The notes beneath the pieces are model-generated. The model saw only the letters and a list, made by a program, of their open reading frames with translations, was not told the DNA's origin and did no database searches. From a virus, in IMG/VR virus record IMGVR_UViG_3300021085_000054, positions 1 through 48,411 of that record: a stretch of 48,411 nt of DNA, one strand, 5' to 3'. Positions 1 through 48,411 of this stretch are shown piece after piece. The position numbers were made by a program, and so were the translations under genes. Positions within the stretch are counted from its first letter, which is position 1. Each line of letters opens with the position of its first letter.

Positions 1-1
1 T

Positions 2-661
2 AATGATCTAGCGTTTGGATCGGATATAACAGCCCCAACTTCTAATAGACATAGAAGATTCGATGCCACTAATGGTATTGTAGCTGGTGATGTTACTGCA
101 GTTGCTGCAGCTGACAAACTTAGCTATGGTGCTCTTGTTGACTTAAAAGCTTACGCTAAAGACAACTACATTAGAGGTTTAAGAGGAGCTGGAAATGACG
201 AGACGTATCACTTGTTTGTGACACCTCAAGTTATGGCTGACCTAAAACTTGATTCAGATTTTCTTGCTAACGTAAGACAGGCTGGAGTAAGAGGACCAGG
301 TTCAAGCTTATTCGCAGGTTCTTCAAGCCTAATGGTTGACGGTATTATGATCCACGAGTTCAGACATGTGTTTAACACAAACGGAGCTACAAGTGGAGCA
401 TCAGGTAATGCTGGTTCAGCTGGATACAAATGGGGCGCTAACGCAGACGTTAACGGTTCCGCATGTATCTTTGCAGGTGCACAAGCACTAGCAATGGCTG
501 ACATTGGTGTACCAGAAATAGTTGAAGACACATTTGACTATGGCAACCAAAACGGTATTTCAATAGGTAAGATATTCGGTCTTAAGAAGCCAGTTTATCA
601 TTCAGACGTTTCTGGTCAGAATGAAGACTTCGGTGTAATAAGATTAGATGTAGCTTATTAA
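2..661 (+). CDS. Major capsid protein, N4-gp56 family, C-terminal part (5' end cut by window)
   Basis: This reading frame is open from the first bases, so the N-terminus lies outside the window and 219 residues remain. It forms the icosahedral head shell. What is seen is a family-like pattern: a core segment FVTPQVMADLKLD, then a segment around SSLFAGSSSLMVDG followed by IMIHEFRHV, and a terminal block beginning FDYGNQNGISIGKIFGLKK and ending in FGVIRLDVAY. These match the C-terminal half of N4-gp56-type capsid proteins, which have the HK97 fold. A TTG at 212 is in frame but is an internal leucine, not a start, because coding sequence continues upstream of it. A stem-loop follows directly downstream, and virion genes continue on the same strand. 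The family call is from recalled motif similarity and was not searched. Confidence 0.88.
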   Translation, partial: NDLAFGSDITAPTSNRHRRFDATNGIVAGDVTAVAAADKLSYGALVDLKAYAKDNYIRGLRGAGNDETYHLFVTPQVMADLKLDSDFLANVRQAGVRGPGSSLFAGSSSLMVDGIMIHEFRHVFNTNGATSGASGNAGSAGYKWGANADVNGSACIFAGAQALAMADIGVPEIVEDTFDYGNQNGISIGKIFGLKKPVYHSDVSGQNEDFGVIRLDVAY

Positions 662-675
662 TTGTGGTATATTTT

Positions 676-700
676 ATAGGTGGCTGTTATGGCCACCTAT
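676..700 (+). terminator. Stem-loop after the capsid gene (attenuator or weak terminator)
   Basis: A perfect 9-bp stem (676-684 pairing with 692-700) closes a 7-base loop between the capsid stop codon and the next ribosome binding site. The stem has five G-C pairs. There is no T-run after it, only ATTTA, so it is not a classical intrinsic terminator. It could partly terminate, or protect the 3' end of the abundant capsid mRNA. The next gene's Shine-Dalgarno (AAGGAG, 705-710) starts five bases later. Confidence 0.6.
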
Positions 701-718
701 ATTTAAGGAGTAAAAATT

Positions 719-994
719 ATGTGGATAGTAGCAGACGAAGATAAGTATGTAGCTTCTACTTGGGGCGCGGTTGTTAGATTAACAGCTGGAGAACCTAAAG
801 AAGTAGGACATGAATTAGGCATACTCTGTTTACAAAATGGATGCACGGAGGTCAAAAGAGCTAGAAATGACAAAGGTCAATTACAAGCGGACGATCCATC
901 TACACCAGAAGTAAACGAGGCGTATGACGGTGGCGTAGCGCCAACTAAAAAAAAGAAAGCTCCTACTAAGAAGAAAGTAGTAGCAAAAAAGTAA
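719..994 (+). CDS. Small protein with lysine-rich tail, function unknown
   Basis: A 91-residue protein with a strong Shine-Dalgarno (AAGGAG, 705-710) eight bases before its ATG. The first 60 residues look like a small mixed globular domain (WGAVVRLTAGEPKEVGHELG). The last 20 are almost all lysine, alanine, proline and threonine, giving a strongly basic tail. It sits between the capsid protein and the adaptor. A basic tail in this place would suit contact with packaged DNA or a head-completion role, but that is inference. I do not recognise a family. Confidence 0.75.
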   Translation: MWIVADEDKYVASTWGAVVRLTAGEPKEVGHELGILCLQNGCTEVKRARNDKGQLQADDPSTPEVNEAYDGGVAPTKKKKAPTKKKVVAKK

Positions 995-1003
995 GGATAA
1001 ATT

Positions 1004-1732
1004 ATGGCAGGGACACTGACAGGCGCTAACTTATTAAGCAGGATTAAAGACACTCTACAGGACACTACTAGTGTTAGATGGCCTGAAGCTGAATTAATTA
1101 GATATATAAACGATGCACAAAGAGAGATTGTAAACTTTAGACCCGAGTCTTCAGCTACAACAACAAATGTACAACTTACAACGGGTACAAAACAAACATT
1201 ACCTAGTGCGGGCCTTAGGCTAATTAAAGTAGTAAGGAACATGTCTGCAGCAGGTGGAAGTGCTACAGGTAAAAGAGCAATAAGAATTGTTAACCCAGAT
1301 ATTTTAAATACCCAAGAACCAGATTGGCATGATCCAACTGTTTCTGGAGATGCAGCTCATACTACTATAGTCAAACACTATATGTTTGATGAAGACGACC
1401 CAAGAAACTATTATGTTTATCCTGGCGTAGCGGGTAACGCATTTGTAGAAGTTGTTTATTCAGCTTCCCCAACTGATTTAACAGCTACTAGTAGCACTAT
1501 TGGGGTAGACGATATTTATGCAAATGCAATTATAGATTTTGTCTTGTATAGAGCGTACATGAAAGATGCAGAATACGCAGGTAACGCACAAAGAGCGCAA
1601 AACCATTACCAATTATTTACTTCTAGTATTGGACAAGGCGGACAAGCTCAGACTTTATTAGACCCAAATAACGATCAAGTATCTAACATAGGCGCTGTTC
1701 CAAAGGTGATGACACAACAGCAAGGTAGGTAG
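1004..1732 (+). CDS. Head-tail adaptor protein (DUF6682/SU10-adaptor-like)
   Basis: A 242-residue protein whose N-terminus (LLSRIKDTLQDTTSVRWPEA, then LIRYINDAQREIVNFRP) has the helical pattern of phage adaptor proteins that sit under the portal: a helix, a W-x-x-x-E-L turn, then an N-D-A-Q-R-E helix. The rest is beta-rich with a variable insertion. Such adaptors form a 12-fold ring joining portal and tail. The gene begins 10 bases after the previous stop, with AAGGA about seven bases before ATG, and is followed two bases later by another connector-like gene. The family call is from recalled resemblance of the N-terminal 50 residues; the structural role is fairly secure from context. Confidence 0.7.
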   Translation: MAGTLTGANLLSRIKDTLQDTTSVRWPEAELIRYINDAQREIVNFRPESSATTTNVQLTTGTKQTLPSAGLRLIKVVRNMSAAGGSATGKRAIRIVNPDILNTQEPDWHDPTVSGDAAHTTIVKHYMFDEDDPRNYYVYPGVAGNAFVEVVYSASPTDLTATSSTIGVDDIYANAIIDFVLYRAYMKDAEYAGNAQRAQNHYQLFTSSIGQGGQAQTLLDPNNDQVSNIGAVPKVMTQQQGR

Positions 1733-1734
1733 AT

Positions 1735-2409
1735 GTGGCGGCTTACTCTTCTTTAGTTAAAGAAGTTTTACCTTACGTACCTTTATGCCCAGACTCTTTA
1801 GTTGAACAAAACATAAGAGCTGCAGCAATAGAGTTCTGCGAAAGATCAAAAGCTTATATTTTAGATATGGACCCGTTTAACACGATTGCGGGTGTGTATG
1901 AATACGACTTTGATATTCCTACTGGAACAGAAGTACATCAAGTTTTGTATATGACCCATGACGGAAAAGACATGGATCCGATAAGCCCTCGTAGCCTAGA
2001 ACTAAACTATCCAGACTGGAGAGATAGAAAAGGCAACCCCCATGTGTATTTACAAAAAACCCCTAGTACATTTTGGATAGTACCTGTAGCAAGTGGCTCT
2101 AAACAAGTTATCGCAAGTGTGGCACTTAAACCTAGTAGGACTTCAAATAATGTAGATACTACTATATCTAATCAATACAGAGACGCTATTATATACGGTG
2201 CTTTATATAGACTTCTTCGTATGCCAAGTAGGGAATGGTCTGACGTAGGCGCAGCTCAAGAATATTTATATCAGTTTAATTTAGAAATAACACAAGCGGA
2301 ACTAAGGGCCCGAGGCGGAGACCTAGGCGTAAAAAGAACAGTTAAGTACAAAGGAATAGGATTACCAAGGAGACGGTATGGAAAGTACGGAAAGGAGATC
2401 GACTACTGA
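1735..2409 (+). CDS. Putative head-tail connector or tail-completion protein
   Basis: A 224-residue protein starting at a GTG. An ATG two bases upstream is in another frame. The start overlaps the previous gene's terminal AAGGTAGGTAG, which provides the ribosome binding site. The N-terminus (VKEVLPYVPLCPDS, then IRAAAIEFCERS) resembles small phage connector proteins with an initial helix pair, and a beta-rich middle follows (FWIVPVAS, KQVIASVALKP). The C-terminus is basic (RRRYGKYGKE). Position between the adaptor and the internal-protein block supports a neck role. I cannot assign a named family with confidence. Confidence 0.6.
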   Translation: MAAYSSLVKEVLPYVPLCPDSLVEQNIRAAAIEFCERSKAYILDMDPFNTIAGVYEYDFDIPTGTEVHQVLYMTHDGKDMDPISPRSLELNYPDWRDRKGNPHVYLQKTPSTFWIVPVASGSKQVIASVALKPSRTSNNVDTTISNQYRDAIIYGALYRLLRMPSREWSDVGAAQEYLYQFNLEITQAELRARGGDLGVKRTVKYKGIGLPRRRYGKYGKEIDY

Positions 2410-2812
2410 GTTACCTAAATATACCGACATACGAAAATGTTGGGATAGGGTAAGGTCAGGTATAGTTGACATACTTAAAGCAAACCCGCTTTTAACTTTT
2501 ATTCCTGAAGATGTTTACAGCGAATGTGTAAACGAAAGAGCCTTTCTTTACACTTCTTCTGTAGGTTTTTTGGTGTTGACTGTAGAGGTTGATACGTTTA
2601 CAAAAGACAAGACATTACTGCTATGGATAGCGTATACTTATGATAAAGGAGGCCATAATTGGTTGGCCCACGATGAATGGTTTAACGACTTAGCAAAAGA
2701 AGCAGGTTGTAAGTATCTCGAAGCGAGATCACGAGTTCCCGAAATGGAATCGTACACAAAGCAAATAGGCTGGGAGTTAGACACACGAATTTATAGGAAA
2801 AATGTTAAATGA
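2378..2812 (+). CDS. GNAT-like protein in the virion operon
   Basis: A 144-residue protein starting at ATG 2378, inside the end of the previous gene by 32 bases. AAGGAG at 2367-2372 sits five bases before this ATG, and no other in-frame start follows soon, so the overlap looks real. The layout is like a compact acetyltransferase fold: a strand GFLVLTVEV, a strand LLLWIAYTY, a helix WFNDLAKEAG, a strand KYLEARSR, then YTKQIGWELDTRIYRK, which resembles the end of GNAT domains. An intact acetyl-CoA loop (Q/R-x-x-G-x-G/A) is not obvious; YDKGGHNW occupies that place. It may be a structural relative rather than an active enzyme. It overlaps the next gene by ATGA. Confidence 0.55.
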   Translation: MESTERRSTTELPKYTDIRKCWDRVRSGIVDILKANPLLTFIPEDVYSECVNERAFLYTSSVGFLVLTVEVDTFTKDKTLLLWIAYTYDKGGHNWLAHDEWFNDLAKEAGCKYLEARSRVPEMESYTKQIGWELDTRIYRKNVK

Positions 2813-3387
2813 GCAGTAAACCTAAAGCATCAGAGTATCAGGCAAGCGAACAAGAAAAAGCGCTTGCTTCTACTTCTTTAGCTGAAAAAAAGTATTTTCA
2901 AGAAAAATATTTACCTAAACTAACTGAACTAAGGGATAGAAGTAGTAATGAAAACTATGAAGGAGTAGCAACGGGTCGTGCGCAAGCCGACACAATGCAG
3001 GCTTTATCTAGACCCAGTCTACAAGCTGCGCAATCTGTAGATACCTCTGCGGATTTGGCTTCAGCAGCAGGCGCGCAAGCTTTGCAAGGTAGAGCCCAAG
3101 GTTTGATGGCTAAGCGTGGCGACCAAGTAAATGTTCTAAAAAATGCTAGGGGTATGCAAGCCGATGCCCAACAGGGTTTATCAAGAGCAGCACGAATAGA
3201 ATCTACAAAACAATTACAGTTTGCTAAAGCTAAACAAGCCAGAAGAAATGCAAATTTCGCAGTAGTTACTGATCTGTCCTATGGGGTTGTTGATAGAGAT
3301 AGAGAAAACAAAGGGGGTTTTTTTGGTCCTGACAGCGTATTTGGCAAAAAGACTGAGGAATCTACTACTACCAAGGACGATGACTGA
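2809..3387 (+). CDS. Putative internal virion protein, small, alanine/glutamine-rich helical
   Basis: A 192-residue protein whose start overlaps the preceding stop (ATGA, 2809-2812), indicating translational coupling. It is rich in Ala, Gln, Lys and Ser and nearly all helical in appearance (residues 1-145, for example SLAEKKYFQEKYLPKL and ARGMQADAQQGLSRAARIE), with a disordered acidic end. No cysteine is seen. Such proteins between the connector and large ejection proteins are usually internal core or ejection components in short-tailed phages (compare T7 gp14 to gp16 by position only). There is no family match that I can name. Confidence 0.55.
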   Translation: MSSKPKASEYQASEQEKALASTSLAEKKYFQEKYLPKLTELRDRSSNENYEGVATGRAQADTMQALSRPSLQAAQSVDTSADLASAAGAQALQGRAQGLMAKRGDQVNVLKNARGMQADAQQGLSRAARIESTKQLQFAKAKQARRNANFAVVTDLSYGVVDRDRENKGGFFGPDSVFGKKTEESTTTKDDD

Positions 3388-3977
3388 TGTTATATGAAAC
3401 CCTATATGCCGGAACGCAAACTATGCGAGACTATAATAGGTCTGCGCAAACTGACTCTATATCTAATTTACCAAACGTAAAAGACCCCGAAGCTACTTTT
3501 GCTGGTATTACTAGACAAGATTACATGAGTTATGTAGATAATTTTAGAGGTTTTGAAGAAAAATTATTAGGGTTAACTGACGACGATTCTTTAAGACAAA
3601 GAGCTGTAGAAGATCAGAAAAAACAAAACGAAATAGCTACACAAGTACAACAAAGAAATGCAGAAAGGTATGGCGGTGCTGGGTTGTCTAACGCTCAACG
3701 TCAACAACAACAAGCAACAGCACAAAGAGGTGGGCAGTTAGGTATAACTAATACATCTAATAATGCTAGAGTACAACAACGAGAAATAAACAATGCTTTG
3801 ATAAATGAATTAATAGGTATTGGACAGGGTGTTAATCAAAGTTCTATGGCTGGATTAGGTGATGCATCTGCTATGTCATCACAAAGAGCAGCAGCTTATA
3901 AAAACGCAAAAGCTCAACACCATAGTAATATGGTTGGGTTAGGCGGGGCTCTAATAGGCGCAGCTTTAGGTATTTAA
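3387..3977 (+). CDS. Putative internal virion or ejection protein with glycine-rich hydrophobic C-terminus
   Basis: A 196-residue protein whose ATG overlaps the upstream stop (TGATG). It is glutamine-rich, with a helical middle (DQKKQNEIATQVQQRNAERY), and ends in a short hydrophobic, glycine-rich segment (MVGLGGALIGAALGI) that could insert in a membrane. T7 gp14, which reaches the outer membrane on ejection, has a similar general plan: small, helical, with a hydrophobic segment. That comparison is by size, composition and gene order, not by detectable homology. Confidence 0.5.
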   Translation: MLYETLYAGTQTMRDYNRSAQTDSISNLPNVKDPEATFAGITRQDYMSYVDNFRGFEEKLLGLTDDDSLRQRAVEDQKKQNEIATQVQQRNAERYGGAGLSNAQRQQQQATAQRGGQLGITNTSNNARVQQREINNALINELIGIGQGVNQSSMAGLGDASAMSSQRAAAYKNAKAQHHSNMVGLGGALIGAALGI

Positions 3978-3978
3978 T

Positions 3979-6180
3979 ATGGCAAAAGAAAGAGTAGGAT
4001 TATTAGGTAGGATAGGCGAGGCATTTGGACCTACATATGGTGAGCAGCGTCAGTCTTTAGCTTTAAAAGAAGATAAACGACTCAGTAACCTTAGAGATGA
4101 TACTGAGTTAACCAATTATCTACAGTCTAATAAGATTGTTGATAATAAAGGTAACTTTGTTATATCTAATACAGAACAAGGCCCTCAAGACACGGGGTTA
4201 CAAAATCTTTTATCTAAACCCCAGAGACCTTATGCGTTAAACATAGCAAATGCTACAAATTCCATAGGAACTTATAAAACTACTGACGGGAAAGAAGCAA
4301 AAGGTAAAGTAGCAGGGTTTGTGCAAAATGAAGACAAGACAGTAAGCCTTATCATACAAAGGCCTGATGGTAAGTTTGGACCTAAAACATGGTTTTCATC
4401 TGAAGATGAAAATGACCAAGTAGTAAAAATGACTCCAGGCGAGTTTAAAGATTTTATGACTCAAAACTACAGGGCTATAGATTCTAGAGTAAAACCTAAT
4501 AGAGGAGAGTCTGAATCTAATCAACCCCAAATAGATGAAATCGGCGTTCTTACTAATGAAATAGATAATGATAGTAATTTATCATTAGAAGAAAAACAAT
4601 CGGCTTTATTAGAGCTTACGCAATTAATAAGTCCATCAGTAGATAAAAGCGCAATAGATAATACAGACTTAGGGATTGATAAGGCTAAAAGCACAGACGG
4701 CTTATCTTTACCTATGGCTACTTTAGATACTTCTACCCCAGAAGCTCAAAAAGCTGGGGCTTTTGTAAACACTTTAACCCCGCAAAGTGTTTTAGCAGAC
4801 TCCGATATTGATACAGCAGTTCAGGGTTTAAGCGAAGGACGTTTTAGAAATACGTGGAAAGCTAAATGGAAACAAGCTCAAACTAACCTAGACAGGAATG
4901 AAAAAAATAGAAACAAAGATTTAGAAAAAAGAGATGGCAAGACCACTATAAAAACTACCAGAGATGACAAAAGGTACGAATCAGAAAAGGAAAGATGGGA
5001 AACTCAAAAATTAGATCTAATTAATCAAGTGCAAGAAAACATAAAAACAGATACAGCTTCTATCGAAAACGCACAAGCGGACGAAGAACAAAGAAAACTT
5101 TCTCGTAAACAGGCAATAGAAAAACAATTAGATAACCCTAACTTAACAGAAGCTAAACGAGAAGAACTACAAAAACAATACGATAGTTTCGATTCTAAAG
5201 TAAAAGTTACATCTAGTTTAGAAAATTATGAATTTACAGAGTTACCTACTTCAGCAGATGACAGCGAAGCATTTAATACTTGGTTTGAAACTAACAAAAA
5301 TACCTTAGAAAAAGCAGGTAAAGATGGCGACTTAGTTAATAAAGTAAAAGAAGTAATTACTAAGTTTGGTGTAGAAAGCGCAGAAGATATAAATAAAATA
5401 CCTTTTGACACACCCGAAGCAAACAATGTAAGTAGACTTACTATGGCAAATGTAATGGCCGGTAATGCTAGTGTTGATAAAGATGGTAGGGTACCAAATT
5501 ACTCAGCGCAACTCGCAGCCAATATGACTATATTCGATGCGTATGGTACACAAGCAAGAGCTCAAGCAAGTTTTGCACAGAGTACTATTACTTGGCAGAA
5601 TGGTCTAAGAGAGAGTTCAAGGGCGTTAGGTAATGAAGTTGTAAAATCTTATTCTAATATTGTAGACCTTCTGTACCCCTTTGATGCAGAAGAAAATAAA
5701 TTAGGTAAGCCAAATGACATAAGAACAATGGCACCTCGAATAAGAGAAGAACTTTTAAAAGTAGAATCGAACCCAACCACGCCTAAATTTACACCAGATG
5801 GTAAAGGTGGATATAAGATAGAAGGTGGTACTAAAGCTGGTAGAGACGCATCAAAAGACCTTGCAGGTATATTATTTGAAAGACTTGTACAAGCTAATGG
5901 TTCATCAGGCCCAAAAGACTGGTTTAAAGATGTGTTTACTAGAGGGGGAGAAAGTCCAGACTTAGGTCAAATATTAGACAGGGTGAGGTATACTAAAAAT
6001 TCACGAGGCCAAATAGATGAAATATTCTACGTGGGCGCTCAAGGCCAGACTTTAGATGGCAGTATTGAAATAGGCGGTCTTACTGGCGGGTTTGGCCAAG
6101 AAGGTTCTTACGTCCGTAACTTACTACTAGCTTATATAGCAGAGGATCCACGTGATATCGGAAAAGAGATTAAAAAATAA
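3979..6180 (+). CDS. Large putative internal virion protein with coiled coil
   Basis: A 733-residue protein, hydrophilic throughout, with no signal peptide or membrane segment. Residues about 290-410 are very rich in Lys, Glu, Gln and Arg, with heptad-like spacing, and probably form a coiled coil. The N-terminal 120 residues contain a small beta-rich region (AKGKVAGFVQNEDKTVSLI). The C-terminal 200 residues look globular. Its place, immediately before and overlapping the 1846-residue protein, fits a partner in the ejected core (like T7 gp15 beside gp16 by position). I recognise no catalytic motif. The Shine-Dalgarno is weak, so coupling to the preceding gene is likely. Confidence 0.55.
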   Translation: MAKERVGLLGRIGEAFGPTYGEQRQSLALKEDKRLSNLRDDTELTNYLQSNKIVDNKGNFVISNTEQGPQDTGLQNLLSKPQRPYALNIANATNSIGTYKTTDGKEAKGKVAGFVQNEDKTVSLIIQRPDGKFGPKTWFSSEDENDQVVKMTPGEFKDFMTQNYRAIDSRVKPNRGESESNQPQIDEIGVLTNEIDNDSNLSLEEKQSALLELTQLISPSVDKSAIDNTDLGIDKAKSTDGLSLPMATLDTSTPEAQKAGAFVNTLTPQSVLADSDIDTAVQGLSEGRFRNTWKAKWKQAQTNLDRNEKNRNKDLEKRDGKTTIKTTRDDKRYESEKERWETQKLDLINQVQENIKTDTASIENAQADEEQRKLSRKQAIEKQLDNPNLTEAKREELQKQYDSFDSKVKVTSSLENYEFTELPTSADDSEAFNTWFETNKNTLEKAGKDGDLVNKVKEVITKFGVESAEDINKIPFDTPEANNVSRLTMANVMAGNASVDKDGRVPNYSAQLAANMTIFDAYGTQARAQASFAQSTITWQNGLRESSRALGNEVVKSYSNIVDLLYPFDAEENKLGKPNDIRTMAPRIREELLKVESNPTTPKFTPDGKGGYKIEGGTKAGRDASKDLAGILFERLVQANGSSGPKDWFKDVFTRGGESPDLGQILDRVRYTKNSRGQIDEIFYVGAQGQTLDGSIEIGGLTGGFGQEGSYVRNLLLAYIAEDPRDIGKEIKK

Positions 6181-9100
6181 TGTTGCGGGTAGTCTCGCAG
6201 ATACAGACCCAGTACCAAGTGGGGCAGTAGCAAGTAGCCTAGCTGATGCGCCTGCAGCTCCTGAAATACAACCCTTAGATGACCCGATTAGGCTTTTTAA
6301 AGCAGCCGTAGCTACTGGTGTTTCTAACACAGCAGCTCAAGTTAGTAACTTTAATGCTTCTTTAGCTTCTCTTATGGGTAATGAATATGCCATGCAAGAT
6401 AGCTTAAATGAAGCCCAAAGAATACAAGCTTCTGGTGCTTATTACTTAGCAGATGCAGAAAACTTTGAACAGTTTTTAGATCAACCTACTTTTAGCGGGT
6501 TTATAAATCAGGCAATACAAGCAACAGGACAATTCGTTCCTTCTGCTGTAGCTAGTATAGGACTTGCTATGACAGGCGCTGGTGTTGGTGCGGGAGTAAC
6601 AGCAGCTGTAGGTAGAAAAGTAGGAACAAATGCACTAAAGAAAACTATTATCCCACAAAGCATAGCAGCAGACGCCACTACTAAGAAAGAGGTTCAAACT
6701 GTAATTAACAAATATGTAGGTATACAAAGCGCAAAAGCAAATAATAAAAAGACAGGTTTAACAATGAAACCTGAAGAAATGAAGATGATAGATAATCTTT
6801 ATGCCCATATTCGTAAAAAAAGAATAGGAACAGCTGCTAAGGCAGGGGCTCTTACTGGAGCAGGTTCCCAAGAACAAGTAATGGGACAAGGTATTGCTTT
6901 TGGAACTTATGCAGAACAAGGTATGACAGGAGCAGATTCTGCTTTTAAATCTGGGTTACAGGGTCTTGGGTTTGCTGCAATCGGTTTAGGCAGTGAGGTT
7001 GCTGTAGCTAAATCAGTTGGAAATGTAATTAAATCTAGACAGCCAAAAGGAATTAATACATTTCAAGATGCTCCTATTATGAGTAAAAGAAGTAGGATAG
7101 CCCAGGTTGCAGGAACAACTGCAGTAGCTGAAGGGCTAGCAGAAGCAGGACAAGAAGAATTGTCCGTACAACAAAAATTTAGAATAGACGAAGATTACAC
7201 GAGGTCTATGGCGAACTTAGATAGGGCCAACGCTTTGTTTGCCGGGTTCTTCGGTGGCATAGGCGTAGGTACTGCAATAGGTACACCTTCCGCTATAGCT
7301 GGAAAAAGCTATGATATGACAAAACAAGGTTACGAAATTAGAGCTCAAGCTGATTTTGATGCAAGAGTGGGTACAGTATTACCAGAAAGCAAAGATTCTT
7401 TATTAGATCAGTTTGAAGCTATGGATCTTTCTAGCATAAACAAAGACGCGGTGTGGGTAGTAGAAGCTAACAGAAAAACTATGGGTGAGATAGAGTCAGA
7501 CCTACAGAACAAATACCCTACTATGGAAGTTGTAGACATAAACAAAGTAGGAACCTTGTATACAACCAATCCTGAAAAAGCAGAGTCTTTCGCAAACGTC
7601 ATGTCCTCTAACGTTCTTAACACTGACCTTTTAGATGGATGGTTAGCTAATAATCTTGGGTACACAAGAGCAAGAGCAGCTGGAGACACTATTGCCGTTA
7701 GTGTAGTAAGCCCTAAAGGTAATGTGATATGGGAACAGTCTGTTACAAGAGAGGGAGAAGCAGATGCTATAGCAGCAGGTGAAGCGGTAGCTAATAAAAC
7801 TCCAGGATATGAAGTAAAAAGTAGGCCTTTAGAAGATGTCGTAGGCGAACGTATGCAAGATGAAGGCTTAGATGAAAACGAACAACAAGATTCGTTTATG
7901 AACGAAGAACAAGAATTAGCTAATCTTTATAATATTACTGAAGAACCCACTCCTGTAGAAGAAGGCAGAGGGTCTTTTCTTAACCCAATAACTCCTAGGC
8001 AAAGCAAAAAAAATAAAGCGCGTAAACAAGTTTGGGCTATACCCTCTACAGACATAACTTATGATGGAGGCTTAGTAGAAGAAGCTAAAGCGCTTGTGCC
8101 TGAACAGTTTGAAAGAGAGTTTGAAGATAATGTAAATAGAAAAAGATATTCAGAAAGCTTGTTAAAATCTTTTGTAGCCGAAAATGTAAATGATACTACC
8201 GGTGCTTTTTATAAAATAAATGAAAACACAGATAGGGGTGGGTTTAATTTAATTAAATATAATATGGGCTATCAAGGGGGCGTTAGTCAACCTTCCACTG
8301 TAGATATAACTAAAAGCATAAATCTTGCAAAAAAAAGAGGCTATGGCAGTAGGTTTCAGATAGAAACGCCAGAGTCTAAGGGGCCACAAAACATAGATAT
8401 GCCTACTTTAGTAAATCAAGGCAGAGTGTTAGCTAGGCGCTATAAAGAACCTGCATCTCCAGGAGATTTAGGTAGCGCTTTAAGCGGATTTGCTTTTATT
8501 TTAGGAGCTATGGAAGGTAATTACAGTCTTACCTATGATGGCAAACTAATAAGTGATGAAACTCTTAAAGACCCTGGAGCTTTTATTTATACGAAAAACA
8601 AAGGCAAAGATAAATACACTTTACAGGATTTACAAAGGGGGCAACAAAGTTCGGTTACAACTAAAGAGTTTGACCCTAGCTTTGACCCTAATACAGATAT
8701 ATCATCTCAAGAACAGAATAGAAGTAGAAAAGTAAGTAGGCCTTTAGAAAACGAACAAGGCGAAGTTTTAAGTGGGCCTAATGTAGCAACAGAAGTAACA
8801 GTTGGCCAAGGTAAAGTAGAAGTCGGAGAAACAGAAGGGGCGACAGAACCTACCCCAGATCAAAGAGCAGAAGATGAATATAACAGACGTCTATTTAAGA
8901 ATCCCTATGCTAAAGGTTCAAGTAAACCAGGAGGGCCTAAGCCAGGTATATCTTTTACTAGCACTGTTGAACAACACCTAGACGCTACTTTTATACAAGA
9001 CTTTAAACGTATAGCTGCTACTAAGTTAGGGCTAAATAGATCGTATAAGGTTTTTAGCACTACAGAGGATATTACATCTGAAGCATTAGAAGGCGATACA

Positions 9101-11692
9101 GATTTAGCAAACAGAGTGCAAATAGCATTAGGGCAAATGGGCCCAGAAGGTAATACAAGAGGCATGAATATAAAAGGGTCTAATTTTGATGTAATACTTA
9201 TACAAACTAGAGAAGGTTTTAATAAAGCAGAGCAAGGTGCAAGAGCGTTTGCAGTAGCCCATGAGATAGGTCATTCTTTTGTATATCAAGAATTAGACCG
9301 TAGTTTAAAAAATTCTAAGCTTAGACAGGGTTTACTCGATGCTTATAATACTGAAAGAGAAACTAATGATACCGCCCAGTATACAAATGATGACCAAGGT
9401 TTTAATGAGTGGATGTCAGATCAAGTAGGTTCTTATTTAATTGACGAAACAAAAAAAGCGCAGAATCAAACAGATTCTTTCTTTAAAAGAATAGCAGGTA
9501 AGATAAAAGCTTTTGTAAAAGAGTTTAGTAATTTTGCAAAAAGAAGATATGGGACAGACCCTGCTTTTGCTGATTATGTAACAGAGTTAAAAAGAATTAA
9601 TACTGACCCTGGGCACTTTATGACCAAGTATTTAGCTAGTGCACAAATAGAAGAAACAATAGAAAAGATAGGTAAGGAAATACCATTGGGCGATCCTAAG
9701 GCCCCACAAAAAATACAACAAACTGTAAACAGACTAAAAGAAACAGGAAATATTGTTGGGGCAGGCGAGTTTCTAAAGACAGTATTGTTTGCTAAAGACA
9801 ATTTACTTAGGGGTTATGGTAAGCCAGGTATAGCTTTAGCTCAAATGTTCAGGGGACAATCCCAAAGTCAGGAAGCTACGGGTTTATTAACAGCTTATGT
9901 GACAAAGGCTAGAGCAGCTATGAATGAGGTACAGGGTATTTTAGGCGTAACCAAATCGGGCGATATGACACAAGATAAAATGAATATACTTCTAGAAGCA
10001 GAATCTAACGTTGCTACAAACCAACTAAAAACTCCTGAAGCTAAAAGAATAAGAGAATGGCTTGAAGAATATTATACAAAAGAAGATTTAAAAGAATTAG
10101 GCATAGATAAACTTTCTAATTTCTTTCCTCGTTCTTTAGCGATTAACGAAATAGCTGGAGATGATGGCAAGAAACAATCCTTAGTAGAATTATTAATGGA
10201 ATTTAACCCAGGTCTTTCTGAATCTGAAGCTAATTTAAGTGTTGAAATAACTCTTTCAGATGCTACTAACGAAATAGAATTAGCAGCTCTAAAAGAAGCA
10301 GAAGAGCTAGGCACAGTAGAAGAAACTTTAGCAGAGTTAAAAAAACAAAGAAACCTACCTAGCTATGCTAGATATTCTTTAGGCTTAGCCAAAGCTAGAG
10401 TAAAACTATACTCTAGAATTCCTACTCAACGTCTAAGAGATATAAAAGTTTTAGAAGACCCCCATAGGGCTTTACAAAAATATGTAGATAACACTCTAAA
10501 AAAATCAGAGCTAAATAAAAGGGGGGGACCACAAAAAATAGAAGAATTGTTAAAGGAAATAAAAGACCCTAAACAACGTGAACAGGCAACAAAAACAGTT
10601 ATGGCTATGATGGGCAAAGTAGAGCCAATATCTAACGGTATGTTTAGAGGAGCCAACCAAGTAGGTTTAGCTTTTAACGTAGGTACTCTTTTAACGTTTG
10701 CTACTTTTGCTTCCTTTCCAGATTTAGCAGGGCCGATACTGAGATCCAAAGACTTTGGGGCTTTGCGTACTGCTAGTAAAACAATATTTAGTATGATTAA
10801 AGATAAAGAAGAAGCCGCACAACTTGCTAAAGATATAGGAGTTGTAGGTATCGACGCTATGATGGAAACTTTTGTAGGCGCTGGAGAGTTAGACTACACA
10901 AGCGAAGGTACAAAAAAAGCTACAAATAAGTTCTTTAGGCTTATAGGCTTAGAACAATTTACTAGGTTTACTAGAATCTTTGCAGCAGGTATGGGCAAAA
11001 CGTTTTTACTAGACAACGGTAAAAAAGCTGCTGCCGGAGATCAGAAAGCGGTAAGGTATTTAAAAGAGTTAGGTTTAACAGCAGAAGAAGTAAACTCTTG
11101 GGCTGGCGGTAACATAAACGAAGCTGGCAATGAAAAAATAAAATTAGCATTAGCTAGGTTTGTAGATGAATCCATAGTAAGACCTAACGCTGCAGAAAGG
11201 CCGACTTGGGCTTCAGACCCTAGATTTGCTTTAGTATGGCAACTTAAATCTTTCTTTTACGCTTATGGTAAAACTATCGTGGGTGGTTCTATGAATGAAA
11301 TGCAAAGTAGGTATACAGAAGCTGGTTTAAAAGGCGCAGCCGTACCTTTGTTTTTAGGAGCTGCAACTTTATTACCTTTAACTATGTTAGGTTTCGATTT
11401 GCGTGAAAGATTTAAAGTTGGTTTAGCATGGGTGTTACCAGGCGTAAGCCCAGAAGATAAAGATTATAGAAGGTCTCAGCAAATGGATTGGGGCGAATAT
11501 AGTACAGAAATTATAGATAGATCAGGGGTACTTGGTCCTTTTACTTTAGCTTTACCTTTATTTATGTCGGAAAAAAGGTATGGAGATCCACTGTGGGTAG
11601 GACCTCTTGGCCCAACTGTAGAAAAGGGGTATGATTTATTTACAGGAGATTTAAACCTAAAAGACTTAACTCCTCTTTATAACAATTTATAG
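6152..11692 (+). CDS. Giant virion ejection protein with HExxH metallopeptidase domain
   Basis: An 1846-residue protein starting at GTG 6152, with AGAGGA five bases before it and a 29-base overlap with the previous gene. Seen directly: hydrophobic glycine/alanine-rich stretches at about residues 130-160 (VGAGVGAGVTAAVG-like), 360-385 and 1730-1750, any of which could cross a membrane; and HEIGH at residues 1037-1041, followed by FNEWMSDQ with a glutamate at 1086. That spacing is compatible with a gluzincin-type zinc site: two His plus a downstream Glu. Long helical, charged regions lie between. The C-terminal 250 residues (including WQLKSFFYAYGKTIVGG) resemble the terminal part of giant N4-like virion proteins. 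Likely role: injected with DNA, forming or clearing a channel through the envelope. Peptidase activity is inferred from the motif. Confidence 0.75.
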   Translation: MISEKRLKNNVAGSLADTDPVPSGAVASSLADAPAAPEIQPLDDPIRLFKAAVATGVSNTAAQVSNFNASLASLMGNEYAMQDSLNEAQRIQASGAYYLADAENFEQFLDQPTFSGFINQAIQATGQFVPSAVASIGLAMTGAGVGAGVTAAVGRKVGTNALKKTIIPQSIAADATTKKEVQTVINKYVGIQSAKANNKKTGLTMKPEEMKMIDNLYAHIRKKRIGTAAKAGALTGAGSQEQVMGQGIAFGTYAEQGMTGADSAFKSGLQGLGFAAIGLGSEVAVAKSVGNVIKSRQPKGINTFQDAPIMSKRSRIAQVAGTTAVAEGLAEAGQEELSVQQKFRIDEDYTRSMANLDRANALFAGFFGGIGVGTAIGTPSAIAGKSYDMTKQGYEIRAQADFDARVGTVLPESKDSLLDQFEAMDLSSINKDAVWVVEANRKTMGEIESDLQNKYPTMEVVDINKVGTLYTTNPEKAESFANVMSSNVLNTDLLDGWLANNLGYTRARAAGDTIAVSVVSPKGNVIWEQSVTREGEADAIAAGEAVANKTPGYEVKSRPLEDVVGERMQDEGLDENEQQDSFMNEEQELANLYNITEEPTPVEEGRGSFLNPITPRQSKKNKARKQVWAIPSTDITYDGGLVEEAKALVPEQFEREFEDNVNRKRYSESLLKSFVAENVNDTTGAFYKINENTDRGGFNLIKYNMGYQGGVSQPSTVDITKSINLAKKRGYGSRFQIETPESKGPQNIDMPTLVNQGRVLARRYKEPASPGDLGSALSGFAFILGAMEGNYSLTYDGKLISDETLKDPGAFIYTKNKGKDKYTLQDLQRGQQSSVTTKEFDPSFDPNTDISSQEQNRSRKVSRPLENEQGEVLSGPNVATEVTVGQGKVEVGETEGATEPTPDQRAEDEYNRRLFKNPYAKGSSKPGGPKPGISFTSTVEQHLDATFIQDFKRIAATKLGLNRSYKVFSTTEDITSEALEGDTDLANRVQIALGQMGPEGNTRGMNIKGSNFDVILIQTREGFNKAEQGARAFAVAHEIGHSFVYQELDRSLKNSKLRQGLLDAYNTERETNDTAQYTNDDQGFNEWMSDQVGSYLIDETKKAQNQTDSFFKRIAGKIKAFVKEFSNFAKRRYGTDPAFADYVTELKRINTDPGHFMTKYLASAQIEETIEKIGKEIPLGDPKAPQKIQQTVNRLKETGNIVGAGEFLKTVLFAKDNLLRGYGKPGIALAQMFRGQSQSQEATGLLTAYVTKARAAMNEVQGILGVTKSGDMTQDKMNILLEAESNVATNQLKTPEAKRIREWLEEYYTKEDLKELGIDKLSNFFPRSLAINEIAGDDGKKQSLVELLMEFNPGLSESEANLSVEITLSDATNEIELAALKEAEELGTVEETLAELKKQRNLPSYARYSLGLAKARVKLYSRIPTQRLRDIKVLEDPHRALQKYVDNTLKKSELNKRGGPQKIEELLKEIKDPKQREQATKTVMAMMGKVEPISNGMFRGANQVGLAFNVGTLLTFATFASFPDLAGPILRSKDFGALRTASKTIFSMIKDKEEAAQLAKDIGVVGIDAMMETFVGAGELDYTSEGTKKATNKFFRLIGLEQFTRFTRIFAAGMGKTFLLDNGKKAAAGDQKAVRYLKELGLTAEEVNSWAGGNINEAGNEKIKLALARFVDESIVRPNAAERPTWASDPRFALVWQLKSFFYAYGKTIVGGSMNEMQSRYTEAGLKGAAVPLFLGAATLLPLTMLGFDLRERFKVGLAWVLPGVSPEDKDYRRSQQMDWGEYSTEIIDRSGVLGPFTLALPLFMSEKRYGDPLWVGPLGPTVEKGYDLFTGDLNLKDLTPLYNNL

Positions 11693-11704
11693 GTATAATC
11701 AGTT

Positions 11705-12079
11705 ATGGCATATTCAGACACAATAAAATTAGTAGTAGGAGATACTCTCCCAGAACTAACATTTAAGCTAAAAGACAGCAACACTGCAGCATCAGGACAA
11801 ACACTTGATGTAGAAAATGAAACTACTTGGGCTGCTATTGATCTATCAAGTGGAAGCGTTAAATTTCGTATTAGAGAAGTAGGACAAACTACAGTACTAC
11901 AAACAATCACCGCTACCATTACAAATGCAAGCGGGGGCGAATGTGCTTTAACTTTCCCTACAGGAACTTGGACTGCAGCGGGTACGTATGAAGGTGAACT
12001 AGAGTTTACTAAATCAAACGGACAAATCCAAACAGTACAAGACCTAGTGAAGTTTAAGGTTCGTGACGATTTTGATTAA
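11705..12079 (+). CDS. BppU-like (baseplate upper protein N-terminal) beta-sandwich protein
   Basis: A 124-residue all-beta protein. The order GDTLPELTFKL, then VKFRIRE, then GECALTFPTGTW, then AGTYEGELEFT, then the closing VKFKVRDDF is the pattern of the N-terminal domain of lactococcal-type baseplate upper proteins (BppU family), which links receptor-binding proteins to the tail. Here it stands alone as a short gene, not fused to a longer protein. The next gene's ATG overlaps its stop (TAATG). It probably anchors fibres or the repeat protein that follows. Family assignment is from pattern memory. A TATAAT lies just before the start but has no -35 partner. Confidence 0.6.
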   Translation: MAYSDTIKLVVGDTLPELTFKLKDSNTAASGQTLDVENETTWAAIDLSSGSVKFRIREVGQTTVLQTITATITNASGGECALTFPTGTWTAAGTYEGELEFTKSNGQIQTVQDLVKFKVRDDFD

Positions 12080-13506
12080 TGGCCTTTCGTGCAAAACTTA
12101 GTTATGTAGATCTAAAAGCGTCCGTCTCTTTTTCTGAGGTTAGGATAGTAGTATCGCAAGTTGATACTCGCACTAGTCTTAATTTTACTTCTCCTAAAAG
12201 CTCCATACACAGCCAGCTATTACAGACAATAGTTGAATACGTTAACCTTAACTCTTTAGTTAGTTATGTAAATTTATCTGCAGTAGATGTGCTGTTAGAT
12301 GCTGATAGTAAGAACTTATATTTCATACCGCAAAATAACTCGCCTAACGCTGTAACTCTTACAATGTTAGAGGACACAGCACTAGAAGTAGGTAAGTCTC
12401 TAGTTGACACCCCAGTCATACAAGATATTCCAGAACTTCTTGTAGGTAAGACTATTAGCGATTCTTTAGATTTTAGCGAAGTCATAAACATACTAATAAC
12501 ATTCCTACGTGAGTTTGATGATACTTTTGCTTTTACAGATACAACATCTCTATCTGTACAGCCATCATACTCAGACACTTTTAGTTTTACAGATGCTACT
12601 AGTCTTAATTTAAGTAACATATATACAGACACTTTTAGTTTTGCAGATAGTGACTTTAAAGGTATTAACAAAGGTGTATTAGATACTCCTACCCTATCTG
12701 ATATACAAACTGTTAGTTCTGGTATAAACAAAACAGATACTTTTAGTTTTACAGATGCGCCTGCACTTAGTTTCGATGCTCTTTTGTCTACCGATGTAGC
12801 ACCATTATCAGATTTTCCTTCTCTACAACCAGAGTTAAATAAAACAGATAGTTTTGGTATAGGAGATGTATTTAGTCGTGTAGTTAGTTTCTCTAGATCT
12901 TTTGCAGACGCTATATCCCTAGATGACATTGCTTCTGTCAATGACCCCCTACAAACTGACGTAGATTCTGGCAAAACTAACGTTATTGGGTTTGCAGATG
13001 AGCATTCGTACACATTTGCTAAGCTGCTAAGCGACACGTACGGGTTTACAGACCTACCTGCTATAGAGGCTATAAAGCCTTTTAGCGATAGTTTTGCGTT
13101 TGCAGACACAGAAATTTTAAGTTTTACTAAAGGAGTAACAGACACATCGACCTTAACGGATACAGAAGAGCTTGACCTAGGTTTAGGTAAAACAGACAAC
13201 TTTAATTTTACGGACGCGGCTAATTTAGCTGTAGCTACTATACACGCAGATAATTTTAGTTTTACTGATAATGAGACACTCGCTTTTACAAAAGGTCTAT
13301 CAGACACTCCGACACTAAGTGATACGCAGTCTATATCCCAGAACCTTGGTAAATCTGATATCTTTTCGGTTTCTGAAGCATTATCGTTAACTCTTGGCAA
13401 TTCCCATACAGATAGTGCTACAATATCAGAAGTTATAAATATTGTTACCGTTCAAAGCCATAGCGTTTTTAACGCAGCGGGACTAAATATCGGGACACTA
13501 AACTAG
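12079..13506 (+). CDS. Virion-associated protein built of 18-residue repeats (putative beta-solenoid)
   Basis: A 475-residue protein, cysteine-free as far as I can see. A leading domain of about 105 residues is followed by some 19 copies of a degenerate unit near the consensus D-[TS]-F-x-F-[TA]-D-x-x-x-L. Units start at residues 110, 128, 148, 166, 184, 202, 220, 239, 257, 271, 301, 319, 337, 355, 373, 391, 409, 427 and 445, so from 301 the period is exactly 18. An 18-residue period suits one coil of a beta-solenoid, making an elongated spike or fibre plausible. It overlaps the BppU-like gene by one base and precedes the fibre genes. Calcium binding by the many aspartates is possible but untested. 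No named family is recognised. Confidence 0.7.
   Translation: MAFRAKLSYVDLKASVSFSEVRIVVSQVDTRTSLNFTSPKSSIHSQLLQTIVEYVNLNSLVSYVNLSAVDVLLDADSKNLYFIPQNNSPNAVTLTMLEDTALEVGKSLVDTPVIQDIPELLVGKTISDSLDFSEVINILITFLREFDDTFAFTDTTSLSVQPSYSDTFSFTDATSLNLSNIYTDTFSFADSDFKGINKGVLDTPTLSDIQTVSSGINKTDTFSFTDAPALSFDALLSTDVAPLSDFPSLQPELNKTDSFGIGDVFSRVVSFSRSFADAISLDDIASVNDPLQTDVDSGKTNVIGFADEHSYTFAKLLSDTYGFTDLPAIEAIKPFSDSFAFADTEILSFTKGVTDTSTLTDTEELDLGLGKTDNFNFTDAANLAVATIHADNFSFTDNETLAFTKGLSDTPTLSDTQSISQNLGKSDIFSVSEALSLTLGNSHTDSATISEVINIVTVQSHSVFNAAGLNIGTLN
12406..13464 (+). repeat. 54-base-period degenerate coding repeats (18 residues each)
   Basis: This is the DNA footprint of the repeat units in the 475-residue protein. 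Adjacent copies share segments such as ACACTTTTAGTTTTACAGAT (around 12577 and 12736) with changes in between. Most units are 54 bases apart; irregular spacings occur near the units at residues 148, 239, 271 and 301. Divergence shows that the array is old and under protein-level selection, not a recent duplication. Confidence 0.8.
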
Positions 13507-13514
13507 GAGAAACT

Positions 13515-13940
13515 ATGATAAACGACGGTTTAATTTTAAAAGGTAAGTTAGCTATCGCTTTAAATGGCGAAACAGTTAAAGAAGTTGACAACCTTGTTGT
13601 TACCGCAGGTAAAGGGTTTGTAGCCTCAAGAATGAAAGATGCTACTACTACTGCAATGACACATATGGCTATTGGAACAGGATCTACTGCAGCAGCAGCT
13701 AGTAATACTGCTTTAGGAAGTCAGTCAGCTAGAACTACTTTAACTTCTACAACTGTTAGCGGAGCGGATATTACTTACGTAGATACTTTTCCAGCAGGAA
13801 CAGGTACAGGAGCTATAACAGAAGCAGGCTTATTTAATGCTTCATCAAGCGGTACTATGCTTTGCAGAACTGTATTTCAAGTTGTAAACAAAGGCGCGTC
13901 TGACTCAATGACAATTACCTGGACTGTAACAGTTTCTTAA
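13515..13940 (+). CDS. Small fibre- or tail-associated structural protein
   Basis: A 141-residue protein with AGGAGA four bases before its ATG. It contains MTHMAIGTGSTAAAASNTAL, a TFPAGTGTGAITEAGLFN segment and a terminal VVNKGASDSMTITWTVTVS. This pattern occurs repeatedly in tail-fibre or tail-associated proteins of many phages: a threonine/glycine-rich beta domain with an A-I-T-E-A-G-L-F motif. It is likely a structural adaptor or short fibre at the tail tip. It lies directly upstream of the first giant fibre. Function is inferred from family and neighbours. Confidence 0.65.
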   Translation: MINDGLILKGKLAIALNGETVKEVDNLVVTAGKGFVASRMKDATTTAMTHMAIGTGSTAAAASNTALGSQSARTTLTSTTVSGADITYVDTFPAGTGTGAITEAGLFNASSSGTMLCRTVFQVVNKGASDSMTITWTVTVS

Positions 13941-13957
13941 TTTTTAAGGAGTAACCT

Positions 13958-16900
13958 GTGGCAGTTGTTTTTAAGAACAATGCAAAAACAACCCTTGCAT
14001 CTAGCCTAACATCTTCGGCTACTTCGGTAACAGTCGCGGATGGTAGCGCTTTTCCTTCCCTTTCTGGTGGCGATACATTTTTTTGTACATTTGATAATGG
14101 CACTAATGTAGAGGTTGTTAAAGTTACTGCTAGAAGTAGTAACACGCTTACAATTGTCAGGGCCCAGGACGACACTACTGCACGTGCATTTTCTACCGGT
14201 GCTGTAGCAGAACTAAGACTTACCGCCGGGATCCTAAACTTATTCTCCCAAACAGGCGTAGCCGTAACCGATGAAATAGAAGCCTACCTAGATGCCAACG
14301 GCACAACCTTCCCAGACAATGTAAAAGCTCAGTTTGGTGCAGGTAATGATTTACAGATTTACCATGATGGTACAAATTCATATCTTAAAAATAATAATGG
14401 TGATTTATACATTAGACAAAATACAAATGATAAAGACGTTGTTATACAAAGCGACAATGGTAGTGGCGGTCTATCAGCTTACTTTAGAGCAGATGGCTCT
14501 ACTGGTGAAACTATCTTGTATCACTATGGTTCACAAAAAATTTCAACAAAATCCTCAGGCATAGACGTAACAGGAACAGTAACTACTGATGGTATGACAT
14601 CATCACAAAATATAACTGTTAACTCAGCTTCAGGAAGTGTAGATGCAAGACTTGCATTTAACAATTCAGTTAAAAATGCTTGGATAGGTATTCCTTCATG
14701 GGATGACGATTCATTAAGAATATATGGTACTAGCCCAACATCAGGAAATACTAATGAACCTGCGGCAATGTATAGAGATGGTGCTTGGAGTTTTTGGACT
14801 GACTATAACAATACATCAGGAAATGGCTCTACATCTACAGCATTATTTATATCTACTGGTGGTTCTGTAAATGTTGGTAGAGGTGATATTCAAATAAATG
14901 GCACAACTGTTATAAATTCAGCAAGAAACTTTACAGCCTATGGAAGATTAACTTTTAGTTACAACAGTCATTATTTTGAAGCAGGTACAAACTCAGTATC
15001 TTTTAAAAATAGTAGTGGGAGTTCATATTGGACTTCAAATAACACAGTCTTTAATTTTAATACTGACTTAACATTAAATAATGCACACATTAGACATAAC
15101 AATACAACTTTTGGAACTTATGATTGGTTAGTAAATCAAGCAGATAGTGGTAAATTTATTGTAACTGTTTCAGGCACAGGCGGTGCTGAAATGGAACTAT
15201 CATCAGATGGCTCTGATTATACTAATGCTATTTTGAATGTAGGTGGTCAAAAAGTTTTAACACAATCAGCAGGTATTAATCTCAATGGTGACTTAGGATT
15301 TAACGATGGCTATAAAGCTAAGTTTGGTGCAGGTAATGATTTACAAATTTATCATAATGGTATTACTAGCAATAGTAATATAGAAAATTACACAGGTGGT
15401 CTTTACATCACAAATTATGCTGATGACCAAGACATTGTATTTAGAAGTGATGATGGTAGTGGTGGTGTAGCAGAATATTTTAGGCTAGATGGAGGTAATG
15501 GTTATCTTATAACTAGCAAACATAATCAACATTTAGACAATGTTAAGTCTATGTATGGTGGCTCTAACGATTTACAAATTTACCATGATGGTTCTAACTC
15601 AAATTCTTTTGTTAAAAATAGTACTGGCATACTAAATATAGCATCTGATACTATTCATTTAGAAAGAGGTGATGGAACCGAAGTCTATCTTACAGCTTTC
15701 GCCAATGGTTCTGTATATCTTTATCACAATAATAATCCAAAACTACAAACAACCTCAACAGGCATAGACGTAACAGGAAACTTAATTGCTGATGGGGGAA
15801 CTATAGATGGAACATTTATTGTAGATGGTGGAACAGGTGTAAGTTCAACAGGTGTTTTAAATGTCAGACAAAGTGGTGATGGTCATGGTGATGGTATAGC
15901 TATAACAAGTAGTCATGCGACAAGTCATAGAATATGGAAAAATGCTTCAGGTGTATTAAATATAGGTAGTAGCAGTAATACAAACGCTTTTCAACAAGAT
16001 TTAACAGGGAATATCACAATAGAAGGAACAGTTACAACAAGTGATGCACTAAAAATAGTTAATAGCACAACATCTAACATATCTTTAATGGAAGATGGAA
16101 GTTCAGGTGCAGATATAAAATATATTGGCAGTAATAATAATTTTGTAATTGCTACAGGTACAGGTGGTGCTGGTTCACAAACACAAAGATTATCTATACA
16201 AAGAGATACAGGAGACATATCCTTCTATGAAGACACAGGCACAACCGCTAAATTCTTTTGGGATTCCAGTACTGAAAGACTAGGAATAGGAACAACTACA
16301 CCAGATACCGGGCTTGATATAGAAACGACTACCGGTATAAGAATAAAACAAAATGATCAAATAGATAGTCCTCCAGGTAATTCAGAAAACTTTTATCAAG
16401 GACTAGCATTTATTAATCAAAGTAGTAATACTCAGGCGTATAGTATGGGCTATGGCTTTGGAGGTCGGTTTGCATTAAACTATTTTGATGGTACAGCTAC
16501 ATATTCAAGAATTATGTCTGTTTCAAATTCAGGTAACTTAGCAGTTGAAGGAAGTGTTGCTACAGGGTCTTTTGTATTACCAGATGCTACAGGAACATCA
16601 GGGCAGTTATTAAAATGGCCTAGTTCCGGAACTACTTTGGAGTGGGCAGACGATACAGGAACAACTATAAATAATAATGCTAATAATAGAATTATAACAG
16701 GTAGTTCTACAGCAAATACATTAGAAGCTGAATCTACACTTACTTGGGATGGATCTACTTTAACAGCAAATACAGAAAATGCTGAACTGCAATTAGTTGA
16801 TACATCTTCAGGCAATACAACAAGCATTTTATCTAATAATTTTGATACTACTATAAAAGCAGATGGTCGTATATTTTTTAGAGCAGGTGGTTCAACTGAC

Positions 16901-19099
16901 AATATTATTCAAATATCTTCAGGTGGTGATGTTTCTTTCTATGAGGAGACAGGTACAACTCAAGGTTTCTTTTGGGATGCATCAACTGAGAGATTGGGTA
17001 TTGGAACGACTTCGCCTGATTATGCTCTTGACATAAGAGACGATTCAAATATTCAATTAAAAGTTTCATCTACTACTACAACCAATAACGCAAGAATAAC
17101 GTATGCTATTAACAATCAACAAAAATGGAATCATGGCGTACAGGCATCTGATAACTCATTTACTTTTTATGATATTGTTAATAATATTAGCCCATTTAAA
17201 ATAGAACCAGGTGCAGCAACTAACACCCTTGTAGTAGATTCTAATTCTAGGGTGGGTATTGGAACTAATAATCCAAGTAACCGATTAACAGTATTAGGTG
17301 CAGACTCTATAGCTATTGATGACTACATAGTACATTATAACGATGGTAATACTAAAATTGGTTTTCCATCAAATGACAAGTTTAAGATAGCAGTAGCAGG
17401 TAGCGATAAAGTTACTGTAACTTCTACTGGTTTGGGAATCGGAACAACTTCGCCAGATAGTTTACTACATGTAGGTGGAGCATCAACTGATAAAACTTAT
17501 ATAGGAACTTACTTAGAACAGGGCGGAGTAGTTTTAAGCAGAGCTCAAGGTAATGAATGTCTCTGGGTAGACCGTTGGGGGTCTGCTTCTACTACGGGAA
17601 CTATTACAAATCCTTTACAAGTATTTAGGCCTGAAGATAACTATGCATCGTTTTCTTCTTCCAATGGAACTAATAATCCTGTACAGTGGACAATTGATGC
17701 AACTTTTAGTGCAACTTCAAATGTAAACGCTAGAAGAGTTGCAATATTTGCTCATAGCGGTTTTACCTCTGATCTTACAATCGAAATAAAGAATAGCTCA
17801 GGGGTTTGGGAAACTGCATACGATGATTCCTATACTTTTGCTGGAAGCCGATGGCACTTATTTAGTATTGATAATGTTATTAGCTACCCAGGGGATTGGA
17901 GTATACAAGGAATAAGAGTAACTATTGATAACTATGGCACATCAAACAGATATATAGGTCAAATCGGTATTACAAATGTAAAAAATAGTAATACTTCTCC
18001 TTGGATTACAAAAGGTGGAGGTATAATATATGACAATTCAATTCTTGCTTTTGGTAATAGCTCAGACTTACAAATATACCATGATGGTAGTAATAGTTAT
18101 ATACACGATAATGGTACTGGTAACTTAAAAGTACGTACAAGTTCTTTTAATCTAATGAACGCTGCAAATAGCGAACTTATGATTAATGCTAGTGAAAATG
18201 GTGCAGTAGAACTTTACTATGACGGACAAGAAAGATTAAGTACTAGCTCAGCAGGAGTTAATATCCCTACTAATAAAGAATTAAGATTTTACGAAGCCAG
18301 TGGGTCGGAGTATACAGGTATAAAAGGTAGATCTTCTATCGGTACTGGGGATAGTATAACATATCAACTTCCTCCTTCTGCTCCTGCTAATAGTGGCTCT
18401 GTTCTTATTTGTACAACTGCAGGAGAAATGACTTGGAGTTCTAATACTATTAGTACTTATACAGACGGACAGACAGATAGAGTTATAACTGGATCAGGAA
18501 CTAGTGGAGCAGTTGGTCAGTTTGGTCTTACATATAATAAAAATACTGGACTAAAAATAGAGAATATGGGAAGTCCTGTTAGTGCATCAGGTACTTTAAC
18601 TATAGGACAATCAACCAATGGCAGTGGGTCTAGTTTAATTGTTATGGATTCAGCGACACAAGGTGCAATTAGGTTTAAGGATGGGAGTACTACAGAAGCA
18701 AGTATACTAATATCCCCTAATGTGAACAACGGCCCTCTTAAGATAAGTGCAAATAATGGAGTAAGATTACAAGATATTTACGGGATTGATACAACAACAA
18801 CAACAACAACTCAATCGACAGCAACAGAAATACATACATTTTCTGCGGGAACTTTCCGTTCAGCAAGAATCACAATACAGATAAAAAATAATACAGATAG
18901 TACTTACCATACTACAGAATTACTAGCAGTTCATGATGGTACAAATGTTAAATTTGTAGAGTATGGATCAATATTTACAGGGGACGCAGAAGCAACTTTT
19001 GACATGTCAATAGTTAGTGGAAACGTAAAATTAATAGCTACCCCAGCTACAACAGATAATATGACATTTAAAGTAGTATGTCACAGCATAACAATTTAA
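13958..19099 (+). CDS. Giant tail fibre protein A (1713 residues)
   Basis: Starts at GTG 13958, with AAGGAG (13946-13951) six bases upstream. Residues 1-95 form a typical phage fibre head domain (SSATSVTVADGSAFPSL, then an N-T-L-T-I-V-R-A-Q-D segment), probably the virion attachment part. The shaft is a series of repeats: F-G-x-G-x-D-L-Q-I-Y-H-D modules near 14333, 15323, 15554 and 18050; FYE[DE]TGTT...FWD-ST-ERLGIGTT modules near 16225 and 16935; and further L-G-I-G-T-T-S-P-D units. Residues about 1190-1360 include a jelly-roll-like region, suggesting a carbohydrate-binding domain. The last 130 residues form a separate beta-rich tip (TFSAGTFRSARITIQIKN). Likely role: reversible or specific host binding. 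It shares a module with fibre B. Confidence 0.85.
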   Translation: MAVVFKNNAKTTLASSLTSSATSVTVADGSAFPSLSGGDTFFCTFDNGTNVEVVKVTARSSNTLTIVRAQDDTTARAFSTGAVAELRLTAGILNLFSQTGVAVTDEIEAYLDANGTTFPDNVKAQFGAGNDLQIYHDGTNSYLKNNNGDLYIRQNTNDKDVVIQSDNGSGGLSAYFRADGSTGETILYHYGSQKISTKSSGIDVTGTVTTDGMTSSQNITVNSASGSVDARLAFNNSVKNAWIGIPSWDDDSLRIYGTSPTSGNTNEPAAMYRDGAWSFWTDYNNTSGNGSTSTALFISTGGSVNVGRGDIQINGTTVINSARNFTAYGRLTFSYNSHYFEAGTNSVSFKNSSGSSYWTSNNTVFNFNTDLTLNNAHIRHNNTTFGTYDWLVNQADSGKFIVTVSGTGGAEMELSSDGSDYTNAILNVGGQKVLTQSAGINLNGDLGFNDGYKAKFGAGNDLQIYHNGITSNSNIENYTGGLYITNYADDQDIVFRSDDGSGGVAEYFRLDGGNGYLITSKHNQHLDNVKSMYGGSNDLQIYHDGSNSNSFVKNSTGILNIASDTIHLERGDGTEVYLTAFANGSVYLYHNNNPKLQTTSTGIDVTGNLIADGGTIDGTFIVDGGTGVSSTGVLNVRQSGDGHGDGIAITSSHATSHRIWKNASGVLNIGSSSNTNAFQQDLTGNITIEGTVTTSDALKIVNSTTSNISLMEDGSSGADIKYIGSNNNFVIATGTGGAGSQTQRLSIQRDTGDISFYEDTGTTAKFFWDSSTERLGIGTTTPDTGLDIETTTGIRIKQNDQIDSPPGNSENFYQGLAFINQSSNTQAYSMGYGFGGRFALNYFDGTATYSRIMSVSNSGNLAVEGSVATGSFVLPDATGTSGQLLKWPSSGTTLEWADDTGTTINNNANNRIITGSSTANTLEAESTLTWDGSTLTANTENAELQLVDTSSGNTTSILSNNFDTTIKADGRIFFRAGGSTDNIIQISSGGDVSFYEETGTTQGFFWDASTERLGIGTTSPDYALDIRDDSNIQLKVSSTTTTNNARITYAINNQQKWNHGVQASDNSFTFYDIVNNISPFKIEPGAATNTLVVDSNSRVGIGTNNPSNRLTVLGADSIAIDDYIVHYNDGNTKIGFPSNDKFKIAVAGSDKVTVTSTGLGIGTTSPDSLLHVGGASTDKTYIGTYLEQGGVVLSRAQGNECLWVDRWGSASTTGTITNPLQVFRPEDNYASFSSSNGTNNPVQWTIDATFSATSNVNARRVAIFAHSGFTSDLTIEIKNSSGVWETAYDDSYTFAGSRWHLFSIDNVISYPGDWSIQGIRVTIDNYGTSNRYIGQIGITNVKNSNTSPWITKGGGIIYDNSILAFGNSSDLQIYHDGSNSYIHDNGTGNLKVRTSSFNLMNAANSELMINASENGAVELYYDGQERLSTSSAGVNIPTNKELRFYEASGSEYTGIKGRSSIGTGDSITYQLPPSAPANSGSVLICTTAGEMTWSSNTISTYTDGQTDRVITGSGTSGAVGQFGLTYNKNTGLKIENMGSPVSASGTLTIGQSTNGSGSSLIVMDSATQGAIRFKDGSTTEASILISPNVNNGPLKISANNGVRLQDIYGIDTTTTTTTQSTATEIHTFSAGTFRSARITIQIKNNTDSTYHTTELLAVHDGTNVKFVEYGSIFTGDAEATFDMSIVSGNVKLIATPATTDNMTFKVVCHSITI
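14333..14575 (+). repeat. Fibre shaft module, copy in fibre A
   Basis: An 81-codon module from FGAGNDLQIYHDGTNSY to the VTG of IDVTG. It has the same length and order of motifs as bases 23513-23755 in fibre B: D-L-Q-I-Y-H-D, N-D-K-D, I-Q-S-D, G-S-G-G-L, A-D-G-S, H-Y-G-S, V-T-G. A shorter diverged relative lies at about 15323-15540. Confidence 0.85.
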
Positions 19100-19117
19100 G
19101 GTGGAGAGTGAAACCAA

Positions 19118-22100
19118 ATGGCTAATAAAGATTTTATAATAAAGAAAGGTGTTATCGTTACTGACGATATCCAAATTAATTCAAGTGGAGATATAATAAA
19201 ACTAGATATAAGTGCCTGGGGAAGTAACTCCGAGCAAAAAATAATTATAAATTCATTTAATAGTACTATAGGTGATCATTTACTTGTAAAAGCTGCAGGT
19301 AATGGAACTACGCAGCATGGAGCTATAGTTATTGCTGATAATGTATTTTCTTACGGAAGAACTACAAGCGGAGGACAGGTTGATGCAAGTCTTACTTCTC
19401 CTCTCCCAAATGCCACAAGTTTTACAGTAGACTGGCAAGGTAATGCTAATTTTGCGGGGTCAATTACATCTGACGACAGTATATATGCTGCAGACACGAA
19501 TTTAAGTACTTCTCCAAGTTTTGCATTTAAGGGACATACAGATACTGGTATAGGCGTTCAAGCTGATGGAAGTAATGATAGGTTAAACTTAATTGTAGAT
19601 GGTGTTACTCGAGCTTATGCAAATATTTCAGGTTTCTTTTCACAAGGAAATTTATACTCAGCAAATGGCGGACAATTTAGAAACTTCGCGGGAACATGGA
19701 AAGCTACTACAGGTGTAACAGGAAACGGATTTGAATTTATAAATACTGTTGATGGAACTGCCATGACTCTAAGTGCTGATGGAGACATGATAGTTTATGG
19801 TAACTTAGAAGTTAGAGGAACCCAAACAATTCTTAATACTGCAACACTTTCAGTAGATGATTTAAACATCACAATCGCTGATGGTGCTGCTAATGCAACT
19901 GCAGCAAATGGTGCTGGACTTACAGTTGATGGTGCAAATGCTACAATTACGTATACATCAGCCCAAGATGAATGGAACTTTAATAAAAATGTAGTAATAG
20001 GGGGAAAAGACACAACTTCTTCTTTCCCACTTATGGTAAGATCTAATTCTGTGCATAAGGGAATTCATATAGAAGAAAATAGTGGCGGTGAAAGTTGGCA
20101 GATGGGTGTTAATGCTACTGGTGATTTAAATTTTTATAATTCTGGTTCTGGTACCGCTTCAATTACTTTTGAAGATAGTGGGGACGTTGGTATTGGGGTA
20201 TCAGCACCAACTGCAAAATTAGATGTTTCAAGCTCAACTGCTGAGGCTGTAGTAGCTAGATTTACAGGTACTTATACAGCTAATGGTGATGTTGCATTAT
20301 CTGAATGGCAAAGAAATGGTGGTGCAGTTAAAGCAAACTTTGCTTATGCAGATTCAACTACAGACATGGAGTTTGGTACAACAACCAGTCATGGTCTTAG
20401 TATAAAAACAGGTAATACAAGAAGATTAACTATTAATTCATCAGGTAACGCCACCTTTACAGGAACAGTAACAGCAGATACACACTTTACTTCTTCTGAT
20501 TCTAATGCAACTTTATCTAGTTCAGGAAGTGGTGGCTATGTTTATTTAAGACCTAATGGAAATGGTACAGCAACAGGTGAAACTCGTATTGATACTAGTG
20601 GTCAGTTAAACGTAAATTCTACAAGCACTTCACATGGACTAGAAATTTCACAGTCAACAAATACAGGATATGCACCCGCTTCAATTTTACTTAAGGCAAC
20701 TCAATCAACTGCTAGAGGTGGAGGTATTTATTCTTATAATACACAATCAGATAATGGTTGGTATTCTGGATCTTTATATAATAATACTAATTTATGGGCT
20801 GTTACATTTTTAAATGGCACGAGTTTTAATTCTGCTATTGCACAAACTACAAATGCTATATTTACTGTAGACGGACCAAACGGTCGCGTTGGAATTGGAA
20901 CAACTAGTCCTAGTAGAAAAGTTGCAATTTTTGATAGCGTTGATGGATATAATTTAGAGCTATCACAAACAAGTGCATATAATAGCGGATTACAAAGCGG
21001 TATAGTATTTACTGGAAAATATAATACAGGAACTAATGTCACACACTTAGCTTCAATTCGTGGCGGTAAAGAAAATACTACAAATTGGGACTATGGTGGA
21101 AATTTGCGTTTTTACACTAGAATTAATGGTGGCGCAGATACAGAAAGAATGCGTATTGATAGTTTAGGCAACATTGGTATAGGCGAGACTAATATAGATG
21201 CAAAATTACATTTAACTACTGCAAGTGCAGGTTTAATAAACCAAAAGTTTGAAAGTGCAACAAGTGCAGCTTGGAGATTAGGAATACCTGCTTCACAAAC
21301 ATATTTTGCTTTTGATAATGCTAATGATAATTTATCAAGTCCCAAAGTAGTCATAGACTCAACAGGAAACGTTGGAATTGGTACAACTTCACCAGATCAG
21401 GCTTTAGAAGTTGCAGGTCACATTAGAATTGATAATGGTGCAAGTTTTTCTTCTTATGAAATTTATAGAGATAATATACGATATGGAAAAGTAGGCAATG
21501 GTTCAAATCAATTTACAATTCAAGCTGATAATAATAAAAATATAAATCTATTTGACACTAGTGGAGTCGGTCTTACCGTTAAAAATGGCGGTAACGTTGG
21601 TATCGGAACATCAGTACCCGATCACATATTAGAACTATCTAAGGATATGTCAACAAGCCCTACTAGTGTTATATTTCTAAGACAAACCGGGACAAATCAA
21701 ACTGGAGGTGGTGGAGCCATAAGGTTTGATACGTCAGCTTCAAATGATGACCACACACTATATTACGCAAGTGTTGAAGGTATAAGATCAACTTCTACTA
21801 ATGGTAGTAATGAATTACATTTTAAAACAACTAAAAGTGGTGTAAACAATAATGCACCTAGTACTAAAATGGTAGTTGATGAAGATGGCAATGTTGGTAT
21901 CGGAACTATTAATCCAACTCATAATTTACACGTAAAATCTACAGGAAATACCGAAATAGATGTTGAAAGAGCTAGTGGTGCAAAAATTAATCTTCAAGCT
22001 CAATCTGCTGCTGGTTATGTAGGTACAGACTCAAATCACGTATTCGGTCTAAAATCAAATAGTACAGTAAGACTAAAAATTGCTACTAGTGGTGCAATTT

Positions 22101-24091
22101 CATTTAATGATGCATACACATTCCCAACTACAGACGGAAGCGCAAATCAAGTACTACAGACAGATGGTTCAGGAAACTTAACCTTTGCTACAGAAAGTGG
22201 TGGCGTATCAATCTCAAACAACGTAAACAATAGAGTATTAACAGGAGATGGAACAAACGCAAATGCGGAAGCAAATCTCACGTTTGATGGCTCTACTTTA
22301 GGTGTAACTGGAACTATCAATAGTACTGGATTAACAGTATCTACTTCTTCATCAATTCCAACATTTGACATAGTCACAACACATCCTAGTGGTATACCTA
22401 TTTTAAATTTAAAGGGTGCGGCTTCAGCACAAGTAAGATACCAAGATGAAAACGGTAATAATCAATCAAGAATAGATTTTAATGACGCAGGTGCTTTTAG
22501 TTTTATTGATGCTACAGATGGTTCATCTCATTTAGTAATAAACAGTTCAGGTAACGCTACTCTTTCGGGAAACCTATATTTAAGTGGTTCTAGTACTAAC
22601 TATCTCTCAATGCATGCAGGAGATATGCTTAAACATAATACTGGAAATGGTTATATAGAATTTGGGCCAGCAAATACAGGTCATGCACATATTCAAACTG
22701 ATAGAAGTAATTTTTATTTTAATGTAGGACTTCAAGTTAACACTGGTATTATTGCTTCTTACGACGAAGATTTAGTTTTACAGAGAGCAAGAAGTACTGC
22801 ATACGAATTAACGCTAAAAACTACAGGTCTTGAGTTAGATCAAGGAACAATGCATTTAAAAACTGGTCTTTACTCAGCAAATAATACAGATGTTAAATTA
22901 AGACAATATTATTTATCGACGGGGGATGCGGGAGGAAGCTTCCTATTAGGTAAAATAGAAAATAGTGCAAATGCAGATGGAGGAGTTGAAGGTATAGTAA
23001 GATTTGCACATGACTATGGCTCATCAACAAACAACTGTGCAATTCATTTTCATTTTGCACAAAGAAGTGGAACTGCAAGAGGAACTTGGTGGTATGAACA
23101 TGATGATCAAGAAGGGACAGGAGATAGAGTACATGTAAGATTAATTGATGATGGTGCAGGAAATATGTATGTTTGGGCAACTTGCGTAGACTATGCAAAA
23201 ACTTATATAGAAACAACTTGGAGACAATGTACTAGTGTAAGTGACTCAGGAACTTTAACAGCTGGAACACTTACAACAGGTACAACACTTTTTGATACAG
23301 CAAATGATCCAACATCTGAAATGCATATTGGTAACCTTTATGCTCATGGCTTTGCTAATTTTGGAGGAAACTGTACTTTTAATGGTACTTCTAACCAAAT
23401 GCTCGGATTAAGTGTACTAGGTGATGTATTATTTGACGGAATTAATACTGGAGGAATATCTTTTGATAGATCGGACGATGCATTTGAATTTAGTGATAAT
23501 GCAAGAGCCAAGTTTGGTAATGGATCAGATTTACAGATTTATCACGATGCCACAGATTCATATATTCAAAACAGTACAGGCACTTTATATATCAACAATT
23601 TATCAAATGATAAAGATATTTTTATACAGTCAGATGATGGTTCAGGTGGTTTAACAACATATTTATTTGCAGATGGCTCTGAAGGTTCATTAAAGCTTTT
23701 TCATTATGGAAGTAAAAAATTAGAAACAACCTCAACAGGTGTAACAGTAACAGGACTATTATCAGCAACTACAAAATCTTTTGATATTGAACATCCTTCG
23801 AAGAAAGGAGACTGGAGATTAAGATATGGATCATTAGAGGGCCCAGAGAATGGGGTATATGTCCGAGGCAAATCGAAAGAAAAAGTTATACTACTACCAG
23901 ACTATTGGGTGGATCTTGTTCATGAGGATTCGATTACAGTACAATTAACGGCTATCGGGGGTGGACAGAACCTTTATGTTGAAGACATAAAAAACAATAA
24001 GGTGTTTGTAAATGGTGAAAATTATTTCTATTATATACAAGCAGAAAGAAAAGACGTAGACAAATTGGAGGTCGAGTATGAGCGAACCTAA
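19118..24091 (+). CDS. Giant tail fibre protein B (1657 residues)
   Basis: The start ATG 19118 is preceded by GGAG 11 bases upstream, a long but usable spacing. The N-terminus (MANKDFIIKKGVIVTDDIQI) differs from fibre A. A segment near residues 240-285 (VDDLNITIADGAANATAA) and many V-G-I-G-T-[ST]-x-P repeats make up the shaft, with a copy of the 81-residue module near the end. The C-terminal 105 residues, from about residue 1553 (SFDIEHPSKKGDWRLRYGSL, EGPENGVYVRGK, LLPDYW, YYIQAERKD), are a domain I know from the ends of cyanophage and other marine fibre proteins. It is probably a tip or maturation domain. Its last 14 bases overlap a 58-residue gene. Likely an adhesin. Confidence 0.85.
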   Translation: MANKDFIIKKGVIVTDDIQINSSGDIIKLDISAWGSNSEQKIIINSFNSTIGDHLLVKAAGNGTTQHGAIVIADNVFSYGRTTSGGQVDASLTSPLPNATSFTVDWQGNANFAGSITSDDSIYAADTNLSTSPSFAFKGHTDTGIGVQADGSNDRLNLIVDGVTRAYANISGFFSQGNLYSANGGQFRNFAGTWKATTGVTGNGFEFINTVDGTAMTLSADGDMIVYGNLEVRGTQTILNTATLSVDDLNITIADGAANATAANGAGLTVDGANATITYTSAQDEWNFNKNVVIGGKDTTSSFPLMVRSNSVHKGIHIEENSGGESWQMGVNATGDLNFYNSGSGTASITFEDSGDVGIGVSAPTAKLDVSSSTAEAVVARFTGTYTANGDVALSEWQRNGGAVKANFAYADSTTDMEFGTTTSHGLSIKTGNTRRLTINSSGNATFTGTVTADTHFTSSDSNATLSSSGSGGYVYLRPNGNGTATGETRIDTSGQLNVNSTSTSHGLEISQSTNTGYAPASILLKATQSTARGGGIYSYNTQSDNGWYSGSLYNNTNLWAVTFLNGTSFNSAIAQTTNAIFTVDGPNGRVGIGTTSPSRKVAIFDSVDGYNLELSQTSAYNSGLQSGIVFTGKYNTGTNVTHLASIRGGKENTTNWDYGGNLRFYTRINGGADTERMRIDSLGNIGIGETNIDAKLHLTTASAGLINQKFESATSAAWRLGIPASQTYFAFDNANDNLSSPKVVIDSTGNVGIGTTSPDQALEVAGHIRIDNGASFSSYEIYRDNIRYGKVGNGSNQFTIQADNNKNINLFDTSGVGLTVKNGGNVGIGTSVPDHILELSKDMSTSPTSVIFLRQTGTNQTGGGGAIRFDTSASNDDHTLYYASVEGIRSTSTNGSNELHFKTTKSGVNNNAPSTKMVVDEDGNVGIGTINPTHNLHVKSTGNTEIDVERASGAKINLQAQSAAGYVGTDSNHVFGLKSNSTVRLKIATSGAISFNDAYTFPTTDGSANQVLQTDGSGNLTFATESGGVSISNNVNNRVLTGDGTNANAEANLTFDGSTLGVTGTINSTGLTVSTSSSIPTFDIVTTHPSGIPILNLKGAASAQVRYQDENGNNQSRIDFNDAGAFSFIDATDGSSHLVINSSGNATLSGNLYLSGSSTNYLSMHAGDMLKHNTGNGYIEFGPANTGHAHIQTDRSNFYFNVGLQVNTGIIASYDEDLVLQRARSTAYELTLKTTGLELDQGTMHLKTGLYSANNTDVKLRQYYLSTGDAGGSFLLGKIENSANADGGVEGIVRFAHDYGSSTNNCAIHFHFAQRSGTARGTWWYEHDDQEGTGDRVHVRLIDDGAGNMYVWATCVDYAKTYIETTWRQCTSVSDSGTLTAGTLTTGTTLFDTANDPTSEMHIGNLYAHGFANFGGNCTFNGTSNQMLGLSVLGDVLFDGINTGGISFDRSDDAFEFSDNARAKFGNGSDLQIYHDATDSYIQNSTGTLYINNLSNDKDIFIQSDDGSGGLTTYLFADGSEGSLKLFHYGSKKLETTSTGVTVTGLLSATTKSFDIEHPSKKGDWRLRYGSLEGPENGVYVRGKSKEKVILLPDYWVDLVHEDSITVQLTAIGGGQNLYVEDIKNNKVFVNGENYFYYIQAERKDVDKLEVEYERT
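23513..23755 (+). repeat. Fibre shaft module, copy in fibre B
   Basis: An 81-codon module matching 14333-14575 in fibre A in length and motif order, including FGNGSDLQIYHDATDSYIQN and the final VTG. Nucleotide stretches are also shared (for example GATTTACAGATTTA in both). This supports duplication or recombination between the two fibre genes. Confidence 0.85.
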
Positions 24092-24254
24092 GTATAGAAC
24101 AATGAATATTAAATTAAAAATTAAGTCTGATAACTCCGTAGAAAAACTACAATTTAGTGAATACGAAGAGGTAATTACACTTATAGAAGATGGAGACGAT
24201 AAAATTTTAACAATTACAGCACAAATAGAGGAGATGCAACATGGCAGCATATAG
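24078..24254 (+). CDS. 58-residue protein between two fibre genes, function unknown
   Basis: This short gene overlaps the end of fibre B by 14 bases and the start of the next gene by 14 bases. Its ATG at 24078 has an excellent GGAGG (24067-24071) six bases upstream, stronger than that of many neighbours. The protein begins MSEPKYRTMNIKLKIKSDNS, contains FSEYEEVITLIEDGDD and ends ILTITAQIEEMQHGSI. It looks like a small beta-strand/helix protein, rich in Lys, Glu and Ile. By position, right after a giant fibre, it might be a fibre assembly chaperone or cap; that is inference only. The strong ribosome site and tight packing make it likely real. Confidence 0.65.
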   Translation: MSEPKYRTMNIKLKIKSDNSVEKLQFSEYEEVITLIEDGDDKILTITAQIEEMQHGSI

Positions 24255-26742
24255 CAGCACACAGAATGGAAACTTTAATGCAAGTTCAACTTGGGGAGGA
24301 AGCACGCCCGGAGATGGAGATACTCTTACTATTAACCATACTGTAACACTTACAGGATCAAATGAGCCTACAAACGGTTTTGGAGATATTAAAGTAGCAA
24401 ATAATGGAATACTTACAAATGCAGACAATGCAACACTAAAAATGAATGGAAATATAAGAGTAGAAACTTCAAGTAGTTCTGCACCTGCAACTGTACATTT
24501 TAAAGATAACTTAACAATATCATGGAATGGAGCAAACGGAGATAATCATGGGTTCCAGGTTGATAACTCAGCAGGTTCTCATTGTATTATTGAAGGAGAT
24601 AACCCTACAGGATATTGTACAACAACAACTGCGGATACTGATGGAAATGTATGTACTCATACTGTAGCAGATGGTTCATTATATGGTGTTGGAGACTGGG
24701 TACAAATTTATCAAAATAATTACACTTCAACTTCAACAGAAAATGACGGAACCAGATACGACGATGAAGGATTCTGGATTCATGATATTAGCGGTAACAC
24801 GCTATACACCCGTGACTACGTTGGACCTGAAAACTCTACGGTCACTTCTGCAAGTGGAACTAAACTTTTAGTGTCTAATGCGAAGGTATTCCGTGAGGGA
24901 ATGCAAATTATTTTTGGGACAGGGTCAAATAGAAATATAAAAACAATATCAAGTATAAACTACACTAATAATGCTATTGTATTAAACTCATCAGTTACTG
25001 GAAGTGTAGTTGGGACAACAGTTTATAGAGCCGGGTCACTTAAACCGCACCCGTCAGGTTCAAAAGTTAGAAAGATGGCAACAGTAACAACAGCAGAATC
25101 AGCTAGTGGCGCATCAAGTATTACAGTTTCAAGCACAAGTGGAATGTTTGTGGGAGCCAGGATATTTGTTGAAAGAAGATCAGAAGCTTCAGGTAGCACC
25201 GATCATGCAGATCCTAGTAATGGTGATGTTGCGAACGGTACAGGTAGTTTTGATTATATTATTTCAGGCATAAGTGGAAATGTTGTAACATTATCAACTG
25301 TATTAAATTACAAAGTAGTAGCTACCTCTTTAGTTTCGGTACTTAATAGATCTATTGTATTTGATACTGTAGCTACTGATGGGTCTGATTTTGCTCATTT
25401 TTATTGCGAACACAGAAGTGGATATGATAGATGTATAGTATTAAAGGATATACAATTTCATAACTGGGGCGATAGTGATACTAATACACGAACTGGAGTT
25501 GTATTAAGAGGACAAAATAAAACACAAAGCCCTCCTGTAACGTATACACAAACAATACCAGTTTTACACAGAGGTAGTTGGTGTGAAGGTTTAACAGTAA
25601 GACATTATCCAGGGCATGAAAGAGATTGGGGAAGTATTTGGTTATATGATTGCAGAGCAACAGTAGCAAGAGGTTGTATCTCACTTTATGGAGATGATGG
25701 TATAGCTGTTCATTATGAGCCTTTTCAAGGTGCTATAGGTAATTTGTCAGCAGGGCAAAGAAGTTTTGGAATGAGATTTGAAGGCTCCTCAGACTTGTTT
25801 GATATTTCCTATAATTATGTTAGTCGTTCTAATAATAGATTACGAGTTACTCAGTATGATGAAGGACTTGGAGGACATATGCACAATTGTATTATAGACG
25901 CAACTGACTATGCAAGTGCTGGGTGGCAAAACTCCCATCCAGGAAATATATGGAGATGCAAATTTACCGGCGTAAGGTATGGAACAATAACAGAATCTGC
26001 TATAGAGTCAAAAGCAGGATTCTTAGATTGTTTTATACAAAGCCTCAGCGGGTATCAAACAGTAACAAATGATAGACCCGTAGACTCAAATCAAGGCGGA
26101 CAATATAGACAATCACACTATAGTAGAGGAGGGGGTTCTACAGCATTAGTCAGCGTAGAACACCAACATGAAATAGATAGAGTCCATGTTTACGGATATT
26201 ATTGGGAAGCTTACTGGAATGAAGATGAAGATGCGTGGCATTTTTTAAGATATAAATCAGGAGATAATAGCCCTTCAATGGGAGAAACTATTTACATACC
26301 CGCAAATACAACAGGTAGATTTACAGTAAAATGTAAAGCAGTCTCAGGATTTAGTGGGACAAGACCTTTTGGTTTTGCAATAGATACTAAAAGCAATTAT
26401 TCAGAGAATGCATTAGGATTTACAGCAACAACTAATAGACCGCTTCGAGGAAAAAAGTACACTACACAATTTACTAGTGCCTTTGACTCTGCCTATGAAG
26501 AAGTACAAATAACAATTAATCCCGAACCTTTTGGTAGGTATTATAAAATAGGGGTAATGTCAAATAATAGAAATGCAACTGAAGGATTTTTTATTAAAGA
26601 CTTTGATTTTTATTTAGATGGTAGCGTAAATGAACGACAATTTTTACAAGGAAATGGAGGAAGTGTAAATCCTCATGCAATACCGCAATTTAGAAACAGT
26701 TTTACACAACAGAAAAAAAGACTAGGAGGAAGACTTAAATGA
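24241..26742 (+). CDS. Putative tail spike with G8-like N-terminus and right-handed beta-helix
   Basis: An 833-residue protein with GAGGAG seven bases before ATG. Residues 8-45 (NGNFNASSTWGGSTPGDGDT followed by LTINHTVTLTG) follow the G8-domain pattern: G-x-W/F, T-W-G-G, P-G-x-G-D, I-x-x-x-V-T-L. The middle (residues about 340-620) has serial beta-strands and asparagine/glycine turns, such as HFYCEHRSGYDRC, WLYDCRATVARGCISLYG and GDDGIAVHYEPF near 484, as in parallel beta-helix lyases and hydrolases. The C-terminal 170 residues look like a beta-sandwich. G8 plus beta-helix occurs in hyaluronan-degrading CEMIP-type proteins. A surface polysaccharide binding or degrading spike is therefore attractive, but no catalytic residues can be assigned. 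ATGA links it to the next fibre. Confidence 0.65.
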   Translation: MAAYSSTQNGNFNASSTWGGSTPGDGDTLTINHTVTLTGSNEPTNGFGDIKVANNGILTNADNATLKMNGNIRVETSSSSAPATVHFKDNLTISWNGANGDNHGFQVDNSAGSHCIIEGDNPTGYCTTTTADTDGNVCTHTVADGSLYGVGDWVQIYQNNYTSTSTENDGTRYDDEGFWIHDISGNTLYTRDYVGPENSTVTSASGTKLLVSNAKVFREGMQIIFGTGSNRNIKTISSINYTNNAIVLNSSVTGSVVGTTVYRAGSLKPHPSGSKVRKMATVTTAESASGASSITVSSTSGMFVGARIFVERRSEASGSTDHADPSNGDVANGTGSFDYIISGISGNVVTLSTVLNYKVVATSLVSVLNRSIVFDTVATDGSDFAHFYCEHRSGYDRCIVLKDIQFHNWGDSDTNTRTGVVLRGQNKTQSPPVTYTQTIPVLHRGSWCEGLTVRHYPGHERDWGSIWLYDCRATVARGCISLYGDDGIAVHYEPFQGAIGNLSAGQRSFGMRFEGSSDLFDISYNYVSRSNNRLRVTQYDEGLGGHMHNCIIDATDYASAGWQNSHPGNIWRCKFTGVRYGTITESAIESKAGFLDCFIQSLSGYQTVTNDRPVDSNQGGQYRQSHYSRGGGSTALVSVEHQHEIDRVHVYGYYWEAYWNEDEDAWHFLRYKSGDNSPSMGETIYIPANTTGRFTVKCKAVSGFSGTRPFGFAIDTKSNYSENALGFTATTNRPLRGKKYTTQFTSAFDSAYEEVQITINPEPFGRYYKIGVMSNNRNATEGFFIKDFDFYLDGSVNERQFLQGNGGSVNPHAIPQFRNSFTQQKKRLGGRLK

Positions 26743-29700
26743 GCAATGATGTACTAATAACCCCGGCATCACGAAAAATTGAGTTCAAAGATTCATCAGC
26801 AAGTATCGATGCAAAAATTGAAACAGATAGTAGTGGTAATTTAATAATAACTAACCCAGGAGGCGATATATCCTTAGGAGATACTAATGCGGACATTTTT
26901 ATAGGAGATGGCGTTAATAATATTGATATTGTCTTTGAACAAAATGGAGAAATAAGAGGAACTAGTGGAGTTACTTTAACACTTGGTGCTTCTAATAGTA
27001 ATGTTGTTATGGCTACAACTTTAAACCTAAATAGTAATGATTTAACAAATGTAGGCAGTTTAACAGTTAATAATTTAACAGTCAATGGAACAACAACAAC
27101 TGTATCGTCAGTTAATACAACTATTACTGATTCTTTAATTGAATTAAATTCTGGATTAACAGGAGCAAACTCAAAAGATATCGGATTTATATTTGAACGT
27201 GGTAGTACAGGACATAATGCTGCATTCTTTTGGGACGAAAGTAGTGATAGATTTAGATTTATTACAACTACAAATACTGGTTCAGCAACTACAATCGGGG
27301 ATAATATTACAGAAGGCACTATACAGGCAGGAAGTTTCTTTGGTAATGGTGCAAACCTTACTTCATTAAATGGAACTAATATTTCGTCTGGAACAGTTGC
27401 TGAAGCAAGAATAGCTAGCCTAGCAGCTTCAAAGATTACTTCAGGTACGTTTGCGGATGCAAGAATACCAAGTCTCGCAGCTTCAAAGACTACTTCAGGT
27501 ACGTTTGCGGATGCAAGAATACCAAGTCTCGCAGCTTCAAAGACTACTTCAGGTACGTTTGCTGACGCAAGAATACCAAGTCTCGCAGCTTCAAAAATTA
27601 CATCAGGAGAACTTAGTAGTGCAAGACTGCCGGCCTATTCTGCCCCAGTAAGGGCAGGGGAATTAAGTAACTCTCAAGACTTAAATGATCTTATAGCAGC
27701 TAACGCAGGTTTCTATTATCAGACTTCTAATGCTGATACAACCGGAAATAATTATCCAAATGCACATGCCGGTTCTTTAATAGTGCAGAAATCTGCAGGA
27801 AATGCAACTCAGTTATATCAAACATATAGCGCAACCGACACAAGATTATATTTTAGATCAAACTATAATGCAGGTTATGGTACTTGGCAAAGAGCTTTTG
27901 CAGACAACTATCATCCAAATGCTGATAAATTAACAAGTGCAGTAAATATTAACGGAGTAGCTTTTGATGGTTCAGGAAGTATTACAGTAGCAGACAGTAC
28001 TAAACTACCACTTGCTGGTGGCACAATGACTGGCAATATTAACATGGACGGTAATGAACTTAACAATGTTGAATTAATTAAGTTCAAAAATAAAGAACTA
28101 ACTGATTTTTCTGGCTCAATGCAGATGATACTTGATGCAAATGACGCTGATAGTAATGTTCCAGGTCACGGCGATCATGCCAGTGACTATCCAATGGGCA
28201 TTTACTTTACAGGAGACGCTGATCAATCTACAACAACTTTAGGAAACGGTCTTGTCAAAGTATGGCACACAGGTCATTTTAATAAAGCACACATTGATTA
28301 TTTTGTAGGATTATATAATTCAGGCGTAACAACAACTGAATACGACTATCTAGACGGTGTAACAAGTAATATACAAACACAACTCGACAATAAATTAAGT
28401 TCCTTTGATATAACAACTCAAACCGACTCAAAATATCTAAGAAGTGATGTGAGTGATACAATGACAGGTGCATTGTATATTGAGGCTGATAACCAAGCGG
28501 GCGGTGCTTTAAGAATTGAAGCAAATCAAACAAATCCTGATAATGATATGTACTTTGCGCAAGAAATCTATTCTACTCTTTCAGGTAGCACTGCTACTAC
28601 AGGAGATAGAGAGCAGGGAGGTATTTACATGGATATTAATTCCACCGCTACAGGTGGTGATACCTCCAATGAGCATAGAGCTTATGGTATGTACGTTGAT
28701 CTTGATAGTACAGGTGATGCAGATTTAGTATATGGTGTTTATGCAGATGCTACTGCAACTCCAACGACAGGTACAACAAGTAATGTCTTTGGTGGTTATT
28801 TTAGGGCTGAAGATAATGGTGGTGCTGGTTCAACTACTACTCTTTACGGTGTTCAGGCCGTAGCCTATAGTGATAACGCAACTTCAGATGTAAATTCAAT
28901 GTATGCAGGTTATTTTAAGACTTTCAATGCGGCAGATAGTGCAAGTATTCCCACAGCAAGGGGTGTATATGGTGAAGTAGAGATTACAACAGGTAGTGGA
29001 GACATATATGGAAATACTTATGTATTTGAATCTCAATATGATAATAATACAAGTGCTGCTCCAACACATACTGCTGCATTATATTACGGAAACTATGCAG
29101 GAACATTACCTACCACAGCTTTAGGAGTTTATATTGTAGATCCTGTTCCTAACTCATTTGCTGGAAGTGTAAGAACTGGACTTGGTACGACTAGCTTGTC
29201 TGCTTATGGATTTATTGGTGATTTAAATACTGGTATGTATAGTCCAGCTAACCACGAATTAGGATTTACTACAAATGGCACGCAACGATTAAAACTAACT
29301 ACTTCTGAGCTTGTTATTAATGATGCCTCCAATGATTATAATTTCAGAGTAGAATCAAATAATAACGATGCAATGATATTTGTAGACGGTGGCACCGATA
29401 AAGTCTCTATAGGTACTAGTGATACAGGCAGCATGGATGGTAGATTTACAGTACAAGGCGCAAATATTGGTAATACTGATGGAGATACTCAATTACATGC
29501 CACCATTGCAGGTTCAAGACATCATCTTGATTTTGAAGAAGAAAGAACAGCATCTACATCTGATTGGCAAAATACAACATACAGATTGGGTATGAGAGTT
29601 GATACAACTGATCACCAAGCTATTGAGTTTGTTTCTGATGGAAGTTCTGCTGAACACATTGATATTAAAACTGGAAATAGAGTATTCAATACAAGATTTA

Positions 29701-32213
29701 CACATGATGGCAAAGTTGGTATCGGAACATCAACTCCAGGTAATAAACTTAGTGTTGCTAGGTCTCAATCAGATACTTTTTCTAACACTCATTTAGGCTT
29801 AAAGGCCACGTCTACTACAAATACAACTGGAAGAACTGGTATTTCAATGGCAACCTCTACTGTTAATAATTTTGGTGTCACTTTAAACGCAATGAGAAAA
29901 GGTACTGACGGAGTTCCTACGTTTGGAATTAACATGCACAACAACAGTGCTGGTGGACTTGAAGCTTTCACTGTTAAAGCCGATGGGAATGTTGGTATAG
30001 GAATTAGCGACCCTAAAACAGAGTTGCACATACTAGGAGCTTCGGGAAATGCTCAAGCTACAACAGTTACAATTGGTGGTGATGGCACAAACGGAAATCA
30101 TACCTCTAAACTAGAATTTTCAGAAGCAAGTAACGGCAGTGGAGGTATTTTGAATTATGGGTTTTCGCTTTTAGCCGATGGTAATAGTAGCAATAATTTC
30201 CTTATAAGAAACCATAATAATAGCACTAGTGGTAATATTGCAATTTGTATTGATCGTGCAACAGGATTTGTTGGAATAGGAACAGGATCAGGCTCGGCTT
30301 CAAGTAAATTAACTGTTAAACAAAATATGACAAATGGAGCAACAACTGCATTTACTGCTCCTCATTTAAAACTTCAAGCAAATAATACAACTGATACTAC
30401 TGGCTTTGTAGGAATGACATTTGATACAAGTACCACTGCTAATTACGGGTGGTCGTACGGCGCTTTAAGAGACGATGGTGGAAATGGAGATATGGTATGG
30501 CGTTTCCATAGTGCTAGCGCCCAGGGAAATGAAAGATTTAGAATTATGAGTACTGGCAACGTAGGAATTGGAGATGGTTCTCCAGACTTCAAATTAGCTA
30601 TTAGAACTCCAGCTATTCCAAGTGGTTCAACTTATGCATGGCCTCTAGACTTATCAAGGCCAGGTACAGACTCTAGAGGCTTAACTTTTGGGGTGGGATC
30701 AGCTGGAGGTACACATGTAATGGCGGCACATAATGGTGATGTTGGTATTGGTCAAACATTTGGAAGTGACAGTAATGGATTACCACAATTTTATGAAACA
30801 TTAAGTATAACACATGACGGAACTGCTTCTATAGGTAGAGTTGGAATTGGAGATACTGACCCAATTGCTAAACTAGAAGTAGCAGGCGATAAGTATGTTT
30901 TAACTAATTCGGGACAAGCAAGAGGTGGTATACATTTAAGGCCTACTTCAACGCCTGGGTTAAATGAATATGGTGGCGCTATATCTTTTAGTTGTAATGG
31001 TTCAGGTTCATCTGCTATAGCTGCTGTAAATGATGGGGGCGCTGACAGTGACGGTAATGGTTTAGCCTTTATAACACACCCATCAGGAACAGGCTCTGCA
31101 GATGCTGTTGAGCAAATGAGATTAAATGAAATTGGTAATCTAGGACTTGGTGATCCTAGTGCCCCATATAAACTTACAGTTAATGCCGGTCTGAGCGATT
31201 GGCCAGGATTTTTTAAATCTACAGATAATAAAGCCGGTATTATAATTGCCGATGATGATACTACAACTTACTTTGGAGCAGAAAATTCAAGAGCTTTCAT
31301 GGGTATGCAGTCAGGTGTTAGTGTAAATAACTTAAATATAAATGCTACAGGTCAGGTAGGCTTAGGAACAGGTAGTCCTGGTTATAAACTTCACGTTGTA
31401 GAATCAACTGAAAATGCTGGAGCAATTAATATAGAGGATGGAACAAGCTGGTTGAGACTTGTTCCTAACTTAGGTGGAGGTGGATTTAATCCAATGTCAG
31501 TAGCTGGAGATATAGGATTAATATTTTCAAATGATAATGATGGTAGTACGGATAGTACATCCAACGGGCTATTAATTGCATCTCACTCTACTAGTGGTTA
31601 TGGAATAAAAATAGTAGAGAATGGTAAAGTTGGTATTAAAACTGGAGCACCAACCTATACATTAGATGTTAATGGTGACATGGGAGTGAATGAGTACATA
31701 TACCATAATGATGATGATAATACCTATCTAAGATTCTTAGCAGATAGAGTAGTAATTGCAGCTGGAGGGCGTTGGGTAATAGACTGCGATGAAGGAACTG
31801 ATCCTGATATTCTAAAGCTTATGAATGATGCACAAAGAGCATATTCTGACGGCACTTTCCATGCAAAAGGAGATATCATAGCGTACTCTACCACTACTAC
31901 TTCTGATAGAAGATTGAAGAAAAATATACAACCTTTAGAAAATTCACTTGAAAAAGTACAAAAGCTACAAGGTGTTTCTTTTGATTGGAAAGATGAGGAC
32001 AAAGGAAGTTCTATAGGTTTTATAGCACAAGACTTTGAAAAAGAATTACCAGACTTAATCAAAGAAGTAAGATCGTTTGAGGATAAAGACGATACTATTA
32101 AAACAATTAACTATGGAAATACAGTAGCTTTACTTGTTGAAGCTATGAAAGAGCAACAAGAACAAATAAAAGAACTTCAAAAACAAGTTCAAGATTTAAC
32201 TAATCAAAAATAA
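26739..32213 (+). CDS. Giant tail fibre protein C with C-terminal S74 intramolecular chaperone
   Basis: An 1824-residue protein beginning at an ATGA overlap. Residues 1-200 form the attachment and early shaft. Residues about 212-300 contain tandem 18-residue units (SGTFADARIPSLAASK). Then come LAGGTMTGNINMDG, a motif common in phage fibres, and many V-G-I-G-T shaft units. The C-terminal about 103 residues are a peptidase S74 (endosialidase-type) chaperone: S1722-D1723-R-R-L-K1727-K-N-I, then VSFDWKDEDKGSSIGFIAQD, then a terminal helix rich in Gln and Glu. In the endosialidase family this domain trimerises the fibre and then cuts itself off at the Ser-Asp, using a Ser and a Lys five residues later. 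Both are present here. The promoter of the next cassette begins four bases after the stop. Confidence 0.88.
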   Translation: MSNDVLITPASRKIEFKDSSASIDAKIETDSSGNLIITNPGGDISLGDTNADIFIGDGVNNIDIVFEQNGEIRGTSGVTLTLGASNSNVVMATTLNLNSNDLTNVGSLTVNNLTVNGTTTTVSSVNTTITDSLIELNSGLTGANSKDIGFIFERGSTGHNAAFFWDESSDRFRFITTTNTGSATTIGDNITEGTIQAGSFFGNGANLTSLNGTNISSGTVAEARIASLAASKITSGTFADARIPSLAASKTTSGTFADARIPSLAASKTTSGTFADARIPSLAASKITSGELSSARLPAYSAPVRAGELSNSQDLNDLIAANAGFYYQTSNADTTGNNYPNAHAGSLIVQKSAGNATQLYQTYSATDTRLYFRSNYNAGYGTWQRAFADNYHPNADKLTSAVNINGVAFDGSGSITVADSTKLPLAGGTMTGNINMDGNELNNVELIKFKNKELTDFSGSMQMILDANDADSNVPGHGDHASDYPMGIYFTGDADQSTTTLGNGLVKVWHTGHFNKAHIDYFVGLYNSGVTTTEYDYLDGVTSNIQTQLDNKLSSFDITTQTDSKYLRSDVSDTMTGALYIEADNQAGGALRIEANQTNPDNDMYFAQEIYSTLSGSTATTGDREQGGIYMDINSTATGGDTSNEHRAYGMYVDLDSTGDADLVYGVYADATATPTTGTTSNVFGGYFRAEDNGGAGSTTTLYGVQAVAYSDNATSDVNSMYAGYFKTFNAADSASIPTARGVYGEVEITTGSGDIYGNTYVFESQYDNNTSAAPTHTAALYYGNYAGTLPTTALGVYIVDPVPNSFAGSVRTGLGTTSLSAYGFIGDLNTGMYSPANHELGFTTNGTQRLKLTTSELVINDASNDYNFRVESNNNDAMIFVDGGTDKVSIGTSDTGSMDGRFTVQGANIGNTDGDTQLHATIAGSRHHLDFEEERTASTSDWQNTTYRLGMRVDTTDHQAIEFVSDGSSAEHIDIKTGNRVFNTRFTHDGKVGIGTSTPGNKLSVARSQSDTFSNTHLGLKATSTTNTTGRTGISMATSTVNNFGVTLNAMRKGTDGVPTFGINMHNNSAGGLEAFTVKADGNVGIGISDPKTELHILGASGNAQATTVTIGGDGTNGNHTSKLEFSEASNGSGGILNYGFSLLADGNSSNNFLIRNHNNSTSGNIAICIDRATGFVGIGTGSGSASSKLTVKQNMTNGATTAFTAPHLKLQANNTTDTTGFVGMTFDTSTTANYGWSYGALRDDGGNGDMVWRFHSASAQGNERFRIMSTGNVGIGDGSPDFKLAIRTPAIPSGSTYAWPLDLSRPGTDSRGLTFGVGSAGGTHVMAAHNGDVGIGQTFGSDSNGLPQFYETLSITHDGTASIGRVGIGDTDPIAKLEVAGDKYVLTNSGQARGGIHLRPTSTPGLNEYGGAISFSCNGSGSSAIAAVNDGGADSDGNGLAFITHPSGTGSADAVEQMRLNEIGNLGLGDPSAPYKLTVNAGLSDWPGFFKSTDNKAGIIIADDDTTTYFGAENSRAFMGMQSGVSVNNLNINATGQVGLGTGSPGYKLHVVESTENAGAINIEDGTSWLRLVPNLGGGGFNPMSVAGDIGLIFSNDNDGSTDSTSNGLLIASHSTSGYGIKIVENGKVGIKTGAPTYTLDVNGDMGVNEYIYHNDDDNTYLRFLADRVVIAAGGRWVIDCDEGTDPDILKLMNDAQRAYSDGTFHAKGDIIAYSTTTTSDRRLKKNIQPLENSLEKVQKLQGVSFDWKDEDKGSSIGFIAQDFEKELPDLIKEVRSFEDKDDTIKTINYGNTVALLVEAMKEQQEQIKELQKQVQDLTNQK
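27426..27587 (+). repeat. Three near-identical 54-bp tandem repeats inside fibre C
   Basis: Units at 27426-27479, 27480-27533 and 27534-27587 differ at only a few bases, each encoding an 18-residue unit of the type ASK-TSGTFADARIPSLA. Diverged units flank them on both sides (from about 27372, and 27588-27630). The near identity points to recent tandem duplication, and to a site where unit number could change by slippage or recombination without breaking the frame. Confidence 0.9.
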
Positions 32214-32216
32214 ATC

Positions 32217-32245
32217 TTGACAAGAGACTAAAATTTTGATATAAT
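32217..32245 (+). promoter_or_regulatory. Perfect sigma-70 consensus promoter P1
   Basis: TTGACA (32217-32222), exactly 17 bases, then TATAAT (32240-32245), preceded by TGA, so there is also an extended -10 (TGnTATAAT). It lies in a 69-base gap, one of the longest in the window, and points at the 87-residue gene. Transcription should start near 32252. It would give the last three plus-strand genes their own host-polymerase transcript. Confidence 0.92.
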
Positions 32246-32252
32246 TAAAAAA

Positions 32253-32266
32253 TGAGCATAAGCTCA
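32253..32266 (+). promoter_or_regulatory. 5' leader stem-loop downstream of P1
   Basis: TGAGC, the tetraloop ATAA, and GCTCA form a perfect 5-bp hairpin at the predicted extreme 5' end of the P1 transcript, six bases before the AAAGGAG ribosome site. A 5'-terminal hairpin usually slows RNase E attack. Whether it has that role here is inference. Confidence 0.5.
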
Positions 32267-32282
32267 AGAAAAAGGAGAAAAA

Positions 32283-32546
32283 ATGTCAATAACTAAGACA
32301 ATTAAATTACATAGATGCGAGGTATACCCTGCTATAGATAAAGCAGCTGAGACTACTTTAAATATTGCATGGCCTACTTTTGTAGTAATCTATAACGACA
32401 TCATTGATGACGAAGATGATGCAGATTTGCCAATTATTAATACAAGAAGTAAAACTCTTTCTAAGTATACAGAAGATGCCCTTACATCATTAGAAGGAGA
32501 AGATAGTGTAGTAAAGGCTTTGTGTCGTACTGCTTGGGATTTATAA
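32283..32546 (+). CDS. Small conserved-type phage protein, first gene of P1 cassette
   Basis: An 87-residue protein with AAAGGAG (32271-32277) five bases before its ATG. It begins MSITKTIKLHRCEVYPAI and has a strand segment FVVIYNDIIDDEDDADLPI, then a helical half ending VVKALCRTAWDL. I have the impression that similar short proteins accompany tail genes in marine phages (a D-D-x-D-A-x-L-P core), but I can give no function. It is acidic, with no membrane segment. Directly under a perfect promoter and the first gene of its transcript, it should be well expressed. Its stop is followed at once by the next ATG. Confidence 0.7.
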   Translation: MSITKTIKLHRCEVYPAIDKAAETTLNIAWPTFVVIYNDIIDDEDDADLPIINTRSKTLSKYTEDALTSLEGEDSVVKALCRTAWDL

Positions 32547-33815
32547 ATGACTTTAGTTAGTAATGGACAGTTAGCATTAGATGATTTAGGAGCAAATACT
32601 ACTTATTTTATTAACGATAGTTTTACCGCGGGATCCAATACTAGTAGAGATATAGATGGAGATTTTCAAGTTGAAGATCCAGATACAGGCCAAACTTCAA
32701 CTGTAACAAGAACAATATGGCAAGGACCTGTATATGGGTATAACTTAAATGCAGGTGCTTCAGGCCAAACAGGTTGGAAAGACGCAGTAGGTTGGGGTGT
32801 AGACTGGGACGATGGTGGTAATGTTAGACCTGATGTTGGTTCTCTGGCCGCCATGGGTTCTGGTTTGACTGTTACTTATACTGACGGATCCAGCACCTCA
32901 AGAACAGTAGTAACTGTGGGTTTAGCAGATGGATCAAAAGGCCCTGATGGTACTGCTCCAGATAAGTTTTTAATATTAGCACTAGCAGGGGCAAATATAC
33001 CTGATTCTGATAATACTTTTAAACAAATAACTTATGGCGGATTAACTTTAGATAGATCAGCAAAAGATTATAAATTTAATACTAATGTTTGTACGGTTTG
33101 GATATGGGAGCTTACTCTAACTCAGAGAAACTCAGCAGGTTCTGGTACTGGTACAAAAACTTTTCAACTTGTTCAAACCTCGGGTACAAATAATGGAATC
33201 GCAGAGGAGTTTGGGGGAACCAATGCAGGTGGAGGCGCACCCGTGGCGATGTCAGAGTACTACAAAGGCGGAACTTTTGTTACTAGTAATGTAACAGCGA
33301 GTATACCTACTAGTGGAGAGATAGCTTTTTCTGACTTTTATGGAGCAACATATGCCGCAGGAAGTTTTCATACTACTACTATGACTGTTGGTACTGCTGG
33401 AGGATATGGGTATGCACACTCAGGTTTTAGTTCGTCTGGATCTTTAGGTTCTTTAGGGGACGCTACTCTTACATATAATAGTAGAGCAGTTACAATAATA
33501 AGATTACGAGGTGAAGCAAGTAGTAGTACAGTATCAACGGGAACTGTGGACTTTATAATTGAGGATGATTTAGCTACAACTTCGCCACCTAATTCAGGGT
33601 GGACAACTATGAATATTTATAAAAATCAAACTGATAATAGCGGAAGTCCCGACAATACATTGTCGAGAAGTGCAGCAACTTACACAGCTAGTGGAGGTGT
33701 TGGGTTTGCTAATGCAAAATGGTCATGGACTGTTGCAGGAGATTTTGGTGGGGCTTTTTATGGTACTTGGTTTGGTGGTACTAATGGCGCGGTTCACTTT
33801 ATAGAGATAGTATAA
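32547..33815 (+). CDS. Putative tail-associated beta-rich protein
   Basis: A 422-residue protein starting directly after the previous stop (TAAATG). Residues 233-268 contain AMSEYYKGGTFV and, after a short gap, SGEIAFSDFYGAT, two motifs commonly seen near the ends of marine phage tail proteins (S-x-x-Y-x-G-G and S-G-x-I-x-F-x-D-F-Y-G). Residues 90-200 include a glycine-rich beta region and KFLILALAGANIPDSD. The last 150 residues are another beta domain (GTVDFIIEDDLATT, FYGTWFGGTNGAVHFIEIV). Likely a virion-surface or tail-tip protein. The separate promoter is unusual for such a gene. Start is coupled to the 87-residue gene. Confidence 0.6.
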   Translation: MTLVSNGQLALDDLGANTTYFINDSFTAGSNTSRDIDGDFQVEDPDTGQTSTVTRTIWQGPVYGYNLNAGASGQTGWKDAVGWGVDWDDGGNVRPDVGSLAAMGSGLTVTYTDGSSTSRTVVTVGLADGSKGPDGTAPDKFLILALAGANIPDSDNTFKQITYGGLTLDRSAKDYKFNTNVCTVWIWELTLTQRNSAGSGTGTKTFQLVQTSGTNNGIAEEFGGTNAGGGAPVAMSEYYKGGTFVTSNVTASIPTSGEIAFSDFYGATYAAGSFHTTTMTVGTAGGYGYAHSGFSSSGSLGSLGDATLTYNSRAVTIIRLRGEASSSTVSTGTVDFIIEDDLATTSPPNSGWTTMNIYKNQTDNSGSPDNTLSRSAATYTASGGVGFANAKWSWTVAGDFGGAFYGTWFGGTNGAVHFIEIV

Positions 33816-34636
33816 TGGCAGAAAATTACGAATACATTAATAATGACGAGCAAATAAAATATACTAACACAGAATATCCTAATTTATATATAACTGTGGA
33901 AGCAGATAGATATAATGACTTAGATAATAAGAAAAAAGTTAAGCATGCTTTTCATAGAAATACAGGACTAGGTAACGTTCAGATGATACAATCAAATATG
34001 TATGATAAAGTATGGATGAATGGATCTCATAGTAGAACAGATTATAATATTAATAGTACTGAGGGTCAAAGAATAAAAGGAATATTAGAGGACAACTTTT
34101 CAAATATAACTTCAGATTCACACTCTACTAATTTAATCTCTGAATTTGCTCCAAATAGACCGCCATATAATAACAATAGCATATCTTTATATAACATGGA
34201 AGAAGCTTCTTCTAGTATAAAGACTACTTATGGTTGTTCTTATACAAAATACCATAACTGGTATGGATTAAAATTTGACCTAACAACTAAAACTACTTCA
34301 CTAAAAATAGTAGTAGATATAGCAGATACTCACGCACTATCTTTAATAGACTCAGAAGCGTTTAAAAAACTTCCAAGATTAGACTCTGAAATAGGGGATA
34401 ATGGGTTTTTAGCTTTTATACATAATGCAGACGGAACAGTAAGTGAGCATACTGATTTATATATAACTTCTAGTGATATACATATTAAAGAATTTTGTGA
34501 TGAAAATGAACTAACATTTCCTTATGATTACTCAGATAAAGCAATCAGAAATAAGATATGGATTTGGGGATTAGTATTTAATAGAAATACAGGTGTTTTT
34601 AGTCATGTCAAAGCGTATCAGAGAATATACACTTAA
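33815..34636 (+). CDS. Unknown protein, last gene of the plus-strand arm
   Basis: A 273-residue protein whose ATG overlaps the previous stop (TAATG). It is hydrophilic, rich in Asn, Ser, Tyr and Asp, and has no signal peptide or membrane segment. Segments SISLYNMEEASSSIKTTYGC, YHNWYGLKFDLTTKTTS and FLAFIHNADGTVSEHTDLYI suggest a mixed beta fold. The N-terminal part includes a helix-forming HAFHRNTGLGNVQMIQSNMY stretch. I recognise no family. Shared promoter P1 with the two previous genes, and the terminator just after it, define a three-gene unit. Confidence 0.6.
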   Translation: MAENYEYINNDEQIKYTNTEYPNLYITVEADRYNDLDNKKKVKHAFHRNTGLGNVQMIQSNMYDKVWMNGSHSRTDYNINSTEGQRIKGILEDNFSNITSDSHSTNLISEFAPNRPPYNNNSISLYNMEEASSSIKTTYGCSYTKYHNWYGLKFDLTTKTTSLKIVVDIADTHALSLIDSEAFKKLPRLDSEIGDNGFLAFIHNADGTVSEHTDLYITSSDIHIKEFCDENELTFPYDYSDKAIRNKIWIWGLVFNRNTGVFSHVKAYQRIYT

Positions 34637-34638
34637 AG

Positions 34639-34663
34639 AAAAAGGGGCGTTAAGCCCCTTTTT
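34639..34663. terminator. Bidirectional intrinsic terminator between convergent arms
   Basis: AAAAAGGGGC (34639-34648), loop GTTAA, then GCCCCTTTTT (34654-34663). The G-C core is flanked by A-run and T-run, so it reads as a rho-independent terminator from either side. It lies between the last plus-strand stop (34636) and the last minus-strand stop (34666), stopping both transcripts before they collide. Confidence 0.92.
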
Positions 34664-34665
34664 TA

Positions 34666-34917
34666 TTATACCTCTTCAGGTATTATTTCTTCGTCTTCTT
34701 TCTCAACAGCTTCTTTTAATTTAGCTGTCATGCCTTCTGTAGCAACTCTAACTTGATCTAGTTCCATTTGAAAGTTTTGTTGTTTAACATTTAAACTGTT
34801 CAAACATGCAACTATATATTTAGCTTCGTCACTAAGCTCAGAAATAACATATTTTTTATCATCAAGCATTAATACTGGTTCTTCATTAGTTACTTGTGGA
34901 TTGTTTTCTGTCGACAT
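34666..34917 (-). CDS. Small acidic protein, DUF6447-like
   Basis: An 83-residue protein, the last gene of the minus arm. AAGGAG lies six bases before its ATG. It has a short strand pair (VLMLDDKKYVISEL), then S-D-E-A-K and a long helix (residues about 35-72), then an acidic end (EKEDEEIIPEEV). The plan of D-x-K-x-Y, L-S-D-E-A-K and a Q-rich helix resembles the small DUF6447 proteins common in marine phages, whose function is unknown. Downstream of nrdB in the same transcript. Assignment is tentative. Confidence 0.6.
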   Translation of the reverse strand: MSTENNPQVTNEEPVLMLDDKKYVISELSDEAKYIVACLNSLNVKQQNFQMELDQVRVATEGMTAKLKEAVEKEDEEIIPEEV

Positions 34918-34928
34918 AATTTTCTCCT

Positions 34929-35888
34929 TTATTTAAAAATATCTTGCCAATTTCCTTGTGTACTAGCTTTAGCATACTCAGTAGCACGGTTTTCAAAAAA
35001 GTTGGTATGCTCAACGGCATTGATCTGTTGGTCTAGCCAAGGTAAAGGATTATCAGTACTATGAAAAATTGCTTTCATACCTAATCCTAGTAATCTTCTA
35101 TCAGCAATATAACGGATGTACTCTTTTACTTCAGCTGCTGTAAGACCTTCAATCTCTGCATTCTCAAAGCAGACGTCAATGAATCTATCTTCTAGTTCCA
35201 CTACTCTCTCTGCTGCGCAATATACTTCGTATTTTAACTTATCATTCCATATTTCAGGATTCTCTTGTATAAATGTACGAAATAGTTTAGACATTCCCTC
35301 TACGTGTAGAGTTTCGTCTCTTATAGACCATGTGACAATCTGCCCCATGCCCTTCATCAAATTATGACGAGGAAAGTTCAACAGAATAGCAAAACTACTA
35401 AATAGTTGTACTCCTTCTGTAAAACCACTATAGACAGCCATTGTTTTAGCCATCTCATACTTATCTCTCATATTAAAATCAGTTAAGTACTCGTGTTTCT
35501 CCGCCATTGCTTGTATTTCCGTAAACGCTTTGTACTCATCTTCTGACTTTCCTAACGTTTCCAATAATAAAGAATATGCTTCTTGGTGTACTGCTTCCAT
35601 CGCAGCATAGCTAACAAGCATCATTCTTATTTCTGGTTGTTTGAATGTTGGTAAGTAATGCTTTGCATACCCACAACATACGTCCACATCAGCCTGTGTA
35701 AAGAATCGGAAGATATTATCTACCAATGCTCTATTTGCTGGTGTAAGTTTTTCTTTATAATCTTTTATATCATCCTGTAATGGCACTTCTTCCGGTAACC
35801 AATGCATTTGTTGTTGTTTTTTGTAAAACTCAAATGCCCACGGATAGTTAAAAGGCTTATAATAATCTCTTTCTTCTAGTAAATTCAT
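34929..35888 (-). CDS. nrdB: Class I ribonucleotide reductase, small (radical) subunit
   Basis: A 319-residue ferritin-like protein that makes the tyrosyl radical used by the large subunit to reduce ribonucleotides. All metal and radical residues of the classic E. coli R2 are present at matching spacing: D67, E98, H101, E158, E192 and H195 as metal ligands, and Y105 seven residues after E98 (as Y122 after E115 in E. coli). The motifs are AAMEAVHQEAY and RDETLHVEG. It is therefore the ordinary tyrosyl-radical, dimetal type, not a radical-free variant. The C-terminus (GNWQDIFK) would dock on NrdA. The ATG immediately follows the nrdA stop, so the two are made together. Confidence 0.96.
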   Translation of the reverse strand: MNLLEERDYYKPFNYPWAFEFYKKQQQMHWLPEEVPLQDDIKDYKEKLTPANRALVDNIFRFFTQADVDVCCGYAKHYLPTFKQPEIRMMLVSYAAMEAVHQEAYSLLLETLGKSEDEYKAFTEIQAMAEKHEYLTDFNMRDKYEMAKTMAVYSGFTEGVQLFSSFAILLNFPRHNLMKGMGQIVTWSIRDETLHVEGMSKLFRTFIQENPEIWNDKLKYEVYCAAERVVELEDRFIDVCFENAEIEGLTAAEVKEYIRYIADRRLLGLGMKAIFHSTDNPLPWLDQQINAVEHTNFFENRATEYAKASTQGNWQDIFK

Positions 35889-37652
35889 TTATCCCTCACA
35901 ACTTAGACAATCTGATTGCTCAAAAATTATCTCTCTTTTTACTTTATTTGATACATTATCCGCACGACTAATCGCTTCACTTCGTAAATAGTAAAGAGTC
36001 TTCATATTCTTTGCCCATGCTAGCATATGAATGTTGTGCAAATCCGCTTTGTTTACATCAGGCGGGAAGAATAGATTCACACTTTGTGATTGACACACAA
36101 ACTGTTGTCTCATACTCGCGTGTTCTACTACCCATGACTGATTTATTTCCACTGCTGTTTTAAAAACTTCTCTTTCTTCATCAGTTAAGAACTCTAAATG
36201 TTGACAGCTTCCTTTATTTGTTATAATACTTGTCCAAGTAGCATCATTATTCTGATCATACTTTTCTAGTACTTCTTCTAAAAATTTATTCTTCATTAAC
36301 GAAGAACCAGACTTAGTTTTCTGTGTGTAAGCATTTGCTCTATATGGCTCAATGCTTGGACTTGTGTTTCCACAAATAATACTACTTGAAGCATTTGGAG
36401 CGATTGCCAATAGATGAGCATTTCTTACTGAACATGTATCATCATCTGGGCATGCGCCTTTTTCTACTGCAAGTTTTTCTGTTTCTTTTTGTGCTTGAGT
36501 TTTTATGTGTTCAAACATTCTCATGTTTGTGGCTGTTGCTCCTAAACCTTCAAAAGATATACTATTCTTCTGTAAGTACGCATGGAAGCCCATTGCACCT
36601 AAACCAATACTTCTTTCTCTTTCTGCACTATACTTAGCTCTTTCAAGCTCGTCTGGAGCATTTGCAATGAAGTGAGTAAGAACGTTGTCAAGAAAACGTA
36701 TTAAGTCGGGTATAAAAGCTGGGTGATCTTTCCACTCATCAAAATACTCCAAATTTACACTTGAAAGACAACAAACTGCTGTTCTTTCTTCATTCGTGGC
36801 AAGAGTTATCTCTGAACAAAGATTAGAATGATTTACTTTCAGTCCTTTTCTTTGTTGAAAGTCGGGTAAGTCTGCCTGTACGGCATCTTCAAACATCAAA
36901 TATGGTTCTCCCGTTTCCATACGATTTTGCAGTAACTTTACCCAAAGTGTTCTTGCACTAACAACTTTCTTTACTTCTCCACTATGCGGATCAACGAGAT
37001 CCCAGTCGTCACTGAAGCCTTCTTCATGTGAAGCTCTATGAATTATTTCCATGAACTTGTCTGGAACCACGACACCGTGATGAAGATTAATACACTTACG
37101 ATTAGCATCTCCACCAGTTGGCTTTCTAACATCTAAAAACTCCTCTATTTCGGGGTGACTCATGTGTAGATAAGAAGCATAACTACCCCGTCTAGTTACT
37201 CCTTGGCTAAATGCCAGCATTTCTGCATCTACTACTTTCATAAATGGAATTACACCTGTAGACTCAGAGCCTTTCGACGTTTTTGTCCCTTGTGACCTAA
37301 CATCGCTCCACCCGCCGCCGATTCCACCACCCATTGATGATAGATATGCGTTCTCAGTATAATGTCCTGTAATTCCTTCTCTGCTGTCATCTACATAATT
37401 GAGAAAACAACTTATCGGTAGACCTCTTTTTGTTCCACCGTTTGATAACACGGGCGTAGCAAACATAAACCATAAGTTACTGGCATAGTCATATATACGC
37501 TGTGCGTGGTCTTGGTCGTCTGCAAAAGCTTCTGCCGCACGGGCGAAACCTTCTTGAGGACTTAATTCATCTCCTACGAGATATCTATCCTTGAGAGTTT
37601 TCTTACTGAACTCGTCAAGTAGTTTGTCTTTACTAAAATCAATTTTTACCAT
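35889..37652 (-). CDS. nrdA: Class I ribonucleotide reductase, large (catalytic) subunit, compact form
   Basis: A 587-residue catalytic subunit, shorter than the usual 700-850 because the N-terminal ATP-cone and part of the following region are missing; it begins directly at the ten-stranded barrel (SPQEGFARAAEAFADD). Catalytic residues are visible: N277-L-C279-S-E281 (the radical Cys with Asn and Glu partners), C82 in PISCFLN and C294 in TAVCCLS as the redox pair, the tyrosine pair in LYYLRSEA, and the C-terminal CLSC swinging pair. Lack of the ATP-cone implies no dATP shut-off of overall activity, a sensible trait for a virus. Its start overlaps the exonuclease gene by 14 bases. No glutaredoxin or thioredoxin gene is in the window. 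Confidence 0.95.
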   Translation of the reverse strand: MVKIDFSKDKLLDEFSKKTLKDRYLVGDELSPQEGFARAAEAFADDQDHAQRIYDYASNLWFMFATPVLSNGGTKRGLPISCFLNYVDDSREGITGHYTENAYLSSMGGGIGGGWSDVRSQGTKTSKGSESTGVIPFMKVVDAEMLAFSQGVTRRGSYASYLHMSHPEIEEFLDVRKPTGGDANRKCINLHHGVVVPDKFMEIIHRASHEEGFSDDWDLVDPHSGEVKKVVSARTLWVKLLQNRMETGEPYLMFEDAVQADLPDFQQRKGLKVNHSNLCSEITLATNEERTAVCCLSSVNLEYFDEWKDHPAFIPDLIRFLDNVLTHFIANAPDELERAKYSAERERSIGLGAMGFHAYLQKNSISFEGLGATATNMRMFEHIKTQAQKETEKLAVEKGACPDDDTCSVRNAHLLAIAPNASSSIICGNTSPSIEPYRANAYTQKTKSGSSLMKNKFLEEVLEKYDQNNDATWTSIITNKGSCQHLEFLTDEEREVFKTAVEINQSWVVEHASMRQQFVCQSQSVNLFFPPDVNKADLHNIHMLAWAKNMKTLYYLRSEAISRADNVSNKVKREIIFEQSDCLSCEG

Positions 37653-38490
37653 TTCTATGCCTTTGTATTCCTAAATCTATAATTTGCTTGTTTTCTTCTC
37701 CAATAGCTTCTCCTGCGTATGTTACTAAATCCATTAGTTCCACATTCATTAAGAGTTGCTCTGCATTTTCGTTAAGAGATTCTATATATTTATATTTTCC
37801 CTCTATTGGACATGCACCGTAGATGTCGAAAACGTTTCCGTATTGTTCCATTAATTGAACTGCGCGCTTTGGGCCAACTCCAGGTATTCCTGGAACATTA
37901 TCCCCTTTATCGCCAGTTAGACATTTGAAGGTGATATAATCTTCAACTTCAAAGTCGTAGTGTTCGTCCCAAGTATCTAGTGTTACCTCTTTACGAGTTA
38001 CTGTACTAAATCTTGAAACTTTTTCATTAATAAGTAAATCCCAATCTCGGTCAGATGATATCATCCAACACTCGTCAAAATTAAACTTATCTAAGTTCAT
38101 ACTTATATACGCTGCTATATCATCAGCCTCAACTCCCTTGAATTGAAATACTGGATGACTTTTCTTTAGTAGCGTTAAAGTATTACTAAATTCTGCCATA
38201 AATATCTCGAACTCTTTAGCTTCCTGCTCAGTTTGTTCTGCATATTTTTCTTTTCTATTTGCTTTATATTCGGGAAAGATAGCTTTTCTATAGCTACTTC
38301 CGCCATCGGCACAAATAATAATTGTACCTGCATTATATGATTTCGCTAGACTTTCTACTGTTCTTACGTAATCATACTTGTAATCTGTTACCCCTTGGTG
38401 CTTCCATCTAAATGCAATGTTAAGTGCATCAACTATCAGCAAGTTCCCAGTCGGAGCCGGGTCGCCAAGGCTTGAGAATGTAATCGCCAT
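37639..38490 (-). CDS. 5'-3' exonuclease / flap endonuclease (PIN-like with H3TH)
   Basis: A 283-residue enzyme of the Pol I 5' nuclease / T4 RNase H type, removing RNA primers and flaps. Acidic metal ligands are visible: D21 (LLIVDALN), D62, E121/D123/D124 (GVEADDIAAY), D147/D149 (SSDRDWDLL) and D194/D197 in TGDKGDNVPGIPGVGPKRA, the helix-three-turn-helix DNA clamp. The listed ATG at 38490 has GAGGAG 13 bases upstream and overlaps the previous gene by 62 bases. A TTG at 38442 (leucine 17, the first residue of LLIVDALN) would overlap by 14 bases and remove a 16-residue extension not usual in the family, so the start is uncertain. Function is certain within its class. Confidence 0.92.
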   Translation of the reverse strand: MAITFSSLGDPAPTGNLLIVDALNIAFRWKHQGVTDYKYDYVRTVESLAKSYNAGTIIICADGGSSYRKAIFPEYKANRKEKYAEQTEQEAKEFEIFMAEFSNTLTLLKKSHPVFQFKGVEADDIAAYISMNLDKFNFDECWMISSDRDWDLLINEKVSRFSTVTRKEVTLDTWDEHYDFEVEDYITFKCLTGDKGDNVPGIPGVGPKRAVQLMEQYGNVFDIYGACPIEGKYKYIESLNENAEQLLMNVELMDLVTYAGEAIGEENKQIIDLGIQRHRNGKN

Positions 38491-38920
38491 TTGTAAATTT
38501 TATCTCCTCTTTATCTAGCCAGTCTTCTGCGATAAGAACGTATGCACCCAGCCAGGCAATATGCATATATCTTAATGTATTTTTTGGTTCTCTTACTGTA
38601 GCAACAAAGAATTTGCCATGATTCTCTCTAAATATTAAGAGAGGCTCTTGCTTCATCTGTTGTGATTGCTTTACTAATTTACTCCACCATTTAAATAAGT
38701 TATTACTTTTTTGTGTAAATATCTTTGCATCAAATCCTACATGCTTATAGAACTTAACTTCTACACAAAATAAATTATGTTTACCAGGAACTCTTAAGTC
38801 TCCTTTTATCTTTCCACTACCAGAACCTGGAGTCTGCTCCCATTTCTCTTCTGTTAGTCTATCTAGAAGAGACATTACTTGTTGCTCTCCTCTATTACCT
38901 TTCTGTCTTGGATTAACCAT
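38429..38920 (-). CDS. PD-(D/E)XK endonuclease (Holliday-junction-resolvase-like)
   Basis: A 163-residue nuclease. Visible motif order: GNRGEQQV with E12, then TPGSGSGKIKGDL with D41, then FCVEVKF with E54 and K56, which is the PD-(D/E)XK core. The serine/glycine run before G-D-L is like archaeal Hjc and phage resolvases or VRR-type nucleases. It lies between the SbcC-like subunit (8-base overlap) and the 5' exonuclease, a place suited to resolving branched replication or recombination intermediates before packaging. Substrate specificity cannot be read from the sequence. Confidence 0.8.
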   Translation of the reverse strand: MVNPRQKGNRGEQQVMSLLDRLTEEKWEQTPGSGSGKIKGDLRVPGKHNLFCVEVKFYKHVGFDAKIFTQKSNNLFKWWSKLVKQSQQMKQEPLLIFRENHGKFFVATVREPKNTLRYMHIAWLGAYVLIAEDWLDKEEIKFTNGDYILKPWRPGSDWELADS

Positions 38921-40718
38921 CTAAATGACTCACTTTGTCTTCTTTTATAACTTCTATTTTAGACAATAAAGGATGAGTCCATCCGTGTGATACTATGTAT
39001 GTATTCAAATTTTCCTCTCTTAGTAGAATCTCTACAAGTTTTTCTTTTCCCTGTTCATCTAACACATTTGTTACTTCATCTAGGAAAAGAACGTTTATTC
39101 GTGACTTAGAAATACTACTCATGAGTTTACGAATAGCAAGTAGAGTAGAGGTGTTAACTCTTGCTAACTCTCCCGCACTCAATGCTAGGATCTCTACTGA
39201 CTTTCCGTTGTCATCTATGGAGACATTTAACTTATCGTTTGATACTACAAACTCCAAACTAAACCTACCATCAGATAGTTCAGCAAGATACTCATTAGTA
39301 AGTTCTTCTAAATCTTTTACTAAATTTTCTATCTTATAAGCAAGTAGTCCGTTAGTACTAAATGCTTTCTTCAACACTTCTATACTAGATAATTTATTTT
39401 GTACTTCTCTGTGACCTTTATATAGGTTACTTAGTTGTGTTTCAAAATCATCTTGTTGTTCTTTTACAATAGAAATACGAGTGTTATGTCTTTCTATTTG
39501 TTCATTCTGACTAACTACTTCTTTTAATGACTTTCTTTCTTCTTTGATTTTTTCACTAAGGGTAGTTATTTTCTTTTGTAAATTTTCTGCTTGTAATACT
39601 TCAGTAGGTAAGGTTCTATCTAAATCTCTAAAAAGATCTTCCCACTCTTCTATTTTTCTTTTAGCAACAGTTACTACAATATTTGTTTCTTGTGTTTCTT
39701 TTAGTTCTTTTTGTTTTACTACTAGCTTTTCGGTTGTGCTAGTAACATTATTACTGTGTTCTGTTACTTTCTGTTGAACAAAATCTTCATCTATTTGCTG
39801 GTTACAAGTAGGGCATTGTCCTGTTAGCTTTTCATATTCAGCTATCTCTGCTTTATTTTGTTTTATTTTGTACTCATGTACTGTTATTTCTCTTTCTAGA
39901 CCTGTAGTGTTAGTAACTTTACCATGTGTTTCTATATCTTTTTTATATTTATTCAGATTTATACTATCTAGTTGTTCTTTTGTAAAATTATTTTTGTTAA
40001 TCTTTTTGTTAATTTCTGAAATATTTTGGAATTCTACTTGTAATGAACGTAAAGTTTTGTCATCTTCTTCCGAGTAGATTGGTAATTCGATTTTCGAAAG
40101 TAGTGATGTATCTTCCAATTTATTATCTGATAACCACTTTTCAATTGTATCGATTTTCCCTTGTGTACCTGAAATTTGACTTGATATTTCTCGTGATTTT
40201 TCTTTAAATACTTCAAAGAATTTTACATATCTATCTAACTGCAATAAGTCTATTAGGAATCTCTTTCTATTAGTATCAGTAGCAGTTAAGAATTGTAAAC
40301 TTGCATTGGTATTTTGATATACAATCTGAGAAAAAGTTTTATGATCTATACCAATAGCTTCTTCAATACTCTTATAGGTATTTGTTGCTGTATGACTAGA
40401 CATATCTTCATCATTTTTATAAAACTTTACTTTTATATTACCCTTACGAACAACATCAATTTTGTACTCGTCTTCATTTATTTGGAAGTCGAGAGAGATA
40501 CTATAGCCATCGTTTGCTTCCCTATTTGGAATGTCTGCTTTCTTTATACCTTTTGAATTTTTGTTGAATAATACTTCTTCTAATATCAAAGGTATAGAAG
40601 ATTTACCAGCACCATTTGTACCGACTAACTGAGTTACTATGCTTTCTGTTAGGTCTAATTCGTTATCAAGACCATAACTAAAACAATTATTCCACTTCAA
40701 CTTCTTTAGCGTAATCAC
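38913..40718 (-). CDS. SbcC/Rad50-like ATPase subunit (T4 gp46 type)
   Basis: A 601-residue SMC-type ATPase that works with the next protein upstream as an end-processing nuclease complex in recombination-dependent replication. Seen: Walker A GTNGAGKSS (33-41), Q-loop in FSQIVYQN (about 129-136), two long coiled-coil arms, a zinc hook CPTC at 302-305, the ABC signature LSAGELARV (513-521), Walker B INVLFLDE (541-548) and a switch histidine in IVSHGW. Length is close to T4 gp46 (560) and well below bacterial SbcC, so the arms are short. It starts inside the gp47-like gene (32-base overlap), as is typical of such pairs. Confidence 0.93.
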   Translation of the reverse strand: MITLKKLKWNNCFSYGLDNELDLTESIVTQLVGTNGAGKSSIPLILEEVLFNKNSKGIKKADIPNREANDGYSISLDFQINEDEYKIDVVRKGNIKVKFYKNDEDMSSHTATNTYKSIEEAIGIDHKTFSQIVYQNTNASLQFLTATDTNRKRFLIDLLQLDRYVKFFEVFKEKSREISSQISGTQGKIDTIEKWLSDNKLEDTSLLSKIELPIYSEEDDKTLRSLQVEFQNISEINKKINKNNFTKEQLDSINLNKYKKDIETHGKVTNTTGLEREITVHEYKIKQNKAEIAEYEKLTGQCPTCNQQIDEDFVQQKVTEHSNNVTSTTEKLVVKQKELKETQETNIVVTVAKRKIEEWEDLFRDLDRTLPTEVLQAENLQKKITTLSEKIKEERKSLKEVVSQNEQIERHNTRISIVKEQQDDFETQLSNLYKGHREVQNKLSSIEVLKKAFSTNGLLAYKIENLVKDLEELTNEYLAELSDGRFSLEFVVSNDKLNVSIDDNGKSVEILALSAGELARVNTSTLLAIRKLMSSISKSRINVLFLDEVTNVLDEQGKEKLVEILLREENLNTYIVSHGWTHPLLSKIEVIKEDKVSHLDG

Positions 40719-41646
40719 TAAATACTCCTAATATATTTTTTACTTTACTGTTATTTAATTCCAAAATGTAACTCAAATACTCATTTAACTCTTCTTCTAT
40801 TGTCATTTCTTTGTCGAGTATAAGTGTTGCTTCTGTTTTTCTTTTTATGACTTTTTTATCAAGTAACTCGCTGTTTTTTATGTTACTTAAATCTGACACA
40901 TCTCCTTCGATCTCATAGATAGTGTGATGAAAATCTGTTTGAACCATTTCATCTTCACTTGTAACTGTCTTTCTTAGTAGCTGAGGTAAGTCAAACTCAT
41001 GCCACGTCCAATCCCAGGTGCCTGGATCTATTACTATATACCCAGTCTTTACTATGTTTCTATGGAAAGATGTAGTCATTGGACTTCCAGGATACACTAT
41101 ATTTCTTTGTGTGTTTTCGTGTGAGTGTAAATCTCCTGAAAATACTACTTTAAACTTTTCAAATCTTTCTAAGTCAACTTCAGGCACTACATGGGGCTGT
41201 ATCTCGCCACGAACATGTGTAAATAGTACTTCTGAGTTGATATTTTCTATACTGTTCTTCTTGTGTAGATCAGCATATGGAAGTATAGCATAGTTACTAA
41301 ACTCTCCAACTGTTTCTGTAATTACCTTTACTAGAGGATTTAACTGTGTTGTAACTTTAATTAAGTTATCAAAAAATGTTCTGTGCTTTCTAGTAGCTTC
41401 ATGATTGCCATCATAGATAATTGTTTCTACTTTTGTATTCTTAACAAAGTCAAAATACAAAGTAAGCTCATCCATTGAAGGGACTCGATCAAACAAGTCC
41501 CCGCCAATGATATGTAAAGTAACATCATGATTCTGAACAACATCTTCTATTTGGTCAAAAAACATCTTATAGCGTGAGCATGCCCATGCCATCGGTACGT
41601 TCTTTTGTCCTAGCTTAATATGCCAGTCTGCTGTAAATAAAATCAT
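40687..41646 (-). CDS. SbcD/Mre11-like nuclease subunit (T4 gp47 type)
   Basis: A 319-residue calcineurin-like phosphoesterase. Metal motifs in order: D7-x-H9 (FTADWHI), G-G-D50 (IIGGDLFDR), G-N81-H82-E (DGNHEATR), H144 (FTHVRGE), and G-D-x-H174-x-H176 (SGDLHSHENT). Together with the following gp46-like ATPase it forms an ATP-regulated nuclease that resects DNA ends. Known relatives: T4 gp47, T5 D12, SbcD. AAGGA lies seven bases before ATG. The C-terminal 100 residues contain a helix likely to bind the base of the ATPase coiled coil. It follows the ssDNA-binding protein gene by a few bases. Confidence 0.93.
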   Translation of the reverse strand: MILFTADWHIKLGQKNVPMAWACSRYKMFFDQIEDVVQNHDVTLHIIGGDLFDRVPSMDELTLYFDFVKNTKVETIIYDGNHEATRKHRTFFDNLIKVTTQLNPLVKVITETVGEFSNYAILPYADLHKKNSIENINSEVLFTHVRGEIQPHVVPEVDLERFEKFKVVFSGDLHSHENTQRNIVYPGSPMTTSFHRNIVKTGYIVIDPGTWDWTWHEFDLPQLLRKTVTSEDEMVQTDFHHTIYEIEGDVSDLSNIKNSELLDKKVIKRKTEATLILDKEMTIEEELNEYLSYILELNNSKVKNILGVFSDYAKEVEVE

Positions 41647-41654
41647 GTTATTCC

Positions 41655-42284
41655 TTAACTAATGTCAAATTCGTCGCTAATAGACTCGTCTGGTTTGGAG
41701 TTAGCCGCACCTTCTCTTAGTCTATCAAGAAGTTCTTTTTGAGCGTCTGGTGTAGGTCTTGTTAAGACTTCATCCATAGACTTAAGTTCTGTTATTAGTT
41801 CAGATTCGCTTTCTGTTAAAGGTCTTGGCTTACATTTTAATGCTTGTAATTGATACTCAACATTATAAGCCATTGGGCCTGTTTTAACTCTCTTGAAGCA
41901 TACATCCCAACCAGTTGTAACATCAGTTGGATCTCCAAGATCTTCAGCAGCAACCATAACTTGCTCTAATAGTTTCTTCTTTAAGTTTAGCACTTTTACT
42001 TTGCCTTCGTGTATGCACTGTATTGCATAACTCCAACCGCATTTCAGCTCTGGATGGTATTCTCTCACCCAATCTTTCTCTACGTTGTTAAAGGATTCTG
42101 TGTTTCTGTCGAATGACAGACATTCGAATGGTAAATTCTTGCCGTTTTCACCTTTTAGCCAGTAAACATATCTTGGTAATATGTCTCCAACTAGTCTTAC
42201 TTTATTATCGCCTTCTACATATGTGTAGCTATCGATTTTACTTTTTTGGGCTTCGCCCTTAGCTTGATTAAAACTCAATGCCAT
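41655..42284 (-). CDS. Single-stranded DNA-binding protein (gp32-like)
   Basis: A 209-residue protein with a short basic/helical lead (FNQAKGEAQKSKIDSYTYVE), an OB-fold-like core (NKVRLVGDILPRYVYWLKGE; FECLSFDRN; CGWSYAIQC; KVKVLNLKKKLLEQV), and an acidic tail (KPDESISDEFDIS). The acidic tail is the usual protein-recruiting end of ssDNA-binding proteins. Similar proteins sit beside gp46/gp47-like genes in marine phages. Several cysteines are present, but I cannot show a zinc site. It overlaps the upstream 135-residue gene by 10 bases. It would coat ssDNA made by the helicase and nucleases. Confidence 0.78.
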   Translation of the reverse strand: MALSFNQAKGEAQKSKIDSYTYVEGDNKVRLVGDILPRYVYWLKGENGKNLPFECLSFDRNTESFNNVEKDWVREYHPELKCGWSYAIQCIHEGKVKVLNLKKKLLEQVMVAAEDLGDPTDVTTGWDVCFKRVKTGPMAYNVEYQLQALKCKPRPLTESESELITELKSMDEVLTRPTPDAQKELLDRLREGAANSKPDESISDEFDIS

Positions 42285-42682
42285 GTTAGTTCTCCTAATG
42301 TGACTTCTTCGAACTTAAAATGAATACAATCATCTTCAATCCAGAGTAGTCTGTTTCTTTTTATTATGTCCTCACTTCCATCATAGAAGAAGAGGTCTAG
42401 TGTGGTATCTTTCGTTTTTTGATATTCATAATAGTTGCGTAAGGATGCGATACCTGCATACTGTGCAATCTCGCTATCTGAATATCGGTTTCTTTGAATA
42501 AACAAGGCTTCTGGGTTTACAAGGAAGCTATGTCCATGAAAACTTTTTTGCCAATATTTGAATATTCTATCGTTCCTATTAACTGGAGGCATTTTATATG
42601 TTAAAATGTGAAGCACCGTAAGGATATCTTTTACAGATCCCTTGGTCTCTTTTTGTATCTTTTTCCAATTATAGAATAACAT
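42275..42682 (-). CDS. Unknown protein between helicase and ssDNA-binding protein; start uncertain
   Basis: A 135-residue protein, mostly helical at the N-terminus (GSVKDILTVLHILTYKMP), then NDRIFKYWQKSFHGHSFLVN, an AQYAGIASLRNYYEYQ helix, and a beta end (LLWIEDDCIHFKFEEVTLGE). I have the impression of similar proteins next to ssDNA-binding genes in marine phages, without a known role. The ATG at 42682 directly abuts the -10 of promoter P2, and no Shine-Dalgarno is at proper distance. A transcript from P2 would begin inside the gene. Either it is translated only from read-through of the helicase transcript, or it starts lower, for example at ATG 42592 (residue 31). Confidence 0.6.
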   Translation of the reverse strand: MLFYNWKKIQKETKGSVKDILTVLHILTYKMPPVNRNDRIFKYWQKSFHGHSFLVNPEALFIQRNRYSDSEIAQYAGIASLRNYYEYQKTKDTTLDLFFYDGSEDIIKRNRLLWIEDDCIHFKFEEVTLGELTWH

Positions 42683-42711
42683 ATTATATCAAAAATTTAA
42701 CTCCATGTCAA
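42683..42711 (-). promoter_or_regulatory. Perfect sigma-70 consensus promoter P2
   Basis: On the minus strand: TTGACA (42711-42706), 17 bases, then TATAAT (42688-42683), with TGA before the -10 (extended -10). The spacer ends in TTTTTGA, like P1's ATTTTGA, and 11 of 17 spacer bases agree between the two. It lies in the only gap (45 bases) within the minus arm that is long enough for a promoter. It would transcribe ssDNA-binding protein, gp47/46-like, nuclease, nrdA and nrdB genes to the terminator at 34639-34663. Confidence 0.9.
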
Positions 42712-42727
42712 GAAATATTTTTCTATG

Positions 42728-44008
42728 CTATATTGTATTAACTTCATAGCCTTGTTTCATATAGTACCCCATTCTCGCATTTGCCTGCTTTCTTGCTGTT
42801 CGACCTTCTAAGTGTATGTCCACAATTACTGGTTGCGGTTTACCCTCATATAGCCTTATTATTCTACCAATAAGCTGTGTTAGTAGGGGTTCGTTGTTTA
42901 CTGGGGTTGCCAATACGAGACAGCTTAGACAATCTAAAGATATGCCTTCTGAAAATATACTTTGAGTTCCAAAGAGTACATCCTTGTCTTCAAATACTTG
43001 TTTCATTAGTGCTGGTCGTTCCTCGTGTGAGACATCTCCAGTTACACAAACTGCATTGTCACCTACCAATTGAGCGGCTCTTTTCAGAAACTCAACTCTA
43101 TCAGAGACAACTAATACTTTGTGTCCTTTTGCAGCATAACCTGCCGCTAGTACTCCACATATGTTTTGGTATTCCCAATCATATGCAAGAGCATTTATTC
43201 GAGTAGCCCAGGCAACGTTTGCTCCATCTAAGAAGCGTATGCCAGATTTTATAACCTCTACTCTAGGTGTAAGGTAGTTTTCTCTTGGTGGTTTATATAC
43301 TGTATTACTAAAGTAATCTCTGAAAACCACATGTCTACCATCTTTTCTTTGCATCGTACCTGTAAGTCCGATTTTATTTGTAGCCTTGCTTGAGTCGATA
43401 ATTCGTGTAAAAGTTGGACTACTAACATGATGCATTTCATCAAGAATAATAGTACCGAACTCGTTTGCGATTTTATCCTGATTTCTGTACAAAGTTTGTA
43501 CATTCCCCACGACAATATCCTTATCCATTTCAAACTTGCCTGATCCAATCACACCCGCTGAGACCCCGAAGACTTTTTCTACTTCTTTTTCCCACTGTGA
43601 TCGTAACGCTAACGTATGTGTTACTATAAGCGTTTTCTGTTTTAGCTTATTTGCGATAGCTAAAGCTGTAAATGTCTTTCCCCAACTGACCCAAGCGTTA
43701 ATTATAGCACTGCCTTGGATGTCGTCATATACCGACTGCTGGGAATCTCGTAAAGTAAACTGAAAGTCAAAACCTTCGATTGGTTTATTAACTCGTTTGT
43801 CTACTATAACGTAATCGCTTGGTATCAAATCCGTTCTTCCGATAGGTATAGTAACTAAACCTTTTCGAATTATTGCCATATTCTTTATAATGATAGGCGG
43901 ATCTGTTGGACGTCTTGGCGGTATTGAATATGTTAACTCTTCGTCGAGTTGCAACTGGTAAGCATCTGTTACTTCCATAAATATTCTGTTACTCAATACG
44001 GCCTTCAT
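42728..44008 (-). CDS. SF2 DNA helicase, UvsW/DEAD-like
   Basis: A 426-residue two-domain helicase. Motifs: Q/I region FTLRDSQQSVYDD, modified Walker A A105-W-V-S-W-G-K-T112, motif Ia HTLALRSQWEKEV, motif II D190-E-M-H-H194, motif III GLTGTM (214-219), the C-terminal RecA-like domain with KVLVVSDRV, motif V GTQSIFSEGISL, and motif VI QLIGRIIR (378-385). It is similar in plan to T4 UvsW, which unwinds recombination branches and R-loops. The N-terminal 80 residues form a small accessory domain. The P-loop has Trp in place of the usual Gly before G-K-T. One base separates it from the small membrane-protein gene upstream. Confidence 0.9.
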   Translation of the reverse strand: MKAVLSNRIFMEVTDAYQLQLDEELTYSIPPRRPTDPPIIIKNMAIIRKGLVTIPIGRTDLIPSDYVIVDKRVNKPIEGFDFQFTLRDSQQSVYDDIQGSAIINAWVSWGKTFTALAIANKLKQKTLIVTHTLALRSQWEKEVEKVFGVSAGVIGSGKFEMDKDIVVGNVQTLYRNQDKIANEFGTIILDEMHHVSSPTFTRIIDSSKATNKIGLTGTMQRKDGRHVVFRDYFSNTVYKPPRENYLTPRVEVIKSGIRFLDGANVAWATRINALAYDWEYQNICGVLAAGYAAKGHKVLVVSDRVEFLKRAAQLVGDNAVCVTGDVSHEERPALMKQVFEDKDVLFGTQSIFSEGISLDCLSCLVLATPVNNEPLLTQLIGRIIRLYEGKPQPVIVDIHLEGRTARKQANARMGYYMKQGYEVNTI

Positions 44009-44009
44009 T

Positions 44010-44171
44010 CTACCAATGCCTTAACGTATTTGCAATAATGAAAAAACAGGTAATAAAATTAACCCATACTATTACACTTCTTAGCATAGCTATTCTATTT
44101 GCATCCTTGTCAGATACTCCTACTTTCTCACCTAGAGACTTTGCCCATAATCTCCATAATTTTTTAATCAT
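44010..44171 (-). CDS. Small single-pass membrane protein (53 residues)
   Basis: A short gene at a junction. ATG 44171 overlaps the preceding micro-gene stop (ATGA), and AAGGAG sits eight bases upstream. The protein starts MIKKLWRLWAKSLGEKVG, then DKDANRIAMLRS, followed by a hydrophobic segment (about residues 33-50: VIVWVNFITCFFIIANT) and ends LRHW. The basic N-terminus favours N-in, C-out insertion in the inner membrane. I recall closely similar small proteins in other marine phages, but no known function. It is not obviously a holin, with one segment and a charged lead. The helicase ATG follows one base after its stop. Confidence 0.78.
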   Translation of the reverse strand: MIKKLWRLWAKSLGEKVGVSDKDANRIAMLRSVIVWVNFITCFFIIANTLRHW

Positions 44172-44260
44172 GATAAGATCTCCTTTAGTATTTCTACTAG
44201 TTCTCTTATTGTTTCTAAATCTTGTTCTTTTTCTGTGTCTATTTCTACACTTATTTTCAT
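44168..44260 (-). CDS. 30-residue micro-protein, translationally coupled on both sides
   Basis: The ATG at 44260 overlaps the upstream stop (ATGA). GGAG lies six bases before it, and its own stop overlaps the next ATG (ATGA). The peptide MKISVEIDTEKEQDLETIRE continues LVEILKEILS: a short strand, then an amphipathic acidic helix. Its small size limits certainty, but two perfect coupling overlaps and a good ribosome site argue that it is translated. It could also serve mainly to couple translation of the membrane protein. No function is assigned. Confidence 0.55.
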   Translation of the reverse strand: MKISVEIDTEKEQDLETIRELVEILKEILS

Positions 44261-44736
44261 ACTTTTCTCCAAGTATCTTTTTTCTTATTTGTACTCAACT
44301 CATATAAATAACTAGGAATATTTCTTATGTATAATACTCCTGCGTACTGTTCAAAGTTTGAAGGTAATCTCTTTATTTCAAACGGTGTATCAACTCCATG
44401 AAGGTGTAGTAGGCTTGCTACTCCCTTTGGTACTATTCTTTTTATCTTGTGATATTTTAATTTTGCTGTTATACTTTTCTCATATATAAAAAATTTACCA
44501 TTTGAGTCTACATAGAACTTACCTCTGTGCTTTGACATGTCGACAAAGTTGTCTAACATGAGTCTCAAACTATATAAATTTTTCATAGGAGTTTTTAATC
44601 TTCGCTCACCTATACTAGAGCCTTTTACATTCGTGTCATCTATTACTGATCCTTCACACCAAAGTATGCCGTCCCGATTTATAATATCATCGGTATGCAC
44701 GACATAAATTGGAAATCTAACATCAGATATTTTCAT
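44257..44736 (-). CDS. Unknown basic protein downstream of DNA polymerase
   Basis: A 159-residue basic protein beginning 14 bases before the end of the polymerase gene. Segments: MKISDVRFPIYVVHTDDI, ILWCEGSVIDDTNVKG, MKNLYSLRLMLDNFVDMSKH, GKFYVDSNGKFFIYEKS, LKYHKIKRIVPKG, a stretch VASLLHLHGVDTPFEIKRLP and a final YAGVLYIRNIPSYLYEL. It is beta-rich and has no membrane segment. The neighbourhood (polymerase, helicase) suggests a replication accessory role, for example in binding DNA. I recognise no domain. Confidence 0.65.
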   Translation of the reverse strand: MKISDVRFPIYVVHTDDIINRDGILWCEGSVIDDTNVKGSSIGERRLKTPMKNLYSLRLMLDNFVDMSKHRGKFYVDSNGKFFIYEKSITAKLKYHKIKRIVPKGVASLLHLHGVDTPFEIKRLPSNFEQYAGVLYIRNIPSYLYELSTNKKKDTWRKV

Positions 44737-47002
44737 ACTTACTAGCGAATTTACCCATTGAATAATCTTCTCCTACTTCAAAGTCACATCCAATTGGACA
44801 GTTAGGGATATTTAATCCTCTGTCTTTTTGTATAGCTTTAAGTAGTATAGCTGAGTACTGGTCTACATATTCTTCTTTTACTTCTGCAAGAACTGAGTCA
44901 TGTACAAGAGCAAATATTCTCATATCTTCTTGTAAGCCTAGATCTTTTATCTCTTGATGAGCATCTATAGCTCCAAGAAGGTTAACATCAGAAGCGATCG
45001 ACTGTACTAGAAAATTAATACCCGATCTTACTTCGTGTGATGCAATACCTTTATCAGAGGAGAATACATTTGGTAATCTTCTTTTTCTTCCGAAATGACT
45101 ATAAATGAAACCATTATCTTGTATAAATCTTTTCTGGTCGTCTAACCACTGCTTAAGTCCTGCAAACTGTTCGAAGTAATCTTTAATAACAGCACTTGCT
45201 TCATTCATACTAAAGTATTTGCCACTATCTTTGGTAACTTGTTCACTGATCTTTTTCGGCCCTGCACCGTACATAATACCAAAGGTTACAGCTTTTGCCA
45301 TCTGTCTTTGAGTACTGTATTGTGTAGCAACTTCATCAACATCACAAGGTAAGTCGAAAACTAACTTCGCAATGTTACTGTGAAAGTTTCCACCGCTTTG
45401 GAATACTCCCATGAGATTCTTATCGTTTGCAAGCACAGCCGCACAATATACCTCAGCTGTTGTTAAGTCCATTGCAACTATCTTGTTGCCTTCTGCAGCT
45501 CTTATACATCCTTTTACAATTGGATTGTCTCTCGGTATTTGTTGCATATTCATTTTACCACTTGAAGAAAGTCTTCCTGAAGTCGTGCCATGTAGATTGA
45601 AACCTGTGCGAAGTCTGCTGTCTCTGTCAAGTTGTGGGTAAATTTTGTCAAGATATGTACTCTTGATTTTAACTTTTTGTCTTATATCAAGTACTAACTG
45701 CGGTACTGGATGTTCTTCAGCCAATTGACCTAGTACTTCCGCATCAGTGCTGTCCGCACCCGTGCCGGTTTTCTTGCCTGTTGGTTGTAGTCCCAAATAG
45801 TCAAATAATAATGCTCTTAGTTGCATTGTACTATTTGGATTGAAATCTTTTCCTTGTGCTGCTTCGAATGTTTTTATCTCTGTAAATTCGTATAAGTTTT
45901 TGATAGCTTTATCAATCTCATATTGCATAAGCACTGTGGATTTTTCTAGTCTATCTTTATCAAAAGGCACACCGTTGTCTTGAATATCTGTCAAGAATCT
46001 TGTTCCTTTTAGTAGTATGTCTCTGTAGACTCCATAAAGTCTATCATTCTTTACTAGTGCGGTGTTGAACTTCTGAAAAAGAAGGAATGTACAGACTGCA
46101 TCCATTGCAGCATAATATTTCATTACTTCAAATGGAATCATATCCCAAGTGAAACTTCCTTTGAGTATCCCGTTTCTTCGGCAGTAATCGTCTACCCACT
46201 CGTACATGGCTTTTTCATAATCGCCATATGGAGTGTATTTTAGGGAGAGTTGTTTTAGACCATGTGTGCCAGGATTCTCATCCAGCATATAATGAAGTAA
46301 CATTGTATCTTCAAAATTTGGAAAGTCAAATCCAAAATGGTACTCAAAGAAGGCTAAGTCGAATTTTGCGTTATGAAAAACTACTCTCTTGTTATTAAAT
46401 AACTTTTGTAATAGTTTCTCTGCTTCTTCATCGACGCAGTCTGTATCGATATATGCGCCATGTTCTGGCTCATATGAAAGACTTAAACCTAACATATAAC
46501 CATCTCTAGGATATAATCCTGTAGTCTCAGAGTCAAGTCCTATAAAATCATAGGGAGCTTCTAAAGCTTTGTGAAGGAACTCTATGAGTTCTTTCGTGTC
46601 TGTGATTCCATAGACTTTATCGTCTTGTAGTTTCTGTTGTTTAAGTTCTCCTTTAATATATTTCGTAATATTACTTGATGATTCTTCCCAAGTCTTTTTA
46701 GCTTCCGGTTTAAACGTAAGCATAGCTGGGTTTATTACGGGTAGAAATTTATCATCAACGACTCTACCGCTATATTCTGTTACTGAGTTTTGTTTTGTAA
46801 AATATTTTAAACATTCTGATCCCACAAGTATAAGCCAGTCATAATCATCCACGTTTATCTCTAGATCTACGTCTCGTTTTAGTACTTTCTTTATGGTTGG
46901 ATCTGAACATAAGGCAAGCCTCTCAAATTGGAACTCATTTCCAAATAATCTTACATAATCTTGTCGGCTGGGCTTGCTTTCTATTAGTGCTACTTTAGCC
47001 AT
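44723..47002 (-). CDS. DNA polymerase, family A, with 3'-5' exonuclease
   Basis: A 759-residue replicative polymerase. Exonuclease: D157-x-E159 (FIGLDSETTG), N211/D215 (FHNAKFDLAFF) and Y297-x-x-x-D301 (YYAAMDAV). Polymerase: TSGRLSS (474-480), motif A D512...E517 (MDLTTAEVYC), motif B R566, K570, F574, Y578 (RQMAKAVTFGIMYG), and motif C H701-D702-S703 (ALVHDSVLAEV). F574 matches E. coli Phe762, the position whose Phe/Tyr/Leu state has been linked to phage lifestyle. The usual Glu after H-D is a Ser. There is no 5' nuclease domain; that job is done by the separate gene at 37639-38490. It overlaps the primase gene by eight bases. Confidence 0.96.
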   Translation of the reverse strand: MAKVALIESKPSRQDYVRLFGNEFQFERLALCSDPTIKKVLKRDVDLEINVDDYDWLILVGSECLKYFTKQNSVTEYSGRVVDDKFLPVINPAMLTFKPEAKKTWEESSSNITKYIKGELKQQKLQDDKVYGITDTKELIEFLHKALEAPYDFIGLDSETTGLYPRDGYMLGLSLSYEPEHGAYIDTDCVDEEAEKLLQKLFNNKRVVFHNAKFDLAFFEYHFGFDFPNFEDTMLLHYMLDENPGTHGLKQLSLKYTPYGDYEKAMYEWVDDYCRRNGILKGSFTWDMIPFEVMKYYAAMDAVCTFLLFQKFNTALVKNDRLYGVYRDILLKGTRFLTDIQDNGVPFDKDRLEKSTVLMQYEIDKAIKNLYEFTEIKTFEAAQGKDFNPNSTMQLRALLFDYLGLQPTGKKTGTGADSTDAEVLGQLAEEHPVPQLVLDIRQKVKIKSTYLDKIYPQLDRDSRLRTGFNLHGTTSGRLSSSGKMNMQQIPRDNPIVKGCIRAAEGNKIVAMDLTTAEVYCAAVLANDKNLMGVFQSGGNFHSNIAKLVFDLPCDVDEVATQYSTQRQMAKAVTFGIMYGAGPKKISEQVTKDSGKYFSMNEASAVIKDYFEQFAGLKQWLDDQKRFIQDNGFIYSHFGRKRRLPNVFSSDKGIASHEVRSGINFLVQSIASDVNLLGAIDAHQEIKDLGLQEDMRIFALVHDSVLAEVKEEYVDQYSAILLKAIQKDRGLNIPNCPIGCDFEVGEDYSMGKFASKYENI

Positions 47003-47834
47003 ATAAATTCTCCTTTAGTTCTTTTACTTTGTTTCTTGTTAATGCCCCTGCATCCCCTAATGCTCTTGGTAGTTTTATATTTTTGTGTAGTATCTCTGCT
47101 ATATCACACATCTCAATCACTCTACCTACAGCTTCTTGTCCCGCATCGTCGGGATCAAATAATAAATCTATACCAGTTACCCCTGTCATTTTTAATAGTT
47201 TTAACTTCTCTATGTCTATGTTTCTTGTACCAAAACAACAAACAGCATTTTCTAACCCCTTGTCATGTAGATTTAATGCGTCAAAGATTCCTTCAACTAG
47301 TATTACTCTACCTTTAATGGGGCGGACTTGAGCAGGAAATAGTGGAAGTACTGCTTTTGGGGGATGTATAATATATTTTGGTATATCTGTAGGTGATTGA
47401 GTCCTACAATTAAAAGCTACTATTTTTCCTGTCAAGTCCTTAATTGGGAAAGAGATTCTGCCTGTAAATGGTTTATCGGGATGTATAAAAGCATCAAACT
47501 TTTTATACGTCTCTGGAGTTATTTCTCTCCAATTACCAACATACGGCATAAAATTATTAGGCATTTTCAGCCCTACGGAAGATGATCTCTTTTCCTCTAT
47601 CTTTCTTCTCATCTTCTCTCTTCTAATATCCAAAGGGTTAGAAGGCGCATCAAAGTGAACAAATATGTTTCCCTTGTAACCACAAGAAAAACAATTATAT
47701 ACTCCTGTTATTCTGTCAATCCTCATACTAGGATTACTATCATCATGCTCAGGATTTAGACATGAAACTATACAATCTGCTGGAGATAACTTATATGTTA
47801 TTTTTCGCTCTTGTAATAGTTCTTCAACTGTCAT
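46995..47834 (-). CDS. DNA primase (zinc finger plus TOPRIM)
   Basis: A 279-residue primase. A zinc-ribbon at the N-terminus has likely ligands C25, H30, C48 and C51 (CLNPEHDDSNPS, then YNCFSCGYKGN). An RNA polymerase basic region (GRISFPIKDLTGKIVAFNCR, 124-143) follows, then TOPRIM motifs E180-G (ILVEGIFDAL) and D226-P-D228-D (LFDPDDAG). It lacks a helicase domain, unlike T7 gp4, so a separate replicative helicase is expected, perhaps just outside the window. It overlaps its neighbours by 11 bases (ParB-like) and 8 bases (polymerase). Confidence 0.93.
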   Translation of the reverse strand: MTVEELLQERKITYKLSPADCIVSCLNPEHDDSNPSMRIDRITGVYNCFSCGYKGNIFVHFDAPSNPLDIRREKMRRKIEEKRSSSVGLKMPNNFMPYVGNWREITPETYKKFDAFIHPDKPFTGRISFPIKDLTGKIVAFNCRTQSPTDIPKYIIHPPKAVLPLFPAQVRPIKGRVILVEGIFDALNLHDKGLENAVCCFGTRNIDIEKLKLLKMTGVTGIDLLFDPDDAGQEAVGRVIEMCDIAEILHKNIKLPRALGDAGALTRNKVKELKENLYG

Positions 47835-48165
47835 TCTTTTTTCCGTAATAATATTCTATTAGTTCTTCTATAGTTGCTTGGACTTTTAGAACCTTTACTT
47901 TTGTTAGGCCTAGTTCCTTTGCTATATCATATCTATGATGACCGTTTACAATATAATTATTCTTATCAATTATAATAGGTCTTATACTACCTGTAGTAAA
48001 GCCTTCCTTAGCTCTAACATGTAGTCCTTCTACTCTTTGAGTTTGTACTGGCATTATAGTTGTTACTAGTGCTTTGCTTTTTTCAAACTCAAAGGGAGAG
48101 TTAAGTAAGTCGCCTTTTCTTATTTGAGGCATAATATTCCTGGGGAAATTCTTACTTGCTATCAT
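47824..48165 (-). CDS. ParB/Srx-fold protein (ParB-like N-terminal domain)
   Basis: A 113-residue protein. Residues 38-95 follow the ParB N-terminal (sulfiredoxin-like) pattern: I-R-P-I-I-I-D, YIVNGHHRYDIAKELG (71-86, with the N-G-H-H-R box at 74-78), then KVKVLKVQA. In this superfamily the box binds nucleotide, and some members are nucleases or CTPases. Only this domain is present, with no helix-turn-helix partition domain, so partition is unlikely; a nuclease or regulatory role is possible. Its start lies inside the next gene upstream (14-base overlap), and its end overlaps primase. Confidence 0.75.
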   Translation of the reverse strand: MIASKNFPRNIMPQIRKGDLLNSPFEFEKSKALVTTIMPVQTQRVEGLHVRAKEGFTTGSIRPIIIDKNNYIVNGHHRYDIAKELGLTKVKVLKVQATIEELIEYYYGKKNDS

Positions 48166-48313
48166 TTAACCACTCTTCGATTTCATTTAACTGTAGTCCA
48201 TCTTCAAATATTTCTCTAAACTCTTCTAGAGAAGGTAATGGTACTATTAAAGGTAGTTTCCTGCAATAGTTTCCATACGCTTGTTTTAATTGTGCTTCTG
48301 TATATAAGATCAT
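48152..48313 (-). CDS. 53-residue protein, function unknown
   Basis: ATG 48313 overlaps the preceding stop (ATGA). The protein starts MILYTEAQLKQAYGNYCRKL, continues PLIVPLPSLEEFREIFED and ends IEEWLNDSK: two or three short helices, acidic. The Shine-Dalgarno is poor (GAGG about 13 bases upstream), so it likely depends on coupling. The last 14 bases overlap the ParB-like gene. Y-x-x-A-x-x-L-x-x-x-Y-G-N-Y-C-R is the sort of small helical motif seen in short phage proteins near primase genes, but I cannot name it. Confidence 0.6.
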   Translation of the reverse strand: MILYTEAQLKQAYGNYCRKLPLIVPLPSLEEFREIFEDGLQLNEIEEWLNDSK

Positions 48314-48411
48314 AAGTCGTCTACGTCCTCGCCTGTTTTCATACTGTTTTCCATTGCTTCTCTCTCTTTTGGATTTGTTTGGGACTGAGGTCCGATTTTA
48401 AGTGTTTCCCA
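48310..48411 (-). CDS. C-terminal end of an unidentified protein (5' part outside window)
   Basis: An open frame enters from the window edge and ends at TGA (48312-48310), overlapping the next ATG. The visible 33 residues are WETLKIGPQSQTNPKEREAM followed by ENSMKTGEDVDDL: hydrophilic, with an acidic end. Acidic tails like this occur on phage replication proteins, and a replicative helicase would be expected beside a stand-alone primase, but nothing visible proves identity. Confidence 0.55.
   Translation of the reverse strand, partial: WETLKIGPQSQTNPKEREAMENSMKTGEDVDDL

Follow-up and report, generated by a model that had tools for sequence, protein, structure and literature searches.

The marine phage genome examined here encodes, at positions 12079–13506 of the plus strand of the window (the whole 48,411-base IMG/VR virus record), a 475-residue protein made of about 19 units with an 18-residue period. 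On balance this protein is probably, if by no means certainly, the bead-binding string, or “rope,” in a tail-proximal beaded fibre of a podovirus resembling SU10 and GP4. The position of the gene suggests that its product is a virion protein. Its N-terminal region, probably together with a BppU_N-like protein encoded just upstream, would tie the string to the virion. In each 18-residue unit, acidic turns would flank two short segments, F-x-F and L-x-L, that are prone to form strands, and the unit would dock one protomer of the adjacent 141-residue gp80-like protein, perhaps by lending a strand to the bead. The number of units would then determine both the number of beads and the length of the fibre. 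At full extension (∼0.33 nm for each residue) the 19 units would reach roughly 110 nm, a value obtained by arithmetic and not by measurement.

Periodicity and units of the repeat protein

The protein is rich in serine and threonine. Its self-identity at a lag of 18 residues is 91, compared with 36.8 in shuffled sequences (z 9.5; range 9.5–10.7), and harmonics of the period appear at lags 36 and 54. A strict form of the unit motif, D[TSNI][FPYAS]x[FLIV][TASG][DE], occurs 14 times, with a spacing of exactly 18 at residues 148–220 and 319–445. A position-specific profile of 24.5 bits, built on 219 units taken from more distantly related phages, locates 15 units where 0.06 would be expected in shuffles; these start at residues 128, 148, 166, 184, 202, 220, 257, 319, 337, 355, 373, 391, 409, 427, and 445. 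Four degenerate units, recognized by eye at residues 110, 239, 277, and 301, bring the total to 19. The layout of the unit is approximately K/G-x-x-[ST]-D-[ST]-[FVA]-[ST]-[FLIVM]-[ST]-[DE]-x-x-x-[LI]-x-[LFV]-x.

A first-pass annotation of this DNA, which placed the repeats at 12406–13464 (residues 110–462), had described about 19 units of 18 residues with a core of this type in a protein devoid of cysteine, and the profile, the lag analysis, and the translation, which contains no cysteine, bear out that description. Its statement that the units lie exactly 18 residues apart over long runs holds for two runs, of five and eight units, and fails elsewhere, where the gaps are 18, 19, 20, and 24 residues. 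The first exact run spans residues 143–232 (12505–12774) and the second residues 314–457 (13018–13449). Between them lies a non-repeat block, residues 265–301 (12871–12981), with the near-invariant alignment columns RVVSFxRSF..SLDDIAS..DPLQTD..KTN; no other part of the protein is as well conserved. The units are preceded by a non-unit region, residues 1–109 (12079–12405), and followed by a tail, NAAGLNIGTLN (13471–13503), which alignment with relatives shows to be conserved, Asn465, Asn470, and Asn475 being invariant across 71 relatives. All of these segments are read from the plus strand.

At the DNA level the units have diverged, and Tandem Repeats Finder reports no tandem repeat in the region 12079–13506. 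Comparison with the two closest relatives reveals 82 third-position changes versus 29–31 second-position changes, and the reading frame is thus that of a gene under constraint at the protein level. A 378-residue open reading frame on the minus strand (12264–13400) was set aside because relatives conserve the plus-strand reading of the gene that it overlaps in antisense. The sole DNA tandem repeat in the window lies at 27397–27607 (3.9 copies of 54 bases), within an 1824-residue open reading frame (26739–32213). It encodes a different 18-residue unit, FADARIPSLAASKTTSGT, unlike the units of the protein discussed here.

The absence of a named family for the unit, also noted in the first-pass annotation, is upheld by the searches. 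Pfam assigns no family to the window protein and gives weak, scattered matches among its 71 relatives. The nameless family phrog_12240 matches residues 147–285 (E 2.2e-4) and 20 of the 71 relatives (best 8.6e-11); the family is itself annotated as being of unknown function and is absent from the six reference phages examined. When the repeat protein and two relatives were compared by tblastn with 50,697 phage records, no match emerged, a result to which low-complexity masking may contribute. No relative was found in the bacterial and archaeal genomes scanned, no match in the PDB by sequence with either the protein or its alignment, and no 18-residue phage repeat or rope protein in a search of the literature.

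The gene trio and the gp80-like neighbour

The repeat gene is the middle member of a trio. Upstream, at 11705–12079 (plus strand), lies the gene for a 124-residue BppU_N-like protein with an Ig-type fold, whose match to PF10651 (25.6 bits) exceeds the gathering cut-off of 23.1 and so confirms the BppU-like neighbour that had been proposed; it is probably the anchor of the module. Downstream, at 13515–13940 (plus strand), lies the gene for the 141-residue protein, the proposed bead. A 1713-residue protein with PHROG tail fibre matches (13958–19099, plus strand) follows the module. In several relatives the downstream fibre reading frames contain long collagen-like Gly-x-y stretches (GPTGPTGAKGQKGE), for example in L149 from position 8582 (597 residues) and in L075 from 5198 (1033 residues).

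Loci gathered by searching with the two neighbour genes retain the order BppU_N-like gene, repeat gene, 141-residue gene in 144 cases. Across these loci the flanking proteins are constant in size while the repeat protein varies between 97 and 800 residues in length and between 5 and 22 in number of units, a combination that favours a string of adjustable length. The 97-residue member, L162, consists of the N-terminal region shared with the window protein and the Asn-containing C-terminal tail, and has no units at all; the units thus seem to elaborate on a smaller core, and this member counts in favour of the string. Close relatives differ by block deletions within the unit region, and one of the repeat proteins, that of L090, is 144 residues shorter than the window protein, which is the length of eight units. 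Sequence identity is 72–86% for the 141-residue protein and mostly 26–41% for the repeat protein, and this disparity between a conserved bead and a variable string also supports the proposal. The 124-residue protein is 53–94% conserved among marine loci.

Some members of the family carry additional features. One to three cupredoxin-like domains are inserted in some repeat proteins (L080:2588–4990, L070:2917–4992, L108:5375–7117); at least one such insert is present in 32 of 142 distinct repeat reading frames. The inserts retain a type 1 copper-like pattern, HPxRF ... YYCxxHxxM, and their match to Pfam Copper-bind is weak. In L161, from position 5375 onward, the place of the repeat gene is occupied by that of a 1666-residue protein with many 18-residue units after an N-terminal part that appears, by eye, cohesin/dockerin-like. 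A Lys/Arg-rich reading frame of 96–98 residues, which resembles no fibre part, intervenes between the BppU_N-like and repeat genes at L103:5375–5665, L070:2620–2916, and L067:1507–1797.

The identity of the 141-residue protein bears directly on the proposed role of its neighbour. It matches PHROG 5417 (8e-30), and 17 of 27 members of its family match the Pfam model Gp80, “Podophage GP4 fiber I protein,” at best with 2.3e-4, which is below the Pfam cut-off. Alignment of the two families by hhalign gives E 2.5e-5 at a probability of 75%. These comparisons suggest a distant relationship between the 141-residue protein and gp80, which forms the beads of fibre I in podophage GP4. A full member of the Gp80 family, BcepMigl gp29 (149 bits), is close to chain a of PDB entry 8jou, which is present in ten copies. 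The distance of this relationship, with family matches short of the cut-off, counts against the string, as does the finding that the best PDB match of the 141-residue profile is better than that to gp80: it is to a “Baseplate hub” (9h4p_BD, E 2.7e-8, in two tandem stretches). Some relatives also match a tail-collar fibre domain. These matches imply that the bead fold has other roles as well and occurs inside other tail proteins, and the 141-residue protein might be a single-copy collar adaptor instead of a bead.

The remainder of the genome is informative about the type of virion. Besides a family A DNA polymerase and a ribonucleotide reductase, it encodes a major head protein of the Phage_capsid_3 family and an adaptor of SU10 type. 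The tail adaptor (SU10_adaptor; 1735–2409, plus strand) matches PF24175 (E 3.2e-12) and PDB 8jov chain G, “gp81 of phage GP4” (E 2.1e-19), and is thus of the GP4 type; it is ∼30% identical to BcepMigl gp30. To judge from this adaptor, the phage groups with the SU10/GP4/Bcep22-like short-tailed phages. The apparent gp80 relationship of the 141-residue family and the gp81-type adaptor together argue for a fibre resembling that of GP4.

Short-period neighbours of gp80 relatives elsewhere

Genes with short periods recur beside gp80 relatives in phages whose kinship with that of the window is only distant. The period is 18 in EBPR siphovirus gp36 (z 8.8), Aeromonas phiA008 (6.0), and Achromobacter CF418P1 (4.3). 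It is 20 in BcepIL02, CSP3, and POI1126 (z 7.1–7.7), OH (5.6), and PBC5 (4.4), and more weakly in BcepMigl, phiM5, Atu_ph08, and Itty13. The phages listed are not fully independent of one another, several of the gp80 relatives being close kin. When twelve reference loci were scanned in their entirety, six reading frames scored z ≥ 5 at a lag of 14–25 residues, and four of the six are genes adjacent to gp80 relatives. This recurrence supports the string. Two observations weigh on the other side. No periodic neighbour is present beside the gp80 relatives of Venkman, ctXG6705, Mvi-JY20, X1, and Lietuvens, and the rope chain looked for in the PDB by sequence was not found. In addition, homology between the 18- and 20-residue repeat families is not detectable by hhalign (E 0.28, probability 0.2%); the link between them is therefore one of period and gene company and not of demonstrated descent.

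A further comparison comes from Alishewanella phage LSH1. Three of its virion proteins are an 8JOU-like dimer, a protein with an Ig fold, and gp34, parts of which resisted folding by AlphaFold (PMC13243795). The counterparts of gp34 in Slicko01 and Slickus01 behave likewise, and the cause of the poor folding was left unexplained by the authors (PMC13243795). Were the unfoldable stretches strings that carry gp80-like beads, a period would be expected in them, and this prediction was checked in Alishewanella phage Slicko01. The candidate counterpart of gp34, an 1843-residue reading frame, has a period of 20 (z 8.5 overall, 10.5 in the best stretch), with units such as DKSTFDVSDIASVLSEFQIQ whose layout is close to that of the window unit. 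The next gene but one is Gp80-like (E 0.0036). The product of the intervening 107-residue gene shows no homology to the BppU_N-like protein of the window. The outcome in Slicko01 is a point in favour of the string.

More tentatively, and with a greater chance of being wrong than right, it may be suggested that these systems are instances of a widespread module composed of an Ig-type anchor, a string of tandem units, and a gp80-type bead. Each 18- to 20-residue unit would recruit one bead protomer, and the number of units would be a genetically encoded ruler of fibre length; unrelated unit types would serve in different phages, and extra domains, for example of the copper type, would lie between beads. 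The proposal that the repeat protein is a string gives a testable role to nameless phage proteins that predictors cannot fold alone, and offers an answer to the puzzle, raised in 2026, of poorly predictable stretches beside an 8JOU-like, or gp80-type, protein (PMC13243795). If it is true, bead number and fibre length could be predicted from sequence alone for many uncultured marine phages.

Predicted fold, alternative explanations, and known systems

Modelling of the full-length protein by AlphaFold2 with 71 relatives yields no fold (pLDDT 38.7). By itself the proposed string would have no fixed fold, which would explain the failure of the monomer model, and we count that failure in its favour. 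A second model, favourably constructed from the eight-unit run with 33 in-register segments, is of moderate confidence (pLDDT 66.8, pTM 0.54; the five models range from 33 to 67) and is all-β, with two short strands per unit, at F-x-F and L-x-L. Its moderate confidence in isolation speaks against the string. A Foldseek search of this model against the PDB and BFVD gave no significant match. Since a forced register can itself favour stacked models, the eight-unit model is weak evidence for the strands and none for a solenoid.

The first-pass annotation had raised the possibility of a solenoid along which aspartates could form a metal ladder, which would here be a regular monomeric β-solenoid with stacked turns. 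Eighteen residues would suit a two-strand turn, and the eight-unit model has two strands in each unit, yet neither the full-length protein nor the eight units produced a confident stacked-turn fold, and the bias of a forced register applies here too. An aspartate in every turn is not what the family displays: the second acidic position is occupied by 986 Glu and 510 Asp, and the first by Asp in ∼81% and Glu in ∼16% of cases. This mixture does not suggest a conserved Asp–metal ladder, and the unit lacks a glycine-rich calcium-turn signature. A metal-laddered solenoid is therefore very improbable.

The main rival to the string is a homotrimeric β shaft, such as a triple β-spiral or interlocked hairpins, which the BppU_N-like protein would anchor and the 141-residue protein would cap or join to the distal fibre. 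Two short strands per unit with alternating hydrophobic residues and a neighbourhood of tail fibre genes would be in keeping with such a shaft, and obligate trimers, too, typically fail to model as monomers. Nevertheless no match to any shaft family was found in Pfam or the PDB, and a shaft leaves unexplained why repeat genes of differing type and period adjoin gp80 relatives; we regard it as unlikely. It is also conceivable, and still less probable, that the protein is a flexible, largely disordered spacer, made of degenerate units without a specific partner, that only sets the distance between anchor and fibre. Low model confidence, the abundance of serine and threonine, large variation in length at low identity, the unit-less member, and the domain inserts of some members would all fit a spacer. 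What it fails to account for is the persistence of a 24.5-bit unit pattern with alternating hydrophobic positions in an exact 18-residue register, and a disordered linker would hardly be expected to have the hydrophobic pairs F-x-F and L-x-L.

If the repeat protein is indeed a string, the nearest precedent is fibre I of the Ralstonia podophage GP4, in which gp80 dimers are reportedly linked by an elongated rope protein. Chain g of 8JOU is described in GP4 as a dimer and as a fibril that joins an adhesin to the tail nozzle collar (PMC13243795). The window resembles the GP4 system (gp80 beads, PDB 8jou/8jov) in having a homologous gp81-type adaptor and a gp80-like gene, apparently a remote homologue, that adjoins a gene with a short-period repeat (lag 18). 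It differs in the repeat itself, which has 18-residue units with D-x5-[DE] acids where the relatives of GP4 have ∼20-residue Gly/Ala units; in gene order, the repeat preceding the bead in the window and following it in the GP4 type; and in the addition of the BppU_N-like gene. The long tail fibre of SU10 (PMC9509320) was considered as a counterpart and rejected, because no equivalent of the 18-residue units is described there.

The three-protein “extra structural module” of LSH1, gp34–gp36, and its Slicko01 counterpart resemble the window trio in combining an Ig-fold protein, an 8JOU-like dimer, and unfoldable stretches (PMC13243795), and the 20-residue repeats of Slicko01 stand beside a Gp80-like gene as in the window layout; there, however, the repeat protein also has other domains fused to it. 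The neck fibre of the Anabaena myophage A-1(L), formed by gp82–gp81–gp80, is a chain of ∼16 beads about 100 nm long (PMC10966104). Like the proposed fibre it is beaded, and it lies near the head–tail junction; its length is similar to the ∼110 nm computed for the extended units. However, it needs no string, since its gp81 trimers attach directly to one another, head to tail (PMC10966104), and its gp80 is a terminal bead, not the gp80 of GP4. As the repeat protein has no detectable homology to the repeat proteins of GP4's relatives, it is placed with the GP4 system only as probably working like it and not as a member of the same protein family. On the most likely reading, the window system is a variant of the GP4-type beaded fibre.
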